Shown: piece after piece, positions 1-64,000 of the stretch
Numbering within the stretch: position 1 is the stretch's first letter
Layout: every line of letters begins with the position of its first letter
From: Aquirufa ecclesiirivi
GTDB taxonomy: Bacteria > Bacteroidota > Bacteroidia > Cytophagales > Spirosomataceae
Direction: 5' to 3'
NCBI RefSeq assembly: GCF_011250515.1
Contig: NZ_JAANOP010000003.1
Span: 62,001-126,000 of the forward strand
DNA length: 64,000 nt
Position numbers and translations under genes: made by a program
Notes under the pieces: model-generated
What the model was told of the DNA's origin: nothing
The model's input: the letters and a program-made list of their open reading frames with translations, nothing else
Database searches by the model: none

Positions 1-262
1 TATCTTCACCTTCTGCACCAGACCTTCTTCCGCCCTCACCTCCTTTGCCATTGTCAGCAATGATGTGTTTTTGGTATTTCAGGTGAAGTAAAGTCCAAAG
101 TTGGGAATTGCCAACCAAATAGATATGCCCTCCTCTACCGCCATCGCCACCATCGGGACCGCCTTTTGGCACGTGTTTTTCACGGCGAAAATGGGACGAT
201 CCAAATCCTCCTCTACCGGAGCGGACGTTTATCTTTACGTAATCTATAAAATTGGATGTCAT
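1..262 (-). CDS. obgE: GTPase Obg, N-terminal part (cut by window edge)
   Basis: Reverse-strand reading from the ATG at 262 gives 87 residues that run off the window. They form the glycine-rich Obg fold: the segments [20 protein letters not shown] and [17 protein letters not shown] (about residues 15-50) are the family signature, followed by [18 protein letters not shown]. Obg GTPases act in late 50S ribosome assembly and stress signalling; the GTPase domain lies outside the window. The start sits 18 bp downstream of the adk stop on the same strand, so adk-obgE is probably one transcript. Identification is from family knowledge and the N-terminal motif alone. Confidence 0.9.
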
Positions 263-280
263 AAGTATGATACAAGGTTA

Positions 281-850
281 TTAACCTTCAATAATGCGGA
301 CAATTTGTCCAAATATTTCTTCAATTTCACCGATACCATTGATACCTTGGAATTTTCCTTGGGAATCATAGTAACCAGCCACTGGAGCTGTCTTTTCTCC
401 ATATTCTTGTACTCTTTTGCGTATTAGTTCTTCATTTTGATCATCGGGTCTTCCTGAAGTCTTACCGCGCTCTAATAAACGTTGGGTTAATTCCTCTTGG
501 TTTACTTCCAAGGAAATCATGTGCTTAATGGATAATTGATGCCCTTCCAATAAGGTATCCAAAGCCTCTGCTTGAGCTACTGTTCTAGGAAAACCATCAA
601 AAATAAAGCCTGCGGCCCCTTTATTTTCATTTAATTTATTCTCAATCATTCCTATCACTACCGAATCTGGAACAAGAATTCCTTGATCCATTAATTTTTT
701 TGCTTCTAGGCCTAAATCTGTACCTGCAGTAATTTCAGCTCGCAATAAATCTCCTGTAGATAAATGTATTAAACCATATTTTTCAATCAATTTGGCTGAC
801 TGAGTTCCTTTTCCCGCCCCTGGAGGCCCAAATAGTACAAGATTTAACAT
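281..850 (-). CDS. adk: Adenylate kinase
   Basis: A 189-aa enzyme interconverting ATP + AMP and 2 ADP in the cytoplasm. The P-loop GPPGAGKGT is at residues 8-16, the AMP-site motif DGFPRT at 85-90, and GRPDD near 133-137 belongs to the LID region. The LID is short and lacks the four zinc cysteines, as in the short bacterial form. The frame is open upstream to 916, but only the ATG at 850 places the P-loop at the usual distance from the N-terminus, so that start is chosen. obgE follows after 18 bp. Confidence 0.95.
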   Translation of the reverse strand: MLNLVLFGPPGAGKGTQSAKLIEKYGLIHLSTGDLLRAEITAGTDLGLEAKKLMDQGILVPDSVVIGMIENKLNENKGAAGFIFDGFPRTVAQAEALDTLLEGHQLSIKHMISLEVNQEELTQRLLERGKTSGRPDDQNEELIRKRVQEYGEKTAPVAGYYDSQGKFQGINGIGEIEEIFGQIVRIIEG

Positions 851-1113
851 AAAGAATGTAACGGATTGACAGTTAAACAAGAATAAAAATTGAGGAACAA
901 AGGTAATCAAAGCCAAAGGATAAAACCACCATTATCAAAAATATACCTTGTCGTATAAAGTCCTGAGTGCAAGAATGGTATATTAAATAAGTGAAATTTT
1001 TTTACTCTAATGTGCTAATCTTTGATTTGTAAGGCCTAACTTGCAATCGATTAAGTAGATAAAAGGCTATTTTTTATCGACAAAATCAAATTTTCACTCA
1101 AATCTTTTACTAA

Positions 1114-4100
1114 ATGAAAACAAATTTCTACGTAAGCAGAGTGGTCTTCTTAGTGGCTTTAATGTTATCCGTTTCATGGGTAGCCTGGGGTCAGGACCGA
1201 AAAGTATCTGGTACTGTACAAGACGCTAAAGGCGACGGTATTCCAGGAGTATCCGTCTTAGTTAAAGGTACAACCACCGGAACTACAACCGATGGTAATG
1301 GAGCATTCTCCATCACGGTAAAAACAGCCAATGCTGAATTAACTGTTAGTTCAGTAGGTTATGTGTCAAAAACTGTTCCCGTTGGAAACAGATCAAGCAT
1401 CAGCATCTCTTTAGATGAAGATGTGAGCCAATTAAGCGAAATCGTTGTAACAGGTTATGCCTCACAACGTAAAAAAGACATCACTGGTGCGGTAGCCGTA
1501 GTTAGTTCGAAAGAATTAACAGCTGTTCCCTCTGCATCCGTTACTCAAATGTTACAAGGCCGTGCGGCAGGTGTAACAGTAGGTAACGATAACTCTCCAG
1601 GTGGTGGTACCATGGTTCGTGTTCGTGGTTTTGGTTCCATCAACAACAACAGTCCGCTGTATGTCATTGACGGAGTTCCAACTCAAGGTACATTGAACCA
1701 AATCAACCCAAGTGATATCGAGTCAATGCAAGTATTGAAAGATGCTTCAGCGGCTTCTATCTATGGTGCTCGTGCTGCAAATGGTGTTGTGATTATCACA
1801 ACCAAGCGTGGTGGTGAAGGTGAGCCAAAAATCAACTTTGATATGTACACTGGTACTCAAGATGTTGGTAAAACTTTGGACTTATTGAACACAAAAGAAT
1901 TAGGTCAGTATTACTATGAGTCTGAAATTGGTGCTGGAAAGCCTGCAGGAACTTCTCCTTCAGTTCAATACCGTTTCGGAGCTGATGGAACTCAAACCGT
2001 AGCGGATTATATTTATCCAAACGTTTATGGTTCTTTACCTGCTAACTATACTTACACGAATGACATTACTGATCCTAACTTAGGAAAAACGTCTTGGAAC
2101 ATTACGAAGGCTAATAAAGCAGGAACAGATTGGCAAAAAGTAATTTTTGGACCAGCTAAAATTTCTAATTACCAAATTGGTGCAACTGGTGGTTCTAAAA
2201 ATGGAAAGTATGCGATCTCTGGATCTTATTTCAGCCAAGATGGTATTTTGAAATATACTAGCTATCAACGTTACTCTGTTCGTGCGAACACAGAGTTCAA
2301 AAAAGGTGGTTTAACTTTCGGTGAGAACTTTACGGTATCCTACGATGAAAAAGTAGGTATCCCTTCTGGAAACAACAACGAATCAAACCCGATCATGTTT
2401 GCGATTCGTATCCAACCTATCATCCCTGTTTACGATATCACAGGTGGTCCAGTTGCTTTAGGTGGGACAAACTCATCTAACTTAAACGGATTTGCAGGTT
2501 CTCGTGGTTCTAACTTAGGAAATGCTCCTAACCCATTTGCTCGTCAGTGGAGAGAGAAAGATAACCCTACAAAAGGTAGCCACATTTTTGGAAACGTATT
2601 CTTAGAATATGAAATCATCAAAGATTTGAAAGCACGTACTAGTTTAGGTTTTGAATACAACAACTACAACCAGTCAGCATATTTAAACCGTGATATCGAA
2701 GCTGCTGAAGCTAGAAATGCAAACAGCTTAACGGTTTCAAACTCGTATGATCGTGCAGTTACATGGTACAATACATTGAACTACAATAAAACGATTGGAG
2801 ATCATACCTTCAACGTATTAGTAGGTACTGAGGCTGTTTCTACGTATGCCTTTGGTTTCAGCGCTGCTCGTTCGAACTTTGCTTTCGATGATTTATCTTA
2901 CCGTTACTTGAACAATGGTGCAGCGGCTGGTTTATCCAATGCAGGTGCTGGAGCAACACAAACTGCTTTGTTCTCTCAATTCGGAAAAGTGAACTATTCA
3001 TACAAGGATTTCTTATTAGCTGACTTTACGTTACGTCGTGATGGTTCATCTCGTTTCTCACCAGCTTACCGTTATGGTACGTTCCCTGCATTCTCTGTAG
3101 GTGCTCGTTTGACAGAATTAGCTTTTATGAAAGATTTGACTTTTATCAACGATTTGAAAGTACGTGCAGGTTGGGGTAAAACTGGTAACCAGTTGATTCC
3201 AAACGTATACAATGCTTACACGTTGTTTACACCAGATCCTAACAATAACGCATACGATATTGGAGGAACAGGTAGTTCTATCGCATCTGGATTTGATATT
3301 GCTCAATTCGGTAACTCATTCGGACGTTGGGAAACAAATACATCAACCAACATTGGTTTCGATGGTAGTTTGTTCAACAACAAATTAGATATCGCATTTG
3401 ACTGGTACACACGTACTACATCTGATATGTTAACTCAGGTACCAATTCCTAGAACAGCTGGTACAGCTTCTATTCCTTATGTTAACATCGGTGAAGTAAA
3501 CAACACAGGTATTGATATCAACGTAACTTATCGTAACCAAATTGGTGATTTGAGATACTCCATTTCAGGTCAATATAGCCAATACAAAAACAACGTAGTG
3601 AAGTTGAACGATGATCCTAAAGCATCCATTTTTGGATTCTCAACACGTCTTCCATCTATTTCTGTGACTAAAGCAGGTTTGCCAATCGCTTCATTCTTTG
3701 GTTATATTGTTGATGGTGTTATCAAAGATGATGCTGAAGCTGCTTCAGCTGTTCAGATCCCTGGTTATACTCGTGCGGGTGTATTCAAATTTAGAGACGT
3801 AAACGGAGATGGTAAAATTACTGCTGATGACAAAACAATCATTGGTAACCCTCACCCTGACTTCACTTATGGTTTGAACTTAAACTTAGGTTACAAAAAC
3901 TTTGACTTAACTGTATTTGCTCAAGGTGTTCAAGGAAATGAAATTTTCAACTACTTGAAATACTGGACAGACTTTAACACATTCCAAGGAAACCGTTCTA
4001 AGGATATGTTATACAACTCTTGGAAGAAACAAGGTGACGTAGCTCAATTGCCACGTTTGAACTCAAATGACACGTTCAGTCAGCAGATTTCTACTTACTT

Positions 4101-4368
4101 CGTTGAAGATGGATCTTATACTCGTATCAAGAACATCCAATTGACTTACACGGTACCTTCTAGCATTACTAAGAAGTTAAAGTTAAGTTCATTACAAGTG
4201 TATGTTCAAGGTCAAAACTTGTTCACATTTAGTAAGTACAAAGGCCTAGATCCAGATATCAACTTGAGAACTGCAGGTAATGACAACCAAGATATCCACA
4301 TGGGTATTGATGAAGGTTCATTCCCTGTGGCTAAATCATACAATGTTGGTTTAAGAGTAGGATTTTAA
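1114..4368 (+). CDS. SusC/RagA-family TonB-dependent outer-membrane receptor
   Basis: A 1084-aa protein with a signal peptide ending near WVAWGQ (about residue 27). Next come a carboxypeptidase-regulatory-like beta-sandwich (VSGTVQDAKGDGIPGVSVLV, residues 31-105), a TonB-box-like and plug region (EIVVTGYASQRKKDITGAV onward) and a long beta-barrel ending in VGLRVGF with a terminal aromatic. A calcium-loop-like DVNGDGKITADD lies near residue 900. SusC proteins import oligomers across the outer membrane together with a SusD lipoprotein, and susD follows 33 bp downstream. No glycan enzymes, anti-sigma or sigma genes are adjacent, so the substrate cannot be read from context. Codon use is strongly biased (CGT, GGT, AAC), suggesting high expression. 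Confidence 0.93.
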   Translation: MKTNFYVSRVVFLVALMLSVSWVAWGQDRKVSGTVQDAKGDGIPGVSVLVKGTTTGTTTDGNGAFSITVKTANAELTVSSVGYVSKTVPVGNRSSISISLDEDVSQLSEIVVTGYASQRKKDITGAVAVVSSKELTAVPSASVTQMLQGRAAGVTVGNDNSPGGGTMVRVRGFGSINNNSPLYVIDGVPTQGTLNQINPSDIESMQVLKDASAASIYGARAANGVVIITTKRGGEGEPKINFDMYTGTQDVGKTLDLLNTKELGQYYYESEIGAGKPAGTSPSVQYRFGADGTQTVADYIYPNVYGSLPANYTYTNDITDPNLGKTSWNITKANKAGTDWQKVIFGPAKISNYQIGATGGSKNGKYAISGSYFSQDGILKYTSYQRYSVRANTEFKKGGLTFGENFTVSYDEKVGIPSGNNNESNPIMFAIRIQPIIPVYDITGGPVALGGTNSSNLNGFAGSRGSNLGNAPNPFARQWREKDNPTKGSHIFGNVFLEYEIIKDLKARTSLGFEYNNYNQSAYLNRDIEAAEARNANSLTVSNSYDRAVTWYNTLNYNKTIGDHTFNVLVGTEAVSTYAFGFSAARSNFAFDDLSYRYLNNGAAAGLSNAGAGATQTALFSQFGKVNYSYKDFLLADFTLRRDGSSRFSPAYRYGTFPAFSVGARLTELAFMKDLTFINDLKVRAGWGKTGNQLIPNVYNAYTLFTPDPNNNAYDIGGTGSSIASGFDIAQFGNSFGRWETNTSTNIGFDGSLFNNKLDIAFDWYTRTTSDMLTQVPIPRTAGTASIPYVNIGEVNNTGIDINVTYRNQIGDLRYSISGQYSQYKNNVVKLNDDPKASIFGFSTRLPSISVTKAGLPIASFFGYIVDGVIKDDAEAASAVQIPGYTRAGVFKFRDVNGDGKITADDKTIIGNPHPDFTYGLNLNLGYKNFDLTVFAQGVQGNEIFNYLKYWTDFNTFQGNRSKDMLYNSWKKQGDVAQLPRLNSNDTFSQQISTYFVEDGSYTRIKNIQLTYTVPSSITKKLKLSSLQVYVQGQNLFTFSKYKGLDPDINLRTAGNDNQDIHMGIDEGSFPVAKSYNVGLRVGF

Positions 4369-4401
4369 TCTAGATATCATTTGAAAATAAATCATAAAAA
4401 A

Positions 4402-6177
4402 ATGAAAAAGTTAATCATATTCGCGTTAGTAGCGACCGTCGGACTGAGCACTTCTTGCTCAGATAGTTTCTTCGACATTCAGCCACAAGGAGCGGCTTCA
4501 TTAACCTCCTTGAGCAACAAGAATGGAGTGAATGCATTGTTGATTGGAGCGTACTCATTATTAGACGGCGTTGGTGCTGGTAATACGGGTCGTCAATCCA
4601 CTATTTCTAATTACGTTTTCGGAGGTATCACGTCAGGTGATGCTGTTAAAGGAACGGATGCTGGTGACCAACCAGAACAAAGTTTTATTGAGCAGTTCAA
4701 CTGGTTGGCAGATAACACCTATTTCCTAGGTAAGTGGCAACACACCTATGATGGTGTAGCTCGTGCAAACGAGGCTATCCTTTTAGCTAAAAGTACTGAT
4801 GTAAAAGACATGACGGATGCTGAAAGAACGCAAGTTGTAGCAGAGGCGCGTTTCTTACGTGGTCACTATCACTTTGAAGGTAAAAAGATGTGGAACATGA
4901 TTCCATACATCGATGAGACTGTTTACAAGCGTGAAGATCCTAACTCAACTAAAATTCCAAATGACAAAGACATTTGGCCAAACATTGAGGCGGATTTCAA
5001 ATTTGCTATGGAAAACCTTCCAGCTGTACAAACTCAAAAGGGTCGTGCTACCAAATGGGCTGCAATGACTTATTTAGCTAAAACATACATCTTCCAAAAG
5101 AAGTGGGCGGCAGCTAAAACCTTGTTAGAAGATGTGTATAAAAACTCAGGTAAGAAGTTAGTTACTAACTACCATGATAACTACAGAAATACAACGAACA
5201 ATAACATCGAGTCTATTTTCGAAGTTGAATTCTCTGTAAATGATGGATCTACTGGTAACAATGGTAATGTAGGTGATAACCTTAACTGGCCATATTCTGC
5301 TAATGCTCCTGGTCGTGGATGTTGCGGATTCTATTTACCATCTCAAAACTTGGTAAATTCATTCAAAACTTCTTCTGATGGTTTACCATTAATCGGAGAT
5401 AAAGCGGATGGAACAGCAGATACATACAACATGGTTGACCTTCCAAACGATCAAGGTATTCGTTCTTCTACGATCGAATTTAACTTGAATAAATCTATTC
5501 CTGTTGACCCTCGTTTAGACTGGACAGTAGGTCGTCGTGGTGTTCAATTCTTGGATTGGGGCCCTATGCCAGGTTTCCCTTGGATTCGTGACCAAAACTA
5601 TTCAGGTCCTTATACAGGTAAAAAATGGATGTACTACTTAGCTGATGAAGGTAGCTCAACTCACTCGACTTCTAAACGTGCGGTGAATAATAACTACCGT
5701 TTATTGAAAATGTCATCTGTTATCCTTTGGTTGGCAGAGTGTGAAGCTGAGTTAGGTAACTTAAGTGGTGCTGAAACATATGTTAACATCATCCGTAACC
5801 GTGTTAAGAATGGTTCTGTACAAGACCCAACTGTGAATTATATTGTTAATCCTTATCCTACTGGTACATTTGTTGCTAAAGGTAAAGATTACGCATTGAA
5901 CGCAGTTCGTATGGAAAGCCGTTTAGAGTTTGCGATGGAAGGTCACCGTTTCTTCGACTTAGTTCGTTGGGGAATTGCAGGTCCTTACTTGAACAAATAC
6001 ATGGCTGAAGAAGCTAAAAACGGAACTGATATGTCAGGAAGAACCTACAACAAAAGAGGTTATTTAGCTGGCAAATCATTTACTACAGGTAAAAACGAGT
6101 ATTTCCCTCTACCAAATGATGAGATCTTAAACTCTCAGAAAGATGGAAAACCAACATTGAAACAAAACAACTACTAG
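4402..6177 (+). CDS. SusD/RagB-family nutrient-binding outer-membrane lipoprotein
   Basis: A 591-aa lipoprotein with signal MKKLIIFALVATVGLSTSC (lipid-bearing Cys19). It then shows the SusD pattern: an N-terminal TPR-like helical core (DGVARANEAILLA, EARFLRGHYHFEGKKMWN) and a C-terminal region with ESRLEFAMEGHRFFDLVRWG (RagB/SusD signature). It forms the lid over the partner SusC barrel. A TTG 21 bp upstream is also in frame, but the ATG at 4402 gives a proper lipoprotein signal. It ends just before a strong hairpin terminator, closing a two-gene susCD operon. Confidence 0.93.
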   Translation: MKKLIIFALVATVGLSTSCSDSFFDIQPQGAASLTSLSNKNGVNALLIGAYSLLDGVGAGNTGRQSTISNYVFGGITSGDAVKGTDAGDQPEQSFIEQFNWLADNTYFLGKWQHTYDGVARANEAILLAKSTDVKDMTDAERTQVVAEARFLRGHYHFEGKKMWNMIPYIDETVYKREDPNSTKIPNDKDIWPNIEADFKFAMENLPAVQTQKGRATKWAAMTYLAKTYIFQKKWAAAKTLLEDVYKNSGKKLVTNYHDNYRNTTNNNIESIFEVEFSVNDGSTGNNGNVGDNLNWPYSANAPGRGCCGFYLPSQNLVNSFKTSSDGLPLIGDKADGTADTYNMVDLPNDQGIRSSTIEFNLNKSIPVDPRLDWTVGRRGVQFLDWGPMPGFPWIRDQNYSGPYTGKKWMYYLADEGSSTHSTSKRAVNNNYRLLKMSSVILWLAECEAELGNLSGAETYVNIIRNRVKNGSVQDPTVNYIVNPYPTGTFVAKGKDYALNAVRMESRLEFAMEGHRFFDLVRWGIAGPYLNKYMAEEAKNGTDMSGRTYNKRGYLAGKSFTTGKNEYFPLPNDEILNSQKDGKPTLKQNNY

Positions 6178-6200
6178 TCGTTTATTTCATGTTATTCGAA

Positions 6201-6232
6201 AAAGTCAGGACAGAAGTCCTGACTTTTTTTTT
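6201..6232 (+). terminator. Intrinsic terminator of susCD
   Basis: AAAGTCAGGA and TCCTGACTTT form a 10-bp perfect stem around a 6-nt loop (cagaag), running directly into a T-tract. It lies 24 bp after the susD stop. Confidence 0.85.
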
Positions 6233-6251
6233 GTACATTTTCCACATCAAA

Positions 6252-7187
6252 ATGACAACCATGAAATACGCACCCATCCTCGCCTTATTCTGTATTAGCT
6301 GGACCAGTTTTTCACAAATTCCTTCCGGTAAAAGTGTCATTAGCTCTTTGCACATCTTTGATGTAAAAACTAAAAAAAGCACCGAAATTCTCAAAGAGCA
6401 TCGCCATTTTGAAGCACCCAATTGGTCAGTTGATGGATCTCATTTACTTATCAATAGTTTGGGTTTATTAGAAAAAATCAGCCCCACTGGTTCAAAATTA
6501 GGTCCCCTTCCTACTGGTAGCATCCAAAAATGCAATAATGATCACGGATATAGTTTAGATGGAAAAACACTCTACATTTCTAGTTCTGATCCAAGCTCTG
6601 GTATCAGTGGATCTCTTATTTTCAAAGTAGATAGTCAAGGTGGACAACCCCTTCGATTAACTAACCAAGGGCCATCCTATTGGCATGGTATCTCTCCTGA
6701 TGGTAAAACCATGGTCTACTGTGCCGAAAGAAATAAAAATTATGATGTATATGCCATGAATACCCAAGGCGGAGAAGAAATTAGGCTTACCACAGAAGAT
6801 GGATTGGATGATGGACCAGAATATAGCCCCGATGGAAAATTCATCTATTTTAATTCCTTCCGTACAGGGAAAATGCAAATCTGGCGCATGCATCCAGATG
6901 GAACTAATGCGGAACAAATGACCTTTGATGATTACTCCACTTGGTTTGCCCATATTAGACCGAATGGCAAAGAAGCTGTCGTTATCAGTTATCTGGAAGA
7001 TCAAAAACAAAGTCATCCTTTTGGGCATCAAGTAAAACTTCGATTATTGAATTTGACATCTAAAAAAATTCAAGATTTAACTGAAGCGTTTTATGGAGGA
7101 CAAGGTAGTATTAATGTTCCATCTTGGTCACCCGACGGTTCCAAATTTGCCTATGTTCGTTATGAACTAGAAGACAAAAAACCTTAA
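6252..7187 (+). CDS. Secreted TolB/PD40-type beta-propeller protein
   Basis: About 311 aa with a signal peptide (MKYAPILALFCISWTSFSQ; ATG at 6252 or 6261, both plausible). At least five WD40-like TolB/PD40 blades are visible, each with the form ..SPDGK.(I/M)... (YSLDGKTLYISS, ISPDGKTMVYCA, YSPDGKFIYFNS, IRPNGKEAVVIS, WSPDGSKFAYVR). These propellers usually bind partners or ligands in the periplasm; no catalytic motif is visible. It follows the susCD terminator and precedes a nitroreductase by 35 bp. No specific function is claimed. Confidence 0.8.
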   Translation: MTTMKYAPILALFCISWTSFSQIPSGKSVISSLHIFDVKTKKSTEILKEHRHFEAPNWSVDGSHLLINSLGLLEKISPTGSKLGPLPTGSIQKCNNDHGYSLDGKTLYISSSDPSSGISGSLIFKVDSQGGQPLRLTNQGPSYWHGISPDGKTMVYCAERNKNYDVYAMNTQGGEEIRLTTEDGLDDGPEYSPDGKFIYFNSFRTGKMQIWRMHPDGTNAEQMTFDDYSTWFAHIRPNGKEAVVISYLEDQKQSHPFGHQVKLRLLNLTSKKIQDLTEAFYGGQGSINVPSWSPDGSKFAYVRYELEDKKP

Positions 7188-7222
7188 TCAATAGGTAATT
7201 GTGTATATTTATATCGAAATAT

Positions 7223-7954
7223 ATGTCGATGAATTTATCACAAGCTTTTGACGAAATTGTATTAAAAAGAAGATCAAACAGACGATTTGATACCGAAATA
7301 CTGGTTCCAGATGAAGTTATCCAAAAAAGTTTAGAAAGGGCAATACTCTCCCCCAACAGTAGCAATATGCAACTTTGGGAATTTTATTGGATTAGTAGTC
7401 CAGAACAAAAAGCCCAATATGAAAAACTTTGTTTAGGTCAATCTGCAGCACGAACAGCCGCTCATTTAGTTGTGTTCGTTACCAGACAAGATCATTGGAA
7501 AAAACATGCCCAATGGAATATCGATCAGATTAAATCATCCATCTCTGGTGAACCAAGTAAGTTAGAAAAAAGAGCCTTGGATTATTATGGCATATTAATG
7601 CCGATTTTGTACCGCACCGATGTACTGGGATTAAGTACCTTAATCAGAAGAGCTATTACTTTTGTCAAAGGTTTTAATAATCCTTTCATGCGCTTTGCTG
7701 GATTAGCCGATCAACGGGTCATGGTTCACAAATCATGTGCACTAGCTGCCCAAACATTCATGCTTTCTATCGCCGCTGAGGGATACGACACCTGCCCCAT
7801 GGAAGGATTTGACGCTAAGCTGGTCAAAAGAGCCTTAAATCTACCAAATGAAGCTGAAATCAACATGATCGTGGCAGTCGGTAAAGGAACTGAGGAAGGT
7901 ATTTATGGAAAAAGGAACCGTTTGCCTATCGAGGAGCTTGTTTTCAAACGTTGA
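7223..7954 (+). CDS. Nitroreductase-family flavoprotein
   Basis: About 243 aa from the ATG at 7223; an ATG 6 bp later is equally possible. The N-terminus ending in LKRRSNRRFD, then SPNSSNMQLWEFYW, is the FMN-binding start of the nitroreductase fold, and AAQTFMLSIAAEGYDTCPMEGFD is the typical second half. Such enzymes reduce nitro compounds, quinones or other substrates with NAD(P)H; the substrate is not predictable. Its stop codon touches the stop of convergent priA with no spacer. Confidence 0.85.
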   Translation: MSMNLSQAFDEIVLKRRSNRRFDTEILVPDEVIQKSLERAILSPNSSNMQLWEFYWISSPEQKAQYEKLCLGQSAARTAAHLVVFVTRQDHWKKHAQWNIDQIKSSISGEPSKLEKRALDYYGILMPILYRTDVLGLSTLIRRAITFVKGFNNPFMRFAGLADQRVMVHKSCALAAQTFMLSIAAEGYDTCPMEGFDAKLVKRALNLPNEAEINMIVAVGKGTEEGIYGKRNRLPIEELVFKR

Positions 7955-10456
7955 TTATAAACAATCCACATCCAGGATGATTTGCACCCCCTTGCATGCC
8001 AAATGAGAGGATTGAATATCAATTTCTTCTCTTAAAGCTTCTTTAAATTTTGCTAGAGCCAAACCTTTCTCTATTTTAATCAAAATCTCCATGGCATATT
8101 GATTCCTAATTCTTTCAATCAAAGGTTTTTCGGGTCCAAGTATGCGACCATGACCAAATTTCTCTTTTAAGGCTGTTCCCAAATGCCGAGCTGCTGTCTC
8201 TACACGAGAAGCTTCGATATTTCGTAGCGTCAACTTAATCAATCGACTGAAAGGAGGATAATGATACCCTTCTCTTTCTACGATTTCTTCCGCATACATG
8301 GCCTCGTAATTGTTTTGCAAAATATGATCAAAGATGGGATGGCTTGGCTGATTTGTTTGAATATAAACCTGCCCCTGCTCTTCTCGCCTTCCAGCCCTGC
8401 CTGCTACCTGACAAATCAATTGAAATGCACGTTCGTGTGCTCTAAAATCGGGGAAATTAATCACCTTATCCGCATCAAATATGGCCACCATGGACAGTCC
8501 TTCAAAGTCCAATCCCTTAGCCACCATTTGCGTTCCAACCAATACATCAATGTTGCCCGATGTTATTTCTGCTAATAAACTCGTAAATGCTGTTTTGGAG
8601 CGCGTCGTATCTAAGTCCATCCGACCGATACGTGCATCTGGCATATGTAACTGCAATTCTTCCTCCAATTTTTCTGTACCATAGCCCATCGTCTTCAATT
8701 GCGTACTACCACAGGCAGCGCATCGCCTTAATAGACCTTCACGATAGCCACAATAATGGCAGCGCAACTCTTGGTCACGGGCATGAAAAGTCAAACTAAC
8801 ATCACATTGGTTGCAAGTAGCTATCCAATCACAATCCTGACATTGAATGTAGGGTGAATATCCTCGCCTATTTTGAAATAATAAACTTTGCTTTCCTCGA
8901 TTGAAATTTTCCTCCAATGCAGCTATCAAATCTACAGAAAAACCACCTTTCATTTGCTTCATTTTTTGAGCATACTTGGTGTCTAATAAGGTGATTTGTG
9001 GTAGCTGCGCTGTTCCGAATCGCTCTTTGATCGCTACCAAGCCATATTTTCCTTCTTTAGCTTGATAATAGGACTCAATAGAAGGTGTGGCTGAACCCAA
9101 AAGTACTTTGGCTCCCTGTTGCTTAGCCAAAACCACGGCTACGTCTCGAGCATGATACCTTGGAGCAGGGTCTACTTGTTTAAAGGATGACTCATGTTCC
9201 TCATCCACAATCACTAAACCTAAATTGGAAAAAGGTAAAAAAACCGAAGAACGTACACCCACCACAAAAGGATATTTCCCTTCTACGATGGATTTCCAAA
9301 CTTCTACTCGCTCATTATCAGAAAATTTAGAATGGTAAATACCTACTTGCTCGCCAAAAATACGTTTGAGACGTAAGACTATTTGAGTCGTTAGGGCAAT
9401 TTCAGGTAATAAATACAATACTTGACTGCCATTAGCCAAGGCTTCCTGAATGAGCTTAATATAAATTTCTGTTTTTCCACTACCCGTAATGCCGTGTAAC
9501 AATACGACATCCTTTTCTTGAAACTGGTTCAAGATAGATTGATAAGCTTTGTTCTGTGCTTGATTCAATTCAAATGCTGATGGAATAAAATCTTCAGCAT
9601 CTTGTCCGAATCGGGAAACAATCACCTCAAAACTTTCAAAAACCTGATTTTTAATCAAGGTTTGTAAAGAACTTTCAGACAGTTCCGCTTGAGAAAAACT
9701 GGATTTTTCTAATCCCTTTTGATTTGTTTCGGGATTACGTAAAACAGGAATAAACTGAAGATAATGTAAAATGATGGCCAACTGCTTGGGCTTGGATTCC
9801 AATTGCTGAATTAGCTCAACCAATTTCTCTTTTTCTTCGTAGGCGGTTGCCAATCGAATTTTACGCATCACCTTAGGTGTATACCGATCTTTCAATTCAT
9901 CAAATATCAAAACAGCCTGCTTACTTACTAAAGATTTAATCAAGTGATATGGGCTCTTTAACTCAGCTAATTGAGCTATCTCATCATAAGACATAGAGCC
10001 TTTTTCTTGAAGGGCAGTAAAAACCAGTTGCTCCTTCTCATTCAAAGTCGTTTCTACTACATAAGCTGGATTTATCTGTACTTTGGATTGACTCGATATT
10101 TTCAGTCCGGCAGGTAAAGCAATCTGAAAAACTTCTCCAGGGAAGCACATGTAATACGATGCTACCCAATGAAATAATTTAATTTGAGAAGCCGTTACCA
10201 AAGGGCTATCATCTAATATTTCTAAAATATACTTGGCTTGATATTGCTTAGGAGGTTGATGATGAACCTGAACAATAACGGCTGTCAAAACCTTGGAAGA
10301 ACCGAAAGGTACCACGATGCGTATTCCAGCTTGCACAACATCTGACCATACCCTAGGTACACGGTATGTAAAATACCTTGGGATTGGTAATGGGAGTAAT
10401 GCATCCACAAAAACCGTTGATTCCTCTGAAGACGACAATGCTGTTGACTCGTTCAT
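7955..10456 (-). CDS. priA: Primosomal replication-restart helicase PriA
   Basis: 833 aa from the ATG at 10456. It has an N-terminal DNA-binding domain (FVDALLPLPIPRYFTYRVP), Walker A GITGSGKTE near 322-330, DEEH box near 418-421, motif III GSATPS near 454, and the PriA zinc region with eight cysteines (about residues 539-582, beginning QCQDCDWIATCNQC). The C-terminal helicase motifs follow (GTQMVAKGLDFEG, QVAGRAGR). PriA reloads the replisome at stalled forks. The frame is open 39 bp further upstream but the ATG at 10456 gives the normal N-terminus. It lies downstream of gldD on the same strand. Confidence 0.95.
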   Translation of the reverse strand: MNESTALSSSEESTVFVDALLPLPIPRYFTYRVPRVWSDVVQAGIRIVVPFGSSKVLTAVIVQVHHQPPKQYQAKYILEILDDSPLVTASQIKLFHWVASYYMCFPGEVFQIALPAGLKISSQSKVQINPAYVVETTLNEKEQLVFTALQEKGSMSYDEIAQLAELKSPYHLIKSLVSKQAVLIFDELKDRYTPKVMRKIRLATAYEEKEKLVELIQQLESKPKQLAIILHYLQFIPVLRNPETNQKGLEKSSFSQAELSESSLQTLIKNQVFESFEVIVSRFGQDAEDFIPSAFELNQAQNKAYQSILNQFQEKDVVLLHGITGSGKTEIYIKLIQEALANGSQVLYLLPEIALTTQIVLRLKRIFGEQVGIYHSKFSDNERVEVWKSIVEGKYPFVVGVRSSVFLPFSNLGLVIVDEEHESSFKQVDPAPRYHARDVAVVLAKQQGAKVLLGSATPSIESYYQAKEGKYGLVAIKERFGTAQLPQITLLDTKYAQKMKQMKGGFSVDLIAALEENFNRGKQSLLFQNRRGYSPYIQCQDCDWIATCNQCDVSLTFHARDQELRCHYCGYREGLLRRCAACGSTQLKTMGYGTEKLEEELQLHMPDARIGRMDLDTTRSKTAFTSLLAEITSGNIDVLVGTQMVAKGLDFEGLSMVAIFDADKVINFPDFRAHERAFQLICQVAGRAGRREEQGQVYIQTNQPSHPIFDHILQNNYEAMYAEEIVEREGYHYPPFSRLIKLTLRNIEASRVETAARHLGTALKEKFGHGRILGPEKPLIERIRNQYAMEILIKIEKGLALAKFKEALREEIDIQSSHLACKGVQIILDVDCL

Positions 10457-10516
10457 GCTAGCTACAAAGAAAAGGAAAGATTCGTGCACTGGCAAACCTG
10501 GATTTAACCTAAAAAA

Positions 10517-11110
10517 CTAAGGTTTCCACTGCAAGGTTTGAATGAGATGCATGGCATCCTTTTTTAAAAATTTAATGACTGGAGCGAGTGAGTCATTTTG
10601 TGTGGCCGTTTTAACATAAACTGCTCCCCTCAAATAATGTTGTACACTGTCTGTCGTATAAAACTGAAAAGAGGTGGCTACTTCTCCATCCAACTCAATG
10701 ATTCCAGCTTTTCTACCCGAACGAGTTGTCATGACATATTCTTGAATTCCTCGGGCCTTCCCTTGGTGTTTGGCAGCCAAAATATAGGCGTCATTAATTA
10801 GATTTGCCAGCTTCTTTTTATCCTTATTTAATGGCTTGTAAGTCAGCTGAATAAAAGCATGCCATTGAGGATAATAAATATACAACCAATGAGGCTCAGC
10901 CCATGAAACCGTATCAGGCATTACTTGGGCATATTGAGAAACTTCAAACGTAAATGGATGACCTTTTTCTACCTGTTGATATGTCGCCTTGGGTAAAATA
11001 ATTCGATTATATCCTTTGGGACGAGGTAAATCAGCCTTCTGTTCGGCTGTTTTATCAGCACAAGCAAGGAAAAACCAGCTTAAAACTAATATGGATATCC
11101 CATGCCGCAT
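10517..11110 (-). CDS. gldD: Gliding motility lipoprotein GldD
   Basis: A 197-aa lipoprotein (MRHGISILVLSWFFLAC, Cys17). After the signal comes the GldD pattern PRPKGYNRIILPKATYQQ, then PFTFEVSQYA and a mid-region HWLYIYYPQWHAFIQLTY, ending in FLKKDAMHLIQTLQWKP. GldD is required for gliding and type IX secretion in Flavobacterium, though its role is unclear. plsC ends 8 bp upstream and priA follows, so pyk-plsC-gldD-priA may be co-transcribed. Confidence 0.85.
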   Translation of the reverse strand: MRHGISILVLSWFFLACADKTAEQKADLPRPKGYNRIILPKATYQQVEKGHPFTFEVSQYAQVMPDTVSWAEPHWLYIYYPQWHAFIQLTYKPLNKDKKKLANLINDAYILAAKHQGKARGIQEYVMTTRSGRKAGIIELDGEVATSFQFYTTDSVQHYLRGAVYVKTATQNDSLAPVIKFLKKDAMHLIQTLQWKP

Positions 11111-11118
11111 AGCCCTTT

Positions 11119-11889
11119 TTATTGAGGTTCGTCTAAAGAATAATATTTCAAAATGGGGTCTTGAATGATGTGGTACAACTTCTCACGTAACATCGGCACA
11201 TCATCTAAGGTTAATCCTTTGGTGATAATTGGAGGATGGATCTCTGCACGAATAACCCCTGGTCTAATCATCAATGGCTTATCAGAGAATATTTGGTAAT
11301 TATTGAATAAACTGATAGGTACCAAAGGAATTTGTTGTTGAATCGCCATAATCAAAGCTCCATCTTTCAAAGGCTTTGCCATGTAGGGGTACTTCTTTGA
11401 CACAATGCCGCCCTCTGGAAATATGGCAATACTTCTTCCTGATTGCAATGCTTTTAGGGCCTTGGATAAAGAACCTGCTCTACTAGCATTATCTGACCGA
11501 TTGACTAAGATATTTAAGCGGGCATACATGTATCCAAATAAGGGTAATTTGCCCAATGAACTTTTTCCAACAAAAGACGTGTAATGCTCTAGCAAATAAA
11601 CGATTACGGGAATGTCTAGAAAGGAGAAATGATTGGCACAAAACACGTAATTCTGTTTTTTATCAGGAACAAAATGGTGTTTTACTTCGAAACGGATAAA
11701 GCTAAAAAAGAAAAAACACTTAGACCATATACGCACCAATTTGGCGGCATATTTCCGATAACTAAGCTTTTGGAGTAAAATAAAGATAAAAGGGTAAAAA
11801 AGCAGAAAAACTACAATGAACCAAAATAAGGACCAAAGAGTAAAAAGACCTAGAAAAGGATTTGAAAGAAATGGGTTCTTTTTATTCAT
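11119..11889 (-). CDS. 1-acyl-sn-glycerol-3-phosphate acyltransferase (PlsC/LPLAT family)
   Basis: 256 aa. An N-terminal hydrophobic stretch (about 15-45) anchors it to the inner membrane. The acyltransferase motifs are NHFSFLD (H87-x4-D92) and FPEGG (157-161), with NRSDNASRAGS between them. It transfers acyl groups to lysophosphatidate in phospholipid synthesis, or to a related lysophospholipid. It sits between pyk (37 bp upstream) and gldD (8 bp downstream) on the same strand. Confidence 0.88.
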   Translation of the reverse strand: MNKKNPFLSNPFLGLFTLWSLFWFIVVFLLFYPFIFILLQKLSYRKYAAKLVRIWSKCFFFFSFIRFEVKHHFVPDKKQNYVFCANHFSFLDIPVIVYLLEHYTSFVGKSSLGKLPLFGYMYARLNILVNRSDNASRAGSLSKALKALQSGRSIAIFPEGGIVSKKYPYMAKPLKDGALIMAIQQQIPLVPISLFNNYQIFSDKPLMIRPGVIRAEIHPPIITKGLTLDDVPMLREKLYHIIQDPILKYYSLDEPQ

Positions 11890-11910
11890 GCTTTACATAC
11901 CCAAAAATAA

Positions 11911-11947
11911 ACAATTAGGGGTTGATTATTCAACCACCCCTAATTGT
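11911..11947 (-). terminator. Hairpin at the 3' end of pyk
   Basis: ACAATTAGGGG and CCCCTAATTGT form an 11-bp stem that spans the pyk stop codon. On the minus strand it is followed by a modest T-rich run (TTTATTTTTGG). It may be a partial terminator that reduces read-through into plsC. Confidence 0.5.
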
Positions 11948-13398
11948 ACTGTATTGGTTTTCTTACCCGAATGGGCAGGAATAGACAAGGTAGTTACAAA
12001 AACATCCCCGGCTGATAATAATTGATCTTGCTTTAATTTGTCCACCATAGCAGCTACTGTCTTTTCTGCACTTTCAGCTGACGGATCATAAAAGAATACT
12101 TTCACTCCCCACAACAAGCCCATGGTAGACATTAACTGCTTATCAGAAGTAAAGACATATAAGTCGGCTTTAGGTCTGTGTGCGGATAAACGAAAAGCCG
12201 TATGACCTGAATTAGTTATACAAAGTATGGCTTTGGCTTTGGAGTCACGAGCTAAACGACATGCTCCTGCAATCAAACGATCCGTTAAGGCTACTTCTTT
12301 TGAACTTTGTGCCAAAGCATGGTTCTTGAAATAAATCGCTACTTCATCTCCTTTAATGACAGAAATGGCATTTTGCTGCTGCTCCACAATCTCATGAATG
12401 TGCGCCATGGTCTCTACAGCTTTGATTGGGTAAGAACCTGAAGCTGATTCACCACTTAACATGGTAGCTGAAGCTCCTTGCAATACCGCATTAGCTACGT
12501 CAGACGTTTCTGCACGTGTAGGAACCGGGTTTTGAATCATCGATTCCAACATTTGAGTTGCCACAATAACAGGTTTTCCTGCTGCGGTACATTTCTCCAC
12601 CATAACTTTTTGCAAGTATGGAACTACTGCTCCATCCATCTCCACACCCAAATCACCACGAGCTACCATGATACCATCAGTAGCTTCAATGATTTCGTCC
12701 AAATGATCTATTGCTTCTGGCTTTTCAATCTTGGCAATTACGCGGGTATTTTTACCGTATGCTTTAATTTTTTCTTTAATATCCCAAATATCAGAAGCCT
12801 TACGAACGAATGATAAAGCTACCCAATCAACTCCGTGATCCAATCCAAAATATAAATCTGCCTCATCTTTTGGTGTTAAACAAGGTAAAGAAACCTTTGT
12901 TCCAGGTAAATTAATCCCCTTTTTAGATTTCAAAATCCCACCATAAATCACTTCAGTTAAGACTTCTTTCTTCTCTTTATCGATGGCAAGTACCTTCACT
13001 TCTAAATTACCATCATCCATCAAAATACGTTCTCCCACATTCACATCCAAATACATAGATGTGTAGGTAGTACCCACTTTCTCTGATGTTCCAAGCAAGT
13101 TTTCATCCATGGCAAAGATGAGCTGTTTGCCCGCTTCTAAAACAACACCATTGTTCTCCACCATCTGAGTCCTAATCTTAGGACCTTGCAAATCTTGAAG
13201 AATACACAAATTCATGCCTAGCTCTTCGCTAATAGAACGAATCGTTTTTAAACGTTCCAAATGATCTTCATGAGTTCCGTGCGAGAAATTCAAACGGAAT
13301 ACATTGACTCCAGCTTGTGCTAATTGAATTAAGGATTCTCTTGATTCAGATACTGGACCTACTGTGGCTACTATTTTTGTCTTGCGTTGATACGACAT
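11926..13398 (-). CDS. pyk: Pyruvate kinase
   Basis: A 490-aa glycolytic enzyme converting PEP + ADP to pyruvate + ATP. Visible motifs are TKIVATVGPVSES at the N-terminus, FRLNFSHG (34-41), IAKIEKPEA with the active-site lysine (around residue 220), and MVARGDLGVE (around 245). The C-terminal allosteric-type domain is complete (ITNSGHTAFRLSAHRPKADLYVFT). Length matches the family. A hairpin covers the stop; plsC follows after 36 bp. Confidence 0.95.
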   Translation of the reverse strand: MSYQRKTKIVATVGPVSESRESLIQLAQAGVNVFRLNFSHGTHEDHLERLKTIRSISEELGMNLCILQDLQGPKIRTQMVENNGVVLEAGKQLIFAMDENLLGTSEKVGTTYTSMYLDVNVGERILMDDGNLEVKVLAIDKEKKEVLTEVIYGGILKSKKGINLPGTKVSLPCLTPKDEADLYFGLDHGVDWVALSFVRKASDIWDIKEKIKAYGKNTRVIAKIEKPEAIDHLDEIIEATDGIMVARGDLGVEMDGAVVPYLQKVMVEKCTAAGKPVIVATQMLESMIQNPVPTRAETSDVANAVLQGASATMLSGESASGSYPIKAVETMAHIHEIVEQQQNAISVIKGDEVAIYFKNHALAQSSKEVALTDRLIAGACRLARDSKAKAILCITNSGHTAFRLSAHRPKADLYVFTSDKQLMSTMGLLWGVKVFFYDPSAESAEKTVAAMVDKLKQDQLLSAGDVFVTTLSIPAHSGKKTNTVQLGVVE

Positions 13399-13496
13399 AT
13401 ATGCTTAATTATTCAATTTACCCTGCAAGTTACAGCTTAGTCATCAAAAAATTGAATAATTATAATAAATCATATCCAAATTTCACTGGAATCTGA

Positions 13497-13760
13497 TTAA
13501 TCTAAAGAATAAACCAATTTATCCGACACAAAAAGTCGCAATTCAAAATCAAACTTGACCGGCAAATTGTATTTATAGCTCTTAATTATTGAGCAAAAGG
13601 TTATGGGTGCTCCCATATCCCGTAATACTTCCATGTAGGTGCCAAGTTGACGGGGCGACATGTGTAAATGTTCTGCAAAGGAAGCCGCAGATCCAGTAGA
13701 TTCCTGTTGAATTAATCGATGAATTCGATGTAAACGTTCGATTTGTTTAAGACATTGCAT
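13497..13760 (-). CDS. Small HTH-domain protein
   Basis: An 87-aa protein with an N-terminal winged-helix type HTH: the segment IERLHRIHRLIQQESTGS followed by FAEHLHMSPRQLGTYMEVLRDMGAPI (about 7-54) resembles HTH_11/DeoR-type domains. The rest (FDFELRLFVSDKLVYSL) is short and lacks the WYL effector domain, so this is a stand-alone DNA-binding unit. It sits between gldN and pyk and is divergent from nothing, so no target is evident. Function unknown. Confidence 0.65.
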   Translation of the reverse strand: MQCLKQIERLHRIHRLIQQESTGSAASFAEHLHMSPRQLGTYMEVLRDMGAPITFCSIIKSYKYNLPVKFDFELRLFVSDKLVYSLD

Positions 13761-13855
13761 GGTTAGAAATTTAATGTCTCAATTTCGAATTTAGATCAAT
13801 ACTAGTGTATAAATAAGCTGATAAATAACCGACATTATCAACCTATTGGACATAA

Positions 13856-13880
13856 AAAAAGGAGACTAAAGCCTCCTTTC
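13856..13880 (-). terminator. Terminator of the porP-gldKLMN cluster
   Basis: Stem AAAGGAG / CTCCTTT (13858-13864 with 13873-13879), followed on the minus strand by a run of seven T. It lies just after the gldN stop codon. Confidence 0.75.
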
Positions 13881-13898
13881 CTTTTGAAAATTTATATA

Positions 13899-14801
13899 TT
13901 AGTTTTCCCACATATCGTGTTCCATTTCCAATAATTTGTATTCCAATTGCTGAGACATCAATAGTCCTTCGCGATCAGAACTATAAATATCCGTTAAGAA
14001 TTTGTTTTCTGGATTTCCCTTTTTGATAATTCTTGCCTGAAACATTCTCAAATCAAAGGCGTCGGCCATATTCTTGTGTTGAGTTTCATTTTCTGCATTG
14101 TACCAAATACAATTGGGGTTACTTCTAAATAACTTATATACATCCTTATATCGGAAAGATGCCACAGGCTTATCAAATCCAGCTTTAGTTTTAGAAGCAG
14201 GAATAATTAATGTAAAAGCCTGAATATCAAAATACAATCTTGAACGCTGGCGATCAATGATGGCATCTTCTTTAATTTCAATAATTGAAAGTTCTTTTGG
14301 GAAAAAATAAGAATCTAAGCTTGCAACTGGTTTTGTGTCAAAATCATCTGCCTTTTTTGCGGCGGCACCAGGCTTTGTAGTTGTTCCCCAACCATCATCT
14401 TCAGCTGCTTTTTTATCACCACCTTCGGCTCCAAATCCGGCGGCTTTCTCTGCTTCGGATAGACTTCCTTCTCCAATGGAATCATCCATACGAAGTTTTT
14501 CCTTAAACTGAGCAGTTGTTAATTTAGTTACTAATGAATCATTCACATAAGGTACTAAAATACCAGCTTCCACCCATTCCACTAAGAATTTAGAAATCTC
14601 GTTGTTAACAGAGAAAAAGGGTTGATTGATTTTCTCATTCAAGTCCATCCTGCGCCATAAACGAGCCTTATAATGAATGTTCGCTGGATCAATGGGGCGC
14701 ACTGAATTCAACTTAGACTCATCTACAGGTTTCTCTTGAGCCATGGCACTAAATCCACAGATCAGAGAAACTAACAATAATAATTGATTAACTGATTTCA
14801 T
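13899..14801 (-). CDS. gldN: Type IX secretion ring protein GldN
   Basis: 300 aa with a signal peptide (MKSVNQLLLLVSLICGFSAMAQ). GldN and the lipoprotein GldK form the periplasmic rings of the T9SS. Family features include the N-terminal VRPIDPANIHYKARLWRRMDL, the VEWVEAGILVPY segment, and the C-terminal EGLLMSQQLEYKLLEMEHDMWEN. A low-complexity Ala/Lys/Asp linker (about 115-160) splits the conserved parts. An upstream in-frame start at 14822 would overlap gldM; the ATG at 14801 is preferred. Last gene of the cluster. Confidence 0.9.
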   Translation of the reverse strand: MKSVNQLLLLVSLICGFSAMAQEKPVDESKLNSVRPIDPANIHYKARLWRRMDLNEKINQPFFSVNNEISKFLVEWVEAGILVPYVNDSLVTKLTTAQFKEKLRMDDSIGEGSLSEAEKAAGFGAEGGDKKAAEDDGWGTTTKPGAAAKKADDFDTKPVASLDSYFFPKELSIIEIKEDAIIDRQRSRLYFDIQAFTLIIPASKTKAGFDKPVASFRYKDVYKLFRSNPNCIWYNAENETQHKNMADAFDLRMFQARIIKKGNPENKFLTDIYSSDREGLLMSQQLEYKLLEMEHDMWEN

Positions 14802-14814
14802 ATACAGGGTTTTC

Positions 14815-16410
14815 CTAATCACTCAAAGGGATATTTTTAACCATCGATACTGGGATGGTCTCAATCGCTCCTTTGAAATTTTTTCTTTGAACTTCTTTCA
14901 CTTCAATGTAATAGCGATCTCCAGGCTGTGCTTGAGAAGCTAATTTAGCAATTGACCCAGAACCTGGTAAATTGGCTATTTCGTCAATTTTTCTTTGACC
15001 ACGCACTAAAGCAACATATACTTGAGCTACACGATAATTGGCATCTTCCGGATTAGTCGCTTTAAATGACTCATCGGCGATGGCTCTAGCGTCTAAGGTT
15101 CTCAAACCTGTAGCACTGGTGCCTCTTTTCTCATTTAATTCACCTCCGTTACCAAAGATGCGAACATCTGGTCTTGGAACACGACGCACTTTAAACGTCT
15201 CTTTTCCTAATAAAGTACCTCCATTATTAACATTTAAGGTAATAGTAGCTGATGATGGCACGATGGTTACCTTACCTCTATTTTGACCAGGAATCACCTC
15301 ACCGCCTTCGGCAGAAAATTGAGGATTCCACAAAGCACCTAAACCAGGACTCACTACACTTAATCGGTTGGCACATCCCAAATATAAAGCTGGTAAAGTG
15401 GCGGTTTCAATATTGTAAGTTGGTTTCAAAACAAAATATTCCTTTTGAATAGATTCTGTTTTTGGACCAGCTGGACTCATATAAGCAACCGTTGCAGTAT
15501 AGGTCTTTTTAGAAAGCCCATTCGCATCATATCCGCCACCTGAAGTTTTAAATTTAATTTGACCACGTCCATCCACCACTGGTATTGAAGCTCCATTAAA
15601 GCTCATACGAGGAGTAAATCCAGATGAAGTAGCTGCAATGAACACTTCAGCTTGGTATTCCATACCCGCTACTACGGTATTTGCATTAGCTGATACCTGA
15701 GCAAAAACTTTATCGAACTTAATCTCTTTAGCTCCTACTTTGGACGCTAATTGACTTAAAACCTCGGTTTCATAGCGTCTAATCTCAGCTTGCTTCTGAC
15801 TTAAAGTAGCCAAGGCAGCTGGAACGGGCGTATGTTCAAAATTCAATTCAGCAAAATCTTTATTGGATTGTGCGGCATCACGACTAGCCACAGGATCATC
15901 TTTAGCAGCTAGTGCCAGAGATGGGAATTTTGTACCTGGATCGGCAATAGTTTGCAATTTAGCCACATATTGATCAAACATGGGAACCAATTGATAGGCC
16001 TCTCCTTTGGAATTAGCACCGACCATCAATTCAAACACCTTCTCTTCTTCTTTGGGGTTTTTAATTGTACCCGTTTCTGGATCAATTCCTCCTCCCGTTT
16101 CAATCACTTTAGATTTTAATCCATCAATGTGATTCACTAATTCATCTGCCAATTTGCGAACTTCATTAGCTTTCTTAAGAATATCAGCATAAGCGGCCGG
16201 ATTAGGAAGATCTTTAATACGCTCTTCAATACCGGCAACCATACTCTTATTCTTAGAACTTGCCGATTGATTTGCAATTTCTAGACTATTGTTTAACAAG
16301 GTGAATTTCTGTAAAAGAGCATCACTTACCTGCAAAGCTAACAGGGCCGTGAGTACCAAATACATCATCCCGATCATTTTCTGCCGGGGGGTCTCTTTTA
16401 AACTTGCCAT
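14815..16410 (-). CDS. gldM: Type IX secretion motor protein GldM
   Basis: 531 aa. The N-terminus KETPRQKMIGMMYLVLTALL is the hallmark: one transmembrane helix (about 11-30) that inserts in the GldL bundle. The large periplasmic part forms the multi-domain rod that contacts the GldKN rings (Ig-like repeats; YFVLKPTYNIETATLPALYLGCANRLSV is conserved). GldLM uses the proton-motive force to power secretion and gliding. gldL ends 34 bp upstream. Confidence 0.95.
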   Translation of the reverse strand: MASLKETPRQKMIGMMYLVLTALLALQVSDALLQKFTLLNNSLEIANQSASSKNKSMVAGIEERIKDLPNPAAYADILKKANEVRKLADELVNHIDGLKSKVIETGGGIDPETGTIKNPKEEEKVFELMVGANSKGEAYQLVPMFDQYVAKLQTIADPGTKFPSLALAAKDDPVASRDAAQSNKDFAELNFEHTPVPAALATLSQKQAEIRRYETEVLSQLASKVGAKEIKFDKVFAQVSANANTVVAGMEYQAEVFIAATSSGFTPRMSFNGASIPVVDGRGQIKFKTSGGGYDANGLSKKTYTATVAYMSPAGPKTESIQKEYFVLKPTYNIETATLPALYLGCANRLSVVSPGLGALWNPQFSAEGGEVIPGQNRGKVTIVPSSATITLNVNNGGTLLGKETFKVRRVPRPDVRIFGNGGELNEKRGTSATGLRTLDARAIADESFKATNPEDANYRVAQVYVALVRGQRKIDEIANLPGSGSIAKLASQAQPGDRYYIEVKEVQRKNFKGAIETIPVSMVKNIPLSD

Positions 16411-16444
16411 ATACTTATGAGATCAAAGCTAAAGTGGAAAAAAA

Positions 16445-17197
16445 TTAGCCTTTCATAGCTGTTAACATACTACCATATACTTGGTTCAATGATTGAATAT
16501 TGGCATTCAATTTGGCTAATTCTGTTTTAAACAATTCAGCATCCTTTTGAGTAGCTGCCATTTGTTCAACGGTCAAATTAACATTACCATAGTAACTATT
16601 GATTGCTTTCAAGTGCTTTGTCGCTTCTTGAATCTCAGTTTCATAAATGGTATTCAAAGTAGATAACTGATCACCTGCTTTGGCATATTGTTGCGCATAT
16701 TTAGCTGCCTCTGCTGAGGAAACGGAAATAGCTCCTAATGAATTCGCTGCTTCTGACACCGATTTATTTAAAGTCCCTAATGATTCAGAAGAAGAAGATA
16801 ATGACTTTACAAAATCTTGTGTAGCCACGGTAGCCTTGGAAATATCTTGTAAACTGTTGGCTGTTTCCGTTAATCCTTTCAAACTCTTTGTCAAACCTTC
16901 AACCACTTCTGGCCCCAAACCTTTTAAACTTGCAAGTGCATCTACACCTCCAGTGGACGTGGGTCTTGCTACTGGAGCACCACCTACCAACTCAGGATAA
17001 ACCTTTTCCCAATCATACGATTTTTCTGGCTTTGCTTGTAAGTACAAAACCCCGAACAGAATAAAAATGGCCGCTTCGGTGAACATACCAACCATCAACA
17101 TTTCGTTGGCTCCGTCCCAGTGAACAATTTTAAATAAGGCTCCTACAATTACGACTGCCGCACCAAAACTAGCGATGACATTGATTGATTTTTCCAT
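16445..17197 (-). CDS. gldL: Type IX secretion motor protein GldL
   Basis: A 250-aa inner-membrane protein. Two transmembrane helices lie at about 5-25 and 33-53 (VIASFGAAVVIVGALFKIVHW; MVGMFTEAAIFILFGVLYLQ). They include the membrane-embedded Glu of TEAAIF, the candidate proton-carrying residue in the family. The C-terminal part is a long cytoplasmic helical region. It assembles as a pentamer around a GldM dimer. Positioned between gldK and gldM as in other Bacteroidota. Confidence 0.94.
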   Translation of the reverse strand: MEKSINVIASFGAAVVIVGALFKIVHWDGANEMLMVGMFTEAAIFILFGVLYLQAKPEKSYDWEKVYPELVGGAPVARPTSTGGVDALASLKGLGPEVVEGLTKSLKGLTETANSLQDISKATVATQDFVKSLSSSSESLGTLNKSVSEAANSLGAISVSSAEAAKYAQQYAKAGDQLSTLNTIYETEIQEATKHLKAINSYYGNVNLTVEQMAATQKDAELFKTELAKLNANIQSLNQVYGSMLTAMKG

Positions 17198-17237
17198 GTT
17201 AAAAAGAATGAAATATAATTTTAGAAAAGAGTAAAAT

Positions 17238-18350
17238 TTAGTTTTGTTTAGGACGTCCCAGGTAGCGCATCATACATCTAAACCCAATATAGGAACGTTT
17301 GTTTTGTTCTAATTCATAGGCTCTTGTACCAGTCTCAAGGTAATAAGCAATATCTTTCCAAGAACCACCACGCGTTACTTTTCTTGGCTCGTCCGAATCT
17401 TTGTTGACGGTATTTAAATCCCAAGTTACTGCCACCGCATTATCCGCATATGCATCTTCACACCATTCTGCTACGTTACCTGCCATGTTATACAATCCAA
17501 AATCGTTGGGATCATAAGCATTGGCTGGAGCTGTATAAGAATATCCATCGGCATCATAATTTCCTCTATGAGGCTTGAAATTAGCTAATAGGCAACCTTT
17601 GGCATTGGAAATATATGGATTACCCCAAGGATATTTAGCTGATGCTCTTCCTCCACGTGCTGCCCACTCCCATTCCGACTCCGATGGAAGCTCAAAGCGA
17701 GGTAAAATAAATTGACCTTGCTTCCTACGGTAATCATTCATCAATTTACTTCTCCACAAACAAAAATACTTGGAAGCCACCCAGCTAACACCTACCACAG
17801 GATATTGATCAAAAGCAGGACTAGAAAAATAATATTCTGTCATGGGATCACCGTTGTGATACGTAAAATCACGCTTCCACACTGTAGTATCTGGATAATA
17901 TTCAGACATGATTTTATCTTCTCCTAAAACTGAGACCGAATCTTTCAATAAGGCGTAGGTAAATTGACGGTACTCATGATTGGTAATTTCTGTATCATCC
18001 ATGTAAAAGGCGGCTACCGTCACACGCTTGTTGAAGTTAACACCTGCGTGCGAAACCTCTTCATCCGCTTGACCCATCATATAACTGCCTGAAGGTACTA
18101 ATACCATACCATAAGGCGTTGGCTGTGACCATCCTTTTCGTGTAGTAGCAACGATCTCTCCATTCTGAACACCAGGAACCTCTTTATTAGCTTTGCCAAT
18201 TCCTAAAATTCCTTTTCCAGAAGAGCCTTTCTTACTACTTAGCGTTTTAGAACCTCCTGAGTTTTTGGATCCACAGCTGTTTAGAACAACGGCCATAGCC
18301 AACATCGAAAGTCCTACTATTAATCTCTTTTCAACAAATTGAAAATTCAT
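17238..18350 (-). CDS. gldK: Type IX secretion lipoprotein GldK
   Basis: A 370-aa lipoprotein (signal to LNSC, Cys26) with a formylglycine-generating-enzyme-like fold: YGMVLVPSGSYMMGQADEE, FYMDDTEITNHEYRQF, FELPSESEWEWAARGG, NVAEWCEDAY, RGGSWKD and RSYIGFRCMMRY. In GldK this fold is structural; with GldN it makes the ring under the outer membrane. A TACTTTTG element on the minus strand at 18482-18475 could be its -7 box, although porP upstream may also drive it. Confidence 0.92.
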   Translation of the reverse strand: MNFQFVEKRLIVGLSMLAMAVVLNSCGSKNSGGSKTLSSKKGSSGKGILGIGKANKEVPGVQNGEIVATTRKGWSQPTPYGMVLVPSGSYMMGQADEEVSHAGVNFNKRVTVAAFYMDDTEITNHEYRQFTYALLKDSVSVLGEDKIMSEYYPDTTVWKRDFTYHNGDPMTEYYFSSPAFDQYPVVGVSWVASKYFCLWRSKLMNDYRRKQGQFILPRFELPSESEWEWAARGGRASAKYPWGNPYISNAKGCLLANFKPHRGNYDADGYSYTAPANAYDPNDFGLYNMAGNVAEWCEDAYADNAVAVTWDLNTVNKDSDEPRKVTRGGSWKDIAYYLETGTRAYELEQNKRSYIGFRCMMRYLGRPKQN

Positions 18351-18509
18351 AGAAGCAAATTAAAATTACTGTTTGTTAACGTAACAGGGTTCAAAAAATT
18401 GTTTTTACCTAATTAACCCTACTCACACTCATTCAAATTCCTCAAATTTAAAGCATTTTCTAGGAATATTTCAGCAAAAGTACAAAATTTTATGCCTTAT
18501 ATAGAATTC

Positions 18510-19511
18510 CTACAAAATCTTAAATCGTGGTGTTCTCACTGGAAGACCTTTTATTCCATTGGATTGAAAGGATGGTAATTGAAAGCGAACAAAAATCTCA
18601 TGTGTCAATGGTGCTTTTACCGCTGCTTGCACCATAGATACATCCAATGAATAGCCAATATCTAACCTCTGTTGTAACAAAGAAACGCCAGCCATACCGA
18701 TAGCTGCATCATTTAATCGATAAGAGGCTCCTAACCAAAACAAATCTTTGTAACCAAATCTACTCCCTACTTCGGGTAATATCCTATTTGAATAATATCG
18801 AACCTGCGCAAATGGCATGGCTGCTAAATTATCCGACAAAACGATTTCAGCTGAACCATGTAAAGCAGCCACTAGATTAACGGGCATATTACCTTGCGGA
18901 GTATCCAGGGTAAATTTAGGTGAAGTCAGGTGATCAGCCGACAATCCGATTTGCCAATTATCTTTGGAATAAAGTACGCCTAGACCAAGATCAAATTGGT
19001 TTTGACTAATTACTTTTCCTGACAACTGGCTAGCTATTGGATCATTATCATCTCGTATTCGGTATACACGACCGTCAAATGATTTACCTTGTAATCCTCC
19101 TCGTAATCCAACAGAAAAAATGGCCTCTCCTATAGTATAATGATAGGCCAATTGAATTTTCATGGCTTGCTGACCCACTCCAGATGGAGTCTTGTCCGAC
19201 ATAACCAACAAACCTACTCCTAGATTCAATTTACTTATTGGCAGTGAAACACTGAGCAATTGAGTTCCCAGATTACCTGGACCCTCGATACTAGCTTCGT
19301 ACTGTGTCCATTGATTTCGGTAATGCAATTGAGCAAAATAAGCTCCTCTTAAACCGGCATTAGCTGGATTTTGGTTGATGGCATTCAGCTGAAACATGCT
19401 TAAACCCGGATCTTGCTGTGCCAGCATACTAGGGCTCCAAAAAAACAGCCCTATGCCAAAGCACACAAAAATCCATGAGGGTAAAATGAGTGATAGCTTG
19501 TTGAAGCGCAT
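18510..19511 (-). CDS. PorP/SprF-family type IX secretion outer-membrane protein
   Basis: A 333-aa protein with a signal peptide (ending SPSMLAQQ). It has the PorP/SprF start QDPGLSMFQLNAINQNPANAGLRGAYFAQLHYRNQW, then alternating beta-strand segments ending in a barrel (LTHEIFVRFQLP). Members anchor or assist T9SS substrates or SprB-type adhesins. The position directly upstream of gldKLMN (159 bp) is the classical porP-gldKLMN arrangement. The ATG at 19511 is preferred over an in-frame TTG 6 bp upstream. Confidence 0.88.
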   Translation of the reverse strand: MRFNKLSLILPSWIFVCFGIGLFFWSPSMLAQQDPGLSMFQLNAINQNPANAGLRGAYFAQLHYRNQWTQYEASIEGPGNLGTQLLSVSLPISKLNLGVGLLVMSDKTPSGVGQQAMKIQLAYHYTIGEAIFSVGLRGGLQGKSFDGRVYRIRDDNDPIASQLSGKVISQNQFDLGLGVLYSKDNWQIGLSADHLTSPKFTLDTPQGNMPVNLVAALHGSAEIVLSDNLAAMPFAQVRYYSNRILPEVGSRFGYKDLFWLGASYRLNDAAIGMAGVSLLQQRLDIGYSLDVSMVQAAVKAPLTHEIFVRFQLPSFQSNGIKGLPVRTPRFKIL

Positions 19512-19595
19512 GTTCAATTTTTAGCTTGTTAGGCGATTTGATGGCTAAAAATAAGCATTATTTTTAAACGAGAAAACTCCGTGACATATATTAAC

Positions 19596-19622
19596 AAAAA
19601 AGCCCCAAATCGGGGCTTTTGT
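19596..19622 (-). terminator. Terminator downstream of hemD
   Basis: AAAAAGCCCC and GGGGCTTTT flank a short AAATC loop. On the minus strand the hairpin runs into TTTTTTG. It separates hemD from porP. Confidence 0.8.
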
Positions 19623-19623
19623 T

Positions 19624-20412
19624 TTAAGCGTTTGCTTGCTTGATATAATGTTCCAGTGCACCCGTCATGGAAGGGGCATTGGGCATGGGAGCTTGAATAT
19701 CTAATAATAAACCCGCATCGGTTACAGCCTGAGCCGTAGTTGAACCAAATGCAGCTATTCGTGTGTTATTTTGCTTGAAGTCAGGAAAATTCTCAAACAA
19801 AGAAGTAATACCTGATGGACTAAAAAATGCCAGTACATCATAAAATACCTCTTCTAAATCAGATAAATCAGCCGACACTGTCTCGTACATCACAGCCTCT
19901 GTCAATTGAAAATCATTCGTCCCCATAAAATCTGGCAAATCCTTTTGGCGCTTGTTTGAGCAAGGAAATAAAAATTTCTCGGATTTATGCTTTTTGATAA
20001 TTTCCAACAAATCCAATGCCGTCTTTGTACCTGTAAATACTTTACGCTTACGAATAACAATGTATTTCTGCAAGTAATTTGCTGTTTGTTCCGTGATACA
20101 AAAGTATTTCATATCCGTGGGCACCTCAATTTTTGCTTCCTTACAAATACGGAAGAAATGATCTATGGCATTACGACTAGTAAAAATGATGGCCGTATGC
20201 TCTAAAATATTTATCTTCTGCTTTCGGAAATCTTTGAAGGCTATTCCTCGTACCTCAATGAATGGACGAAAATCCACTTTAACACCATACTTTTTCTCAA
20301 TCTCAAAATAAGGAGACTTGGCATCAGTAGGTGCTGCTTGAGTAACCAATATACTTTTAACTTTTTTTAACCGCTTGATATCCGGGGTAGCAACGTTAGC
20401 TATTTCACTCAT
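19624..20412 (-). CDS. hemD: Uroporphyrinogen-III synthase
   Basis: 262 aa. HemD sequences are poorly conserved, but the two-lobed pattern is present: KSILVTQAAPTDAKSPYFEI at the start, AIIFTSRNAIDHFF (about 74-87), FLFPCSNKRQKDLPDFM, and in the second half DVLAFFSPSGITSLFENF then AAFGSTTAQAV near the end. It closes hydroxymethylbilane to uroporphyrinogen III in heme and cobalamin synthesis. It follows a DUF4271 gene, a pairing often seen in Bacteroidota. Cytoplasmic. Confidence 0.87.
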   Translation of the reverse strand: MSEIANVATPDIKRLKKVKSILVTQAAPTDAKSPYFEIEKKYGVKVDFRPFIEVRGIAFKDFRKQKINILEHTAIIFTSRNAIDHFFRICKEAKIEVPTDMKYFCITEQTANYLQKYIVIRKRKVFTGTKTALDLLEIIKKHKSEKFLFPCSNKRQKDLPDFMGTNDFQLTEAVMYETVSADLSDLEEVFYDVLAFFSPSGITSLFENFPDFKQNNTRIAAFGSTTAQAVTDAGLLLDIQAPMPNAPSMTGALEHYIKQANA

Positions 20413-20503
20413 AAATCAAATTTGTATTAACTCGACAATCTAGAATAGTCAACTTTATGTGGCAAATATACAAAAAAAAATCTTGAAAATCACTCTCTTT
20501 AGT

Positions 20504-21691
20504 CTAGGTGTATTGTGGAAATATCAATTCTCTAATTCCAAACAAAATGACGATTGCCTCAGTAATAATCAAATAGGCATACAGGGATAACCTATTGACT
20601 GATAGAACTTTATTAAAAACTTGTGTAAAATAAATGAAACGAATAAGAAAATAAGCGTTTAAAAAATAGGAAACGATTTCCATATCGATGACATAGGCTG
20701 GACCTTGATAAATGGCATACAACCCAATACCGATGAATACCATGATAAAGAATTGAATATTAGCTTGAATGGATTTGAAGAAATGCAAATTAGCCACCGA
20801 TTTTAGTTTAAATAAGTTGGCAAAAAGTTGAAATAAAAAATACTGTAAAATAAAAATGAAATATGCCAATAAAGTTCGGGAGAAAACAAACCATAAAGAA
20901 GGCATAAGTGTACTATAATTTTCTTCATTTACAAAAAATGCGTCCCCTGAACGGTACGTGATTCCATTATAAAATGCTATTAATGAAATCAAAAAACTTA
21001 ATATAAATAATACATATACATTGGCTAAGGCAAAAGGGCTTTTGACAATGGCATTTTCTTTACTTTCCCAATTGACCCAATCGCTAAAACGAAAATAAAC
21101 TTGAAAATATCGAGGGAATCCAGCAAATAACAAACCCAAAAATGCCAAAAGTGCTAAAAAACTTAAAGTAAAAAAATGGGTGTAAACGGCTGGGGCACGA
21201 TTTAGAAATAATTGTACTTCTCGATTCTGAGCAATTACTTGATCAAACTTTTTTTCAATACGTAGATCTCCTGGCAAACCTTCTAACGTACTACTGTAAA
21301 AGGTAGCTATCACTTGCTCTTTATAGTGTTGTTTAAACAGGCTATCCAATGACATTCTAACAAGTTGCCCCTTTTCTAATTTACGCTGAAAGGCCCCATC
21401 GATAAACAAATGGTAAGTTTCTTTGGGCATAATCGTCAAATAGGCTTGATAATAATCTCGATTATTGAGCTGTATGGATTTGGAATGGTAAGCGTAATGT
21501 TGACTAGGTATATAGGGCAAAAAACTGTTCCAGGAAGATTGATAAACCAACCACTCTTTGGTAAGGGAATGCATAGGCTTCCAAACCGCCGCCTGTGCTG
21601 TTGTAGTCAATAGAAAAGCCCATAAAAAAAATCTGCTCCATCGTAGCACGAATGCGTGGAATGAAGCAGATTTTTTAATAAAAGGAATCAT
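20504..21691 (-). CDS. DUF4271-family multi-pass membrane protein
   Basis: 395 aa with an N-terminal signal/anchor, an extracytoplasmic domain of about 130 residues, then about seven hydrophobic segments (from about 165 to the end). These include FTLSFLALLAFLGLLF, FALANVYVLFILSFLISLI and the C-terminal LYAYLIITEAIVILFGI. This matches DUF4271 proteins, whose function is unknown; they commonly sit next to hemD in this phylum. Here it lies between sucD (11 bp upstream) and hemD (91 bp downstream), all on the minus strand. Confidence 0.75.
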   Translation of the reverse strand: MIPFIKKSASFHAFVLRWSRFFLWAFLLTTTAQAAVWKPMHSLTKEWLVYQSSWNSFLPYIPSQHYAYHSKSIQLNNRDYYQAYLTIMPKETYHLFIDGAFQRKLEKGQLVRMSLDSLFKQHYKEQVIATFYSSTLEGLPGDLRIEKKFDQVIAQNREVQLFLNRAPAVYTHFFTLSFLALLAFLGLLFAGFPRYFQVYFRFSDWVNWESKENAIVKSPFALANVYVLFILSFLISLIAFYNGITYRSGDAFFVNEENYSTLMPSLWFVFSRTLLAYFIFILQYFLFQLFANLFKLKSVANLHFFKSIQANIQFFIMVFIGIGLYAIYQGPAYVIDMEIVSYFLNAYFLIRFIYFTQVFNKVLSVNRLSLYAYLIITEAIVILFGIRELIFPQYT

Positions 21692-21702
21692 CCTTTAGTA
21701 TT

Positions 21703-22581
21703 TTACTTAGCAGACAATGCTTTCAACATGGTTTCGCCAATATCGGCTGGAGAGTACACCACATGTATGCCACATTCTCGCATAATTTTCATTTTAGCTT
21801 CTGCTGTATCGTCAGCGCCACCAATAATGGCACCAGCATGACCCATACGGCGACCTTTAGGAGCAGTTTGACCTGCAATAAAACCAACAACAGGCTTTCT
21901 ATTACCATCTGCTTTGATCCAACGCGCTGCTTCAGCTTCCATTCCACCACCAATTTCTCCAATCATCACAATACCTTCGGTTTCTGGATCGTTCATCAAT
22001 AACTCAACCGCCTCTTTAGTGGTGGTACCAATAATAGGATCTCCTCCAATTCCGATGGCTGTGGTTTGACCTAAACCAGCTTTAGTCAACTGATCTACGG
22101 CTTCATAGGTCAAGGTTCCTGATTTAGAAACGATACCCACTTTACCTTTTTGGAAAATAAAACCAGGCATAATACCTACTTTACATTCTTCAGCCGTCAT
22201 CACACCAGGACAGTTGGGTCCAATTAAACGACACTCCTTAGTAGAAATATATTCCTTCGCTATAATCATGTCTTTAGTTGGAATACCTTCTGTGATACAA
22301 ATAATCACTTTAATTCCAGCATCAGCAGCTTCCATAATGGCATCAGCAGCAAATGCAGGTGGAACAAAAATGATGGATGTATCAGCTCCTGCTTTAGCTA
22401 CAGCTTCTGCTACGGTATTGAAAATAGGACGATCTAAATGCGTTCCTCCTCCTTTACCTGGAGTAACTCCACCGACTACATTGGTTCCATAAGCAATCAT
22501 TTGCTCGGCATGAAAACTTCCTTCCGTACCTGTAAAACCCTGAACTATAATTTTGGAATTTTTATTTACTAAAACACTCAT
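21703..22581 (-). CDS. sucD: Succinate-CoA ligase, alpha subunit
   Basis: A 292-aa TCA-cycle enzyme subunit. The N-terminal CoA-binding Rossmann fold starts [20 protein letters not shown], with [12 protein letters not shown]. The ligase domain contains [19 protein letters not shown], and the phosphorylated histidine is in GHAGAIIGG (about residue 248). The beta subunit is not in this window. A TACCTTTG element 39 bp upstream of the start is a probable promoter. First gene of sucD-DUF4271-hemD. Confidence 0.95.
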
Positions 22582-22619
22582 TTTGTCTGGTTTAATTATT
22601 CTAAGGCGAAAAATTTTTC

Positions 22620-22627
22620 CAAAGGTA
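22620..22627 (-). promoter_or_regulatory. -7 element for sucD (TACCTTTG)
   Basis: On the minus strand TACCTTTG matches the Bacteroidota -7 consensus TAnnTTTG, 39 bp from the sucD start. No good TTG -33 element is seen at 17-23 bp spacing, so support is partial. Confidence 0.4.
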
Positions 22628-22724
22628 CAAATTATTGATAAATTAATTTAAAAAGCTTTAAGAGCAAGTAAATAAATATTTCAACAAATTATTTTCCGTA
22701 AATTTAAGCTTCCATTTCAGATAC

Positions 22725-24389
22725 ATGCTTAGGCACTTAGAGGTTCAAAATTATGCGTTGATTGACCAGCTAGATTTACAACTAGCTGAGGGATTGACTG
22801 TGATCACAGGGGAAACTGGTGCTGGAAAATCCATCCTTTTAGGTGCCATATCCTTGTTATTAGGCCAAAGAGCTGATAGTAAAAGCTTGTATGACGACCA
22901 AAAAAAATGTGTCATTGAAGGTTCTTTTTCCATTGCGTCCTATCCTCATTTGAAAGAAATTTTCCAACTAGAAGATATTGATTTTGAAGATCCATGTTTG
23001 ATCCGTCGAGAAATTAACCCTCAAGGTAAGTCGAGAAGTTTTATCAACGACACGCCTGTTACCTTGGAAAGCATGAAGCGAATTGGTCAAGAACTGGTCG
23101 ATATTCACTCTCAGCAAGATAATGGCTGGATGGGGCATCCTGATTTTGCTTTAGAGCTGGTGGATGATTTTGCACAAAATCAAGTGATAAAATTATCCTA
23201 CGAAAAAGCATTTAAAGCATTTCAACTAGCTTCACAGCATCAAGAGCAATTGGCTCAAAAATCCAAACTAGGTAATCAAGCCCTTGATTTTCTACAATTT
23301 CAATGGGAAGAATTGGATAAAGCTCAATTAGAAATTGGAGAATATGAGCTACTCAGTGAGCAATTGCAAAAATTGCAAAATTCAGAACAGATTCTGGAAA
23401 AACTAGCTCAACTCGCCAATTACTTAAGTGTAAGGGAATCCTCGGCTATGGAACAAATTGGTCAAGCTAGGCAATTAAGTCAGAGTTTGTCCAAGTGGGG
23501 CCAATCATTCGACCAATGGAATCAACGAATCCAATCGCTTTGGATTGAGTTAAAAGACCTTTCTGCCGAGGTAGAAAATGAGGCTGAATCCTTTCAGTCG
23601 GATCCCTTGGAATTAGAAAAATGTCAAAAAAGGCTCGATCTTTTGAACCGTCTGCTTCAAAAATATCAATCGAAAGATTTGACTAGCTTAATTGCTTTGA
23701 GAGATCAATTCTCCGCGGAATTAGCACAATATGAAAATGTAGACCTAGCATTAGAAGAAGCCAATAAGGCTCTTATTGAGGCCGAGGGTAAAGCACTAGA
23801 AAAAGCATTGGAATTACATCAAAGTCGCATTAACTCATTGGATGCCATTGAGAAAACATTGCTTCAATCTTTACATCAATTAGGAATGCCCAATGCCCAA
23901 TTAGCTTGGGATATTCAACCTACAAAATTGACCAAAACGGGGCAGGATAAAATCCAACTGCTTTTCTCAGCGAACAAGGGTTTGGCACCTAAACCCTTTA
24001 AACAAATAGCCTCGGGTGGAGAATTAAGTCGATTGATGCTTTCCATCAAGCATTTATTAGCACAAAAAAGAGCGCTACCTACTTTGATTTTAGATGAAAT
24101 TGATACGGGTGTTTCTGGTGAAATTGCCATTAAAATGGGTCAAATGTTAACTCAAATGAGTCAAAAACACCAATTGATTGCCATCACTCATTTACCACAG
24201 ATAGCCCTAACTGGCCAAACTCATTGGTTTGTATATAAAAATCATGAAGGAGAGAAAACGGTATCTAGCATTAAAACGCTAGTAGGAGAAGAAAGAATTG
24301 ATGAAATTGCTAAAATGATTGGTGGACAAACAGGCTATGTAGATTTAAAAGAGAATGTCCGCAAGCTGATGAAGAATAATCCATCGTAG
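22725..24389 (+). CDS. recN: DNA repair protein RecN
   Basis: A 554-aa SMC-like ATPase. The N-terminal Walker A is TGETGAGKS (28-36) after LRHLEVQNYALIDQLDLQL. A long coiled-coil middle region (about 150-390) follows, then the ABC signature ASGGELSRLML and Walker B TLILDEIDTGVSGE. RecN acts early in double-strand break repair. Length and order match the family. A small lipoprotein gene follows 8 bp later, which suggests shared transcription. Confidence 0.95.
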   Translation: MLRHLEVQNYALIDQLDLQLAEGLTVITGETGAGKSILLGAISLLLGQRADSKSLYDDQKKCVIEGSFSIASYPHLKEIFQLEDIDFEDPCLIRREINPQGKSRSFINDTPVTLESMKRIGQELVDIHSQQDNGWMGHPDFALELVDDFAQNQVIKLSYEKAFKAFQLASQHQEQLAQKSKLGNQALDFLQFQWEELDKAQLEIGEYELLSEQLQKLQNSEQILEKLAQLANYLSVRESSAMEQIGQARQLSQSLSKWGQSFDQWNQRIQSLWIELKDLSAEVENEAESFQSDPLELEKCQKRLDLLNRLLQKYQSKDLTSLIALRDQFSAELAQYENVDLALEEANKALIEAEGKALEKALELHQSRINSLDAIEKTLLQSLHQLGMPNAQLAWDIQPTKLTKTGQDKIQLLFSANKGLAPKPFKQIASGGELSRLMLSIKHLLAQKRALPTLILDEIDTGVSGEIAIKMGQMLTQMSQKHQLIAITHLPQIALTGQTHWFVYKNHEGEKTVSSIKTLVGEERIDEIAKMIGGQTGYVDLKENVRKLMKNNPS

Positions 24390-24397
24390 AAAAAAAT

Positions 24398-24787
24398 ATG
24401 AAAACAATATTCCATTTAATTGTAATCACTGTTGTTCTGACATCATGTAATCAGTCGGAAGAAACCGCAGTGAAAGAACTAAATGATTCTGTCATGACGC
24501 TACATGATGAATTAATGCCTAAGACCGAACAAATCATTCAATTAAAAACGAGTTTGGATAGTTTGAATAAAGGTCCCGATTCTGTCCATGTTAAAAAGTT
24601 GATTCAATCGCTGGATAAGGCGGATAGTGAAATGATGCAATGGATGCATCAGTTTTCCATAGATTCTCTGTCTACTATGGATTTCAAAGCGAAGCTCATG
24701 TACTTACATGAGCAATTGAATAAATTAAAAACCGTAGAAACATTAACAGACTCCACCCTAAATGCCGCCAATCAATATAAAAAATAA
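24398..24787 (+). CDS. Small putative lipoprotein, coiled-coil
   Basis: 129 aa. MKTIFHLIVITVVLTSC is a lipoprotein signal (Cys17). The rest is acidic and helical, with Leu/Met-rich heptad-like spacing and repeated KxSLDSLNK-type segments. I do not recognise the family. Its 3' end overlaps the SCO gene by 26 bp, so it is translationally linked to the SCO/cytochrome c pair; a role in copper or respiratory maturation is only inference from that linkage. Confidence 0.65.
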   Translation: MKTIFHLIVITVVLTSCNQSEETAVKELNDSVMTLHDELMPKTEQIIQLKTSLDSLNKGPDSVHVKKLIQSLDKADSEMMQWMHQFSIDSLSTMDFKAKLMYLHEQLNKLKTVETLTDSTLNAANQYKK

Positions 24788-25400
24788 GTTGGGAGGACTA
24801 TTTTTCTTTTCCATCCTTCTATTTACTGCTTGTCAAGAAAAAAAAACATTACCCATACTAGGGCATAAGGATACTGTAGTAAAACAAGGAAAAATAGATA
24901 CCATTTATCACCAAATTCCATCCTTTCAATTTTTAAATCAGGATTCAACTTGGGTAAGTGACAAAAACTTCGAAGGGAAGATTTATATAGCTGATTTTTT
25001 CTTTACCTCATGCCCTACCATTTGTCCAAAAATGAAAACGCAGATGTTGCGTTTGTACGAACGATATGCCAATGAAAACCAAATTGCTTTATTGTCGTTT
25101 AGTATAGATCCAGACTTTGACCGTCCGCATGTGTTGAATGCTTACGCAACTAGATTACAAGTCAAAGCACCTAAATGGAATTTGGTCACTGGAGAAAAGT
25201 CCAAAATCTATGAATTAGGACAAAAAAGTTTCATGGTCACAGCACAAGAAGACAAAAATGAAGCAGGTGGATTTGTACATAGTGGGGCTTTCATTTTAGT
25301 GGATAAGCAGCGACATGTGAGAGGGATATATGATGGAACAAAGGAACAAGAGGTCAATCATTTAATGGAAGACATTGAACTATTATTGAAAGAAAAATAA
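24762..25400 (+). CDS. SCO1/SenC-family copper chaperone lipoprotein
   Basis: 212 aa with a lipoprotein signal (FFFSILLFTAC, Cys24) and a thioredoxin fold. The copper motif FTSCPTICPKM has Cys84 and Cys88, and the distal histidine is in FVHSGAF (about His174). SCO proteins deliver copper to the CuA site of cytochrome oxidase or act as thiol reductases. It starts inside the preceding gene and its stop abuts the ATG of the cytochrome c gene. An alternative TTG start at 24789 would avoid the overlap. Confidence 0.9.
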   Translation: MPPINIKNKLGGLFFFSILLFTACQEKKTLPILGHKDTVVKQGKIDTIYHQIPSFQFLNQDSTWVSDKNFEGKIYIADFFFTSCPTICPKMKTQMLRLYERYANENQIALLSFSIDPDFDRPHVLNAYATRLQVKAPKWNLVTGEKSKIYELGQKSFMVTAQEDKNEAGGFVHSGAFILVDKQRHVRGIYDGTKEQEVNHLMEDIELLLKEK

Positions 25401-25832
25401 ATGAGAATTAAGCAAGCATTTTGGGGCCTAATCGCTGCTAGTATACTACTAGTTATTCACTCCTCCTGTCAAAGCAAAGAAGAAATTTTCAGGCAGCAAT
25501 ATGTGGTGGAAGGAATGATGCAATATGAGAAACACTGTGAAAATTGCCATCAGAAGGATGGTTCGGGATTAAAAGATTTGTATCCACCATTAGCTAAAAC
25601 AGACCTTTGGAAAAGACTTAATGCGAGTCAAATTGCTTGCATCATCAAAAATGGTCAAAAAGAGGCAATTTTAGTGAATCAAAAATCATATCAAAATTAC
25701 ATGCCAGGAAACAGTAAATTAGAAGCACTGGATGTAGCTGAAATTGTGACTTATCTGCGAGATAAATGGGGTAATGACCCTCGGATTTTTTCCTTAGATA
25801 GTGCTCGATTGGCTTTAAAGAACTGTAATTAG
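25401..25832 (+). CDS. Lipoprotein c-type cytochrome
   Basis: 143 aa. The signal peptide ends in a lipobox-like HSSC (Cys23). One heme site is present, HCENCH (Cys46, Cys49, His50), with a likely axial methionine at NYMPGNS (Met101). The fold is that of a small class I cytochrome c used as an electron carrier. It follows the SCO gene directly, fitting a copper-oxidase or other respiratory context. Its stop codon overlaps that of convergent lptC by 4 bp. Confidence 0.88.
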   Translation: MRIKQAFWGLIAASILLVIHSSCQSKEEIFRQQYVVEGMMQYEKHCENCHQKDGSGLKDLYPPLAKTDLWKRLNASQIACIIKNGQKEAILVNQKSYQNYMPGNSKLEALDVAEIVTYLRDKWGNDPRIFSLDSARLALKNCN

Positions 25833-26374
25833 TTGGTCGGTAAGCTCTCCACTGTCAAGACAGAATTAGTTACATGACGTAATGAATAATGGGTAAAATC
25901 TTGAGCAGCGTCCATTCCGACACCGTAAATGATTTCTTTCTTGGTACGAATTTGAACTGGCTTATCGGTGAATACTCGCTTTTCCTCGGGCAACCAAGTA
26001 AATTCCTCAGTCTTTAATGTTTCTGCTTGTTGAACATTAAAAATCACCACATTACCCATCATTTTATACGAATTCTTTTGTCTAAAAAAATGAGCGGAAT
26101 CTCCCCTAACTTGAGAAGTCACATTTCCCATTTTATCGTAAAACCATAGTTTCACTTCTTTAGGGTATACTCGATCTTCAGAATATAGGGTAATTTGGGA
26201 AGGTGTGACCATTCGAACTACGGTTCTTGCCGAGTCAGAATAAACCATGTCAATATCTGTTAATTCAGATTTTGGGCCCACATAAATCAGATTTTTAGCC
26301 GTTTTTTCTTCTCGACAAGCCAGAGAGACAATGGACAAAACAAGCAGCAAAAAGAGATTTCTCAAATCGCGCAT
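25829..26374 (-). CDS. lptC: LPS export protein LptC
   Basis: 181 aa. MRDLRNLFLLLVLSIVSLAC is a lipoprotein-type signal (Cys20). The body has the LptC beta-jellyroll pattern (MVYSDSARTVVRMVTPSQITLY, YPKEVKLWFYDKMGNVTSQVRGDSA, GNVVIFNVQQAETLKTEEFTW, VFTDKPVQIRTKKEIIYGVGMDA). LptC passes LPS from the LptBFG extractor to LptA. The ATG at 26374 is preferred, 8 bp after the stop of the upstream barrel gene, which implies co-expression. Confidence 0.87.
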   Translation of the reverse strand: MRDLRNLFLLLVLSIVSLACREEKTAKNLIYVGPKSELTDIDMVYSDSARTVVRMVTPSQITLYSEDRVYPKEVKLWFYDKMGNVTSQVRGDSAHFFRQKNSYKMMGNVVIFNVQQAETLKTEEFTWLPEEKRVFTDKPVQIRTKKEIIYGVGMDAAQDFTHYSLRHVTNSVLTVESLPTN

Positions 26375-26382
26375 GGCAGGTG

Positions 26383-27702
26383 TTAGTTGAGTTTCACCTT
26401 TTGGAACCAAAGATCACTAAGCGTTAAACCAATGGTAATACGTTGGTATTGTTCTTCCAAACCATTATCAGCCAAAACGCCTCGTTTCCCAATTTGGTAG
26501 GCAATATTCAAGAAAGAAAGATTTCTTAATGGCAAAGCAACACCTAGACTGAAATATTTATCAACGGCATATTTGCTATTACCTAAGTAATCATAGGGCG
26601 TCGTGGAATAACTGAAACCGGCACGATAGGTCGCTCTTTTAAAATAGTTGGAGATTGCTTCAAAATCAGGCGTATACTCTCCGCCTATTGACCAGCGAGA
26701 ACTAACCGGTAGCTTGGTAGACCGCCCTAAATTATTATCCACTTTGGTCCAATCCGTTCTGGAATAATCTATTCCGATCATCCAGTTAGCTAATTTTTCT
26801 AAGCTAACTCCAAAATGCTGTGTGACAGGGAGGTTTTGAGTAAACGGAGTTGACTTATTTAAGGTATCTGCATTGATGGCCGTAATTCCAGAGAGATCCA
26901 TGATAGCAAAGCGCTTCAATTGTTTTGAACTTAGTGTAGAACTAAGGTCAAAGGATGTTCCAAAATTGACATAAAGGTCATTTTTCAATTGTTTGCGATA
27001 GGCCAAACCACCTCTAAAAAGGAAATCAGAATAATCAATTCTATTTTCTAATTGGATTTTATAGTACTGACCATCGGATAAATTCTGGGTAGACACATTA
27101 CGATTTACCGTTCCAAATAAATAATCAATTCCGAACCCTAGGTAAAACTCTTTACCAATTCTTACACCATTATTAATCGACAACTTAGTTACTCCACCTT
27201 TACCATCATAACTGTAAATCAAGCTATCTACTCCCAACAGGTTCAAACGGCGAAATGAACGAGTAGCATATTCCACGGATGAGTGAGGACGGATTCCTAT
27301 AGAGGCAGTCCAGCGGCTCGTAATAGGTAAAGTTAAATTAAGGGAATGATAATTTCCTCCAAAGATTTGTTGGCGTTGACGCGAATCTTGTAATTCTTTT
27401 AGTTCTGTTTTGGCACCAACTTCAAAAACCGTATATCTATTTCTTGCTAATAGAGCTGGGTTAATCATATTGGCATATATTCCATTGGAATTGGATACAC
27501 CTAAACCACCCATCATGGCATTACTTGGGCTTCCTCCCTCATCTAGTTCACCCATTCCAATGTAAGATAGTGGTGAATTTAATATGGTTTGGCCGGAAGT
27601 TTCAAAGGAAAAAACGGCACTAATAAATAAGCTAAGTGCTAGAAACAAGACGCGGCTTGTTTTTAATTTAGTATTTTGGATAATCAAAGGACGAAGAATC
27701 AT
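26383..27702 (-). CDS. Outer-membrane beta-barrel protein (FadL/OmpP1-like)
   Basis: About 439 aa from the ATG at 27702; an ATG at 27717 is also possible. After a signal peptide (VLFLALSLFISAVFSFETSGQ) comes SPLSYIGMGELDEGGSPSNAMMGGLGVSNSNGIYANMINPALL. This is the N-terminal pattern of FadL/OmpP1-like barrels in Bacteroidota, followed by alternating strands. The likely role is an outer-membrane channel or structural protein. Tight linkage to lptC (8 bp) suggests an envelope function. Substrate unknown. Confidence 0.75.
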   Translation of the reverse strand: MILRPLIIQNTKLKTSRVLFLALSLFISAVFSFETSGQTILNSPLSYIGMGELDEGGSPSNAMMGGLGVSNSNGIYANMINPALLARNRYTVFEVGAKTELKELQDSRQRQQIFGGNYHSLNLTLPITSRWTASIGIRPHSSVEYATRSFRRLNLLGVDSLIYSYDGKGGVTKLSINNGVRIGKEFYLGFGIDYLFGTVNRNVSTQNLSDGQYYKIQLENRIDYSDFLFRGGLAYRKQLKNDLYVNFGTSFDLSSTLSSKQLKRFAIMDLSGITAINADTLNKSTPFTQNLPVTQHFGVSLEKLANWMIGIDYSRTDWTKVDNNLGRSTKLPVSSRWSIGGEYTPDFEAISNYFKRATYRAGFSYSTTPYDYLGNSKYAVDKYFSLGVALPLRNLSFLNIAYQIGKRGVLADNGLEEQYQRITIGLTLSDLWFQKVKLN

Positions 27703-27809
27703 AAAATAATTTACCATACAGCTTAGCCTGTAAGTCTGCAAAGGTCGTACTTTTTTTTCACATTCGACTAAGTTATTCTCTATATTTGGGGTCAAAATTG
27801 ATAATTCAG

Positions 27810-28898
27810 ATGAGAGAAGCATTGGCTAATTGGTATTTATTGGAAAATTCGGCGGAGGACATATTATTTTTTATTGGAATATTGATTGTTGGCTTAATCA
27901 TGAGAAGGTTCTTTTCCAATTCCTTTTCCAAAATCATTTTTCGTTTTTTGCCAAATCAATTTATTCAGGTTCAAGATTGTATACAGTTGTTGAGAAAGCC
28001 CGTAGAGCTTTTGTTGTTCTGGATCTTTTTGTACTTCAGTGTTCAATATTTGCATGTTCCTAGTGCTTGGAATTTTAATCCTGTTGAAAAATTTGGTTTA
28101 TTGTATTTATTACAAAAAGCATTTGAAACTGCTGTTATCATCACCTTTACCTGGTTGGTAGTTCGGTTGTTAAAGGTGATTATTTTAATAGCCCAACAAA
28201 AATGGCAAGGAGTAGAACAAAAGTCAAAACAACAATTCATTCCATTCCTGAACGATTTAGGTATGGTGTTTATTATGGCTGGTTCTGGATTTGTCTTATT
28301 GGGTCGTGTGTTTCAAGTAGATGTAATGGCCCTCATTACTGGATTAGGATTAGGAGGTTTGGCTTTGGCATTGGCGGCAAGAGAAACCTTAGAAAATTTA
28401 TTTGCTTCGTTCACCATTTTTTTGGATTTACCTTTTGTGGTCGGAGATAGTATTCAGGTTGGCAGTATTTCTGGTGATGTTGAAAAAATTGGCTTTAGAA
28501 GTACTAGATTGAGAGCTTTGGATGGAAATTTGATCATGATTCCTAACCGATTATTGACGTCACAGTCCTTGGAAAATATGAGTGAGCGAAACTTCCGTAG
28601 GGCGAAATATACCTTGTCATGCTCTCTACAGAGTAAACCTGACCAAATCCAAATGGTATTACCTCAAATAGAACAACTCATATTGGCAGAACCTCTATGT
28701 AAGAAAAAAGCCCCCAAAATTATATTTGAGGGCTTTGGTACTTATTCGTTGGATATCTCGGTTACATTTTTTGTTCAAACGAGTGATTATGGCAAATTCC
28801 AACACGTCAAACAAGAAATCAATTTGGCTATTTTAACCTGTTTACATGAAGCGGGAATCAGCTTAGTTAGCAGTGCCACAGCACCTAATATGAACTAG
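27810..28898 (+). CDS. MscS-family mechanosensitive ion channel
   Basis: About 362 aa from the ATG at 27810. It has hydrophobic segments at the N-terminus, then the MscS pore helix and beta domain: [20 protein letters not shown] (TM3, Gly/Ala pattern), [38 protein letters not shown] and MIPNRLL. These channels release solutes on osmotic downshock. The C-terminal vestibule domain is complete. The gene ends overlapping the convergent leuA stop by 4 bp. Confidence 0.9.
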
Positions 28899-30034
28899 CC
28901 AACTAGTTCTTTTAAATCTTCATCATGAATCATTTTACGCTCGTCGGCCATAAGAAGGAAACGTGTGTATAATTTATCCAAATCCGGTTTTTCTAATTCA
29001 AAGCCTAACAACTGCAAACGGTGACGTAAGGCTGCACGTCCTGAACGGGAAGTTAATAGGATAGCAGATGAAGGCACACCTACATCTTCAGGATTCATGA
29101 TCTCATAATTTTGAGCGTGTTTCAAGAAACCATCCTGGTGTATACCGGATGAGTGGGCAAACGCATTGGCTCCAACCACTGCTTTATTGGCTTGAACAGG
29201 CATACCCATCAAATTAGATACTAAATTACTGATCGGGAATAAATGTTTTGGATTAATTCCCGTAGTAAATCCTAAGTCCTTATGAACATTCAAAATCATA
29301 GCCACTTCTTCCAAAGACGTATTTCCAGCTCTTTCGCCAATTCCATTAATAGTAACTTCCACTTGACGAGCACCCGCTTGAATACCAGCAATGGTATTAG
29401 CTGTTGCTAATCCCAAATCATTATGATTGTGCATGGAGATAGTAGCCTGATGTATATTGTCCACATGCTCAAAAAGGTAAGTAATGCGGTGGTGCATTTG
29501 ATGAGGTAATAAATAACCCGTAGTATCGGGTAAATTTACGACTGTTGCTCCCGCTTTAATGACTGCTTGGGTTAATTGAGCTAAGAAAGGTAAATCGGCC
29601 CGACCAGCATCTTCTGCAAAAAACTCTACGTCTTCTACATAGGATTTGGCATATTCAACTGCCCAAATTGCCTGCTCAATAATTTTTTCGCGAGTTGAAT
29701 TGAATTTATGTTTAATGTGAACATCGGAAGCTCCAATTCCAGTGTGAATACGTGGCCTACGTGCAGGCTTTAGCGCCTCAGCTGCCGCATCAATGTCTTC
29801 TTTTCTTGCACGCGTTAAACCACAGACTGTTGCTTCCGTAATCACTTCTGCAATGGCTTTTACCGAAGCAAAATCACCCGGGGAAGAAATAGGGAAACCT
29901 GCCTCAATGATATCGACACCTAATTTTTCGAGTTCTTTCGCTACTTCAATTTTTTCCTCACGGTTTAACTGACAACCGGGTACTTGTTCCCCATCGCGTA
30001 AAGTAGTATCGAATATTTGTATACGATTATTCAT
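28895..30034 (-). CDS. leuA: 2-isopropylmalate synthase, short form
   Basis: A 379-aa HMGL-like TIM barrel: [15 protein letters not shown] (7-21), metal-site [12 protein letters not shown] (about 200-211) and [14 protein letters not shown], with a short accessory C-terminal region. The usual LeuA allosteric dimer domain is absent, as in the short forms common in this phylum; homocitrate- or citramalate-synthase activity cannot be excluded by eye. Location next to ilvC supports leucine synthesis from acetyl-CoA and 2-oxoisovalerate. A promoter lies directly upstream. Confidence 0.85.
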
Positions 30035-30059
30035 AGGTTTGTTTCTGTTAATTGCTTAG

Positions 30060-30091
30060 CAAAACTAGCTTTAATTATATTACTAACCAAA
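30060..30091 (-). promoter_or_regulatory. Promoter of leuA (TTTG-N20-TAGTTTTG)
   Basis: On the minus strand TTTG (30091-30088), a 20-bp spacer and TAGTTTTG (30067-30060) match the Bacteroidota consensus. The -7 box is 26 bp from the leuA start. leuA therefore has its own promoter apart from ilvDBNC. Confidence 0.6.
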
Positions 30092-30387
30092 AAGAACCTG
30101 CGCCACGAAGTGTGATATTTAGATTAAAAATCCATTAAAATTGAATTAAAAATAACAATTTAGAATTAAAATCTAAAATTTAACCACAAATAAGACCAAA
30201 TAACTTTTATCTAACATTTGTCTAGAATAAAATTTTATTAAATAAAATCAATTTATTTTAATAATAATGTTTCCGATTTCTAATCACGAATGGCATGGTA
30301 GGGATTAAACAGGTAAAAACACGTTGATTTATCAAGTAGTCGATAGAATATCGACAATAAAAAAGTTTTGAAAATCGTTTAACGCTC

Positions 30388-30420
30388 AACGCTGTCAAGG
30401 TTTGAAACCTTGACAGCGTT
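30388..30420. repeat. 33-nt perfect palindrome, family copy 1
   Basis: Arm AACGCTGTCAAGGTTT, a single central G, then the exact reverse complement. The same element recurs with two arm mismatches at 61655-61687. It has no T-run, and the ilvC terminator lies separately downstream, so it looks like a dispersed palindromic repeat. Confidence 0.85.
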
Positions 30421-30454
30421 AGGAAAAGGTGAGCGTTTTTGCATTTTTAGGCAC

Positions 30455-30485
30455 AAAAAAGGGGGCAATTAATTGCCCCCTTTTT
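30455..30485 (-). terminator. Terminator of ilvC
   Basis: GGGGGCAATT and AATTGCCCCC form a perfect 10-bp stem flanked by A-run and T-run (usable from either strand). It lies 22 bp beyond the ilvC stop. Confidence 0.85.
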
Positions 30486-30506
30486 GTTTAATAGAAATCG
30501 CTATAA

Positions 30507-31550
30507 CTAGCTACGCTCTGGACGAAGGCTACGTACCGCAGCACCAGCTCTCCACATTTCAGATTCACGTAATTCAGTTAATTCAGCTTCCAATTTTACA
30601 CGGTAATCAGGCTGAGAGTTCAAATCGATTGAACGAGCAGCCTCCGCTTGAGTTTTTACGGAATTATATAATTTCTCAAATACTGGCTTAGTTGCTTCTT
30701 TGAATGGTCTCCACCAATCCAATGCACCACGTTGTGCGGTAGTAGAACAATTGGCATACATCCAATCCATTCCATTCTCAGCAACTAATGGCATCAAAGA
30801 TTGAGTCAATTCTTCCACTGTCTCATTGAATGCTTCTGAAGGAGAGTGACCATTCTCGCGCAATACTTCATATTGTGCAGCAAAAATACCTTGGATAGCA
30901 CCCATCAATGTACCACGTTCACCTGTTAAGTCGGAAGTAACTTCTTTGTAGAAATCTGTTTCAAACAAATATCCAGAGCCTACACCAATCGCCATAGCGA
31001 TGCATTTCTCACGAGCTTTACCTGTAGCATCTTGATATACAGCAAAGGAAGAGTTCAATCCTTTTCCTTCTACGAACAAACGACGAAGTGAAGTACCAGA
31101 ACCTTTAGGTGCTGCTAAGAATACATCCACATCTGCTGGAGGAATAATTCCTGTTTTCTCTTTATAAGTAATACCGAATCCGTGAGAGAAGTACAAGGAC
31201 TTACCTGCTGTCAAGTATTTCTTCACTGTTGGCCACATTTCAATTTGAGCCGCATCTGAAAGCAAATAACAGATGATCGTTCCTTTTTGAAGCGCTTCTT
31301 CAATTTCAAATAAGTTTACACCAGGAACCCAGCCGTCTGCAACAGCCTTATCAAAGGTTTTTCCTTTACGTTGACCCACAATCACATTCAGACCATTGTC
31401 TTTCATGTTCAATGCTTGACCTGGACCTTGAACTCCATAACCAATAACTGCGATTGTTTGATCAGCCAATACCTCTCTAGCTTTCTCTAATGGAAACTCT
31501 TCTCTTGTTACTACATCTTCAACAACCCCACCGAAATTAATCTTTGCCAT
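30507..31550 (-). CDS. ilvC: Ketol-acid reductoisomerase
   Basis: 347 aa. The Rossmann motif is IAVIGYGVQGPGQA (33-46). The catalytic helical domain has GSGTSLRRLFVEG and DLTGERGTLMGAIQGIFAAQYE (Mg-binding acidic residues). It converts acetolactate or acetohydroxybutyrate to the dihydroxy acid using NAD(P)H in valine/isoleucine synthesis. It is the last gene of the ilvD-B-N-C run, 56 bp after ilvN, and is followed by a strong terminator. Confidence 0.95.
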   Translation of the reverse strand: MAKINFGGVVEDVVTREEFPLEKAREVLADQTIAVIGYGVQGPGQALNMKDNGLNVIVGQRKGKTFDKAVADGWVPGVNLFEIEEALQKGTIICYLLSDAAQIEMWPTVKKYLTAGKSLYFSHGFGITYKEKTGIIPPADVDVFLAAPKGSGTSLRRLFVEGKGLNSSFAVYQDATGKAREKCIAMAIGVGSGYLFETDFYKEVTSDLTGERGTLMGAIQGIFAAQYEVLRENGHSPSEAFNETVEELTQSLMPLVAENGMDWMYANCSTTAQRGALDWWRPFKEATKPVFEKLYNSVKTQAEAARSIDLNSQPDYRVKLEAELTELRESEMWRAGAAVRSLRPERS

Positions 31551-31606
31551 TTTCGTTTTTGTTTAATTTAAATTCTTGTCTAATTAATCTATGATACTTT
31601 CAAATT

Positions 31607-32140
31607 TTATACAATTTCCCAATTACCTTCTGGTAAATACTCCACTAAACCTTTTTCTGTTTTACCCACAGCCACTCTACCCGATTTGATATATTCCAAT
31701 ATTTCCCATTGCTTTAAATAAGCATAGAATTCATTGATTTCTTCTTCGGATCCATTTTTCTCTACCACAACATAATCTAAACCCCAATGAACGACTTTGG
31801 CGTTCCAATCCAAATTAATGGTTTTTACATCCAAAGATGGTGAACCCAAAGGCGTAGCTATTTTAAATAAGGCAATTTCATTGAATACAATTTCATCATC
31901 CAAATAACCAAAAACCGCTAATACGTCCGTAATCTTACGTATTTGACGAACCAATTTTTCTACAATCTCTCGATTCTCATTGCGAATCACAATGGTAAAA
32001 CGAGACACTCCTTTACGCTCAGTTTCTGAAACAGTCAAACACTCAATATTCAGCCTTCTGCGCGTAAATATAATCGTGATGCGATTCAATAAACCAATCG
32101 TGTTGGTAGTAAATACAGATATCGTGTAAGTTGTTAACAT
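31607..32140 (-). CDS. ilvN: Acetolactate synthase small (regulatory) subunit
   Basis: About 177 aa. The N-terminal ACT domain reads YTISVFTTNTIGLLNRITIIFTRRRLNIECLTV, the valine-binding regulatory fold. A second C-terminal domain is present (IALFKIATP onward, VVEKNGSEEEINEFYAYL). It modulates the IlvB catalytic subunit. The ATG at 32140 lies 7 bp after the ilvB stop; an upstream TTG overlapping ilvB is less likely. Confidence 0.93.
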   Translation of the reverse strand: MLTTYTISVFTTNTIGLLNRITIIFTRRRLNIECLTVSETERKGVSRFTIVIRNENREIVEKLVRQIRKITDVLAVFGYLDDEIVFNEIALFKIATPLGSPSLDVKTINLDWNAKVVHWGLDYVVVEKNGSEEEINEFYAYLKQWEILEYIKSGRVAVGKTEKGLVEYLPEGNWEIV

Positions 32141-32147
32141 ATAGTTT

Positions 32148-33890
32148 CTACTCAAGCATTACTTTAGTCACACAAGCACCTGCTGGCACCATAGGGAATA
32201 CATTCTCTTCTTTCTCACAAATAATCTCCAATAAATAAGGCTTATTCGAGTTCAACAAAGTATCCAAAGATTCTCCTAAATTATTTCGGTCACTTACCGT
32301 GTGTCCGTCAATTCCAAAACCTTTAGCAATGGTAATAAAATCTGGGTTTTGCAGTTCAACAAAAGAATAACGATTATCGAAGAACATGGATTGCCATTGG
32401 CGAACCATACCTAAGAAATTATTATTTAAGATGATGATCTTCACAGCTAAACCACTTTGTGCGATAGTTCCTAATTCTTGCAAAGTCATTTGGAAACCAC
32501 CATCACCAATCACGGCAACGACCTCACGATCAGGAACGGCAACTTTCGCTCCAAAAGAAGCTGGCAAAGCAAAGCCCATGGTTCCTGCTCCTCCACTGGT
32601 TACGATGGAATTATGTTTTTTAAATCGGTAATAACGGTTGGTAATCATCTGGTGTTGACCAACATCTGTCACAACTACCGCTTCTCCTTTGGTCTTGTCA
32701 GATAATAAGGCAACAGCCTCTCCCATTTTGATTTGATTACCTTCGTGATATAAATCTTTCTTGGTAATCTTTTCATACTCCTCATCGTCATACTTCTGAA
32801 ACTCGGCCCTCCACTCACTGTGGTCAGCTTTTTTCACTAAAGGAAGTAAGGCTTTCAAAGCGGCTTTGGCATCACCTACAACCGGCGCATCAGCTTTCAC
32901 ATTCTTATCAATCTCACTCGGATCAACTTCAATGTGCACGACTTTGGCTTGTTTGGCATAAGTACTTAAATCACCTGTGATACGGTCATCAAAACGCATA
33001 CCAATGGCTATCAAAACATCGCATGAATTCGTTAACACATTGGCACCATAGTTTCCATGCATACCTGGCCAACCTACAAAAAGTGGATGGTCAGCATCCA
33101 TAGCAGACATTCCTAAAAGAGTTGTAGCTACTGGAATACCAGTCTTTTCTACAAATTCCTTCAATTCGTTTTCTGCCTGGGCGATTAATACTCCATGACC
33201 AGCTAAAATGTATGGACGCTTAGCGCCATTGATCAATTTAGCTGCCGCCTCTACGTGCTCCTCTTTCGGCTCTAATCTAGGCTTATAAGATATAATCGAT
33301 TCACATTTTTTGTATTCAAATGGAATCGACATTGTTTCTGCTTGGGCAGAACGAGTAATTTCAATTAAAACAGGACCTGGTCTACCAGTTTCGGCAATGT
33401 AAAATGCTTTGGCAATAATTTCAGGAATTTCGTTTGGATCAACAATTTGATAATTCCACTTAGTAATCGGCATGGACATACCAATGACATCACATTCCTG
33501 AAAAGCATCCGTTCCCAATAGATTGGCCCTTACTTGACCTACTATACATACCATAGGAGTCGAATCCAACATGGCATCAGCAATGGGTGTTATTAAATTT
33601 GTTGCTCCTGGACCAGAGGTCACTAAACAAACACCCGCCTTGTTCAGCATACGGGCATAGCCTTGCGCGGCATGGCCTGCACCTTGTTCATGGCGCACTA
33701 AAATATGCTTTAATTGATCCCGATAATCAAACAAAGCATCGTAGGTAGGCATAATGGCTCCACCTGGATATCCGAAAATGGTACTCACCCCCTGCTCAAC
33801 CAACGATTGCATAACCGCTTGAGCCCCAGTTTTTAATTTTGAGGTTTGAGTTGATGTAGGTTGAGTAGCTTCTACTTGGGTTTTTCCCAT
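32148..33890 (-). CDS. ilvB: Acetolactate synthase large (catalytic) subunit
   Basis: A 580-aa ThDP enzyme. N-terminal: GVSTIFGYPGGAIMPTYDAL and RHEQGAGHAAQGYAR with the cofactor-activating Glu. C-terminal: ThDP/Mg site GDGGFQMTLQELGTIAQSGLAVKIIILNN split over about residues 460-490. It condenses two pyruvates, or pyruvate with 2-oxobutyrate. Second gene of the ilv operon, 87 bp after ilvD. Confidence 0.95.
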   Translation of the reverse strand: MGKTQVEATQPTSTQTSKLKTGAQAVMQSLVEQGVSTIFGYPGGAIMPTYDALFDYRDQLKHILVRHEQGAGHAAQGYARMLNKAGVCLVTSGPGATNLITPIADAMLDSTPMVCIVGQVRANLLGTDAFQECDVIGMSMPITKWNYQIVDPNEIPEIIAKAFYIAETGRPGPVLIEITRSAQAETMSIPFEYKKCESIISYKPRLEPKEEHVEAAAKLINGAKRPYILAGHGVLIAQAENELKEFVEKTGIPVATTLLGMSAMDADHPLFVGWPGMHGNYGANVLTNSCDVLIAIGMRFDDRITGDLSTYAKQAKVVHIEVDPSEIDKNVKADAPVVGDAKAALKALLPLVKKADHSEWRAEFQKYDDEEYEKITKKDLYHEGNQIKMGEAVALLSDKTKGEAVVVTDVGQHQMITNRYYRFKKHNSIVTSGGAGTMGFALPASFGAKVAVPDREVVAVIGDGGFQMTLQELGTIAQSGLAVKIIILNNNFLGMVRQWQSMFFDNRYSFVELQNPDFITIAKGFGIDGHTVSDRNNLGESLDTLLNSNKPYLLEIICEKEENVFPMVPAGACVTKVMLE

Positions 33891-33977
33891 GATTAATTGG
33901 TCTATATTTTGTTTCAGTTAAATGGTCCGACTAATTTAAGTCATACTCATCTAGAAAAAAATTGAATTGGTCATTTT

Positions 33978-35654
33978 TTACAAATCTGTGACACAACCAA
34001 GGCTGGCTGATGATACATTTTTGATATATTTTCTTAAAACACCCGAAGTATGTTCAGAAACCAATGGTTTCCAATGCTTACGGCGCTCAGCCAATTCTTC
34101 ATCCGATACGTGTAAGATAATCTGATTATCTACAGCATCAATCGTAATTTTATCACCGTCTTTAACCAATCCAATATTCCCTCCTTCTTGCGCCTCTGGC
34201 GTCACGTGACCTACCACAAAACCGTGCGTTCCTCCAGAGAAACGTCCGTCTGTAATCATCGCCACACTATTCCCTAAACCCGCTCCCATCAAAGCAGAAG
34301 TTGGCTTTAGCATTTCTGGCATTCCTGGGCCTCCTTTAGGGCCTTCATTTCGAATAACGACCACATGACCTGGCTTAATTTCTCCTTTGGAAATATACTC
34401 TATTACCTCTTCTTCGCGCTCACATACTTTGGCAGTACCTTCAAAACGCTCCCCTTCTTTTCCTGTAATCTTCGCGACGGCACCTTCGGTAGCCAAATTG
34501 CCATATAATATTTGTAAGTGCCCCGTAGCTTTAATTGGCGTAGCTACTGGATATATAATTTTTTGTGTTTCAAAATTCAAATCTGGAGCTTCCGCTAAAT
34601 TCTCCGCCATGGTCTTACCCGTTACCGTCATACATTCTCCATGTAAGTAGCCCTCTTTCCACAAATACTTCAAAATAGCTGGCATACCACCTATTGCTAA
34701 CACATCTTCCATGTAATACTTACCGGAAGGTTTCAAATCAGCCAAAAGTGGAGTGCGATCCGAGATATCTTGAATATCCTTCAACGTAAATTTGATACCT
34801 GCTGAGTGAGCAATCGCTAAGTAATGTAAAACGGCATTGGTCGATCCTCCTAAGGCCATAACGACCGTCATGGCATTTTCAAAGGCATGACGAGTCATGA
34901 TATCACGTGGACAAATATTTTTCTCCAACAACACTTTCATCGCCGCACCAATAGCTAAACATTCTTCTTTTTTACCTTCGTGAGTAGCAGGATAAGTGGA
35001 TGAATTAGGTAGTACCAAACCCATAGCCTCCATCGAAGAAGCCATCGTATTAGCGGTATACATACCTCCACAAGCACCCGGACCAGGAATGGAATTGCGA
35101 ATGACTCCTTCGTAATCTTCATCAGAAATATTTCCTGCGAATTTCTTACCCAATGCTTCGAAAGCCGACACGATATCTAATTTCTCTCCTTTATATAAAC
35201 CCGATTTAATCGTTCCTCCGTAAACCAACATACTCGGACGATTCAAACGTGCCAAAGCCATCATTGCTCCAGGCATATTCTTGTCACAACCAACCACGGC
35301 AATTACTCCATCATACCACTGTGCCCCTACCACATTTTCAATGGAATCCGCAATAATATCACGAGATGGCAAAGAATAGCTCATGCCATCGTTTCCATTG
35401 GTCATACCATCCGACACACCAATCGTATGAAATATCAAACCTACCATGCCGTTCTCCTGAATTCCTTTTTTCACATGGACTGACAAACCATTTAAGTGCA
35501 TATTGCATGGGTTACCTTCATAACCTGTACTAGCAATACCAATTTGTGCTTTTTGCATATCCTCAGAAGTCAATCCGATTCCATACAACATCGCCTTAGC
35601 TGCAGGGTTTGTAATCTCTTGAGTAAGAGTTTTAGAGAATTTATTTAATGACAT
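33978..35654 (-). CDS. ilvD: Dihydroxy-acid dehydratase
   Basis: 558 aa from the ATG at 35654. Iron-sulfur cysteines are in [24 protein letters not shown] and [14 protein letters not shown]. The C-terminal beta-barrel has [18 protein letters not shown], with a catalytic serine. It makes the 2-oxo acids of valine/isoleucine synthesis. First gene of ilvD-B-N-C; a consensus promoter lies about 30 bp upstream. The frame extends 33 bp further upstream through the promoter, so the shorter start is chosen. Confidence 0.95.
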
Positions 35655-35684
35655 AGTCTTTTGGTATGAAATTTTTTCAAACAA

Positions 35685-35717
35685 CAAATATACACAATCC
35701 TATTTGTTCGAAACAAA
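35685..35717 (-). promoter_or_regulatory. Promoter of the ilvDBNC operon (TTTG-N21-TATATTTG)
   Basis: On the minus strand TTTG (35717-35714), a 21-bp spacer and TATATTTG (35692-35685) match the Bacteroidota consensus. The -7 box ends 30 bp before the ilvD ATG, which leaves little room for an attenuator leader. Confidence 0.65.
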
Positions 35718-35773
35718 AGATTCCCAAATAATGTATGGGTAATCAAGGAATTGCAAAATTTTTTAAAGGTATC

Positions 35774-37537
35774 TTACAAGCTTTCGCTGGATTTATTTTC
35801 TCCTACTTGTTGACGCCACATAGCATAATACAATCCTTTGCTATCAATAAGCTGCTCATGCGAACCTTGCTCGACGATACGTCCCTTTTCCAACACATAT
35901 ATTCGGGTAGCATGCATGATGGTCGATAAACGGTGTGCAATCAAAATCGTTAGATGCTCTGCTTCTTGTGAAATAGCTCGAATCGTTTCCGAAATTTCCT
36001 CTTCTGTTAGAGAATCTAACGCAGATGTAGCTTCATCAAAAACCAATAAATTGGGATCCCGCAATAATGCCCTGGCTATACTCAATCGCTGTTTTTCACC
36101 ACCAGACACCTTCACTCCTCCCTCTCCAATCAAGGTATCCAATCCTTTATCGGCACGTGCCAAGAGTGTTTGACATGCTGCTTTTTCCAATACTTCCAAA
36201 CAATGGGCATCCGTGGCATTGGGATTAACAAATAATAAATTTTCACGAATGGATCCTGAAAACAATTGAGTATCCTGAGTCACAAAACCAATCTTCTTTC
36301 TCAGTTGATCAAAGTCAATATGTTCTCCTTCTTCTCCATTATAAAAGACTTTCCCTTTTTTTGGACGGTACAATCCTACCAACAATTTTACTAAGGTTGA
36401 TTTACCAGCTCCTGATGGACCCACAAATGCAATGGTTTCTCCACCTTTCACATCAAAACTGATATTATTCAAAGCCTCTGAATTTGCCGATTGATGCTGG
36501 AAACTAACTTGGTCAAATTGCAAGGTTTGAATGGAAGAAATCGCTTTAGGATTATCAGGTTTCTTTTCAATGGGAATATTTAAAATTTGCTCGAAATTTT
36601 GCAATGAAACTTCCGCTTCACGATAGGTATTCACCACATTACCAATCTCTTGCAAAGGATTGAATAAGAAGAAAGAATAGATATTTAAAGAATAAAACTG
36701 ACCGATGGTGATTTGACCTTGATAAATCAAATAAATCAAGACTACAACCATAAGCATACGCAGTAAATTCACGCAAGTTCCTTGAACAAATGCCATAGAG
36801 CGTACATAACGCACTTTCTTTAGCTCTAACAATAAGATTTTTTCTGTGGTGGCATTCAAATGTCGAATTTCCTGATCTGCCAATCCCAAGGATTTTACTA
36901 ATTCTATATTCCGTAGAGACTCTGTCGTGGAACCTGCTAAGGCGGTAGATTCTTTAACTATTTGAATTTGAATCGTTTTAATTTTCCGACTCAGGACGGA
37001 TGAAACAAAAGCAATGAGCGGACCTGTCAATAAAAACAGAGGTAAAATCATCCAATGCACTGAAAAGGCATAAACCGAGATAAAAATCAAGGCTATAACT
37101 GATTGAAATAATATGTTGATACCGACTGTAATTAACTTCTCGACATCAATACGTACCTTTTGTAATTTTCCTAGTGTTTCTCCCGAACGTTGATCCTCAA
37201 AAGTTTCATAAGGTAATTCCAAGGAATGCCGAATACCGTCGGAATACAAATTGGCTCCCACCTTTTGGGTTACCGTATTGATGACGTAATCTTGAAAATT
37301 TTTAGCTACACGAGAAACGAATGCAACCCCAACTGAAGCCAAGGCCAAGGGCCAAATAGCTTGGATGAATTGATCCATCGTATGTGTATTCGATCGATAT
37401 ACAGCAGCTACATCATCAATGATTTTCCTAAAAATATAGGGGTCCATTAATGAAAAAATCTGGTTCGTGGCAGCGAGAGCTAGGGCTCCAACCACACGCC
37501 AGCGGTAATGACTTAAATAGGTAAATAATAATTTCAT
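35774..37537 (-). CDS. ABC exporter, fused permease-ATPase
   Basis: 587 aa. An N-terminal six-helix exporter domain (about 1-310, MKLLFTYLSHYRWRVVGALALAA onward) is followed by a nucleotide-binding domain with Walker A VGPSGAGKST, Q-loop region FVTQDTQLFSGSIRENL, signature KVSGGEKQRLSIARALL, Walker B LLVFDEATSALD and H-loop IAHRLST. Half-transporters of this kind dimerise to export lipids, peptides or drugs. It resembles MsbA/MDR-type exporters, but the substrate cannot be assigned. Confidence 0.9.
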   Translation of the reverse strand: MKLLFTYLSHYRWRVVGALALAATNQIFSLMDPYIFRKIIDDVAAVYRSNTHTMDQFIQAIWPLALASVGVAFVSRVAKNFQDYVINTVTQKVGANLYSDGIRHSLELPYETFEDQRSGETLGKLQKVRIDVEKLITVGINILFQSVIALIFISVYAFSVHWMILPLFLLTGPLIAFVSSVLSRKIKTIQIQIVKESTALAGSTTESLRNIELVKSLGLADQEIRHLNATTEKILLLELKKVRYVRSMAFVQGTCVNLLRMLMVVVLIYLIYQGQITIGQFYSLNIYSFFLFNPLQEIGNVVNTYREAEVSLQNFEQILNIPIEKKPDNPKAISSIQTLQFDQVSFQHQSANSEALNNISFDVKGGETIAFVGPSGAGKSTLVKLLVGLYRPKKGKVFYNGEEGEHIDFDQLRKKIGFVTQDTQLFSGSIRENLLFVNPNATDAHCLEVLEKAACQTLLARADKGLDTLIGEGGVKVSGGEKQRLSIARALLRDPNLLVFDEATSALDSLTEEEISETIRAISQEAEHLTILIAHRLSTIMHATRIYVLEKGRIVEQGSHEQLIDSKGLYYAMWRQQVGENKSSESL

Positions 37538-37614
37538 TGGGAATTATCTAATGGTGAAGGTAATATTCTTGAACGAGTTCAAGTGAATTTGGGTTCCCCA
37601 AGTCCCCAAAACGG

Positions 37615-38814
37615 CTAAAATCTAGTTAATGCCATCTCTGAAACCGTCTTACCTATAGATAAAGAAGAGGTGGCTGCGGGACTAGGTGCATTCAAAATAT
37701 TAATAATTTTGGCATCTTCAATGATGGAGAAATCATCCAATAAACCACCGTTTCGGTCACAAGCTTGCGCACGAACACCTGCCCCCCCTTCCACTAAATC
37801 TTGCTCTTGAATTTCGGGAATTAACACTTGCAAAGCTTTGGTAAATGCTTCTTTGGAAAAGCTACGGTACATTTCACCCAAACCAGTTTCCCAGTATTTG
37901 GCAGCCACTTTTTGAAAACCTGGCCATGTTAAGGTATTCCAAAGTTCTTTGAAATCAACCCCCATTTTCTTGTACCCTTCCTTTTTAAATGCTAAAACTG
38001 CATTAGGTCCAGCCTCCACACCACCACGCATCATGCGAGTAAAGTGAACTCCTAAAAATGGGAAGTTAGGATCTGGAACGGGATAAATGAGGTTTTTAAC
38101 TAAATATTCTTTCTCTTTTCTCAATTTAAAATACTCCCCTCTAAAAGGTACAATTCGCACATCTAAAGGCTCTCTTTGAGACAATTGGGCCACTTCGTCA
38201 GAATACAAACCTGCACAATTAATAATCAATTTGGTTTCATAAACGCCTTTAATCGTTTCAACTATGGAATAGCTAATACCTTTAGTAATACCTATTACTT
38301 GTTCATTTAAATGAATCGTACAACCTGCCTGTTGGATTTTTTCAGCCAATTTAGCCGCTACAACACGGTAATCCACGATTCCTGTTTGTGGAACCCACAT
38401 ACCCTCTACCCCAGTCACATAAGGTTCATGTTCTTGCATTTCAGCCAAAGACAGTTTCTTTAGACCTTCCAAACCATTTTGTTGACCTCGTTGATATAAA
38501 TTTTCCAATTGACTCCGCTGATCGTGATTACTTGCCACCACGATTTTACCAGTCAACTCAAAAGGAATAGATTCACGATCGCAAAATTCAATCAATTGAT
38601 GATATCCTTCAATGCAATTCTTGGCTTTTAAGGAGCCTGGTTTATAATACAATCCCGAGTGAATGACTCCGGAATTGTTCCCTGTTTGATGCAGAGAAAC
38701 CATATTTTCCTTTTCAAATAAAGCAATTTGCAAATCGGGTTTTGCTTCTAATAATCGATGAGCTGTTGCTAGACCTACAATCCCACCACCTACAATAATT
38801 ACATCTAAAGCCAT
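37615..38814 (-). CDS. lhgO: L-2-hydroxyglutarate oxidase/dehydrogenase
   Basis: A 399-aa FAD enzyme of the DAO family. The dinucleotide site is DVIIVGGGIVGLATAHRLLE (4-23), with HQTGNNSGVIHSGLYYKPGSLKA (about 42-65), IINCAGLYSDEVA, RGEYFKLRKEKEYLV and GAGVRAQACDRNGGLLDDF near the C-terminus. It oxidises L-2-hydroxyglutarate to 2-oxoglutarate and passes electrons to the membrane. Motifs match LhgO closely. Monocistronic by position; 77 bp from the ABC gene. Confidence 0.9.
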   Translation of the reverse strand: MALDVIIVGGGIVGLATAHRLLEAKPDLQIALFEKENMVSLHQTGNNSGVIHSGLYYKPGSLKAKNCIEGYHQLIEFCDRESIPFELTGKIVVASNHDQRSQLENLYQRGQQNGLEGLKKLSLAEMQEHEPYVTGVEGMWVPQTGIVDYRVVAAKLAEKIQQAGCTIHLNEQVIGITKGISYSIVETIKGVYETKLIINCAGLYSDEVAQLSQREPLDVRIVPFRGEYFKLRKEKEYLVKNLIYPVPDPNFPFLGVHFTRMMRGGVEAGPNAVLAFKKEGYKKMGVDFKELWNTLTWPGFQKVAAKYWETGLGEMYRSFSKEAFTKALQVLIPEIQEQDLVEGGAGVRAQACDRNGGLLDDFSIIEDAKIINILNAPSPAATSSLSIGKTVSEMALTRF

Positions 38815-38906
38815 GTATATCCAATTGTTTAAAAATGATACAAATATACAGAATCGGGAAATGGAATTCTCAATAAATAATCAGGTGTTTGATTATTTAT
38901 GTCATC

Positions 38907-38933
38907 TTGAAAGTCGCTTTTTTTGTAGCTTTG
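38907..38933 (+). promoter_or_regulatory. Promoter-like TTG-N16-TAGCTTTG
   Basis: TTG at 38907-38909 and a perfect TAnnTTTG box (TAGCTTTG, 38926-38933). The spacer is 16 bp, slightly short. It points toward anmK but is about 245 bp away. Confidence 0.5.
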
Positions 38934-39001
38934 CGATTGCTATGCATGGGGTTAAGATTAGGGGTTTGTTAATGTGTTTATTACTTAAGTTATGCTAACT
39001 A

Positions 39002-39037
39002 TAAGTTAAGTTAAGTTAAGTTAGTTTAGTTTAGTTT
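39002..39037. repeat. Short tandem repeats TAAGT and TTTAG
   Basis: Four TAAGT units pass directly into three TTTAG units. This is simple-sequence DNA in the lhgO-anmK spacer, next to the palindrome. Confidence 0.8.
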
Positions 39038-39047
39038 AATGGCACTA

Positions 39048-39080
39048 AGATTTGACAACTTTTGAAAAGTTGTCAAATCT
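39048..39080. repeat. 33-nt perfect palindrome, different sequence
   Basis: Arm AGATTTGACAACTTTT, a central G, then the exact reverse complement. Size and architecture equal the copies at 30388 and 61655, but the arm sequence differs. Partial echoes of its arm (TTGTCAAATC, AGTCAAATCTAG) follow at 39083-39103. Confidence 0.85.
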
Positions 39081-39177
39081 AGTTGTCAAATCAAGTCAAA
39101 TCTAGCAGTCCAATCTACCATGCCATGATGTTATTCATTAGAATAACTGATGCACCATTTTAAACCATCAATAAAAA

Positions 39178-40374
39178 TTGAATCCACAAATCGCCCAATT
39201 ATACCAGATTGCTCAAAAACCTAGTCGATTGATTCTAGGCTTAATGTCGGGTACCTCCTTGGATGGTTTAGACCTGGCTCTTTGTCGGTTTAGTGGATTT
39301 GGCTTACAGACACAAGTAGAATTAGTCAAACACCATACCATCCCCTATCCTGAGGAATTCAAACAATCTATTCGGGAAGTATTTGCTAAGGATCAGATTC
39401 ATTTCCCTAGCTTATCTACATTAAATGCACAAATTGGACGGTTACATGCTCAATTTATTCTAGACAGCTTGCAAAGCTGGGGAATTGCGCCAAAAGAAGT
39501 TGATGCCATTGCCTCGCATGGTCAAACGGTAATGCATCGTCCGATGCGTTCTGGAAATTTGCCCAACTCAACCTTGCAGATTGGCGATGCTGATCATATA
39601 GCGCATTTGACAGGCATTATTACCTTATCCGATTTCCGCCAAAAGCATATAGCAGGTGGTGGCGAAGGAGCCCCATTGGCAGTGTATGGTGATTATTTTT
39701 TATTCTCAAAAAAAGAGGAACATCGTATCTTACTAAACATTGGCGGGATAGGAAACTTTACGTATTTGTCGGCCAGTCAAGACCCCAAAGATATTTTAGT
39801 TACCGATACCGGACCAGGAAATACTTTATTAGATGCATTCGTGCGCCAACATTTCCCAGGTTTTCATTATGATAAAGATGCACGGCTAGCTCGACAAGGA
39901 ATTTTGCATATACCATTATTAGACTCCTTATTAAATTTACCTTTTTTCAATGAGGCTTTTCCTAAAAGTACGGGGCCCGAATATTTCAATCTAGAACTAT
40001 TGAACCAAGTTATCCATAAAAATGGGTATTCGTTAACGCCAGTAGATACCTTGAGAACCCTGACAGAATTAACCGCTCAAAGTATCTCTAATGCCATGCA
40101 AAATTATATTCCAGCGATTCAAACGATACATTGCAACTTGATTGTGAGTGGTGGTGGTGGCAAAAATCCCTTATTAATGGAGCGATTAAGCAAAATTAAT
40201 CCCAAGTTGAAAGTCGTCGAATCAGACCAGTTGGGTATAGCCTCTGAAGCTAAGGAAGCTGTGCTTTTTGCCTTGTTGGCCAACGAGACATTGATGGATG
40301 ACCAAGTGGCTTCGAATAGACGATTGGGGGATTCCCCTTGGTTAAGTTTAGGAAAAATTAGCCTACCGAACTAA
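39178..40374 (+). CDS. anmK: Anhydro-N-acetylmuramic acid kinase
   Basis: 398 aa. The ASKHA-type phosphate loop GLMSGTSLDGLDLAL is at 21-35. ASHGQTVMHRP, LQIGDADHIAHLTG, HIAGGGEGAPLAVYGD, NIGGIGNFTYL and DTGPGNTLLDAFV follow in the family order. It phosphorylates anhydroMurNAc during peptidoglycan recycling. An in-frame stop lies just before codon 1 and the first in-frame ATG is Met23 inside the phosphate loop, so a TTG start (39178) is required. The RluA-type gene follows 8 bp later. Confidence 0.92.
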   Translation: MNPQIAQLYQIAQKPSRLILGLMSGTSLDGLDLALCRFSGFGLQTQVELVKHHTIPYPEEFKQSIREVFAKDQIHFPSLSTLNAQIGRLHAQFILDSLQSWGIAPKEVDAIASHGQTVMHRPMRSGNLPNSTLQIGDADHIAHLTGIITLSDFRQKHIAGGGEGAPLAVYGDYFLFSKKEEHRILLNIGGIGNFTYLSASQDPKDILVTDTGPGNTLLDAFVRQHFPGFHYDKDARLARQGILHIPLLDSLLNLPFFNEAFPKSTGPEYFNLELLNQVIHKNGYSLTPVDTLRTLTELTAQSISNAMQNYIPAIQTIHCNLIVSGGGGKNPLLMERLSKINPKLKVVESDQLGIASEAKEAVLFALLANETLMDDQVASNRRLGDSPWLSLGKISLPN

Positions 40375-40382
40375 ATTTGTCT

Positions 40383-41099
40383 ATGAAATGGAAATTAGAG
40401 GACGCTATCCTTTTCGAAAACAGCGATTTTTTTGTCATCAATAAACCTTCTGGAATCTCCACACTAGACGAGCGAAAAGACGTGTTTGCTCCGAATATTT
40501 TACGATTGGCCAAGGCTTATTCAGATGATGCACAGGTAGGTCATCGCCTAGATAAAGAGACCTCGGGTGCTTTGGTGATAGCCAAAAATCCAGAGGCGTA
40601 TCGACATATTTCCATGCAATTTGAGCATCGAGAAACAGCCAAGCGCTACCATGCGGTGGTGGAAGGTATGCACGATTGGGATGGGATGTTGGTCAATCTA
40701 CCCATTCTACCCTTAAAAGATGGCATTGTGGTTATCGATCGCGCGAAAGGAAAACATGCTGAAACCTGGTTTCAAACGCTGAAAGTTTACAAAAACTATA
40801 CCTTAGTCGAGTGCATGCCCATCACCGGACGAATGCACCAGATTCGTATACATTTGGCATGCTTAAAGGCTCCCATAGTAGCGGATGCCATGTATGGAGG
40901 CAAGGATATTTATTTATCGGAATTAAAGAAGAAGTTTCATCTCAAACAAGATACAGAGGAGTTGCCCTTGATTCGTCGAGTGGCATTACATGCACATAGC
41001 TTGAGTTTCAATTTGTTGGATGGTAGCCCTATCACGGTCGAGGCTCCCTACCCGAAAGATTTCGGAGTGCTTGTCAAACAGTTGGAGAAGTTTTCGTAA
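40383..41099 (+). CDS. RluA-family pseudouridine synthase
   Basis: 238 aa. NSDFFVINKPSGIST (13-27) and the catalytic motif VGHRLDKETSGALVIAK (52-68, Asp57) are the RluA family core; GRMHQIRIHLA (about 148-158) and the C-terminal ALHAHSLSFNL are also typical. It isomerises uridines in rRNA or tRNA; the target site is unknown. No S4 domain is present. It lies directly upstream of the tRNA-Arg gene and 8 bp after anmK. Confidence 0.9.
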   Translation: MKWKLEDAILFENSDFFVINKPSGISTLDERKDVFAPNILRLAKAYSDDAQVGHRLDKETSGALVIAKNPEAYRHISMQFEHRETAKRYHAVVEGMHDWDGMLVNLPILPLKDGIVVIDRAKGKHAETWFQTLKVYKNYTLVECMPITGRMHQIRIHLACLKAPIVADAMYGGKDIYLSELKKKFHLKQDTEELPLIRRVALHAHSLSFNLLDGSPITVEAPYPKDFGVLVKQLEKFS

Positions 41100-41111
41100 T
41101 TTTGATTCCTT

Positions 41112-41183
41112 GGCTCCGTAGTTCAATGGATAGAATGTAGGTTTCCGGTACCTAATATGAAGGTTCGATTCCTTCCGGGGTCA
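41112..41183 (+). tRNA. tRNA-Arg (anticodon CCG)
   Basis: Full cloverleaf: acceptor GGCTCCG/CGGGGTC (one G-U and one U-G pair), D-stem GTTC/GAAT, anticodon stem TAGGT/ACCTA with loop TTCCGGT (anticodon CCG), T-stem GAAGG/CCTTC with loop TTCGATT, discriminator A. The 3' CCA is not encoded. Degenerate copies of its 3' half follow downstream, marking it as a likely integration target. Confidence 0.92.
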
Positions 41184-41208
41184 CAAAATGATGAATCAGT
41201 CAAATATG

Positions 41209-41238
41209 AGGACATTTCGACAAGAGATGTCCTTTTTT
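41209..41238 (+). terminator. Terminator after tRNA-Arg
   Basis: AGGACAT and ATGTCCT stem with an 11-nt loop, followed by TTTTTTAT. It is placed 26 bp after the tRNA. Confidence 0.75.
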
Positions 41239-41258
41239 ATTTGGGTTGAAAATGGAAC

Positions 41259-41281
41259 TTGTGCAGCAGATTTGTGTAGCA
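41259..41281. repeat. Paired TTGTGYAGCA motif, copy 1
   Basis: TTGTGCAGCA (41259-41268) and TTGTGTAGCA (41272-41281) are direct repeats with 13-bp spacing. The same pair recurs at 41475-41497 and 41694-41716. Confidence 0.8.
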
Positions 41282-41362
41282 AAATCAAATATGTAGAGAT
41301 TTGATAAACATAAAAATTAGTCAAATCCAAGAGACACAGGTTAGGAAGTAATTAATCTATTC

Positions 41363-41423
41363 TTGGTTTCCAGTACCTAATATGAGGCCGGGGTCGTGTT
41401 CGACTCGATTCCTTCCGGGGTCA
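41363..41423 (+). repeat. Degenerate tRNA-Arg 3' half, copy A
   Basis: It starts in the anticodon region (GGTTTCCAGTACC, versus GGTTTCCGGTACC in the gene) and ends CCTTCCGGGGTCAC like the tRNA. An extra segment (GCCGGGGTCGTGTTCGACTC) interrupts the T-arm. No 5' acceptor half is present, so it is not a functional tRNA. Confidence 0.8.
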
Positions 41424-41432
41424 CACATTAAA

Positions 41433-41470
41433 TAGAGAGAGTTTTTCACTAAAACTCTCTCTATTTTTTT
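41433..41470 (+). terminator. Hairpin terminator of unit A
   Basis: TAGAGAGAGTTTT / AAAACTCTCTCTA stem followed by seven T. The same structure recurs 219 bp later. Confidence 0.75.
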
Positions 41471-41474
41471 AAAC

Positions 41475-41497
41475 TTGTGCAGCAGATTTGTGTAGCA
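41475..41497. repeat. Paired TTGTGYAGCA motif, copy 2
   Basis: TTGTGCAGCA and TTGTGTAGCA with the same 13-bp spacing as copy 1, directly after the unit A terminator. Confidence 0.8.
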
Positions 41498-41581
41498 GAA
41501 CATTCAAAAAACATCAAATTGCTGAACCAAAAAATCCAAATATGGTCTTTAAATCAAATAAACACCCATTGGGGCATCATG

Positions 41582-41642
41582 TAAGTTTACGTTACATAAT
41601 ATGAGGCCGGGGTCGCGTTCGACTCGATTCCTTCCGGGGTCA
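41582..41642 (+). repeat. Degenerate tRNA-Arg 3' half, copy B
   Basis: Exactly 219 bp after copy A. The T-arm insertion and the tRNA 3' end are identical in form (GTCGCGTTCGAC instead of GTCGTGTTCGAC). The anticodon-stem part has drifted but can still pair (TGTAA/TTACA). The 5' half is missing. Confidence 0.8.
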
Positions 41643-41651
41643 CACATTAAA

Positions 41652-41689
41652 TAGAGAGGGTTTTTCAATGAAACTCTCTCTATTTTTTT
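41652..41689 (+). terminator. Hairpin terminator of unit B
   Basis: TAGAGAGGGTTT / AAACTCTCTCTA stem plus T-run. Relative to unit A, one A-to-G change keeps pairing as G-U. Confidence 0.75.
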
Positions 41690-41693
41690 AAAC

Positions 41694-41716
41694 TTGTGCA
41701 GCAGATTTGTGCAGCA
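41694..41716. repeat. Paired TTGTGYAGCA motif, copy 3
   Basis: TTGTGCAGCA twice with 13-bp spacing, in the same place relative to the unit B hairpin. Confidence 0.8.
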
Positions 41717-41855
41717 AAACATTCAAAAACCATCCAATTGCTCCACAAAAAGAACTGAATACATGATAAGACATTCTATGGTGAATAAATTCACTTCATT
41801 CAAATTACAAGAAGTCTATTTATTTAATTTCCAACACGAATAATTTGAAAAGATA

Positions 41856-42779
41856 TTAGCGGATTACACTATTCAATTTCCAAAGTGCACCTTGTTTTGT
41901 AGTTAATTTTTCTAGTTTTCCCATAGATACCAAATCGTCTAAATATTTTTCACATTCGCTTCTTGGTGTTCCTGTCAGTTCAGAATATTCTCTTGCTGTC
42001 AGTGAACAATACTGTGAAAAGATTGAACTCCACGCCTTCTCATAATTAGTTTTGTTAGCATTTGGATACAATTTAAGCAAAGCATTCTCAAAAGTGTTAT
42101 AAGGTTTCGAACCATAAACCATTTCTCTATTTCCTGTGATATCAGTAAAAAACATTGTTGGAAACCCTCTTACACTTAACTCTCTTCCTAATTTTAAATC
42201 TTCTTCAAATAGCTCTTTTGCATTTCCTTCGTAATCAACTTCAAATTTAATAACATCAAGTCCAACTTTTTTTCCTGCTAATTCTAAATGTTCCCATTTT
42301 GTAATGTTCATTTTTTGAAGAAAAACCATTTCTCGTATTTCTCGAAGAAATAAAATTGCCTTTTCATTGTCTTGCATTTGGGCTGCTTTGAAAGCAATTG
42401 AAGGGGGATAAGAAGAAGCTAATGGATCTTCTAACCAAACATCCCCGTCAATCGGCATATCATAATAAGCACTTACTTCGTCCCAATGATGTGCTACATC
42501 CGAAGGTTTGCTAATACCACCACTATTATAACTCCAATTAGGTAATAGACCACCCATTCTGTAGTCAATTTCAAAATTGTTTCCGTATTCCATTTTGAGT
42601 TTTCGTAGTTGTGGTTCAATGCCCCAACAAGAAGAACAAATCGGATCGGTGTAATAAATTATTTTTACAGGTTTTTTCTTAGCAAAAACAGAATAGCCTT
42701 CTGTTGAATTTGATGAAATAGTTGGTATTTCGCAAATACCTGTTTCAGGGTTACACATTAATGGGTTGTTACTTTCCAT
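41856..42779 (-). CDS. DsbA/FrnE-like thiol oxidoreductase with C-terminal helical domain
   Basis: About 307 aa from the ATG at 42779. The thioredoxin-fold active site is YTDPICSSCWGIEP (Cys48, Cys51), and the cis-Pro region is RGFPTMFF. The family includes FrnE and the SpxH/YjbH adaptors. An extra Cys pair (CNPETGIC, 9-16) precedes it. The last 45 residues (SLTAREYSELTGTPRSECEK ... ALWKLN) look like a small winged-helix. No signal peptide, so probably cytoplasmic. It is divergent from an HxlR regulator inside the tRNA-flanked segment, suggesting a thiol-stress role. Confidence 0.8.
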   Translation of the reverse strand: MESNNPLMCNPETGICEIPTISSNSTEGYSVFAKKKPVKIIYYTDPICSSCWGIEPQLRKLKMEYGNNFEIDYRMGGLLPNWSYNSGGISKPSDVAHHWDEVSAYYDMPIDGDVWLEDPLASSYPPSIAFKAAQMQDNEKAILFLREIREMVFLQKMNITKWEHLELAGKKVGLDVIKFEVDYEGNAKELFEEDLKLGRELSVRGFPTMFFTDITGNREMVYGSKPYNTFENALLKLYPNANKTNYEKAWSSIFSQYCSLTAREYSELTGTPRSECEKYLDDLVSMGKLEKLTTKQGALWKLNSVIR

Positions 42780-43086
42780 TTTCTTTTTTGTTTGAGCTTG
42801 GAAATCCAAGTGACCAAGCATTATTTATATTTCCACTATTATTAGCTTTCAATTTTAAAATACCTTACAAAACAGGCAGTGTGGTGTAATCTTACATCCT
42901 AGAAATCAACGCATTTTTAACCTTATATACATGCACAGATTTTTTGAAGTTTTAAATTGAAGCTAATCCTACAAAACTACTGGACATATAATGTATTTTT
43001 GATATTAATTTCCTAATGGAAAGTGGTTTCCTATTGGATACTAACTGTCGGATCCGTATTTTTCAAAACGTACATTTGTGAAGTCC
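42780..43086. promoter_or_regulatory. Divergent regulatory spacer of the dsbA-like/hxlR pair
   Basis: No gene. It holds a tandem repeat TTTCCTAATGGAAA (43009-43022, itself an inverted repeat) and TTTCCTATTGGATA (43027-43040), 18 bp apart, resembling a dimer operator. TACATTTG at 43071-43078 matches the -7 box only 8 bp before the hxlR ATG. Confidence 0.5.
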
Positions 43087-43449
43087 ATGAAAAAAAATGC
43101 AGAAATAAATGCAACACCTGTTTGTCAAGTAAGAATGCAAGCAATTAGTGATGCCATGAGTCTATTGTCGGGTAAATGGAAGTTCCATATTTTGGGAACA
43201 CTCATTGCAGGCAATAAATTAGGATTTATGGATTTGTTAAGAGAAATAGATGGAATTGGGAGTAAAATGCTTTCAAAAGAACTTCAAGATTTGGAAATGA
43301 ACAATTTGGTTAGTCGAACCGTAATGGACACAAAGCCAATAACCGTTGAATATTCAATTACAAAATATGGCAAAACACTTTCCGCAGTGATTGATGAACT
43401 GGCTAATTGGGGAATAGAATATCGTAAAGCACTGTATAAAAAAAATTAA
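43087..43449 (+). CDS. HxlR-family winged-helix regulator
   Basis: About 120 aa. The HxlR core is SLLSGKWKFHILGTLIAG, FMDLLREIDGIGSKMLSKELQDLEMNNLVSR and VEYSITKYGKTLSAVIDELANWG. The N-terminal cysteine (Cys13, in TPVCQVR) sits where redox-sensing members such as YodB and HypR carry their reactive thiol. The ATG at 43087 is chosen over an in-frame GTG 9 bp upstream that lies within the -7 box. It likely controls the divergent DsbA-like gene. Confidence 0.88.
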   Translation: MKKNAEINATPVCQVRMQAISDAMSLLSGKWKFHILGTLIAGNKLGFMDLLREIDGIGSKMLSKELQDLEMNNLVSRTVMDTKPITVEYSITKYGKTLSAVIDELANWGIEYRKALYKKN

Positions 43450-43478
43450 AAGGCAACTTCATTCATTTTGCGTGAAGT

Positions 43479-43652
43479 TCAACCTTTCAATTTCCTGATA
43501 GTTACATACTCAATCATAGAATTATTGCTGTATCTTTTGTCTGTAAGGGAGGTATAAATTAAATAGAGGTCAACAACTTCCTCCAATTTACACGAAGTTT
43601 GAGGCATCCTAATTTGTAAAACCTTTGACCAGTAAATATTAAAATACCCCAT
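43479..43652 (-). CDS. Possible small protein or gene remnant, 57 aa
   Basis: An open frame of 57 codons (MGYFNIYWSKV ... EYVTIRKLKG) on the minus strand, starting 13 bp before tRNA-fragment copy C. The frame remains open a few codons further upstream, then hits a stop. Composition is protein-like, but I recognise no family. It could be the 3' remnant of a gene cut by recombination at copy C. Confidence 0.3.
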   Translation of the reverse strand: MGYFNIYWSKVLQIRMPQTSCKLEEVVDLYLIYTSLTDKRYSNNSMIEYVTIRKLKG

Positions 43653-43664
43653 CGGGTCATAATT

Positions 43665-43712
43665 TAGCTTTCAGGAACCTAATATGAGGCCGGGGTCGCG
43701 TTCGACTCGATT
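43665..43712 (+). repeat. Degenerate tRNA-Arg fragment, copy C (truncated)
   Basis: The 36 bases 43677-43712 match copies A and B (ACCTAATATGAGG, then CCGGGGTCGCGTTCGACTC, then GATT), and then similarity stops before the tRNA 3' end. It lies about 2.5 kb beyond the tRNA gene and could be the distal boundary of an inserted segment. Confidence 0.75.
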
Positions 43713-44069
43713 TAGTATATTATTATCAACCATATTCCATTGATAATCAGATTGATTGAAAATAGTTAAAGACATTAAGTGGAGTATTCTGATTGTCAGT
43801 AAATGGATGCCCATAGCATTAGTTTGCTAGCACCAAACTTATATAGCTTAGATTTTGCTCAATCGTTACGAGAAACCTTTAAAATTATATATTCGTTTTA
43901 GAATAGGGTATAATAAATGTATAGAAATACCTACCCAAAAGTATGTTCAGGGGCGACAAATTACAAGATTTTATAATCCCAAGGAATATGATATTCAGGC
44001 TGTTTATTCTTGAGAATGCATTCTAGAATTAAATATATTTTTAATTATTGTCTAAGACACTTAATTATA
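43713..44069. other. Low-coding AT-rich stretch
   Basis: No intact gene is recognised. A 53-codon open stretch on the plus strand (43852-44013, containing YVQGRQITRFYNPKEYDIQ before its stop) looks protein-like but lacks a start and any family match. It may be a gene remnant. Confidence 0.35.
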
Positions 44070-44222
44070 CTAAGAGGTCAATGTTTGATCCGTATTAAGT
44101 AAAAAATGTAGAGGATTCAAAGCTAGCATTTCTTCCGTATTCCAAGATTCTAATTGGGGACTTTCCCACTCTTTACGATTTGGTTGTTGTGAGTTATCTT
44201 TCAATGATTCAGTATCTTTCAT
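44070..44222 (-). CDS. Short peptide 1 of a two-member paralogous family (50 aa)
   Basis: 50 aa starting MKDTESLKDN and ending TDQTLTS. The core has Trp19-x-x-Pro22-x-Leu24-x-x-Trp27, then ALNPL (34-38) and FLLN (40-43). Over 27 ungapped positions 15 residues equal those of the peptide at 44379-44594, while most shared residues use different synonymous codons, so translation is probably real. W-x-x-P-x-L resembles the leader motif of lasso-type precursors (YxxPxL), but no maturation enzyme is nearby. Function unknown. Confidence 0.6.
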   Translation of the reverse strand: MKDTESLKDNSQQPNRKEWESPQLESWNTEEMLALNPLHFLLNTDQTLTS

Positions 44223-44378
44223 TCGATAAAAATTTAAGGTTAAAGGAAAGATTAAATTTAAAAAACAAAATCAGAATATCAATGATTTCCTGTAGGGAAA
44301 TTATTGAACAAATCCTCCTTGTCATAATTATTTTGCATTCAACCGATCACTCTAATTTTCAGGCTTTGCCAATTTTAT

Positions 44379-44594
44379 TCAATTTTTATTAATCGATTTA
44401 AATCTAGTGCATATTAACCATTCCAAGGAGCTAGGTTTAAGAGTTTCTTTAATCAAGTTCAATAAAAATTTAAGGGGATTTAATGCTATGGATTCTACCA
44501 CCTCCCAATGAGTCAAGCTTGGGTTGCACCATGTCTTACTAGTTTGAAAATCTTTAGCTTTAGCTTTAGCTTTAGCTTCCGAATGATCTTTCAT
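44379..44594 (-). CDS. Short peptide 2 of the same family (71 aa)
   Basis: 71 aa starting MKDHSE. An alternating Lys-Ala stretch (7-14), encoded by four TTTAGC repeats on the plus strand, precedes the conserved core Trp22-x-x-Pro25-x-Leu27-x-x-Trp30 ... ALNPL (37-41) and FLLN (43-46). The C-terminal tail (LIKETLKPSSLEWLICTRF) is absent in the paralogue. Both genes start ATGAAAGAT and lie on the minus strand 156 bp apart. No family assignment. Confidence 0.55.
   Translation of the reverse strand: MKDHSEAKAKAKAKDFQTSKTWCNPSLTHWEVVESIALNPLKFLLNLIKETLKPSSLEWLICTRFKSINKN
44553..44576. repeat. TTTAGC hexanucleotide repeat, four copies
   Basis: It lies within the 71-aa peptide gene and encodes Lys-Ala dipeptides on the minus strand. 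The unit is in frame, so copy-number change would only lengthen the stretch. Confidence 0.85.
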
Positions 44595-44767
44595 GCTTAG
44601 TTTAAATTTTAGTAAACTAAATATAAACTAAGAATTGGTAAATTAAAGTAGATTAAATGCTGAAATTTTCAAAGCATTGGGCACAACTTATTCCACATTA
44701 AAGTTTCAAAATGAAACTTAATTCATTAGAAAATAGATCGATACAAAGGCTATTTAAGACAAACTTC

Positions 44768-45436
44768 TTAATTCAAATTCAAACCAATCGCAATTCCCCA
44801 ATAAGGCTTTTGTTGATAAATCCATTTTGAGGCATTTTCATCCATCAACTGATCAAATCCATAGGCTATTCCTAAGGTAAAATTATTGATGGCAATAATG
44901 CCAGCTAGGCCTTTGGAAAAAACAATACCTTGGTAATCATATGTAATCTGTGATTGACTTACTCCTTGATGAATCGCAGTACTTCCAAAACCCAAAAAAG
45001 CCCCATAAGAAAGCCCAAAATGATCAATTTCCCTTTTGAATAAACTCCTAGGGGTTTTATTGTATCGAATGTAGAATCGATCACTACGCTTGCCAAAATA
45101 CACAGATGCGTTGATCTCCGTATTCATCTGGGTAGGTATACCATTCACTGAACCATGTATTTTGACGGGTATAGCCAATAAATCTAAATCAAACGTTCCC
45201 TTTCGTAAAATCAAATTACCCGTACTTTGAGACATAACTGGTGGAAGCGTTTTTTCTACATTGACGACATCCGTACTCTTCGAAATCAGATGCAAAGTAT
45301 CCTCGGTAACCTCAACTAAAACTTTAGTATGATTCAATTGATAAACACCATCAACCAAATCATATTTAGGGGTATTTTTAATGATGCTACAACTTCCCAA
45401 AAGTATAATGAGGCTGAAATAAACGAGAATCCGCAT
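44768..45436 (-). CDS. Putative lipoprotein, 222 aa
   Basis: MRILVYFSLIILLGSC is a lipoprotein signal (Cys16). The body is rich in beta-strand-like segments with a late barrel- or sandwich-like half (FYIRYNKTP, GLSYGAFLGFGST, FTLGIAYGFDQL, YWGIAIGLNLN). I do not recognise a family. It is divergent from the CorA gene with a 61-bp spacer. Confidence 0.7.
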   Translation of the reverse strand: MRILVYFSLIILLGSCSIIKNTPKYDLVDGVYQLNHTKVLVEVTEDTLHLISKSTDVVNVEKTLPPVMSQSTGNLILRKGTFDLDLLAIPVKIHGSVNGIPTQMNTEINASVYFGKRSDRFYIRYNKTPRSLFKREIDHFGLSYGAFLGFGSTAIHQGVSQSQITYDYQGIVFSKGLAGIIAINNFTLGIAYGFDQLMDENASKWIYQQKPYWGIAIGLNLN

Positions 45437-45497
45437 ATTTGATTAGTTTTGATATGTAAGTTATCAAATAGATATAAATACAAAATTAAATATATTT

Positions 45498-46400
45498 ATG
45501 CCAACGCAATACTTTGAAAATAAAAGCAATCAAATGCTTTGGATTGATGTAACAAACCCAAGCAAATTAGAGCTAGAAGAGCTTAGTAATCGTTTTTCAT
45601 TGAACAAATATGCTCTTTCTGATTGCCTTCAACCTGACCATTTGCCCAAACATGAAGACATGTATGGAACCCATTTTATCATTACTCGAGTACAAACCGA
45701 CCTTTTATCAAACCAACCTGCTTCCATTCAGTCCATGTCCACCAAAATAGCATTTTTCTATAGGCCTGGATTATTAATTAGTGTCCACCGATTGCCACAT
45801 TCATTTATTGATATCATTCGTGAGAAATATTTTGATCAGGGAATATTTGAACAAGTTGAATCCATCGTAGCTAAAATGTTATGGCATATTTTGCATTCGT
45901 ATGAAGCTCTGGCGGTTAATCTCTCCAATGAAATGGATGATTTTGAAAGTAAGGTCTTTTCTCAAAATCTTAGCCCTAAAATGCTATCCGAGCTATATCA
46001 AATAAAACGTAAAGCGCTCATAAGCAAAAAACTATTATTGTTTAGTCAAGAAGCAATTAGCTCTGTAAAATTACCTGAAAACCAAGGCGATATAATCCAA
46101 GATGCGCGCGACTTACATCAGAAACTACTTCATATTTATGACCAAATACACGAAGATGTTTCCAACCTTGTTAGTTTCTATCTATCCATTTCAGCCCAAA
46201 AAACCAATGAAGTCATTAAAGTCTTGACCATATTTTCCGTCTTTTTTATGCCTTTAACTTTTTTGGTAGGAATCTACGGAATGAATTTTGACTATATGCC
46301 CGAATTACGAATATCTTGGGCCTATCCAAGCTTGCTGCTCATCATGTGCCTAATTAGTGCTCTAATTTTTGTCTGGTTTCGAAGAAAAAAGTGGCTCTAA
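45498..46400 (+). CDS. CorA-family divalent metal transporter
   Basis: 300 aa. The cytoplasmic funnel domain (1-230) precedes two C-terminal transmembrane helices (about 238-257 and 272-292) separated by the signature loop GIYGMNFDYMPEL, whose GMN tripeptide is the ion filter. It moves Mg2+ (or Co2+, Ni2+) across the inner membrane as a pentamer. The terminal RRKKWL matches family ends. Full length. Confidence 0.9.
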   Translation: MPTQYFENKSNQMLWIDVTNPSKLELEELSNRFSLNKYALSDCLQPDHLPKHEDMYGTHFIITRVQTDLLSNQPASIQSMSTKIAFFYRPGLLISVHRLPHSFIDIIREKYFDQGIFEQVESIVAKMLWHILHSYEALAVNLSNEMDDFESKVFSQNLSPKMLSELYQIKRKALISKKLLLFSQEAISSVKLPENQGDIIQDARDLHQKLLHIYDQIHEDVSNLVSFYLSISAQKTNEVIKVLTIFSVFFMPLTFLVGIYGMNFDYMPELRISWAYPSLLLIMCLISALIFVWFRRKKWL

Positions 46401-46606
46401 TTTAATACCTTATTAGCTTATCGTCATGTACATTCGAATTACAAAGTAGCAATGATATACTGAAAATATATCCACAAGCTTGTCAAAAATACCATTGAGC
46501 AAGTGATCTATATCATATTCATTTTACTAACATGGTAAAATTCCGAACCTATGCAATATTTGAACGCTACTGAATATATGAAATAGCCGTTTAATCATTA
46601 ATTGGA

Positions 46607-47293
46607 CTATTCCCATTTCATTAAGACACGTTCTATTTCTGTTTTAACTCGTAGCAAATCCTGCTCATTCAAGTTAAAATCGTGATCCACATCCACAAAG
46701 GATAATTGAATCTGGGGTGATAAAGTATACTGATTGACCATATCCTTTCCTCCATAAGGGTCTCTCTCTCCCTGAAAAATCATCATCGGCTTTTCTAACC
46801 TCGCTAAATGAGCTGTACGAAATGCAGCATCACCCTCTTCTGGACTCCTAAAGGGATATCCTAAACAAATAATATAGTCGACTGGCATGTGATTCGCTAT
46901 ACTACTAATTACAATAGAACCAGCTGATCTGGCCAACACAACCAAATGTATGGTTTGTTTCGACTTCCTCTGAATATACCTAGATACCACTCGTGTGCGA
47001 AATTCTAGACTTGAAATACGATTTAAAACAAATAAAAGGAAGTCGAACAGCTGCCTTTGTACCAACACAACATAAACAGCCCGCAAAAAAGGAAGAAGCA
47101 GATGCTTTCCTAAAAACTTACCTGGACCTATTTTTCTCATAAAAAGAAAACGGATACGGTCCATGGGATCAAACCTGATTTCAAATCCACTTAATTGCAA
47201 ATTGCCTAAAACCTCTTGATATAAAGAACTATCTCGATCGAGCGCTTCTCTACCTAAAACCAACAGGATTTTATTTTTACCTTTTAAACTCAT
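46607..47293 (-). CDS. Alpha/beta-hydrolase-like protein (KANL3/Tex30 type)
   Basis: 228 aa. The nucleophile elbow is VVLARSAGSIV (Ser123). IICLGYPFRSPEEG and KPMMIFQGERDPYGG follow, with the acidic residue, and FVDVDHDF carries the likely catalytic His. The order matches the small KANL3/Tex30-type hydrolases. It starts 20 bp after the oxyR stop on the same strand, so it is probably co-transcribed with oxyR. Substrate unknown. Confidence 0.75.
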   Translation of the reverse strand: MSLKGKNKILLVLGREALDRDSSLYQEVLGNLQLSGFEIRFDPMDRIRFLFMRKIGPGKFLGKHLLLPFLRAVYVVLVQRQLFDFLLFVLNRISSLEFRTRVVSRYIQRKSKQTIHLVVLARSAGSIVISSIANHMPVDYIICLGYPFRSPEEGDAAFRTAHLARLEKPMMIFQGERDPYGGKDMVNQYTLSPQIQLSFVDVDHDFNLNEQDLLRVKTEIERVLMKWE

Positions 47294-47313
47294 CCCCTAT
47301 AGAATCCTGTTTA

Positions 47314-48222
47314 TCAAATAGCATCCTGTTTTAAAAAATGATTTACTAATTGTGCAATATCAAGGGAAAACTGTTTCACTATGTTCCATTTGGCATATGG
47401 TCGGTAAAAACATAAACTAACTTCTCTAGAAATAGAATTTCCTTCCATTTTCAACACTTGCATTTGTCGTTGATCATTCAAATTTCGTAAATATAATTCA
47501 GGAAGTAATGTCATACCTTGAAATTCATCCACCAAATTCAATAAGGTATCAAAGGTATTTGACTCAAATAACAAGTTGGTGGGCAAATGCTTGTTCTTTT
47601 TGAGGTCGCACCATTGAATAATTTGATCCCGTAAACAATGTCCCTCTTGCAATAAAAATATGCGTTGCTTGGCCAGTTCCTCTTTCTGAATAGACCTTCT
47701 TCCTTCATCCAAATATCCATAAACATGCAATGGCTCTTGATATAACAAGGTCGTTTCCAAATCATTCGATGCTATGGGGGTACTCAATATTCCTATATCC
47801 AATTTCCCTTCACGTAAATTTTTCATCAATTGATTGGTGGTCACTTCATATATTTCTAAGACCAATTGTGGATACTTTTCTAAAATAGGTTTCAAAATAA
47901 TGGGCATTAATGATGACGCGATCGTCGGTATTATTCCCACTTTTACCCTTCCTTCTATCTTACTATGAATGGCTTTGGAAGAAGCCAAAAGCGCATTCGC
48001 ATGTGCTACCACTTGCTGAGCATGAACCAATATCTCCCTTCCATTTTCAGTCAATACAATCGGATTTGCCTTCCTATCAAAAATGACAATATCCAATTGC
48101 TCTTCCAATTTTTTTACCATAGCACTCAAAGTAGCTTGTGTCACATGGCAATAATCGGCCGCCTTGCTAAAACTTTTAAACTGGTCAACAGCTAAAACAT
48201 ATTCCAATTGATGAATATTCAT
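47314..48222 (-). CDS. oxyR: Hydrogen-peroxide-sensing LysR regulator OxyR
   Basis: 302 aa. The LysR HTH (NIHQLEYVLAVDQFKSFSKAADYCHVTQATLS, in two parts over 2-33) is followed by the effector domain with Cys196 (EEGHCLRDQ) and Cys205 (IIQWCDL). The nine-residue spacing equals that of E. coli Cys199/Cys208, which form the peroxide-induced disulfide. It is divergent from katG, with an OxyR-like site in the shared spacer overlapping its own -7 element (TATATTTG, 48251-48244). This predicts autorepression and katG activation. Confidence 0.93.
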   Translation of the reverse strand: MNIHQLEYVLAVDQFKSFSKAADYCHVTQATLSAMVKKLEEQLDIVIFDRKANPIVLTENGREILVHAQQVVAHANALLASSKAIHSKIEGRVKVGIIPTIASSLMPIILKPILEKYPQLVLEIYEVTTNQLMKNLREGKLDIGILSTPIASNDLETTLLYQEPLHVYGYLDEGRRSIQKEELAKQRIFLLQEGHCLRDQIIQWCDLKKNKHLPTNLLFESNTFDTLLNLVDEFQGMTLLPELYLRNLNDQRQMQVLKMEGNSISREVSLCFYRPYAKWNIVKQFSLDIAQLVNHFLKQDAI

Positions 48223-48226
48223 GTAT

Positions 48227-50589
<2,363 letters not shown>

Positions 50590-50613
50590 GTATATATAGA
50601 TTTGATTGAATGG

Positions 50614-50643
50614 AAAAGCCGACTCCTTTGGGGTCGGCTTTTA
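50614..50643 (+). terminator. Terminator of katG
   Basis: AAAAGCCGAC and GTCGGCTTTT stem around TCCTTTGGG, 24 bp after the katG stop. Confidence 0.85.
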
Positions 50644-51396
50644 TGTTTTTGGGGATTGTTAACCGGTATGAGCTTGGTCTTTCTATATTTTAATAATCAT
50701 CTATTCATTTATAACTTTTCAAAGTTTTAATGTTTATATATTAAACAAGAAATCTGTGTTAAGACTTGTTAAAGTTTTATTAAAATGCGACAAAATTCTA
50801 CTTTTGAGCTACGAATCTCCAAATGCATGCCTCTAAATAATATCCTATTTATTAGTTCCCTTTCGAATGAAGCTCTTTCATGAAGCATCCATGGCAATAG
50901 AATCGAAAATCGAATACAAATATGTCGATTAATTCAAATTAGGCCTATTTCAACATTTCATATAGAAAATTCAAATCCCTACATTCTATTTCAACCACTG
51001 GACACAATTTTAGGCAGTAAGTAAATTGTTCAATTTTTCATACCTACCTTTGCCAATCAAAAATCTATTGAATGCGTAATTGCATTCAAATCATATTCCT
51101 TGAAAAAAGATTGAAATAACAAAAAAACAAATGAATCCCGCCTTGATTTTAACACCCAAATTTAGTACAAATCCAATTTTATTTTCTCAACAATTTCATC
51201 TTTCATCGATACATTTCCCAGCTGCGAAGAATAAAATTTCAAACAAGAAAGCCCAATGTACCTTTGCGATACATTTATAAAGAAGACAAGCAAAAATTAA
51301 ACCCTAAATAAAAATTTAAAACAAAGAATTCTGCTCTACCCTGAAATTATCAAGAAACATTCCCTCTAAGTAGACAAAACATTTAACAATCAACCC
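50644..51396. other. Long AT-rich spacer upstream of the TonB-dependent receptor
   Basis: No gene is seen. Two TACCTTTG boxes (51045-51052 and 51259-51266) fit the -7 consensus; the first has TTG 16 bp upstream. CGATACATTT occurs twice, near 51204 and 51267. Otherwise it is featureless A/T-rich DNA. Confidence 0.55.
51026..51052 (+). promoter_or_regulatory. Promoter-like TTG-N16-TACCTTTG
   Basis: TTG at 51026-51028 and TACCTTTG at 51045-51052, 345 bp before the receptor gene. A second TACCTTTG at 51259, nearer the gene, lacks a clear -33. Confidence 0.4.
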
Positions 51397-54021
51397 ATGA
51401 AAAATTTCATTTTTACATCCATCATTGCACTGATCTCTTTTTTCAGTTTCGCACAAGGACCAGCTGGTGCAGGCGGAAATGCACCTAACTTTAATCGTGG
51501 TCACGTATTTGGCAAGGTAGTCGATGAGCAAGGCAAACCCGTAGAATTTGCCTCTGTCGTTTTACTTAAGACGGTGGTTGATCCTGCTACCAAGCAAAAC
51601 AAAGACATTTTAGTTAAAGCTCAACAAGCGGAACTAAATGGAGATTTCAACTTCAAGGAGATACCCGTTAATGTACGTTTAAAATTGAAAATCAGTTTTG
51701 TAGGATATAAAAATTACGAAGCACCTGTACAATTTGAAATGCCTAAAATGGATCCAAGTTCAGCACCCAAGCCTGGACAAGCACCCGATCCTGCAGTTAT
51801 GGCTAAAATGATGGCTGCATTTGAAAAAGACCTAGGAAACATCAAGTTATTGTCTGATTCCAAAGAATTAGAAGCCGTAGTGGTCACTTCTACAAAAGCT
51901 CTATTGGAAATGGACATTGATAAAAAATCATTTAATGTAGGTCAAAATTTAGTTACATCAGGTGGTACAGCGGTAGACGTTATGAGAAACATTCCATCCG
52001 TACAAGTGGACATTGATGGAAATGTGAAAGTAAGAAATGCTAACCCGACTTTATTTATTGATGGTAGACCTACCAGCTTAAGTATGGATCAAATTCCTGC
52101 GGATATCATTGAAAAAGTGGAAGTTATCACAAACCCTTCCGCTAAATATGATGCTTCAGGTAGTATGGCAGGTATCATCAATATCATCTTAAAGAAAAAC
52201 AAAAAGAATGGGTACAATGGTATGTTAAACTTAAGTGCTGACCGTTTTGGTGGTTCTAGCATCATGGGTAACTTCAGTTATCAACAAAATAAATGGAGTT
52301 TGACCTTGATGGGCATGAAGATGAACATGAGAAACGTAACCGAGGGAAATAGCCAAAGAAATAGCAACATCGGTGGCGTAGAGTCAAGCGTATACCAAGA
52401 TATCAATAGTAAAAACAAAGGGTCGATGTTTTTTCCACGATTCAGCGTTGATTACGCAGCAACCAACAGAACTACATTAACCTTAGCTGGATTCTTTGGT
52501 GGTGGAGGAAAATTCTCTCCAACAGAAGATATCAAAATTACGAGTATGGTCAATAATTTTACCACGCTTAGTAATCGTTTATCTGAATCATCGAGGGAAT
52601 TCAATCCAACTGGTTTACAATTAGGTTTCAAACACACATATCCTAAAGCAGGTGAAGAATTAAGTATGGACTTCAATTATTTTGGAGGTACGAATAAAAA
52701 CGATGCCACATATACTACCAACTATTTGAACAATGGGATCATTACTGGTACACAAATTCAGAAAAACATCGGTTCAGGAAGTAATAAATTCATGACTTTC
52801 CAAACAGACTATGTAAGACCCTTGAAAAATGAAGGTACCATTGAAATGGGAGTAAGAGCTCAGTTGTTTGAATTAGTAAATGAAAATAACAACACCTTGA
52901 AAGCGGTTGGTACTGATGTATACAAACCTATTCCATCAGCATCCACCAATTACGAAAACCAAAATAGAGTATATGCTGCTTATGTATCCATTTCTGGAAA
53001 ATCGGTCAATAAAATATCTTACAAAATTGGTTTAAGAGCAGAGAGTTCAAGTTATGACGGTAAGTTATTGAATACAAACCAAAAGTTTAGCAATAGTTTC
53101 CCTCTGAGCTTGTTTCCTTCCATCTTCTTGAAAAAGGATTTAACCCCAACAGATCAATTGCAGTTAAGCATTACCCGACGTGTGAGTCGTCCAAATTTCT
53201 TCCAGATTATACCATTTGTTGACTTTAGCGACAGCTTAAATATCACGAGAGGAAATGCCGACTTAGTTCCCGAATTTACGACTTCAGGTGAGCTTTCATA
53301 CAGCAAAACAAAGGGGTCAGCAACCTTCTTATTATCAGGATATTACAAGTATACAGATAATTTAATTACTCGTTTTTTAAGTCAAGAAATCAACCCGATC
53401 AGTGGTAAACTAGACTTAATTAACACGTTTGTAAACGCTAATTCAAGTATCAATTTTGGTATTGAAGGAACTTATACCAACAAACTTCAAAATTGGTGGG
53501 ACTTGACAGCGAATATTAACATGTACAATTCGAAGATTAATACGGCTAACATTGAAAAAGCACAGATTACGGATGGACTTTGGACCGTATTTGGTAAACT
53601 AAACAACACGTTCCAATTGCCTAAAAAATGGTCGATTCAGCTTTCCATGGATTATCAAGGAAAAACCAATATGCCAATTTCACAAAACCAAGGCCAAGGT
53701 GGTGGCGGTGGTGGACCGATGGGACAAGCACAAAGTTCATCTCAGGGATATATTGAGCCTTTTTATGGCGTAGATTTAGCCATCAAGAAAACATTCTTAA
53801 AAAACGATTTAGCTTCCTTGACTTTAGCAGCTAATGATGTTTTCAGAACAAGAGGAAATACACGTTACTCATACGGAGAAGGATTCTCTCAGAAATACTA
53901 TCGATTGTCTAACCCTCAAATGATTCGTCTTACTTTGTCTATTCGTTTTGGACAATTTAACATGAACAGCATGAAGAGAAACAACAATCAGAACCAAGAT
54001 GGTATGCAAATGGGTCAATAA
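51397..54021 (+). CDS. TonB-dependent receptor with carboxypeptidase-like N-terminal domain
   Basis: 874 aa. Signal peptide (MKNFIFTSIIALISFFSFAQ), a carboxypeptidase-regulatory-like domain (FGKVVDEQGKPVEFASVVLL, about 38-100), a plug (MRNIPSVQVDIDGNVKVRNANPTLFIDGRPT, in parts over 197-228) and a beta-barrel of the outer-membrane-protein-beta-barrel type. A Gly/Gln-rich stretch lies near 765-780, and the tail is Asn/Gln/Met-rich (NNNQNQDGMQMGQ). No susD partner or siderophore genes adjoin it, so the substrate is unknown. A terminator follows. Confidence 0.88.
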   Translation: MKNFIFTSIIALISFFSFAQGPAGAGGNAPNFNRGHVFGKVVDEQGKPVEFASVVLLKTVVDPATKQNKDILVKAQQAELNGDFNFKEIPVNVRLKLKISFVGYKNYEAPVQFEMPKMDPSSAPKPGQAPDPAVMAKMMAAFEKDLGNIKLLSDSKELEAVVVTSTKALLEMDIDKKSFNVGQNLVTSGGTAVDVMRNIPSVQVDIDGNVKVRNANPTLFIDGRPTSLSMDQIPADIIEKVEVITNPSAKYDASGSMAGIINIILKKNKKNGYNGMLNLSADRFGGSSIMGNFSYQQNKWSLTLMGMKMNMRNVTEGNSQRNSNIGGVESSVYQDINSKNKGSMFFPRFSVDYAATNRTTLTLAGFFGGGGKFSPTEDIKITSMVNNFTTLSNRLSESSREFNPTGLQLGFKHTYPKAGEELSMDFNYFGGTNKNDATYTTNYLNNGIITGTQIQKNIGSGSNKFMTFQTDYVRPLKNEGTIEMGVRAQLFELVNENNNTLKAVGTDVYKPIPSASTNYENQNRVYAAYVSISGKSVNKISYKIGLRAESSSYDGKLLNTNQKFSNSFPLSLFPSIFLKKDLTPTDQLQLSITRRVSRPNFFQIIPFVDFSDSLNITRGNADLVPEFTTSGELSYSKTKGSATFLLSGYYKYTDNLITRFLSQEINPISGKLDLINTFVNANSSINFGIEGTYTNKLQNWWDLTANINMYNSKINTANIEKAQITDGLWTVFGKLNNTFQLPKKWSIQLSMDYQGKTNMPISQNQGQGGGGGGPMGQAQSSSQGYIEPFYGVDLAIKKTFLKNDLASLTLAANDVFRTRGNTRYSYGEGFSQKYYRLSNPQMIRLTLSIRFGQFNMNSMKRNNNQNQDGMQMGQ

Positions 54022-54049
54022 GATTTTTGTAGGTTAATGATATTATACA

Positions 54050-54081
54050 TAAACGGGTCAATCTTTGATTGGCCCGTTTTG
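54050..54081 (+). terminator. Terminator of the TonB-dependent receptor gene
   Basis: AAACGGGTCAAT and ATTGGCCCGTTT stem (one G-U-type mismatch) with a short CTTTG loop, followed by TTTTGCTTTTT. Confidence 0.75.
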
Positions 54082-54101
54082 CTTTTTGGAACCTAGGCCA
54101 A

Positions 54102-54953
54102 CTATTTAGAGATTGACCACCGTATACCTTGTTCTATGAGTTGAGAAAAAGCTGGATTTGCCCATACTTCCTGAGAATGCCCCATGGAAGTATAAAACGT
54201 TTTCCCTTTACCCGCCCATTTGTGCCAAGCCACTGGATGATATTTTCCCATACCAAAATTTTTATCTTTCATCCAAAGCATATTTCCACTAGGTAAAATC
54301 TTTTCTCCGTCAATATAATAAACTACTTGGGCATCTTTAGGCTGATTAAAAAAGACATACCATTCGTCATTTCCTACCCAAGCAGCAGGAAGACTAGCTT
54401 TAAAGCTTGAATCAGCACTTTTCTCCAGTTGAACCTGTGCTTTTTGAAATTGAGGATTTAAAGGATGATGAGAAAAAGTAGTACCTAATAAATTGGCTAC
54501 ATACCAATCCCAATGATGCGAATTATCTCCTGCCCCATGAATTCCCATCAACGAACCTCCATTTTCCACATACTTTTCTAATGCCGCTTGTTGTTCATCA
54601 TTCAATACTCGACCAGTTGAATTATTGAATATGACTAGCTTGAATTTGGCTAATTGCTCTTCATTAAAAACACCACCCTCTTCTGTCTCAAAAACAGTCC
54701 AAGCATTTTTCTTGGCCATAGCTTGAATAATAGGCTTCGATGCATCAATGGATTCACCATGTCGAAAGCCTGTTGTCTTTGAAAATAATAGTATAGCTGG
54801 TTGATTTGCCCCCAAGCTCAAATTAGGTTTTTCTGTCTCATAAGACACGGGGAAACCATTCTGCACTTTGTACATAAACAAGGCTAATAAGGCAAAAAGG
54901 CTAATGACCAAGCCAAAAACAATCCAAGCAATGATTTTAATAACTCGTTTCAT
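54102..54953 (-). CDS. ThuA-domain protein, membrane-anchored
   Basis: 283 aa. An N-terminal hydrophobic helix (about 5-28) anchors a ThuA-like glutamine-amidotransferase-type fold: ILLFSKTTGFRHGES, FETEEGGVFNEEQLAKFKLVIFNN, YVENGGSLMGIHGAGDNSHHWDWY, LLGTTFSHHPL, PVAWHKWAGKGKTFYTSMGH. ThuA proteins are linked to sugar or glycoside metabolism, often beside sugar dehydrogenases, but none is adjacent here. Function is therefore only at family level. Confidence 0.85.
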   Translation of the reverse strand: MKRVIKIIAWIVFGLVISLFALLALFMYKVQNGFPVSYETEKPNLSLGANQPAILLFSKTTGFRHGESIDASKPIIQAMAKKNAWTVFETEEGGVFNEEQLAKFKLVIFNNSTGRVLNDEQQAALEKYVENGGSLMGIHGAGDNSHHWDWYVANLLGTTFSHHPLNPQFQKAQVQLEKSADSSFKASLPAAWVGNDEWYVFFNQPKDAQVVYYIDGEKILPSGNMLWMKDKNFGMGKYHPVAWHKWAGKGKTFYTSMGHSQEVWANPAFSQLIEQGIRWSISK

Positions 54954-55121
54954 AGGGTTTTTTGTTTTTAATTTAATTGTACTCAGATTGGGCTCTCCAT
55001 GAGTTGAACCCCAGCAAGACTGGTAATTTAATGATAATAGTCAGAAACCCGTAAACATTCAATAAATGATTGGATATTTACAAGACACTTCCATTAACAA
55101 TGCTATAATGGCATTCCGTCC

Positions 55122-57143
55122 ATGTGCCCGAAACATGTCATTTCCTTTCTTGTAGCACTATTTCTATTTTCATGTTCCAAAGAAACCATTGAGCATCGAT
55201 TATCGGTGGTGGCTGTTCCAAGTGTAGGTGGTAGCGTAAGTCCATCAACAGGTTCTTTTGAGCAAGGTACTATTATTTCTTTATTGGCAAATCCAGCTCC
55301 AGAATACCTATTCAAAGATTGGAGCGGAAGTATTTCGGGGACCTCCAATCCATATAGTTTGAATATGAATTCAGACAAAACGATCACCGCAAATTTTGAA
55401 AAAAGAACTTACCCTTTGAGCATTGAAATAGAAGGACAAGGTACTGTACAAGAAACCGTAATCAGCACGCTAACTTCCACGCCCTATTCCTCAGGCACCT
55501 TGGTTCAATTAAAAGCTACTCCAGTGGAAGGATGGGTATTTAAAGGCTGGACCGGAGATGTAAGTAGTGAGTCCAATCCTAGTTCAATTCGTGTAGATAA
55601 GGCTGTACAAGTCAAAGCCACATTTGTGACAGATTACCCTGTTAAATTGGATCTAATTCATAAACCTACGAGTTTATTTGTATCTCAAAACTACCCAATC
55701 AAGCTAGATGTCACTTATAAATCAGGCACCAAGAAAGTGATAGAACAAGGGTTTACGAGTTCCATCATAGAGAATGGTAGCCTCTTGGCAAAACTAACAA
55801 ATCAAAACCTCTTGGCGATTAAAAGTGGGCAAATTCAGCTGAAAACAGATTTTGACAATCTAAGTCAGACCTACCCCATTACCATCAGTCCAGTGGAAGA
55901 TGTCACTGATTTTGATGTATTTCTAAAAACTCCCATGAGTTCCAGTAGCATCGTTGTTCCTGTGGTTGTTATTAGTTTTTTACCCACTCAAGATGGCATC
56001 AATTTAGATATGAATTTGGCCCCAGATGATTATTGGGAATTAAAGAACTCGACTTTGCAAGAAGCAAAAAATAGGTTTACGGGTGAATTGAAAATAACCA
56101 AATTTGGGATAGAAGAAGGAACTCGCTTTCGACAATTTACTACCTCTCAAGAGGTCAAACCCTATGCTGGCTTCCAGGTCATCAAATTTTTCAATGTCTA
56201 TGAAGTCGAGTTCACGAATTATATCACTGGCTTAAAAACGTTTGATTACCAAAAACTATTTCAAAAACTGGGGATGGATACGTTGGTCAACCAATATCAA
56301 GTGAAAGAAATTTGGTTCAATGCATTTGTCAAAGACAAATTCCCATCTGTTGTAAATTCTCCCTACAACGACCCCAATACTTATTATAATTTCCCAGAAT
56401 CTAACATGTCCAGTCCAATTACCGGAGATGTGTCCAATTCCTATTATTTCCCAAATGATTTACCCATATACAACCATACTTATGTCGTTTATGGCAACTC
56501 CGGTCACCGTGGAGCTGATACCAATTTGCACAATCGAGGACATCAGATAGAGGCTCAAATGAATTATATTGAAAATTTAGTTCATAAGCCTGCTATTGGA
56601 AATGCCTTATTTAAAAATCACTTTGTGGGAATCAAGCCATCCACTGGCTTACCTTTAAATCGGGTAGGCATGACCCATTTCCCACCCAATACATCGGTTG
56701 ATTACGATTATGACAATACGAATTTAGTCAGCAGTGATATTGTAGATTGGCAAGCATCGGGAGGAACAACGACAAAGGTAAATCGGGATCTTTGGAAAAA
56801 CATTGTTTATCCGTATTCCTTCGTCAACAAAAATTATGGTCGAAATCAGACAACAGATTACAGTCAGGATGCACAAGTGAAATGGTTGATATTTTGGTGG
56901 CAGTCAATCCCCGGTTTAAATCATCCATTGACTTATAATAATCAAAAAATAACAAATTGGTGGGACATTTTTTATCATTGGGACGATGCTATCAAAAATG
57001 GGAAAGGTTTATATGAAATACCTGTTGGGAAATCCAAAAACACTCATCCATCCTTACTAAACAGGGTTCAAACTTCGGCTGCTGAAATTTGTACCGAAAA
57101 TGAAATACCTTTGAAAAAAACCAATTCATTCAGAATTAAATAA
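55122..57143 (+). CDS. Large lipoprotein with two InlB-type B-repeats
   Basis: 673 aa. The lipoprotein signal ends at LFSC (Cys18). Two divergent B-repeat (beta-grasp) modules follow: one with GGSVSPSTGSFEQGTIISLLA ending YLFKDWSGSISGTSNP...ITANF (about 30-93, the run split here), and one with GTVQETVIS...GWVFKGWTGDVSSESNP (about 100-170). The remaining 500 residues are conserved-looking but unfamiliar, with many Tyr/Trp/Asn. It is probably a surface or periplasmic binding protein. DUF4442 follows after 13 bp. Confidence 0.7.
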   Translation: MCPKHVISFLVALFLFSCSKETIEHRLSVVAVPSVGGSVSPSTGSFEQGTIISLLANPAPEYLFKDWSGSISGTSNPYSLNMNSDKTITANFEKRTYPLSIEIEGQGTVQETVISTLTSTPYSSGTLVQLKATPVEGWVFKGWTGDVSSESNPSSIRVDKAVQVKATFVTDYPVKLDLIHKPTSLFVSQNYPIKLDVTYKSGTKKVIEQGFTSSIIENGSLLAKLTNQNLLAIKSGQIQLKTDFDNLSQTYPITISPVEDVTDFDVFLKTPMSSSSIVVPVVVISFLPTQDGINLDMNLAPDDYWELKNSTLQEAKNRFTGELKITKFGIEEGTRFRQFTTSQEVKPYAGFQVIKFFNVYEVEFTNYITGLKTFDYQKLFQKLGMDTLVNQYQVKEIWFNAFVKDKFPSVVNSPYNDPNTYYNFPESNMSSPITGDVSNSYYFPNDLPIYNHTYVVYGNSGHRGADTNLHNRGHQIEAQMNYIENLVHKPAIGNALFKNHFVGIKPSTGLPLNRVGMTHFPPNTSVDYDYDNTNLVSSDIVDWQASGGTTTKVNRDLWKNIVYPYSFVNKNYGRNQTTDYSQDAQVKWLIFWWQSIPGLNHPLTYNNQKITNWWDIFYHWDDAIKNGKGLYEIPVGKSKNTHPSLLNRVQTSAAEICTENEIPLKKTNSFRIK

Positions 57144-57156
57144 GCAAGTCAACTTT

Positions 57157-57648
57157 ATGAATCCATCATTTGGCAAGTTTCAACGCATCATTCGAAATCC
57201 CATACTCTTTAAGTTTTTCATTCTTCAACGTTTATCTGCCGCTTTCTGGGCTGGATTGAATATTCATCATTTTGATGATAAAAGCTGTGTGGTACGAGTG
57301 AAGAAGTCGTGGTTTAACCAAAACCCGTTTAATTCCATGTATTTCGCAGTAGAAGCCATGGCGGCTGAAATGAGTTGTGGTATGTTGGCTTTTTCTCAGG
57401 TTTATGAAAGAAAACCCGCCATCAGCATGTTGGTAGAAAAAATGGAGGCTTCCTTTGTAAAGAAAGCCTCTGGAACAATTTTGTTTAGCTGCGAAGATGG
57501 TGAAGCGATACTGAACACCATCCAAGAAGCCATCGAAAGCGGCGTAGGAACTAAAATGATTTGCAAGTCGACCGCCAGAAATGAAGAAGGCATTATTGTG
57601 GCAGAATTTTTATTGACTTGGTCATTTAAAGTCAAAAGCAAATCCTAA
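57157..57648 (+). CDS. DUF4442 hotdog-fold protein
   Basis: 163 aa. The pattern LSAAFWAGLNIHHFDDKSCVVRV ... NPFNSMYFAVEAMAAEMSCGM ... SMLVEKMEASFVKKASGTILFSC is the DUF4442 hotdog fold, related to thioesterases such as PaaI. Activity on acyl-CoA is likely but unproven. It is cytoplasmic and close behind the B-repeat lipoprotein. Its stop lies 3 bp from the convergent esterase stop. Confidence 0.8.
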   Translation: MNPSFGKFQRIIRNPILFKFFILQRLSAAFWAGLNIHHFDDKSCVVRVKKSWFNQNPFNSMYFAVEAMAAEMSCGMLAFSQVYERKPAISMLVEKMEASFVKKASGTILFSCEDGEAILNTIQEAIESGVGTKMICKSTARNEEGIIVAEFLLTWSFKVKSKS

Positions 57649-57651
57649 AGA

Positions 57652-58941
57652 TTATTTAATCAAATTATTGGTTAACCAATTCGTCATCTTTTCTACTTGC
57701 TCCGGGTAATTCCAATGTCCGGTGTCCAAAGCTAAATACAATTCTTTAGGAGCAGAAATGACATTATATGCTGCATACATGGAGGTAGGTGGACAAGTTT
57801 CATCATTAAATCCCCAAGAATAAAAGCCTGGAACCTTGAGTCTACGAGCAAAGTTGACCACATCAAAATAGGCAATGGTTTCCAATTTGGTTTTGGTTTC
57901 ATTGACTGCCCGACCATTCTTGTCAAAATAATGTGGCCATCCTCCAGCACGATTATACAAGTACCCTGTCACATCGGAAAGAGCAGGATAATAAGCGCCT
58001 AAAAATTTAACGCGATTGTCTAAAGCAGCTGTCACGATGGAGAGTGCTCCTCCCTGACTACCTCCCATAACACCTAAATTCTGTCCGTCAAATTGCGGCA
58101 AAGAAGTTAAAAAATCATTGGCACGGACACATCCAACATAAACACGTTTGTAGAAAAAGCGGTCTTTATCGTCCATATTATAGGTTGGATAACCATTCAA
58201 AATACCCGCTCCTAAATCCGTATAAACCGATGGATCCAGGTTGACAGGAATTCCATGAATACCGATTTGAAGGGTGATTATCCCTTTTTCAGCATTGGCA
58301 ATATCGCCTGCATAAGGTCTTACACCTGCTCCAGGCACATGCAATAAAGCCGGATATTTTCCTGGTTTTTTGGGTACACAAAGAATGCCATATAAGCGAG
58401 CGCCTATTCTGTAATTTTGAATATTAAGGTGGTAAACATTGGTTTTCTCAGTACATCTTTCAGGCATTAAAGTCATTTTGGCATCCAAAGGTATTTTGGC
58501 CAAATCTTGTTTGGCCTTATCCCAAAAGGTGTCAAAATCAGAAGGATTCGCCACGGTGGCTTGTAATAAATTGGGAGAAAAACCAACGGTAGCTAGGTTT
58601 CTGTATTCCTTTCCATCTACTTCTGCAATGACGATACAACGTAGAAAACCTGCCCCAGACAAAGTTCCTCCATCTAATTGCAAAGAGCCATTGGCTAAAA
58701 TCTGCGTATCTTTTTTCCATGATTCTTGTTTCTCTGGCCCAATCTCATAGCGAACTTTGGCTTGAGGAATGGGGCTACCATTTTTGGAAACTAGTACCGA
58801 AAAGGTGACTTTTTCACCAGGTTTATATAACCAATCAGGATGATCTGCTGATACTTGAACTTTGATTTGCTTTTCTGTTGGCTGGGCAAATGCTAAGAAA
58901 ACAGACAATAACAAACCTAAAAGAATCGGTAATTTTTTCAT
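57652..58941 (-). CDS. Secreted acetyl-xylan-esterase-like hydrolase
   Basis: 429 aa. After a signal peptide (LLGLLLSVFLAFAQ) comes an Ig-like domain (about 25-125), then an AXE1/cephalosporin-C deacetylase-type alpha/beta hydrolase: NPSDFDTFWDKAKQDL, the nucleophile elbow LGVMGGSQGGALS, the acidic residue in GFNDETCPPTSMYAAYN, and the His in ALDTGHWNYPEQ. It probably deacetylates plant polysaccharide or a similar ester. It is followed upstream by a small secreted protein and an M28 peptidase on the same strand. Confidence 0.85.
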   Translation of the reverse strand: MKKLPILLGLLLSVFLAFAQPTEKQIKVQVSADHPDWLYKPGEKVTFSVLVSKNGSPIPQAKVRYEIGPEKQESWKKDTQILANGSLQLDGGTLSGAGFLRCIVIAEVDGKEYRNLATVGFSPNLLQATVANPSDFDTFWDKAKQDLAKIPLDAKMTLMPERCTEKTNVYHLNIQNYRIGARLYGILCVPKKPGKYPALLHVPGAGVRPYAGDIANAEKGIITLQIGIHGIPVNLDPSVYTDLGAGILNGYPTYNMDDKDRFFYKRVYVGCVRANDFLTSLPQFDGQNLGVMGGSQGGALSIVTAALDNRVKFLGAYYPALSDVTGYLYNRAGGWPHYFDKNGRAVNETKTKLETIAYFDVVNFARRLKVPGFYSWGFNDETCPPTSMYAAYNVISAPKELYLALDTGHWNYPEQVEKMTNWLTNNLIK

Positions 58942-58966
58942 GGTAACAGGTTTATGTTCAACGTAA

Positions 58967-59356
58967 TTACTCTTTACAAAGGCCTACGATTTCATGGAAA
59001 ACATCATGTAAAGCGACCAAATCAGCCTTTATTACATCATCATTTACTCCTTGTTGGATTTTATTCCTAAGAGATTTAACGCCCATGGCTAATTTATCTA
59101 ATTGAAGCTGAATATCCTTTTGCTTTTTGAATTCTTTAGGAATTGAAGATTTCTGCCAAGCTAAAGCTTTTGTTAGCATTTCCTCACTTCTTGCACGAAT
59201 TGGCTTAAAATTCCCTTCTTCTGCCGGATGAAATGTTTGACTCATTACTTCATGAAATTGGTCCTTTTCTTTCCAATCTGATTTAGCAAATACAAATGGT
59301 ATACTATTCAATAAAAGCAGAAAAATTGCTACTAACTTTATTTTCACTTGTTTCAT
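58967..59356 (-). CDS. Small secreted helical protein, cytochrome c'-like fold without heme site
   Basis: 129 aa from the ATG at 59356. Signal peptide (KLVAIFLLLLNSIPFVFA). The rest is helical: KSDWKEKDQFHEVMSQTFHP, FKPIRARSEEMLTKALAW, LALHDVFHEIVGLC at the end. The helix pattern and terminal HDVFHEIVGLC are like cytochrome c'/c-556 proteins, but there is no CXXCH. It lies between the M28 peptidase and the esterase genes. Unknown function. Confidence 0.6.
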   Translation of the reverse strand: MKQVKIKLVAIFLLLLNSIPFVFAKSDWKEKDQFHEVMSQTFHPAEEGNFKPIRARSEEMLTKALAWQKSSIPKEFKKQKDIQLQLDKLAMGVKSLRNKIQQGVNDDVIKADLVALHDVFHEIVGLCKE

Positions 59357-59382
59357 GTTTTCCAATATTTAGGTCAAATGTA

Positions 59383-60942
59383 TTAATTCGTTCCACCGCT
59401 CCGCTTTGATTTCACTTGGCTAGGCCACTTTTGACCCGTAGGTAAATCCGCTTTTTCGGTAGAAATTTTCTCTGGTTCTTCACAAGCCATATAGACCATA
59501 ATGGCAGTCAAGATGGCATTACTTTGGATATCATCAAAGATAATTTTATCATACGTGTCTCGGTTGGTATGCCAAGTATATGCCCCATAGGACCAGCTCA
59601 AAGAGCTTAAATTGAATCCTGTCGTTCCTACTGCCACAAAAGAAGCAAAGTCTGAACCTCCCCCACCTGGAGTACCTGGGAAATTTGTTTTAATTCGATT
59701 TTTGATGGTATCTGGTGTAGCTGCTAACCATTTAGTCAGGTAATCTTTAGCTTTGGCAAAACCAGAACCACCCAAATTCACGACACGACCCGTTCCATTG
59801 TCTTGATTAAATAAGGCTTGTAAATTGGCTACTATTTCTGGATGATCTTCCACAAAGGCCCTTGAACCATTTAAACCTTGTTCCTCACTTCCCCAATGAC
59901 CCACTAAAATGGTCCTTTTAGGATTGGGGTAAACCTTTTTCAAAATGCGCATTGCTTCCAACATCACTAAGGTTCCTGTACCATTATCGGTAGCCCCGGT
60001 AGCTCCATCCCAAGAATCCAAGTGGGCAGAGAGCATGACATATTCATTGGGTTTTTCTATCCCTTTGATTTCAGCATGTGTATTAAAGGTTGGAACAGTT
60101 CCTAATTCTTTGGACAGGGTATTGACCGTAATCTTGGGTTGATTACCTGATTCTGTTAAACGGTATAAAAGACCATAATCTTCTAAGGCAACACTAACAG
60201 TAGGGATTTTCCTAGTAAAAGCAGCAAATATTTTATTTACGCCAAAGCCATTGGACCAGGTACTTGAAACAATTCCCAAAGCCCCTGCTTCTTCCAAAGC
60301 TAGAGCTAGTTTGGCGTTGGTGAGCCCCGTCTTGGATATACGTTTTCTCCAAGCCTCTGTCTGAGCATCTCGCTCTTTTTTCATTGCTTCAAAAGATTCC
60401 TTTTGAGCAAATTCTTGCCAATTATAATCGGGTCGGCCAGTCAATTGAGGCATAGAAATTAAAACAAATTTTCCTTTTACCTGAGGCAACCAAGCTTTAA
60501 AAGCGACAGAATCGGCCACATCGGCTAAAATGATCGTTTCACCCGTTTTCGGTTTTTTGGTAGCTGGGCTAAAGGCCAATTGGGTTCCTTCTAAAGATTT
60601 GATCCATGGAGAAACCATATCGATGGACGAAATACCTCTGTCCCATCCGCGCCAAGTTCCGTAATTTTCTCTTCGAGCATCAATCCCCCATTGTTTGTAT
60701 TGATTCATGGCCCAATCGCTAGCTTGAAGCATTTTAGTTGAGCCCACTAAACGGGGACCAATTCCATCAATGAGTTCATGCGCCATGCGCTTAAGTTGAG
60801 AATTCTCTGTTGCCTCTTTTACGATGGCATTAACGGTAGAGGAATGATTATTTTGTTGGGCCAACAAAGGTGTGGCCATAAGGCTTAAACCAATTACGAG
60901 TTGGCTTAAACGAGAAGTTAAATTGTTGATAGAAGTTTTCAT
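59383..60942 (-). CDS. Secreted M28-family zinc metallopeptidase
   Basis: 519 aa with a signal peptide (LVIGLSMLATPLLAQ). After a protease-associated-type insert, the zinc site is built from MLSAHLDSWDGATGATDNGTG (His/Asp), VGHWGSEEQGLNGSRAF (Glu-Glu) and later GGGGSDFASFV (Asp) and WHTNRDTYDKI (His), matching M28 aminopeptidase/carboxypeptidase-type enzymes (close to glutamate carboxypeptidase II-like members). Likely a periplasmic or secreted peptidase for peptide nutrients. Confidence 0.9.
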   Translation of the reverse strand: MKTSINNLTSRLSQLVIGLSLMATPLLAQQNNHSSTVNAIVKEATENSQLKRMAHELIDGIGPRLVGSTKMLQASDWAMNQYKQWGIDARRENYGTWRGWDRGISSIDMVSPWIKSLEGTQLAFSPATKKPKTGETIILADVADSVAFKAWLPQVKGKFVLISMPQLTGRPDYNWQEFAQKESFEAMKKERDAQTEAWRKRISKTGLTNAKLALALEEAGALGIVSSTWSNGFGVNKIFAAFTRKIPTVSVALEDYGLLYRLTESGNQPKITVNTLSKELGTVPTFNTHAEIKGIEKPNEYVMLSAHLDSWDGATGATDNGTGTLVMLEAMRILKKVYPNPKRTILVGHWGSEEQGLNGSRAFVEDHPEIVANLQALFNQDNGTGRVVNLGGSGFAKAKDYLTKWLAATPDTIKNRIKTNFPGTPGGGGSDFASFVAVGTTGFNLSSLSWSYGAYTWHTNRDTYDKIIFDDIQSNAILTAIMVYMACEEPEKISTEKADLPTGQKWPSQVKSKRSGGTN

Positions 60943-61049
60943 GGCTTAATAATACGAAAGAAATTCACTGAAGCCAAAAAATGTATTCAGACTGCCCTAT
61001 AAGACCTATTAAACAAAGTAGAAAAAAACCATTTTAAAGAAATTAAAAT

Positions 61050-61559
61050 TTAACTCTTTCCTAAAAGAGTCAATACCTCAGCGATTTCAATTGGTTTTTG
61101 GGTGCCGATCAACAAATTACTCCCATCCTTAAACTCCAATTGCAAACCTTGATTTCCTGAGACATTAAATGCTTTTCCTCTCCCAAACATTCCATACCGA
61201 AGTCCCCAACCTCCATATTCCCAAAGAGGAGCATATTTTCTAACGTAGACTTTATTCAATTCTTCAAATGAATAATACTGGAATGTAAAATGAAAAGGAA
61301 AGAAACGGACATAAACCCCATTGGATTGAATATAGGTTTCTAATTTAACATTCAAGAAGAATAAAAGGATAGCAGCAAAAATGAAACTAGTAATCAACAA
61401 CCCCTCATTACTCATCGGATTATCCCCGAAAGCAATTCCCTGAAATAGTTGTTTATATGCTCCCCACAAAAAATAAGCACAAAAACCAATTAAAATTACC
61501 CAAAGCCACCACTGGTTAAACTTTTGAGTCTCTGAAAATAGTTTTTTTTCTATGGTCAT
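61050..61559 (-). CDS. Small membrane protein with C-terminal PH-like domain
   Basis: 169 aa. Two hydrophobic helices (about 17-37 and 53-70: WWLWVILIGFCAYFLWG and LLITSFIFAAILLFFL), then about 95 residues of beta-rich sequence with YYSFEELNKVYVRKYAPLWEYGGWGLR and LQLEFKDGSNLLIGTQKP, resembling bacterial PH-like domains. I do not assign a function. It stands alone between an M28 peptidase and an SDR gene. Confidence 0.7.
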   Translation of the reverse strand: MTIEKKLFSETQKFNQWWLWVILIGFCAYFLWGAYKQLFQGIAFGDNPMSNEGLLITSFIFAAILLFFLNVKLETYIQSNGVYVRFFPFHFTFQYYSFEELNKVYVRKYAPLWEYGGWGLRYGMFGRGKAFNVSGNQGLQLEFKDGSNLLIGTQKPIEIAEVLTLLGKS

Positions 61560-61654
61560 AAAGAGGCTATTTTGAGGTAGACTAGATGGTACGAATGTAT
61601 CAAATAATTCTTTATCGAGTTATTGGACAACAAAGATTAATTGCCATTCGTTGT

Positions 61655-61687
61655 AACGCTGTCAAGGTTCCAAACCTTGCCAGCGTT
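61655..61687. repeat. 33-nt palindrome, family copy 2
   Basis: Same element as 30388-30420 with arms AACGCTGTCAAGGTTC and AAACCTTGCCAGCGTT around a central C; two arm pairs are broken. It lies in the spacer between the membrane protein and the SDR. Confidence 0.85.
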
Positions 61688-61788
61688 GGGAAAAAACCTA
61701 AGCAAAATCATGATTTTTTTCATCATTACTTGCCAACTTACACAAGTTTTCACCCTATTATTAAGTAATTTTCTTAAAATCAATTCAC

Positions 61789-62556
61789 ATGAAAAAGCTA
61801 GAAAATAAAGTTGTCATTATCACCGGGGCTGGGGCCGGAATGGGGAAAGCCATTGCTTTACTATTTGCCGAGCAAGGAGCAAAAGTCGTTGCAGGTGATA
61901 TCAATCCAATTCGACTAGACGAATTATCTAAAGATGTAAAATCTACCGGTGGAGAAATTACGACGGTGCTTGCCAATATGGGTATTGAATCTGATATAGA
62001 TAATCTTATTAACTCAGCTGTTTCTATCTACGGAACCTTAGACATATTAGTCAATAATGCAGGAATCATGGACAATTTTCAAGCAGCGGGAGAAGTGGAA
62101 AATAGTCTATTAGAGAAAGTCATGAAAATCAATTTCGAAGGACCATTTAAGGCCATGAGAAGTGCTGTGAAGATATTTTTAGCCAAGGGAAAAGGAAATA
62201 TCATCAATGTATGTTCCATTGGGGGCTTAAAAGGAGGAGTCGCTGGTGCGGTATATACATCCAGTAAACATGCCTTGGTAGGACTTACGAAAAGTACAGG
62301 CTATATGTACAGTAAATCTGGGATTCGTTGCAATGGAATTGCCCCAGGTGCCGTCAATACTAGCATTAGTGAGACCATAGATATGACCAAAATTACCCCA
62401 CTCGTCAATGATCGAATCATGACGGGCATGGCACTAAATCCTAGAACCGGTGAAGCTTTTGAGATTGCTCAAGCGGCTTTGTTTTTAGCTAGTGATGATT
62501 CCAGCTTTGTGAATGCACATATTTTAACGGTAGATGGTGGTTGGAGTGCCTATTAA
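61789..62556 (+). CDS. Short-chain dehydrogenase/reductase
   Basis: 255 aa. NAD(P) motif TGAGAGMG (12-19), NNAG (89-92), catalytic Ser143, Tyr156 and Lys160 (YTSSK), and the PG motif after GIAPGAVNTS. This is a classical SDR of the 3-oxoacyl-reductase-like group; the substrate is not predictable. It ends in FVNAHILTVDGGWSAY, the usual terminus. A hairpin separates it from the convergent ribonucleotide reductase gene. Confidence 0.9.
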   Translation: MKKLENKVVIITGAGAGMGKAIALLFAEQGAKVVAGDINPIRLDELSKDVKSTGGEITTVLANMGIESDIDNLINSAVSIYGTLDILVNNAGIMDNFQAAGEVENSLLEKVMKINFEGPFKAMRSAVKIFLAKGKGNIINVCSIGGLKGGVAGAVYTSSKHALVGLTKSTGYMYSKSGIRCNGIAPGAVNTSISETIDMTKITPLVNDRIMTGMALNPRTGEAFEIAQAALFLASDDSSFVNAHILTVDGGWSAY

Positions 62557-62568
62557 TGATTTTTAATT

Positions 62569-62600
62569 CATTAAGGGATTCAGTTTAAAATCCCTTAATG
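62569..62600. terminator. Hairpin between convergent SDR and ribonucleotide reductase genes
   Basis: CATTAAGGGATT and AATCCCTTAATG form a perfect 12-bp stem with an 8-nt loop. A weak T-run follows on each side, so it probably serves both genes. Confidence 0.6.
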
Positions 62601-62607
62601 AGTTTAT

Positions 62608-64000
62608 CTACATATGTGTAATTTCACATGAACCACCACTACAAGCCATAGAAGCCGTTTCTCTTATATCCTTGTATTGTGGTTGATCTAAAATCTCACC
62701 AAAATTCACCTCTTTAAATTCTCTCGTAACGGTTTCCCACTTGTGAAACAAATGAACATCTTTGATGCAATAAATCATTTGTTTTAGATCGCCATTAAAA
62801 TAGTTTTTTGCAAATTTATTGGCTCGATTCAACCAATATTTTCGCAATAAAACTTGTTCTCGAGTACCTGTCAAAGCCATAGATGGATCAAGCAATAGGT
62901 CACAAGCATGCCATAAATTATTTTCAAAATAGTGCAATCCGTCTACGATCAATCCAGAAGCAAAGATGGCACCTTTACCATATAGCTGAACTAATTCCTC
63001 CAACTCCATCACTGATGTAAATGGCGCTTGGTTAAAATCCTTATCTCCATAATCTGAAATAAAACTAACTGCCGTAAAAGAATCACGATGCTGCCAGATA
63101 TGAGCAATAATTTCTTCCTTATTGTCCATAATTACAGTACAACTTGTATTATGATTCACATGTGGATAGGCACATAATTCCCGATTCGTTCCTGCATTAA
63201 CCCAGTTTTCTTGTACCAACTGAATCATTTCCAAATGCTTAACACCCTTCATATCCTTCTTAAATAAGCCTCCTGGAGGATTCAAAATAGGCACAAAAAC
63301 CACAAAATCACTTTTGGTATTGGACCAAACACTTTCTTCCAAAAGAAAAGGCATGTTTTCTACTAACCAATTGGCAGTGGTGCTTTCCTTATTCAACTGC
63401 ATGATTCTAAAGTACTTTTCAGCATGCTCTGGATGAATTCCACTGGCAGTACCCAAAACCACGGATGCATTTCCGGAGGGTTTCACACAGGTTGTTCTAG
63501 CCGCAGGATTTATTCCAATGATTTCTGCCAATACCCGATTGGTATCTTTCACTACCTGAGCTCCCTGCTGTAGCATGGGCGCATTGAACAAAAAGGTATT
63601 GTTCATCCAGCCTGTGATACTAACTCCTAATAAGGCTTCTCTTTGGAAAATTTGCTCTGAAACTGACCCCAAATAAGGAAAAGACGTATAGCCTGCTTGT
63701 AAAGTCCCCAAGATAGCGGCATCCATACAGGCCCGAAAAAAAGCCTCCTCTGTATCACACTTTTCTGCATTGATTTCACATAAATTACATCCTTGAATCC
63801 CCAATTTATCTTGATGTAGCGCAATAAAATCGCTAACTTCTTCATATGCGATTTGAGAAAAATCCGTCCTAAAAAGTATAGGGATTTTTACTATTTCAAA
63901 ACAAGGATTAAACATATCAAACCAGCTATTGGCAAATACAAATCCAATGTCATTGGCTCCATCATTGAGCGATACCAAATAATCAAATTGCTCACGTTGA
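62608..64000 (-). CDS. Adenosylcobalamin-dependent ribonucleotide reductase (RTPR type), C-terminal part
   Basis: At least 464 codons; the frame remains open to the window edge (QREQFDYLV before the segment shown), so the N-terminus is outside. Class II core: CNLCEINAEKCDTEE with the active-site cysteines, TCVKPSGNASVVLGTASGIHP, CAYPHVNHNTSCTV and the thiol-pair tail SMACSGGSCEITHM. It reduces nucleoside triphosphates (or diphosphates) to deoxynucleotides using adenosylcobalamin. Any cobalamin riboswitch would lie beyond the window. Confidence 0.88.
   Translation of the reverse strand, partial: QREQFDYLVSLNDGANDIGFVFANSWFDMFNPCFEIVKIPILFRTDFSQIAYEEVSDFIALHQDKLGIQGCNLCEINAEKCDTEEAFFRACMDAAILGTLQAGYTSFPYLGSVSEQIFQREALLGVSITGWMNNTFLFNAPMLQQGAQVVKDTNRVLAEIIGINPAARTTCVKPSGNASVVLGTASGIHPEHAEKYFRIMQLNKESTTANWLVENMPFLLEESVWSNTKSDFVVFVPILNPPGGLFKKDMKGVKHLEMIQLVQENWVNAGTNRELCAYPHVNHNTSCTVIMDNKEEIIAHIWQHRDSFTAVSFISDYGDKDFNQAPFTSVMELEELVQLYGKGAIFASGLIVDGLHYFENNLWHACDLLLDPSMALTGTREQVLLRKYWLNRANKFAKNYFNGDLKQMIYCIKDVHLFHKWETVTREFKEVNFGEILDQPQYKDIRETASMACSGGSCEITHM

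What the first reader, a model, noticed from the sequence alone, without database searches (positions are those of the whole stretch)
44070..44594. Two paralogous short peptides with a W-x-x-P-x-L-x-x-W ... ALNPL-x-FLLN core
Two minus-strand ORFs of 50 and 71 codons begin ATGAAAGAT and share 15 of 27 ungapped core positions. At least nine of the shared residues use different synonymous codons (Pro CCC/CCA and CCT/CCC, Leu TTA/TTG, Ala GCT/GCA, Asn AAT/AAC and others). That pattern is expected under selection on the protein, not from recent DNA duplication. W-x-x-P-x-L resembles leader motifs read by RRE domains in lasso-type peptides. They could be RiPP precursors or another small-protein family, next to a tRNA-flanked segment.
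Basis: partly seen in the sequence, partly recalled or inferred. Interest (0 to 1): 0.75.

Follow-up and report, generated by a model that had tools for sequence, protein, structure and literature searches.

The report
Stranded lasso-type peptide precursor genes
Two small genes in a freshwater bacterium are displaced copies of the precursor genes of a lasso-type modified-peptide pathway whose enzymes lie elsewhere in the genome; one copy is still intact, the other is frame-shifted, and a dead piece of the pathway's peptidase gene lies beside them.

Summary
In detail: two minus-strand ORFs share 15 of 27 core residues, 9 with different codons, far above chance. The RiPP lead is right too. On another contig the same genome carries an intact lasso-type cluster (PqqD-type RRE, B2 peptidase, Asn-synthetase-like cyclase, sulfotransferase, APS kinase, SET protein, ABC transporter, precursor array). 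It holds one precursor of the same unusual LNPL type, 53% identical to peptide A. In Aquirufa beregesia the cluster has two LNPL precursors, and a syntenic copy of the window pair lies away from it. In the window the pair sits beside a B2 pseudogene with two stops. So this is a stranded fragment of a lasso-type cluster. Peptide A is intact in both species and diverges less than nearby non-coding DNA (p 0.012-0.035 by choice of blocks), but its 7 differences are all nonsynonymous. Peptide B is frame-shifted: its last 27 residues are not part of the family. The pair lies in a segment recently exchanged between species. Maturation of A in trans is possible but unproven; decay is about equally likely.

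The parts
44070..44222 (-). Peptide A (50 aa): intact stranded LNPL-type precursor gene
   Evidence: 53% identical to the precursor in the own-genome cluster on C33, 90% to A. beregesia C52, 73% to the A. beregesia cluster copy
44379..44594 (-). Peptide B (71-aa ORF): second LNPL-type precursor, frame-shifted after residue 44
   Evidence: profile A1 match E 5.7e-23 over model positions 1-44; 1-nt deletion against A. beregesia C52; 27 residues after the shift
43759..44010 (+). Pseudogene of the lasso B2 peptidase (last 84 codons, two TAG stops); the listed ORF 43855-44013 is its open tail
   Evidence: E 2.0e-20, 51% identity to residues 58-141 of the C33 B2 protein; 59.5% to the A. beregesia cluster B2
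43930..46780 (.). Segment exchanged with (or shared by recent transfer with) A. beregesia: B2 remnant, A, B, lipoprotein gene, CorA gene, part of a hydrolase gene; edges approximate
   Evidence: DNA divergence mostly under 13% inside and 17-55% outside; dS 0.18-0.28 against 0.8-1.1 for three other genes

Best explanation
The pair and the B2 pseudogene are a stranded piece of a lasso-type RiPP cluster. SHOWN: homologous precursors lie in intact clusters in the same genome (contig C33) and in A. beregesia; no other cluster gene is detectable in the window; the B2 copy is dead; B is frame-shifted; the segment was recently exchanged between two Aquirufa lineages. INFERRED mechanism: peptide A keeps the leader (W-x-x-P-x-L-x-x-W) that the PqqD-type B1 protein of the C33 cluster would bind; B2 would cut off the leader, the Asn-synthetase-like cyclase would close a ring, and the HprK-like protein could modify the C-terminal Ser. 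A could thus still be matured in trans; B as it stands here probably cannot give its original product. The stated confidence is for origin and family. Continued use of A in trans I put at about 0.4, plain decay at about 0.45.
For: Peptide A finds the C33 precursor at E 6.3e-13 in its own genome. That precursor lies between B2 and SET genes of a cluster with PqqD, B2 (NCBIfam lasso_biosyn_B2 38.9 bits, cut-off 33) and cyclase genes. The A. beregesia cluster has two such precursors in the same place. B2 pseudogene beside A. Leader profiles of LNPL and main-type precursors match (hhalign probability 83.8, E 7.9e-6 over 17 columns), and the main-type profile finds A. beregesia A at E 9.4e-4. For some function of A: open in both species, 7/150 differences against 10.3-11.7% in non-coding blocks; dN 0.146 and dS 0.677 against the A. 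beregesia cluster copy.
Against: All 7 changes between A and its orthologue are nonsynonymous. B is frame-shifted. The main-type profile does not reach A or B of the window at E 0.001. The precursor order differs from the A. beregesia cluster (T2 next to B2 there, A next to B2 here). One non-coding block, between CorA and lipoprotein, has 0/61 differences, so local rates vary. Cyclase and PqqD score under their NCBIfam cut-offs (226 of 525 and 39 of 80 bits).
Confidence: 0.88

Rival explanations
1. Same origin, but the whole segment is relic DNA: A, B and the B2 piece drift to loss, and A is open only because too little time has passed since the exchange.
For: B2 remnant with two stops, and dN 0.14 against dS 0.13 between the two remnants over 32 codons; B frame-shifted; 7 nonsynonymous and 0 synonymous changes in A.
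Against: A is the least diverged non-neighbour block (4.7%; non-coding blocks next to it 10.7-12.8%), p 0.012 to 0.035 by choice of blocks. A has no stop in either species while the adjoining B2 copy has two.
Confidence: 0.45
2. A is in use: a precursor matured in trans by the C33 enzymes, like scattered prochlorosin precursors.
For: Leader kept, C-terminal Ser kept, cluster enzymes present in both genomes that hold A; slower divergence than flanks.
Against: No purifying pattern in A since the exchange; no Bacteroidota-type promoter pattern found upstream; no expression data.
Confidence: 0.4
3. An independent small-protein family without link to RiPP biosynthesis.
For: 0 of 7 members match any Pfam or NCBIfam family.
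Against: Homologues lie between SET and B2 genes in two lasso-type clusters. Clear members occur only in genomes that also hold such a cluster (2 of 38 in the genus; close cyclase in 3 of 38). Leader profile match.
Confidence: 0.02

Closest known systems
Phosphorylated lasso peptide clusters (paeninodin, pseudomycoidin, BsfA type)
   Same: Split B1/B2, Asn-synthetase-like cyclase, ABC transporter, HprK-like kinase and nucleotidyltransferase; leader motif YxxPxL, here W-x-x-P-x-L; C-terminal Ser as kinase target; a putative sulfotransferase gene was already noted at some Firmicutes lasso clusters (PMC8498205 and PMC10368454, passages only).
   Different: LNPL precursors have no Gly at the predicted core start; the cluster adds an APS kinase, a SET-domain protein and a long precursor array; the window pair lies outside the cluster, with a dead B2 copy; kinase assignment here is weak (TIGR04352, E 0.0011, far under its cut-off).
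Prochlorosins (ProcM/ProcA)
   Same: One enzyme set serving many precursors, some as single genes scattered over the genome (PMC10783134, passages only).
   Different: Lanthipeptides, not lasso-type. In-trans maturation has no test here, and only this one pair is stranded in the genomes examined.

Membership tests
Lasso-type RiPP precursor | Leader with aromatic-x-x-P-x-[LIV] motif | tested here: met
   W, P and L of the motif invariant in 7 of 7 rows
Lasso-type RiPP precursor | Genes for PqqD-type B1, transglutaminase-like B2 and Asn-synthetase-like cyclase in the same locus | tested here: not met
   Not for the window pair itself: only a B2 pseudogene is there. Met by the family members on C33 and A. 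beregesia C10
Lasso-type RiPP precursor | Core starting with Gly (or Ala, Ser, Cys; recalled) and Asp/Glu at 7-9 | tested here: not met
   By the published -17 spacing the start is an invariant Asn; position +8 is D or E in 3 of 7 rows and N in 4 of 7 (A, A. beregesia A, T1, frame-shifted B); Asp at +10 in 5 of 7
Lasso-type RiPP precursor | Thr (or Ile/Val) at the penultimate leader position | tested here: not met
   With the start at Asn the residue is A, T, E or N; the true cut site is unknown
Lasso-type RiPP precursor | Threaded lariat product | not testable with these tools
   Needs mass spectrometry or NMR
Lasso cluster on C33 | B2 peptidase family | tested here: met
   NF033537 38.9 bits (cut-off 33); PF13471 53.6 bits (cut-off 26)
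Lasso cluster on C33 | PqqD-family RRE | tested here: met
   PF05402 43.4 bits (cut-off 23.4); lasso-specific NF033536 39.1 bits under its cut-off 80; best PDB matches are lasso B1 proteins
Lasso cluster on C33 | Lasso cyclase | tested here: inconclusive
   Best NCBIfam model is the lasso cyclase NF033535, but 226 bits against a cut-off of 525; PDB hits are a hydroxyamidotransferase and Asn synthetases

The most novel reading that the evidence does not exclude
LNPL peptides are a second substrate class of one lasso-type machine, with a non-Gly (Asn) start and a C-terminal Ser for the HprK-like kinase, beside a main class with a conserved Tyr for the sulfotransferase and APS kinase; stranded copies are matured in trans and pass between species as small genes without a cluster.
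Probability: 0.2. Interest if true: 0.65.

Novelty: new variant of a known kind. Interest (0 to 1): 0.42.

Why it matters
It shows that lasso-type precursor genes can leave their cluster and move between species with ordinary genes, where cluster-based mining would miss them. It also points to a precursor type without any library match, and to a lasso-type cluster that carries its own APS kinase and sulfotransferase, so that sulfated and phosphorylated products of one system become testable.

Tried and rejected
Pfam and NCBIfam scans of the 7 LNPL peptides: no family; 22 main-type precursors in NCBIfam: chance-level hits only. PDB with profile A1: 3 hits at E 1.4-1.5, taken as chance. Plasmid and phage records with window 43450-44770: no match. 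Genome contigs: 92 pattern stretches, 2 relatives, both A. beregesia.

Genus search with peptide A: 7 of 38 genomes match at E 0.5 or better. Two are clear (window genome, A. beregesia). The other five are weak (E 0.04-0.42); one is a main-type precursor in G021, and four lie antisense to long ORFs, so I dropped them. Order sample (390 genomes): 4 match at E 0.01; besides the two, G021 hits are main-type precursors, and G104 (E 0.005, two stops) I treat as chance without following it up. Family (222 genomes): the same 2. Phylum sample (395 genomes): only the window genome.

In neighbourhoods fetched from 9 other Aquirufa with CorA (four also with the lipoprotein), precursor and B2 queries gave one chance-level hit (E 0.089). 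A Bacteroidota promoter pattern (recalled) was absent in 7 of 7 upstream stretches. Rfam over 40000-47000: only the tRNA reached its threshold. I considered that the partial tRNA-Arg copies are attachment scars of an element that brought the segment in; I did not look for an integrase, so this stays open. No structure was predicted.

Full report
OBSERVATION. The two ORFs exist as described: 15 of 27 core positions identical, 9 of the 15 with different codons. The similarity is real (score 83; best of 20,000 shuffles 59).

WHAT THEY ARE. Searching the window's own genome with peptide A gave 7 matches at E 10: A, B, a 53% identical ORF on contig C33 (E 6.3e-13), and four weaker ones nearby on C33 (E 0.05-0.39). 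C33:55000-74900 (L008) holds an intact lasso-type cluster: NTP_transf_5 nucleotidyltransferase, ABC transporter, HprK-like protein, sulfotransferase (PF00685), PqqD (PF05402), B2 peptidase (PF13471; NCBIfam lasso_biosyn_B2 above cut-off), the LNPL-type precursor, a SET-domain protein, an Asn-synthetase-like cyclase (best NCBIfam model the lasso cyclase NF033535, 226 bits, under its cut-off of 525), a long array of precursors of the type W.SPE...W...G.G.DGG...Y, and an APS kinase. The HprK label is weak (TIGR04352, E 0.0011) and rests mainly on gene order and on the paeninodin precedent. The array gives 16 profile matches in this genome, two of them with a stop. The PqqD protein's PDB matches by sequence are three lasso B1 proteins (E 1.6e-5, 1.3e-4, 0.47); the cyclase's are a hydroxyamidotransferase and Asn synthetases.

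RELATIVES. Of 38 genomes of the genus, 2 have clear LNPL-type precursors, the window genome and G025 (weak hits in 5 more were examined and dropped). Of 222 in the family, the same 2; of 395 sampled from the phylum, only the window genome. G025 contigs C10 and C52 have the lengths of Aquirufa beregesia 50C-KIRBA records NZ_SEWW01000001 and NZ_SEWW01000007, so the window comes from an Aquirufa species (Cytophagales; freshwater habitat recalled). In A. beregesia, C10 holds the cluster with two adjacent LNPL precursors, T1 and T2, between SET and B2, and two further precursors (T3, T4) that join a similar leader and an LNL segment to a core with G and D. C52 holds a second pair, syntenic with the window: CorA, lipoprotein, B, A. 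A third species, G021, has the cluster without LNPL types. On a 12-row tree the 7 LNPL peptides form a clade (98/99), with warnings about long branches.

A STRANDED FRAGMENT. Beside A, window 43759-44010 (+) encodes the last 84 codons of B2 with two TAG stops; the His of GHAW and the Asp of FCDP are gone (that they are catalytic is recalled). By protein identity it is closer to the A. beregesia cluster B2 (59.5%) than to the own-genome one (51.8%) or G021's (47.6%); synonymous distances are saturated and do not support this order (2.16, 1.24, 1.15). A. beregesia C52 retains a shorter B2 remnant. tblastn with eight other cluster proteins found 7 of 8 absent from the window and from L018; the eighth hit an ordinary ABC transporter at 36%. 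The gene order is not a simple copy of the A. beregesia cluster: there T2 is next to B2, here A is.

EXCHANGE. The window genome and A. beregesia differ at dS 0.80, 1.15 and 1.08 in hydrolase, AraC and enoyl-CoA hydratase genes, but 0.28 and 0.18 in CorA and the lipoprotein gene. Low divergence runs from about 43930 to 46780. So CorA, lipoprotein, B, A and the B2 remnant were exchanged between the two lineages, or came from a common donor, long after they split. The cluster itself is a mosaic: SET, B2, PqqD, sulfotransferase and HprK-like proteins of the window genome are 78-90% identical to G021's and 58-73% to A. beregesia's, while its cyclase is 53% to both.

SELECTION. A against A. beregesia A: 0 synonymous and 7 nonsynonymous differences. 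Divergence of A is 7/150. Four neighbouring non-coding or pseudogene blocks give 54/462 (p 0.012); adding the CorA-lipoprotein gap, which has 0/61, gives p 0.035; adding all non-coding blocks of the segment gives 88/805 and p 0.017. B before the frameshift has 8/127. The B2 remnants differ at dN 0.14 and dS 0.13 over 32 codons. A against T1 gives dN 0.146 and dS 0.677, a constrained path that may lie mostly before the stranding. The picture is mixed: slower than nearby non-coding DNA, but without a purifying pattern at the protein level since the exchange. In B a 1-nt deletion relative to A. beregesia moves the frame after ...NPLKFL, leaving 27 foreign residues, and a 12-nt length difference lies near its start. 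A sequencing error cannot be excluded.

MECHANISM (inferred). The leader W-x-x-P-x-L-x-x-W fits the YxxPxL motif that was tested for processing of BsfA (PMC10368454, passages); hhalign links LNPL and main-type leaders. By the published -17 spacing the core would begin at the invariant Asn, giving NPLHFLLNTDQTLTS for A. Position +8 is D or E in the own-genome cluster copy, T2 and A. beregesia B, but Asn in A, A. beregesia A and T1; an Asp at +10 is present in 5 of 7 rows, missing in the two B copies. Ring size and cut site are unresolved. Five of the six LNPL peptides that are not frame-shifted end in Ser, the residue that HprK-like lasso kinases modify (PMC8498205, passages). In 22 main-type precursors, chosen by eye (later gave 40 profile matches), a Tyr near the C-terminus is conserved in at least 90%, a possible sulfotransferase target. 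Both assignments are guesses. Against a clean split, several G021 precursors lack the Tyr, and the own-genome LNPL copy ends in Tyr.

COMPARISON. It works like a lasso-type system and most resembles phosphorylated-lasso clusters. Membership of the peptides in the lasso class is not proven: the canonical core start and penultimate residue were tested and not met. Scattered precursors served by one machine are known for prochlorosins (PMC10783134, passages). Sulfotransferase genes at some Firmicutes lasso clusters were already noted (PMC8498205, passages). Library searches: Aquirufa with lasso, 0 papers; lasso peptide with sulfotransferase and further terms, 3 and 4 papers, of which I saw listings, and passages of PMC8498205; some searches were seen as listings, apart from the papers cited.

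VERDICT. A true small find, largely explained: a stranded, partly decayed precursor module of a lasso-type cluster. The intact cluster on C33 is the more interesting object.

Noticed in passing
L008 4316-18907 (own genome, C33:55000-74900): Intact lasso-type cluster with 16 array-type precursor matches (two with a stop), sulfotransferase, APS kinase, SET-domain protein, HprK-like protein and nucleotidyltransferase; next to a tRNA-Arg(ACG) at L008 4135-4209.
   Followed up: partly
window 41112-43712: tRNA-Arg(CCG) followed by partial copies of its 3' part near 41.4, 41.6 and 43.7 kb, possibly scars of integrated elements; the ORFs at 41357-41503 and 41549-41722 are spurious readings of this repeat.
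   Followed up: partly
L056 (G025 C30) 9544-15638, L055 (G021 C21): A second, distant cyclase (27-28% identical) in A. beregesia and G021; in A. beregesia it lies with a nucleotidyltransferase-like, a PqqD-like, an HprK-like and a B2-like ORF (labels by eye).
   Followed up: no
L041 1199-1273 (G007), L043 2388-2462 (G035): In 2 of 4 other Aquirufa with the CorA-lipoprotein pair a tRNA-Asn lies about 230 nt downstream of the lipoprotein gene, where the window has B and A.
   Followed up: no
L008, L017, L054: The cluster is a mosaic among three Aquirufa species: cyclase and tailoring genes show different closest relatives.
   Followed up: partly
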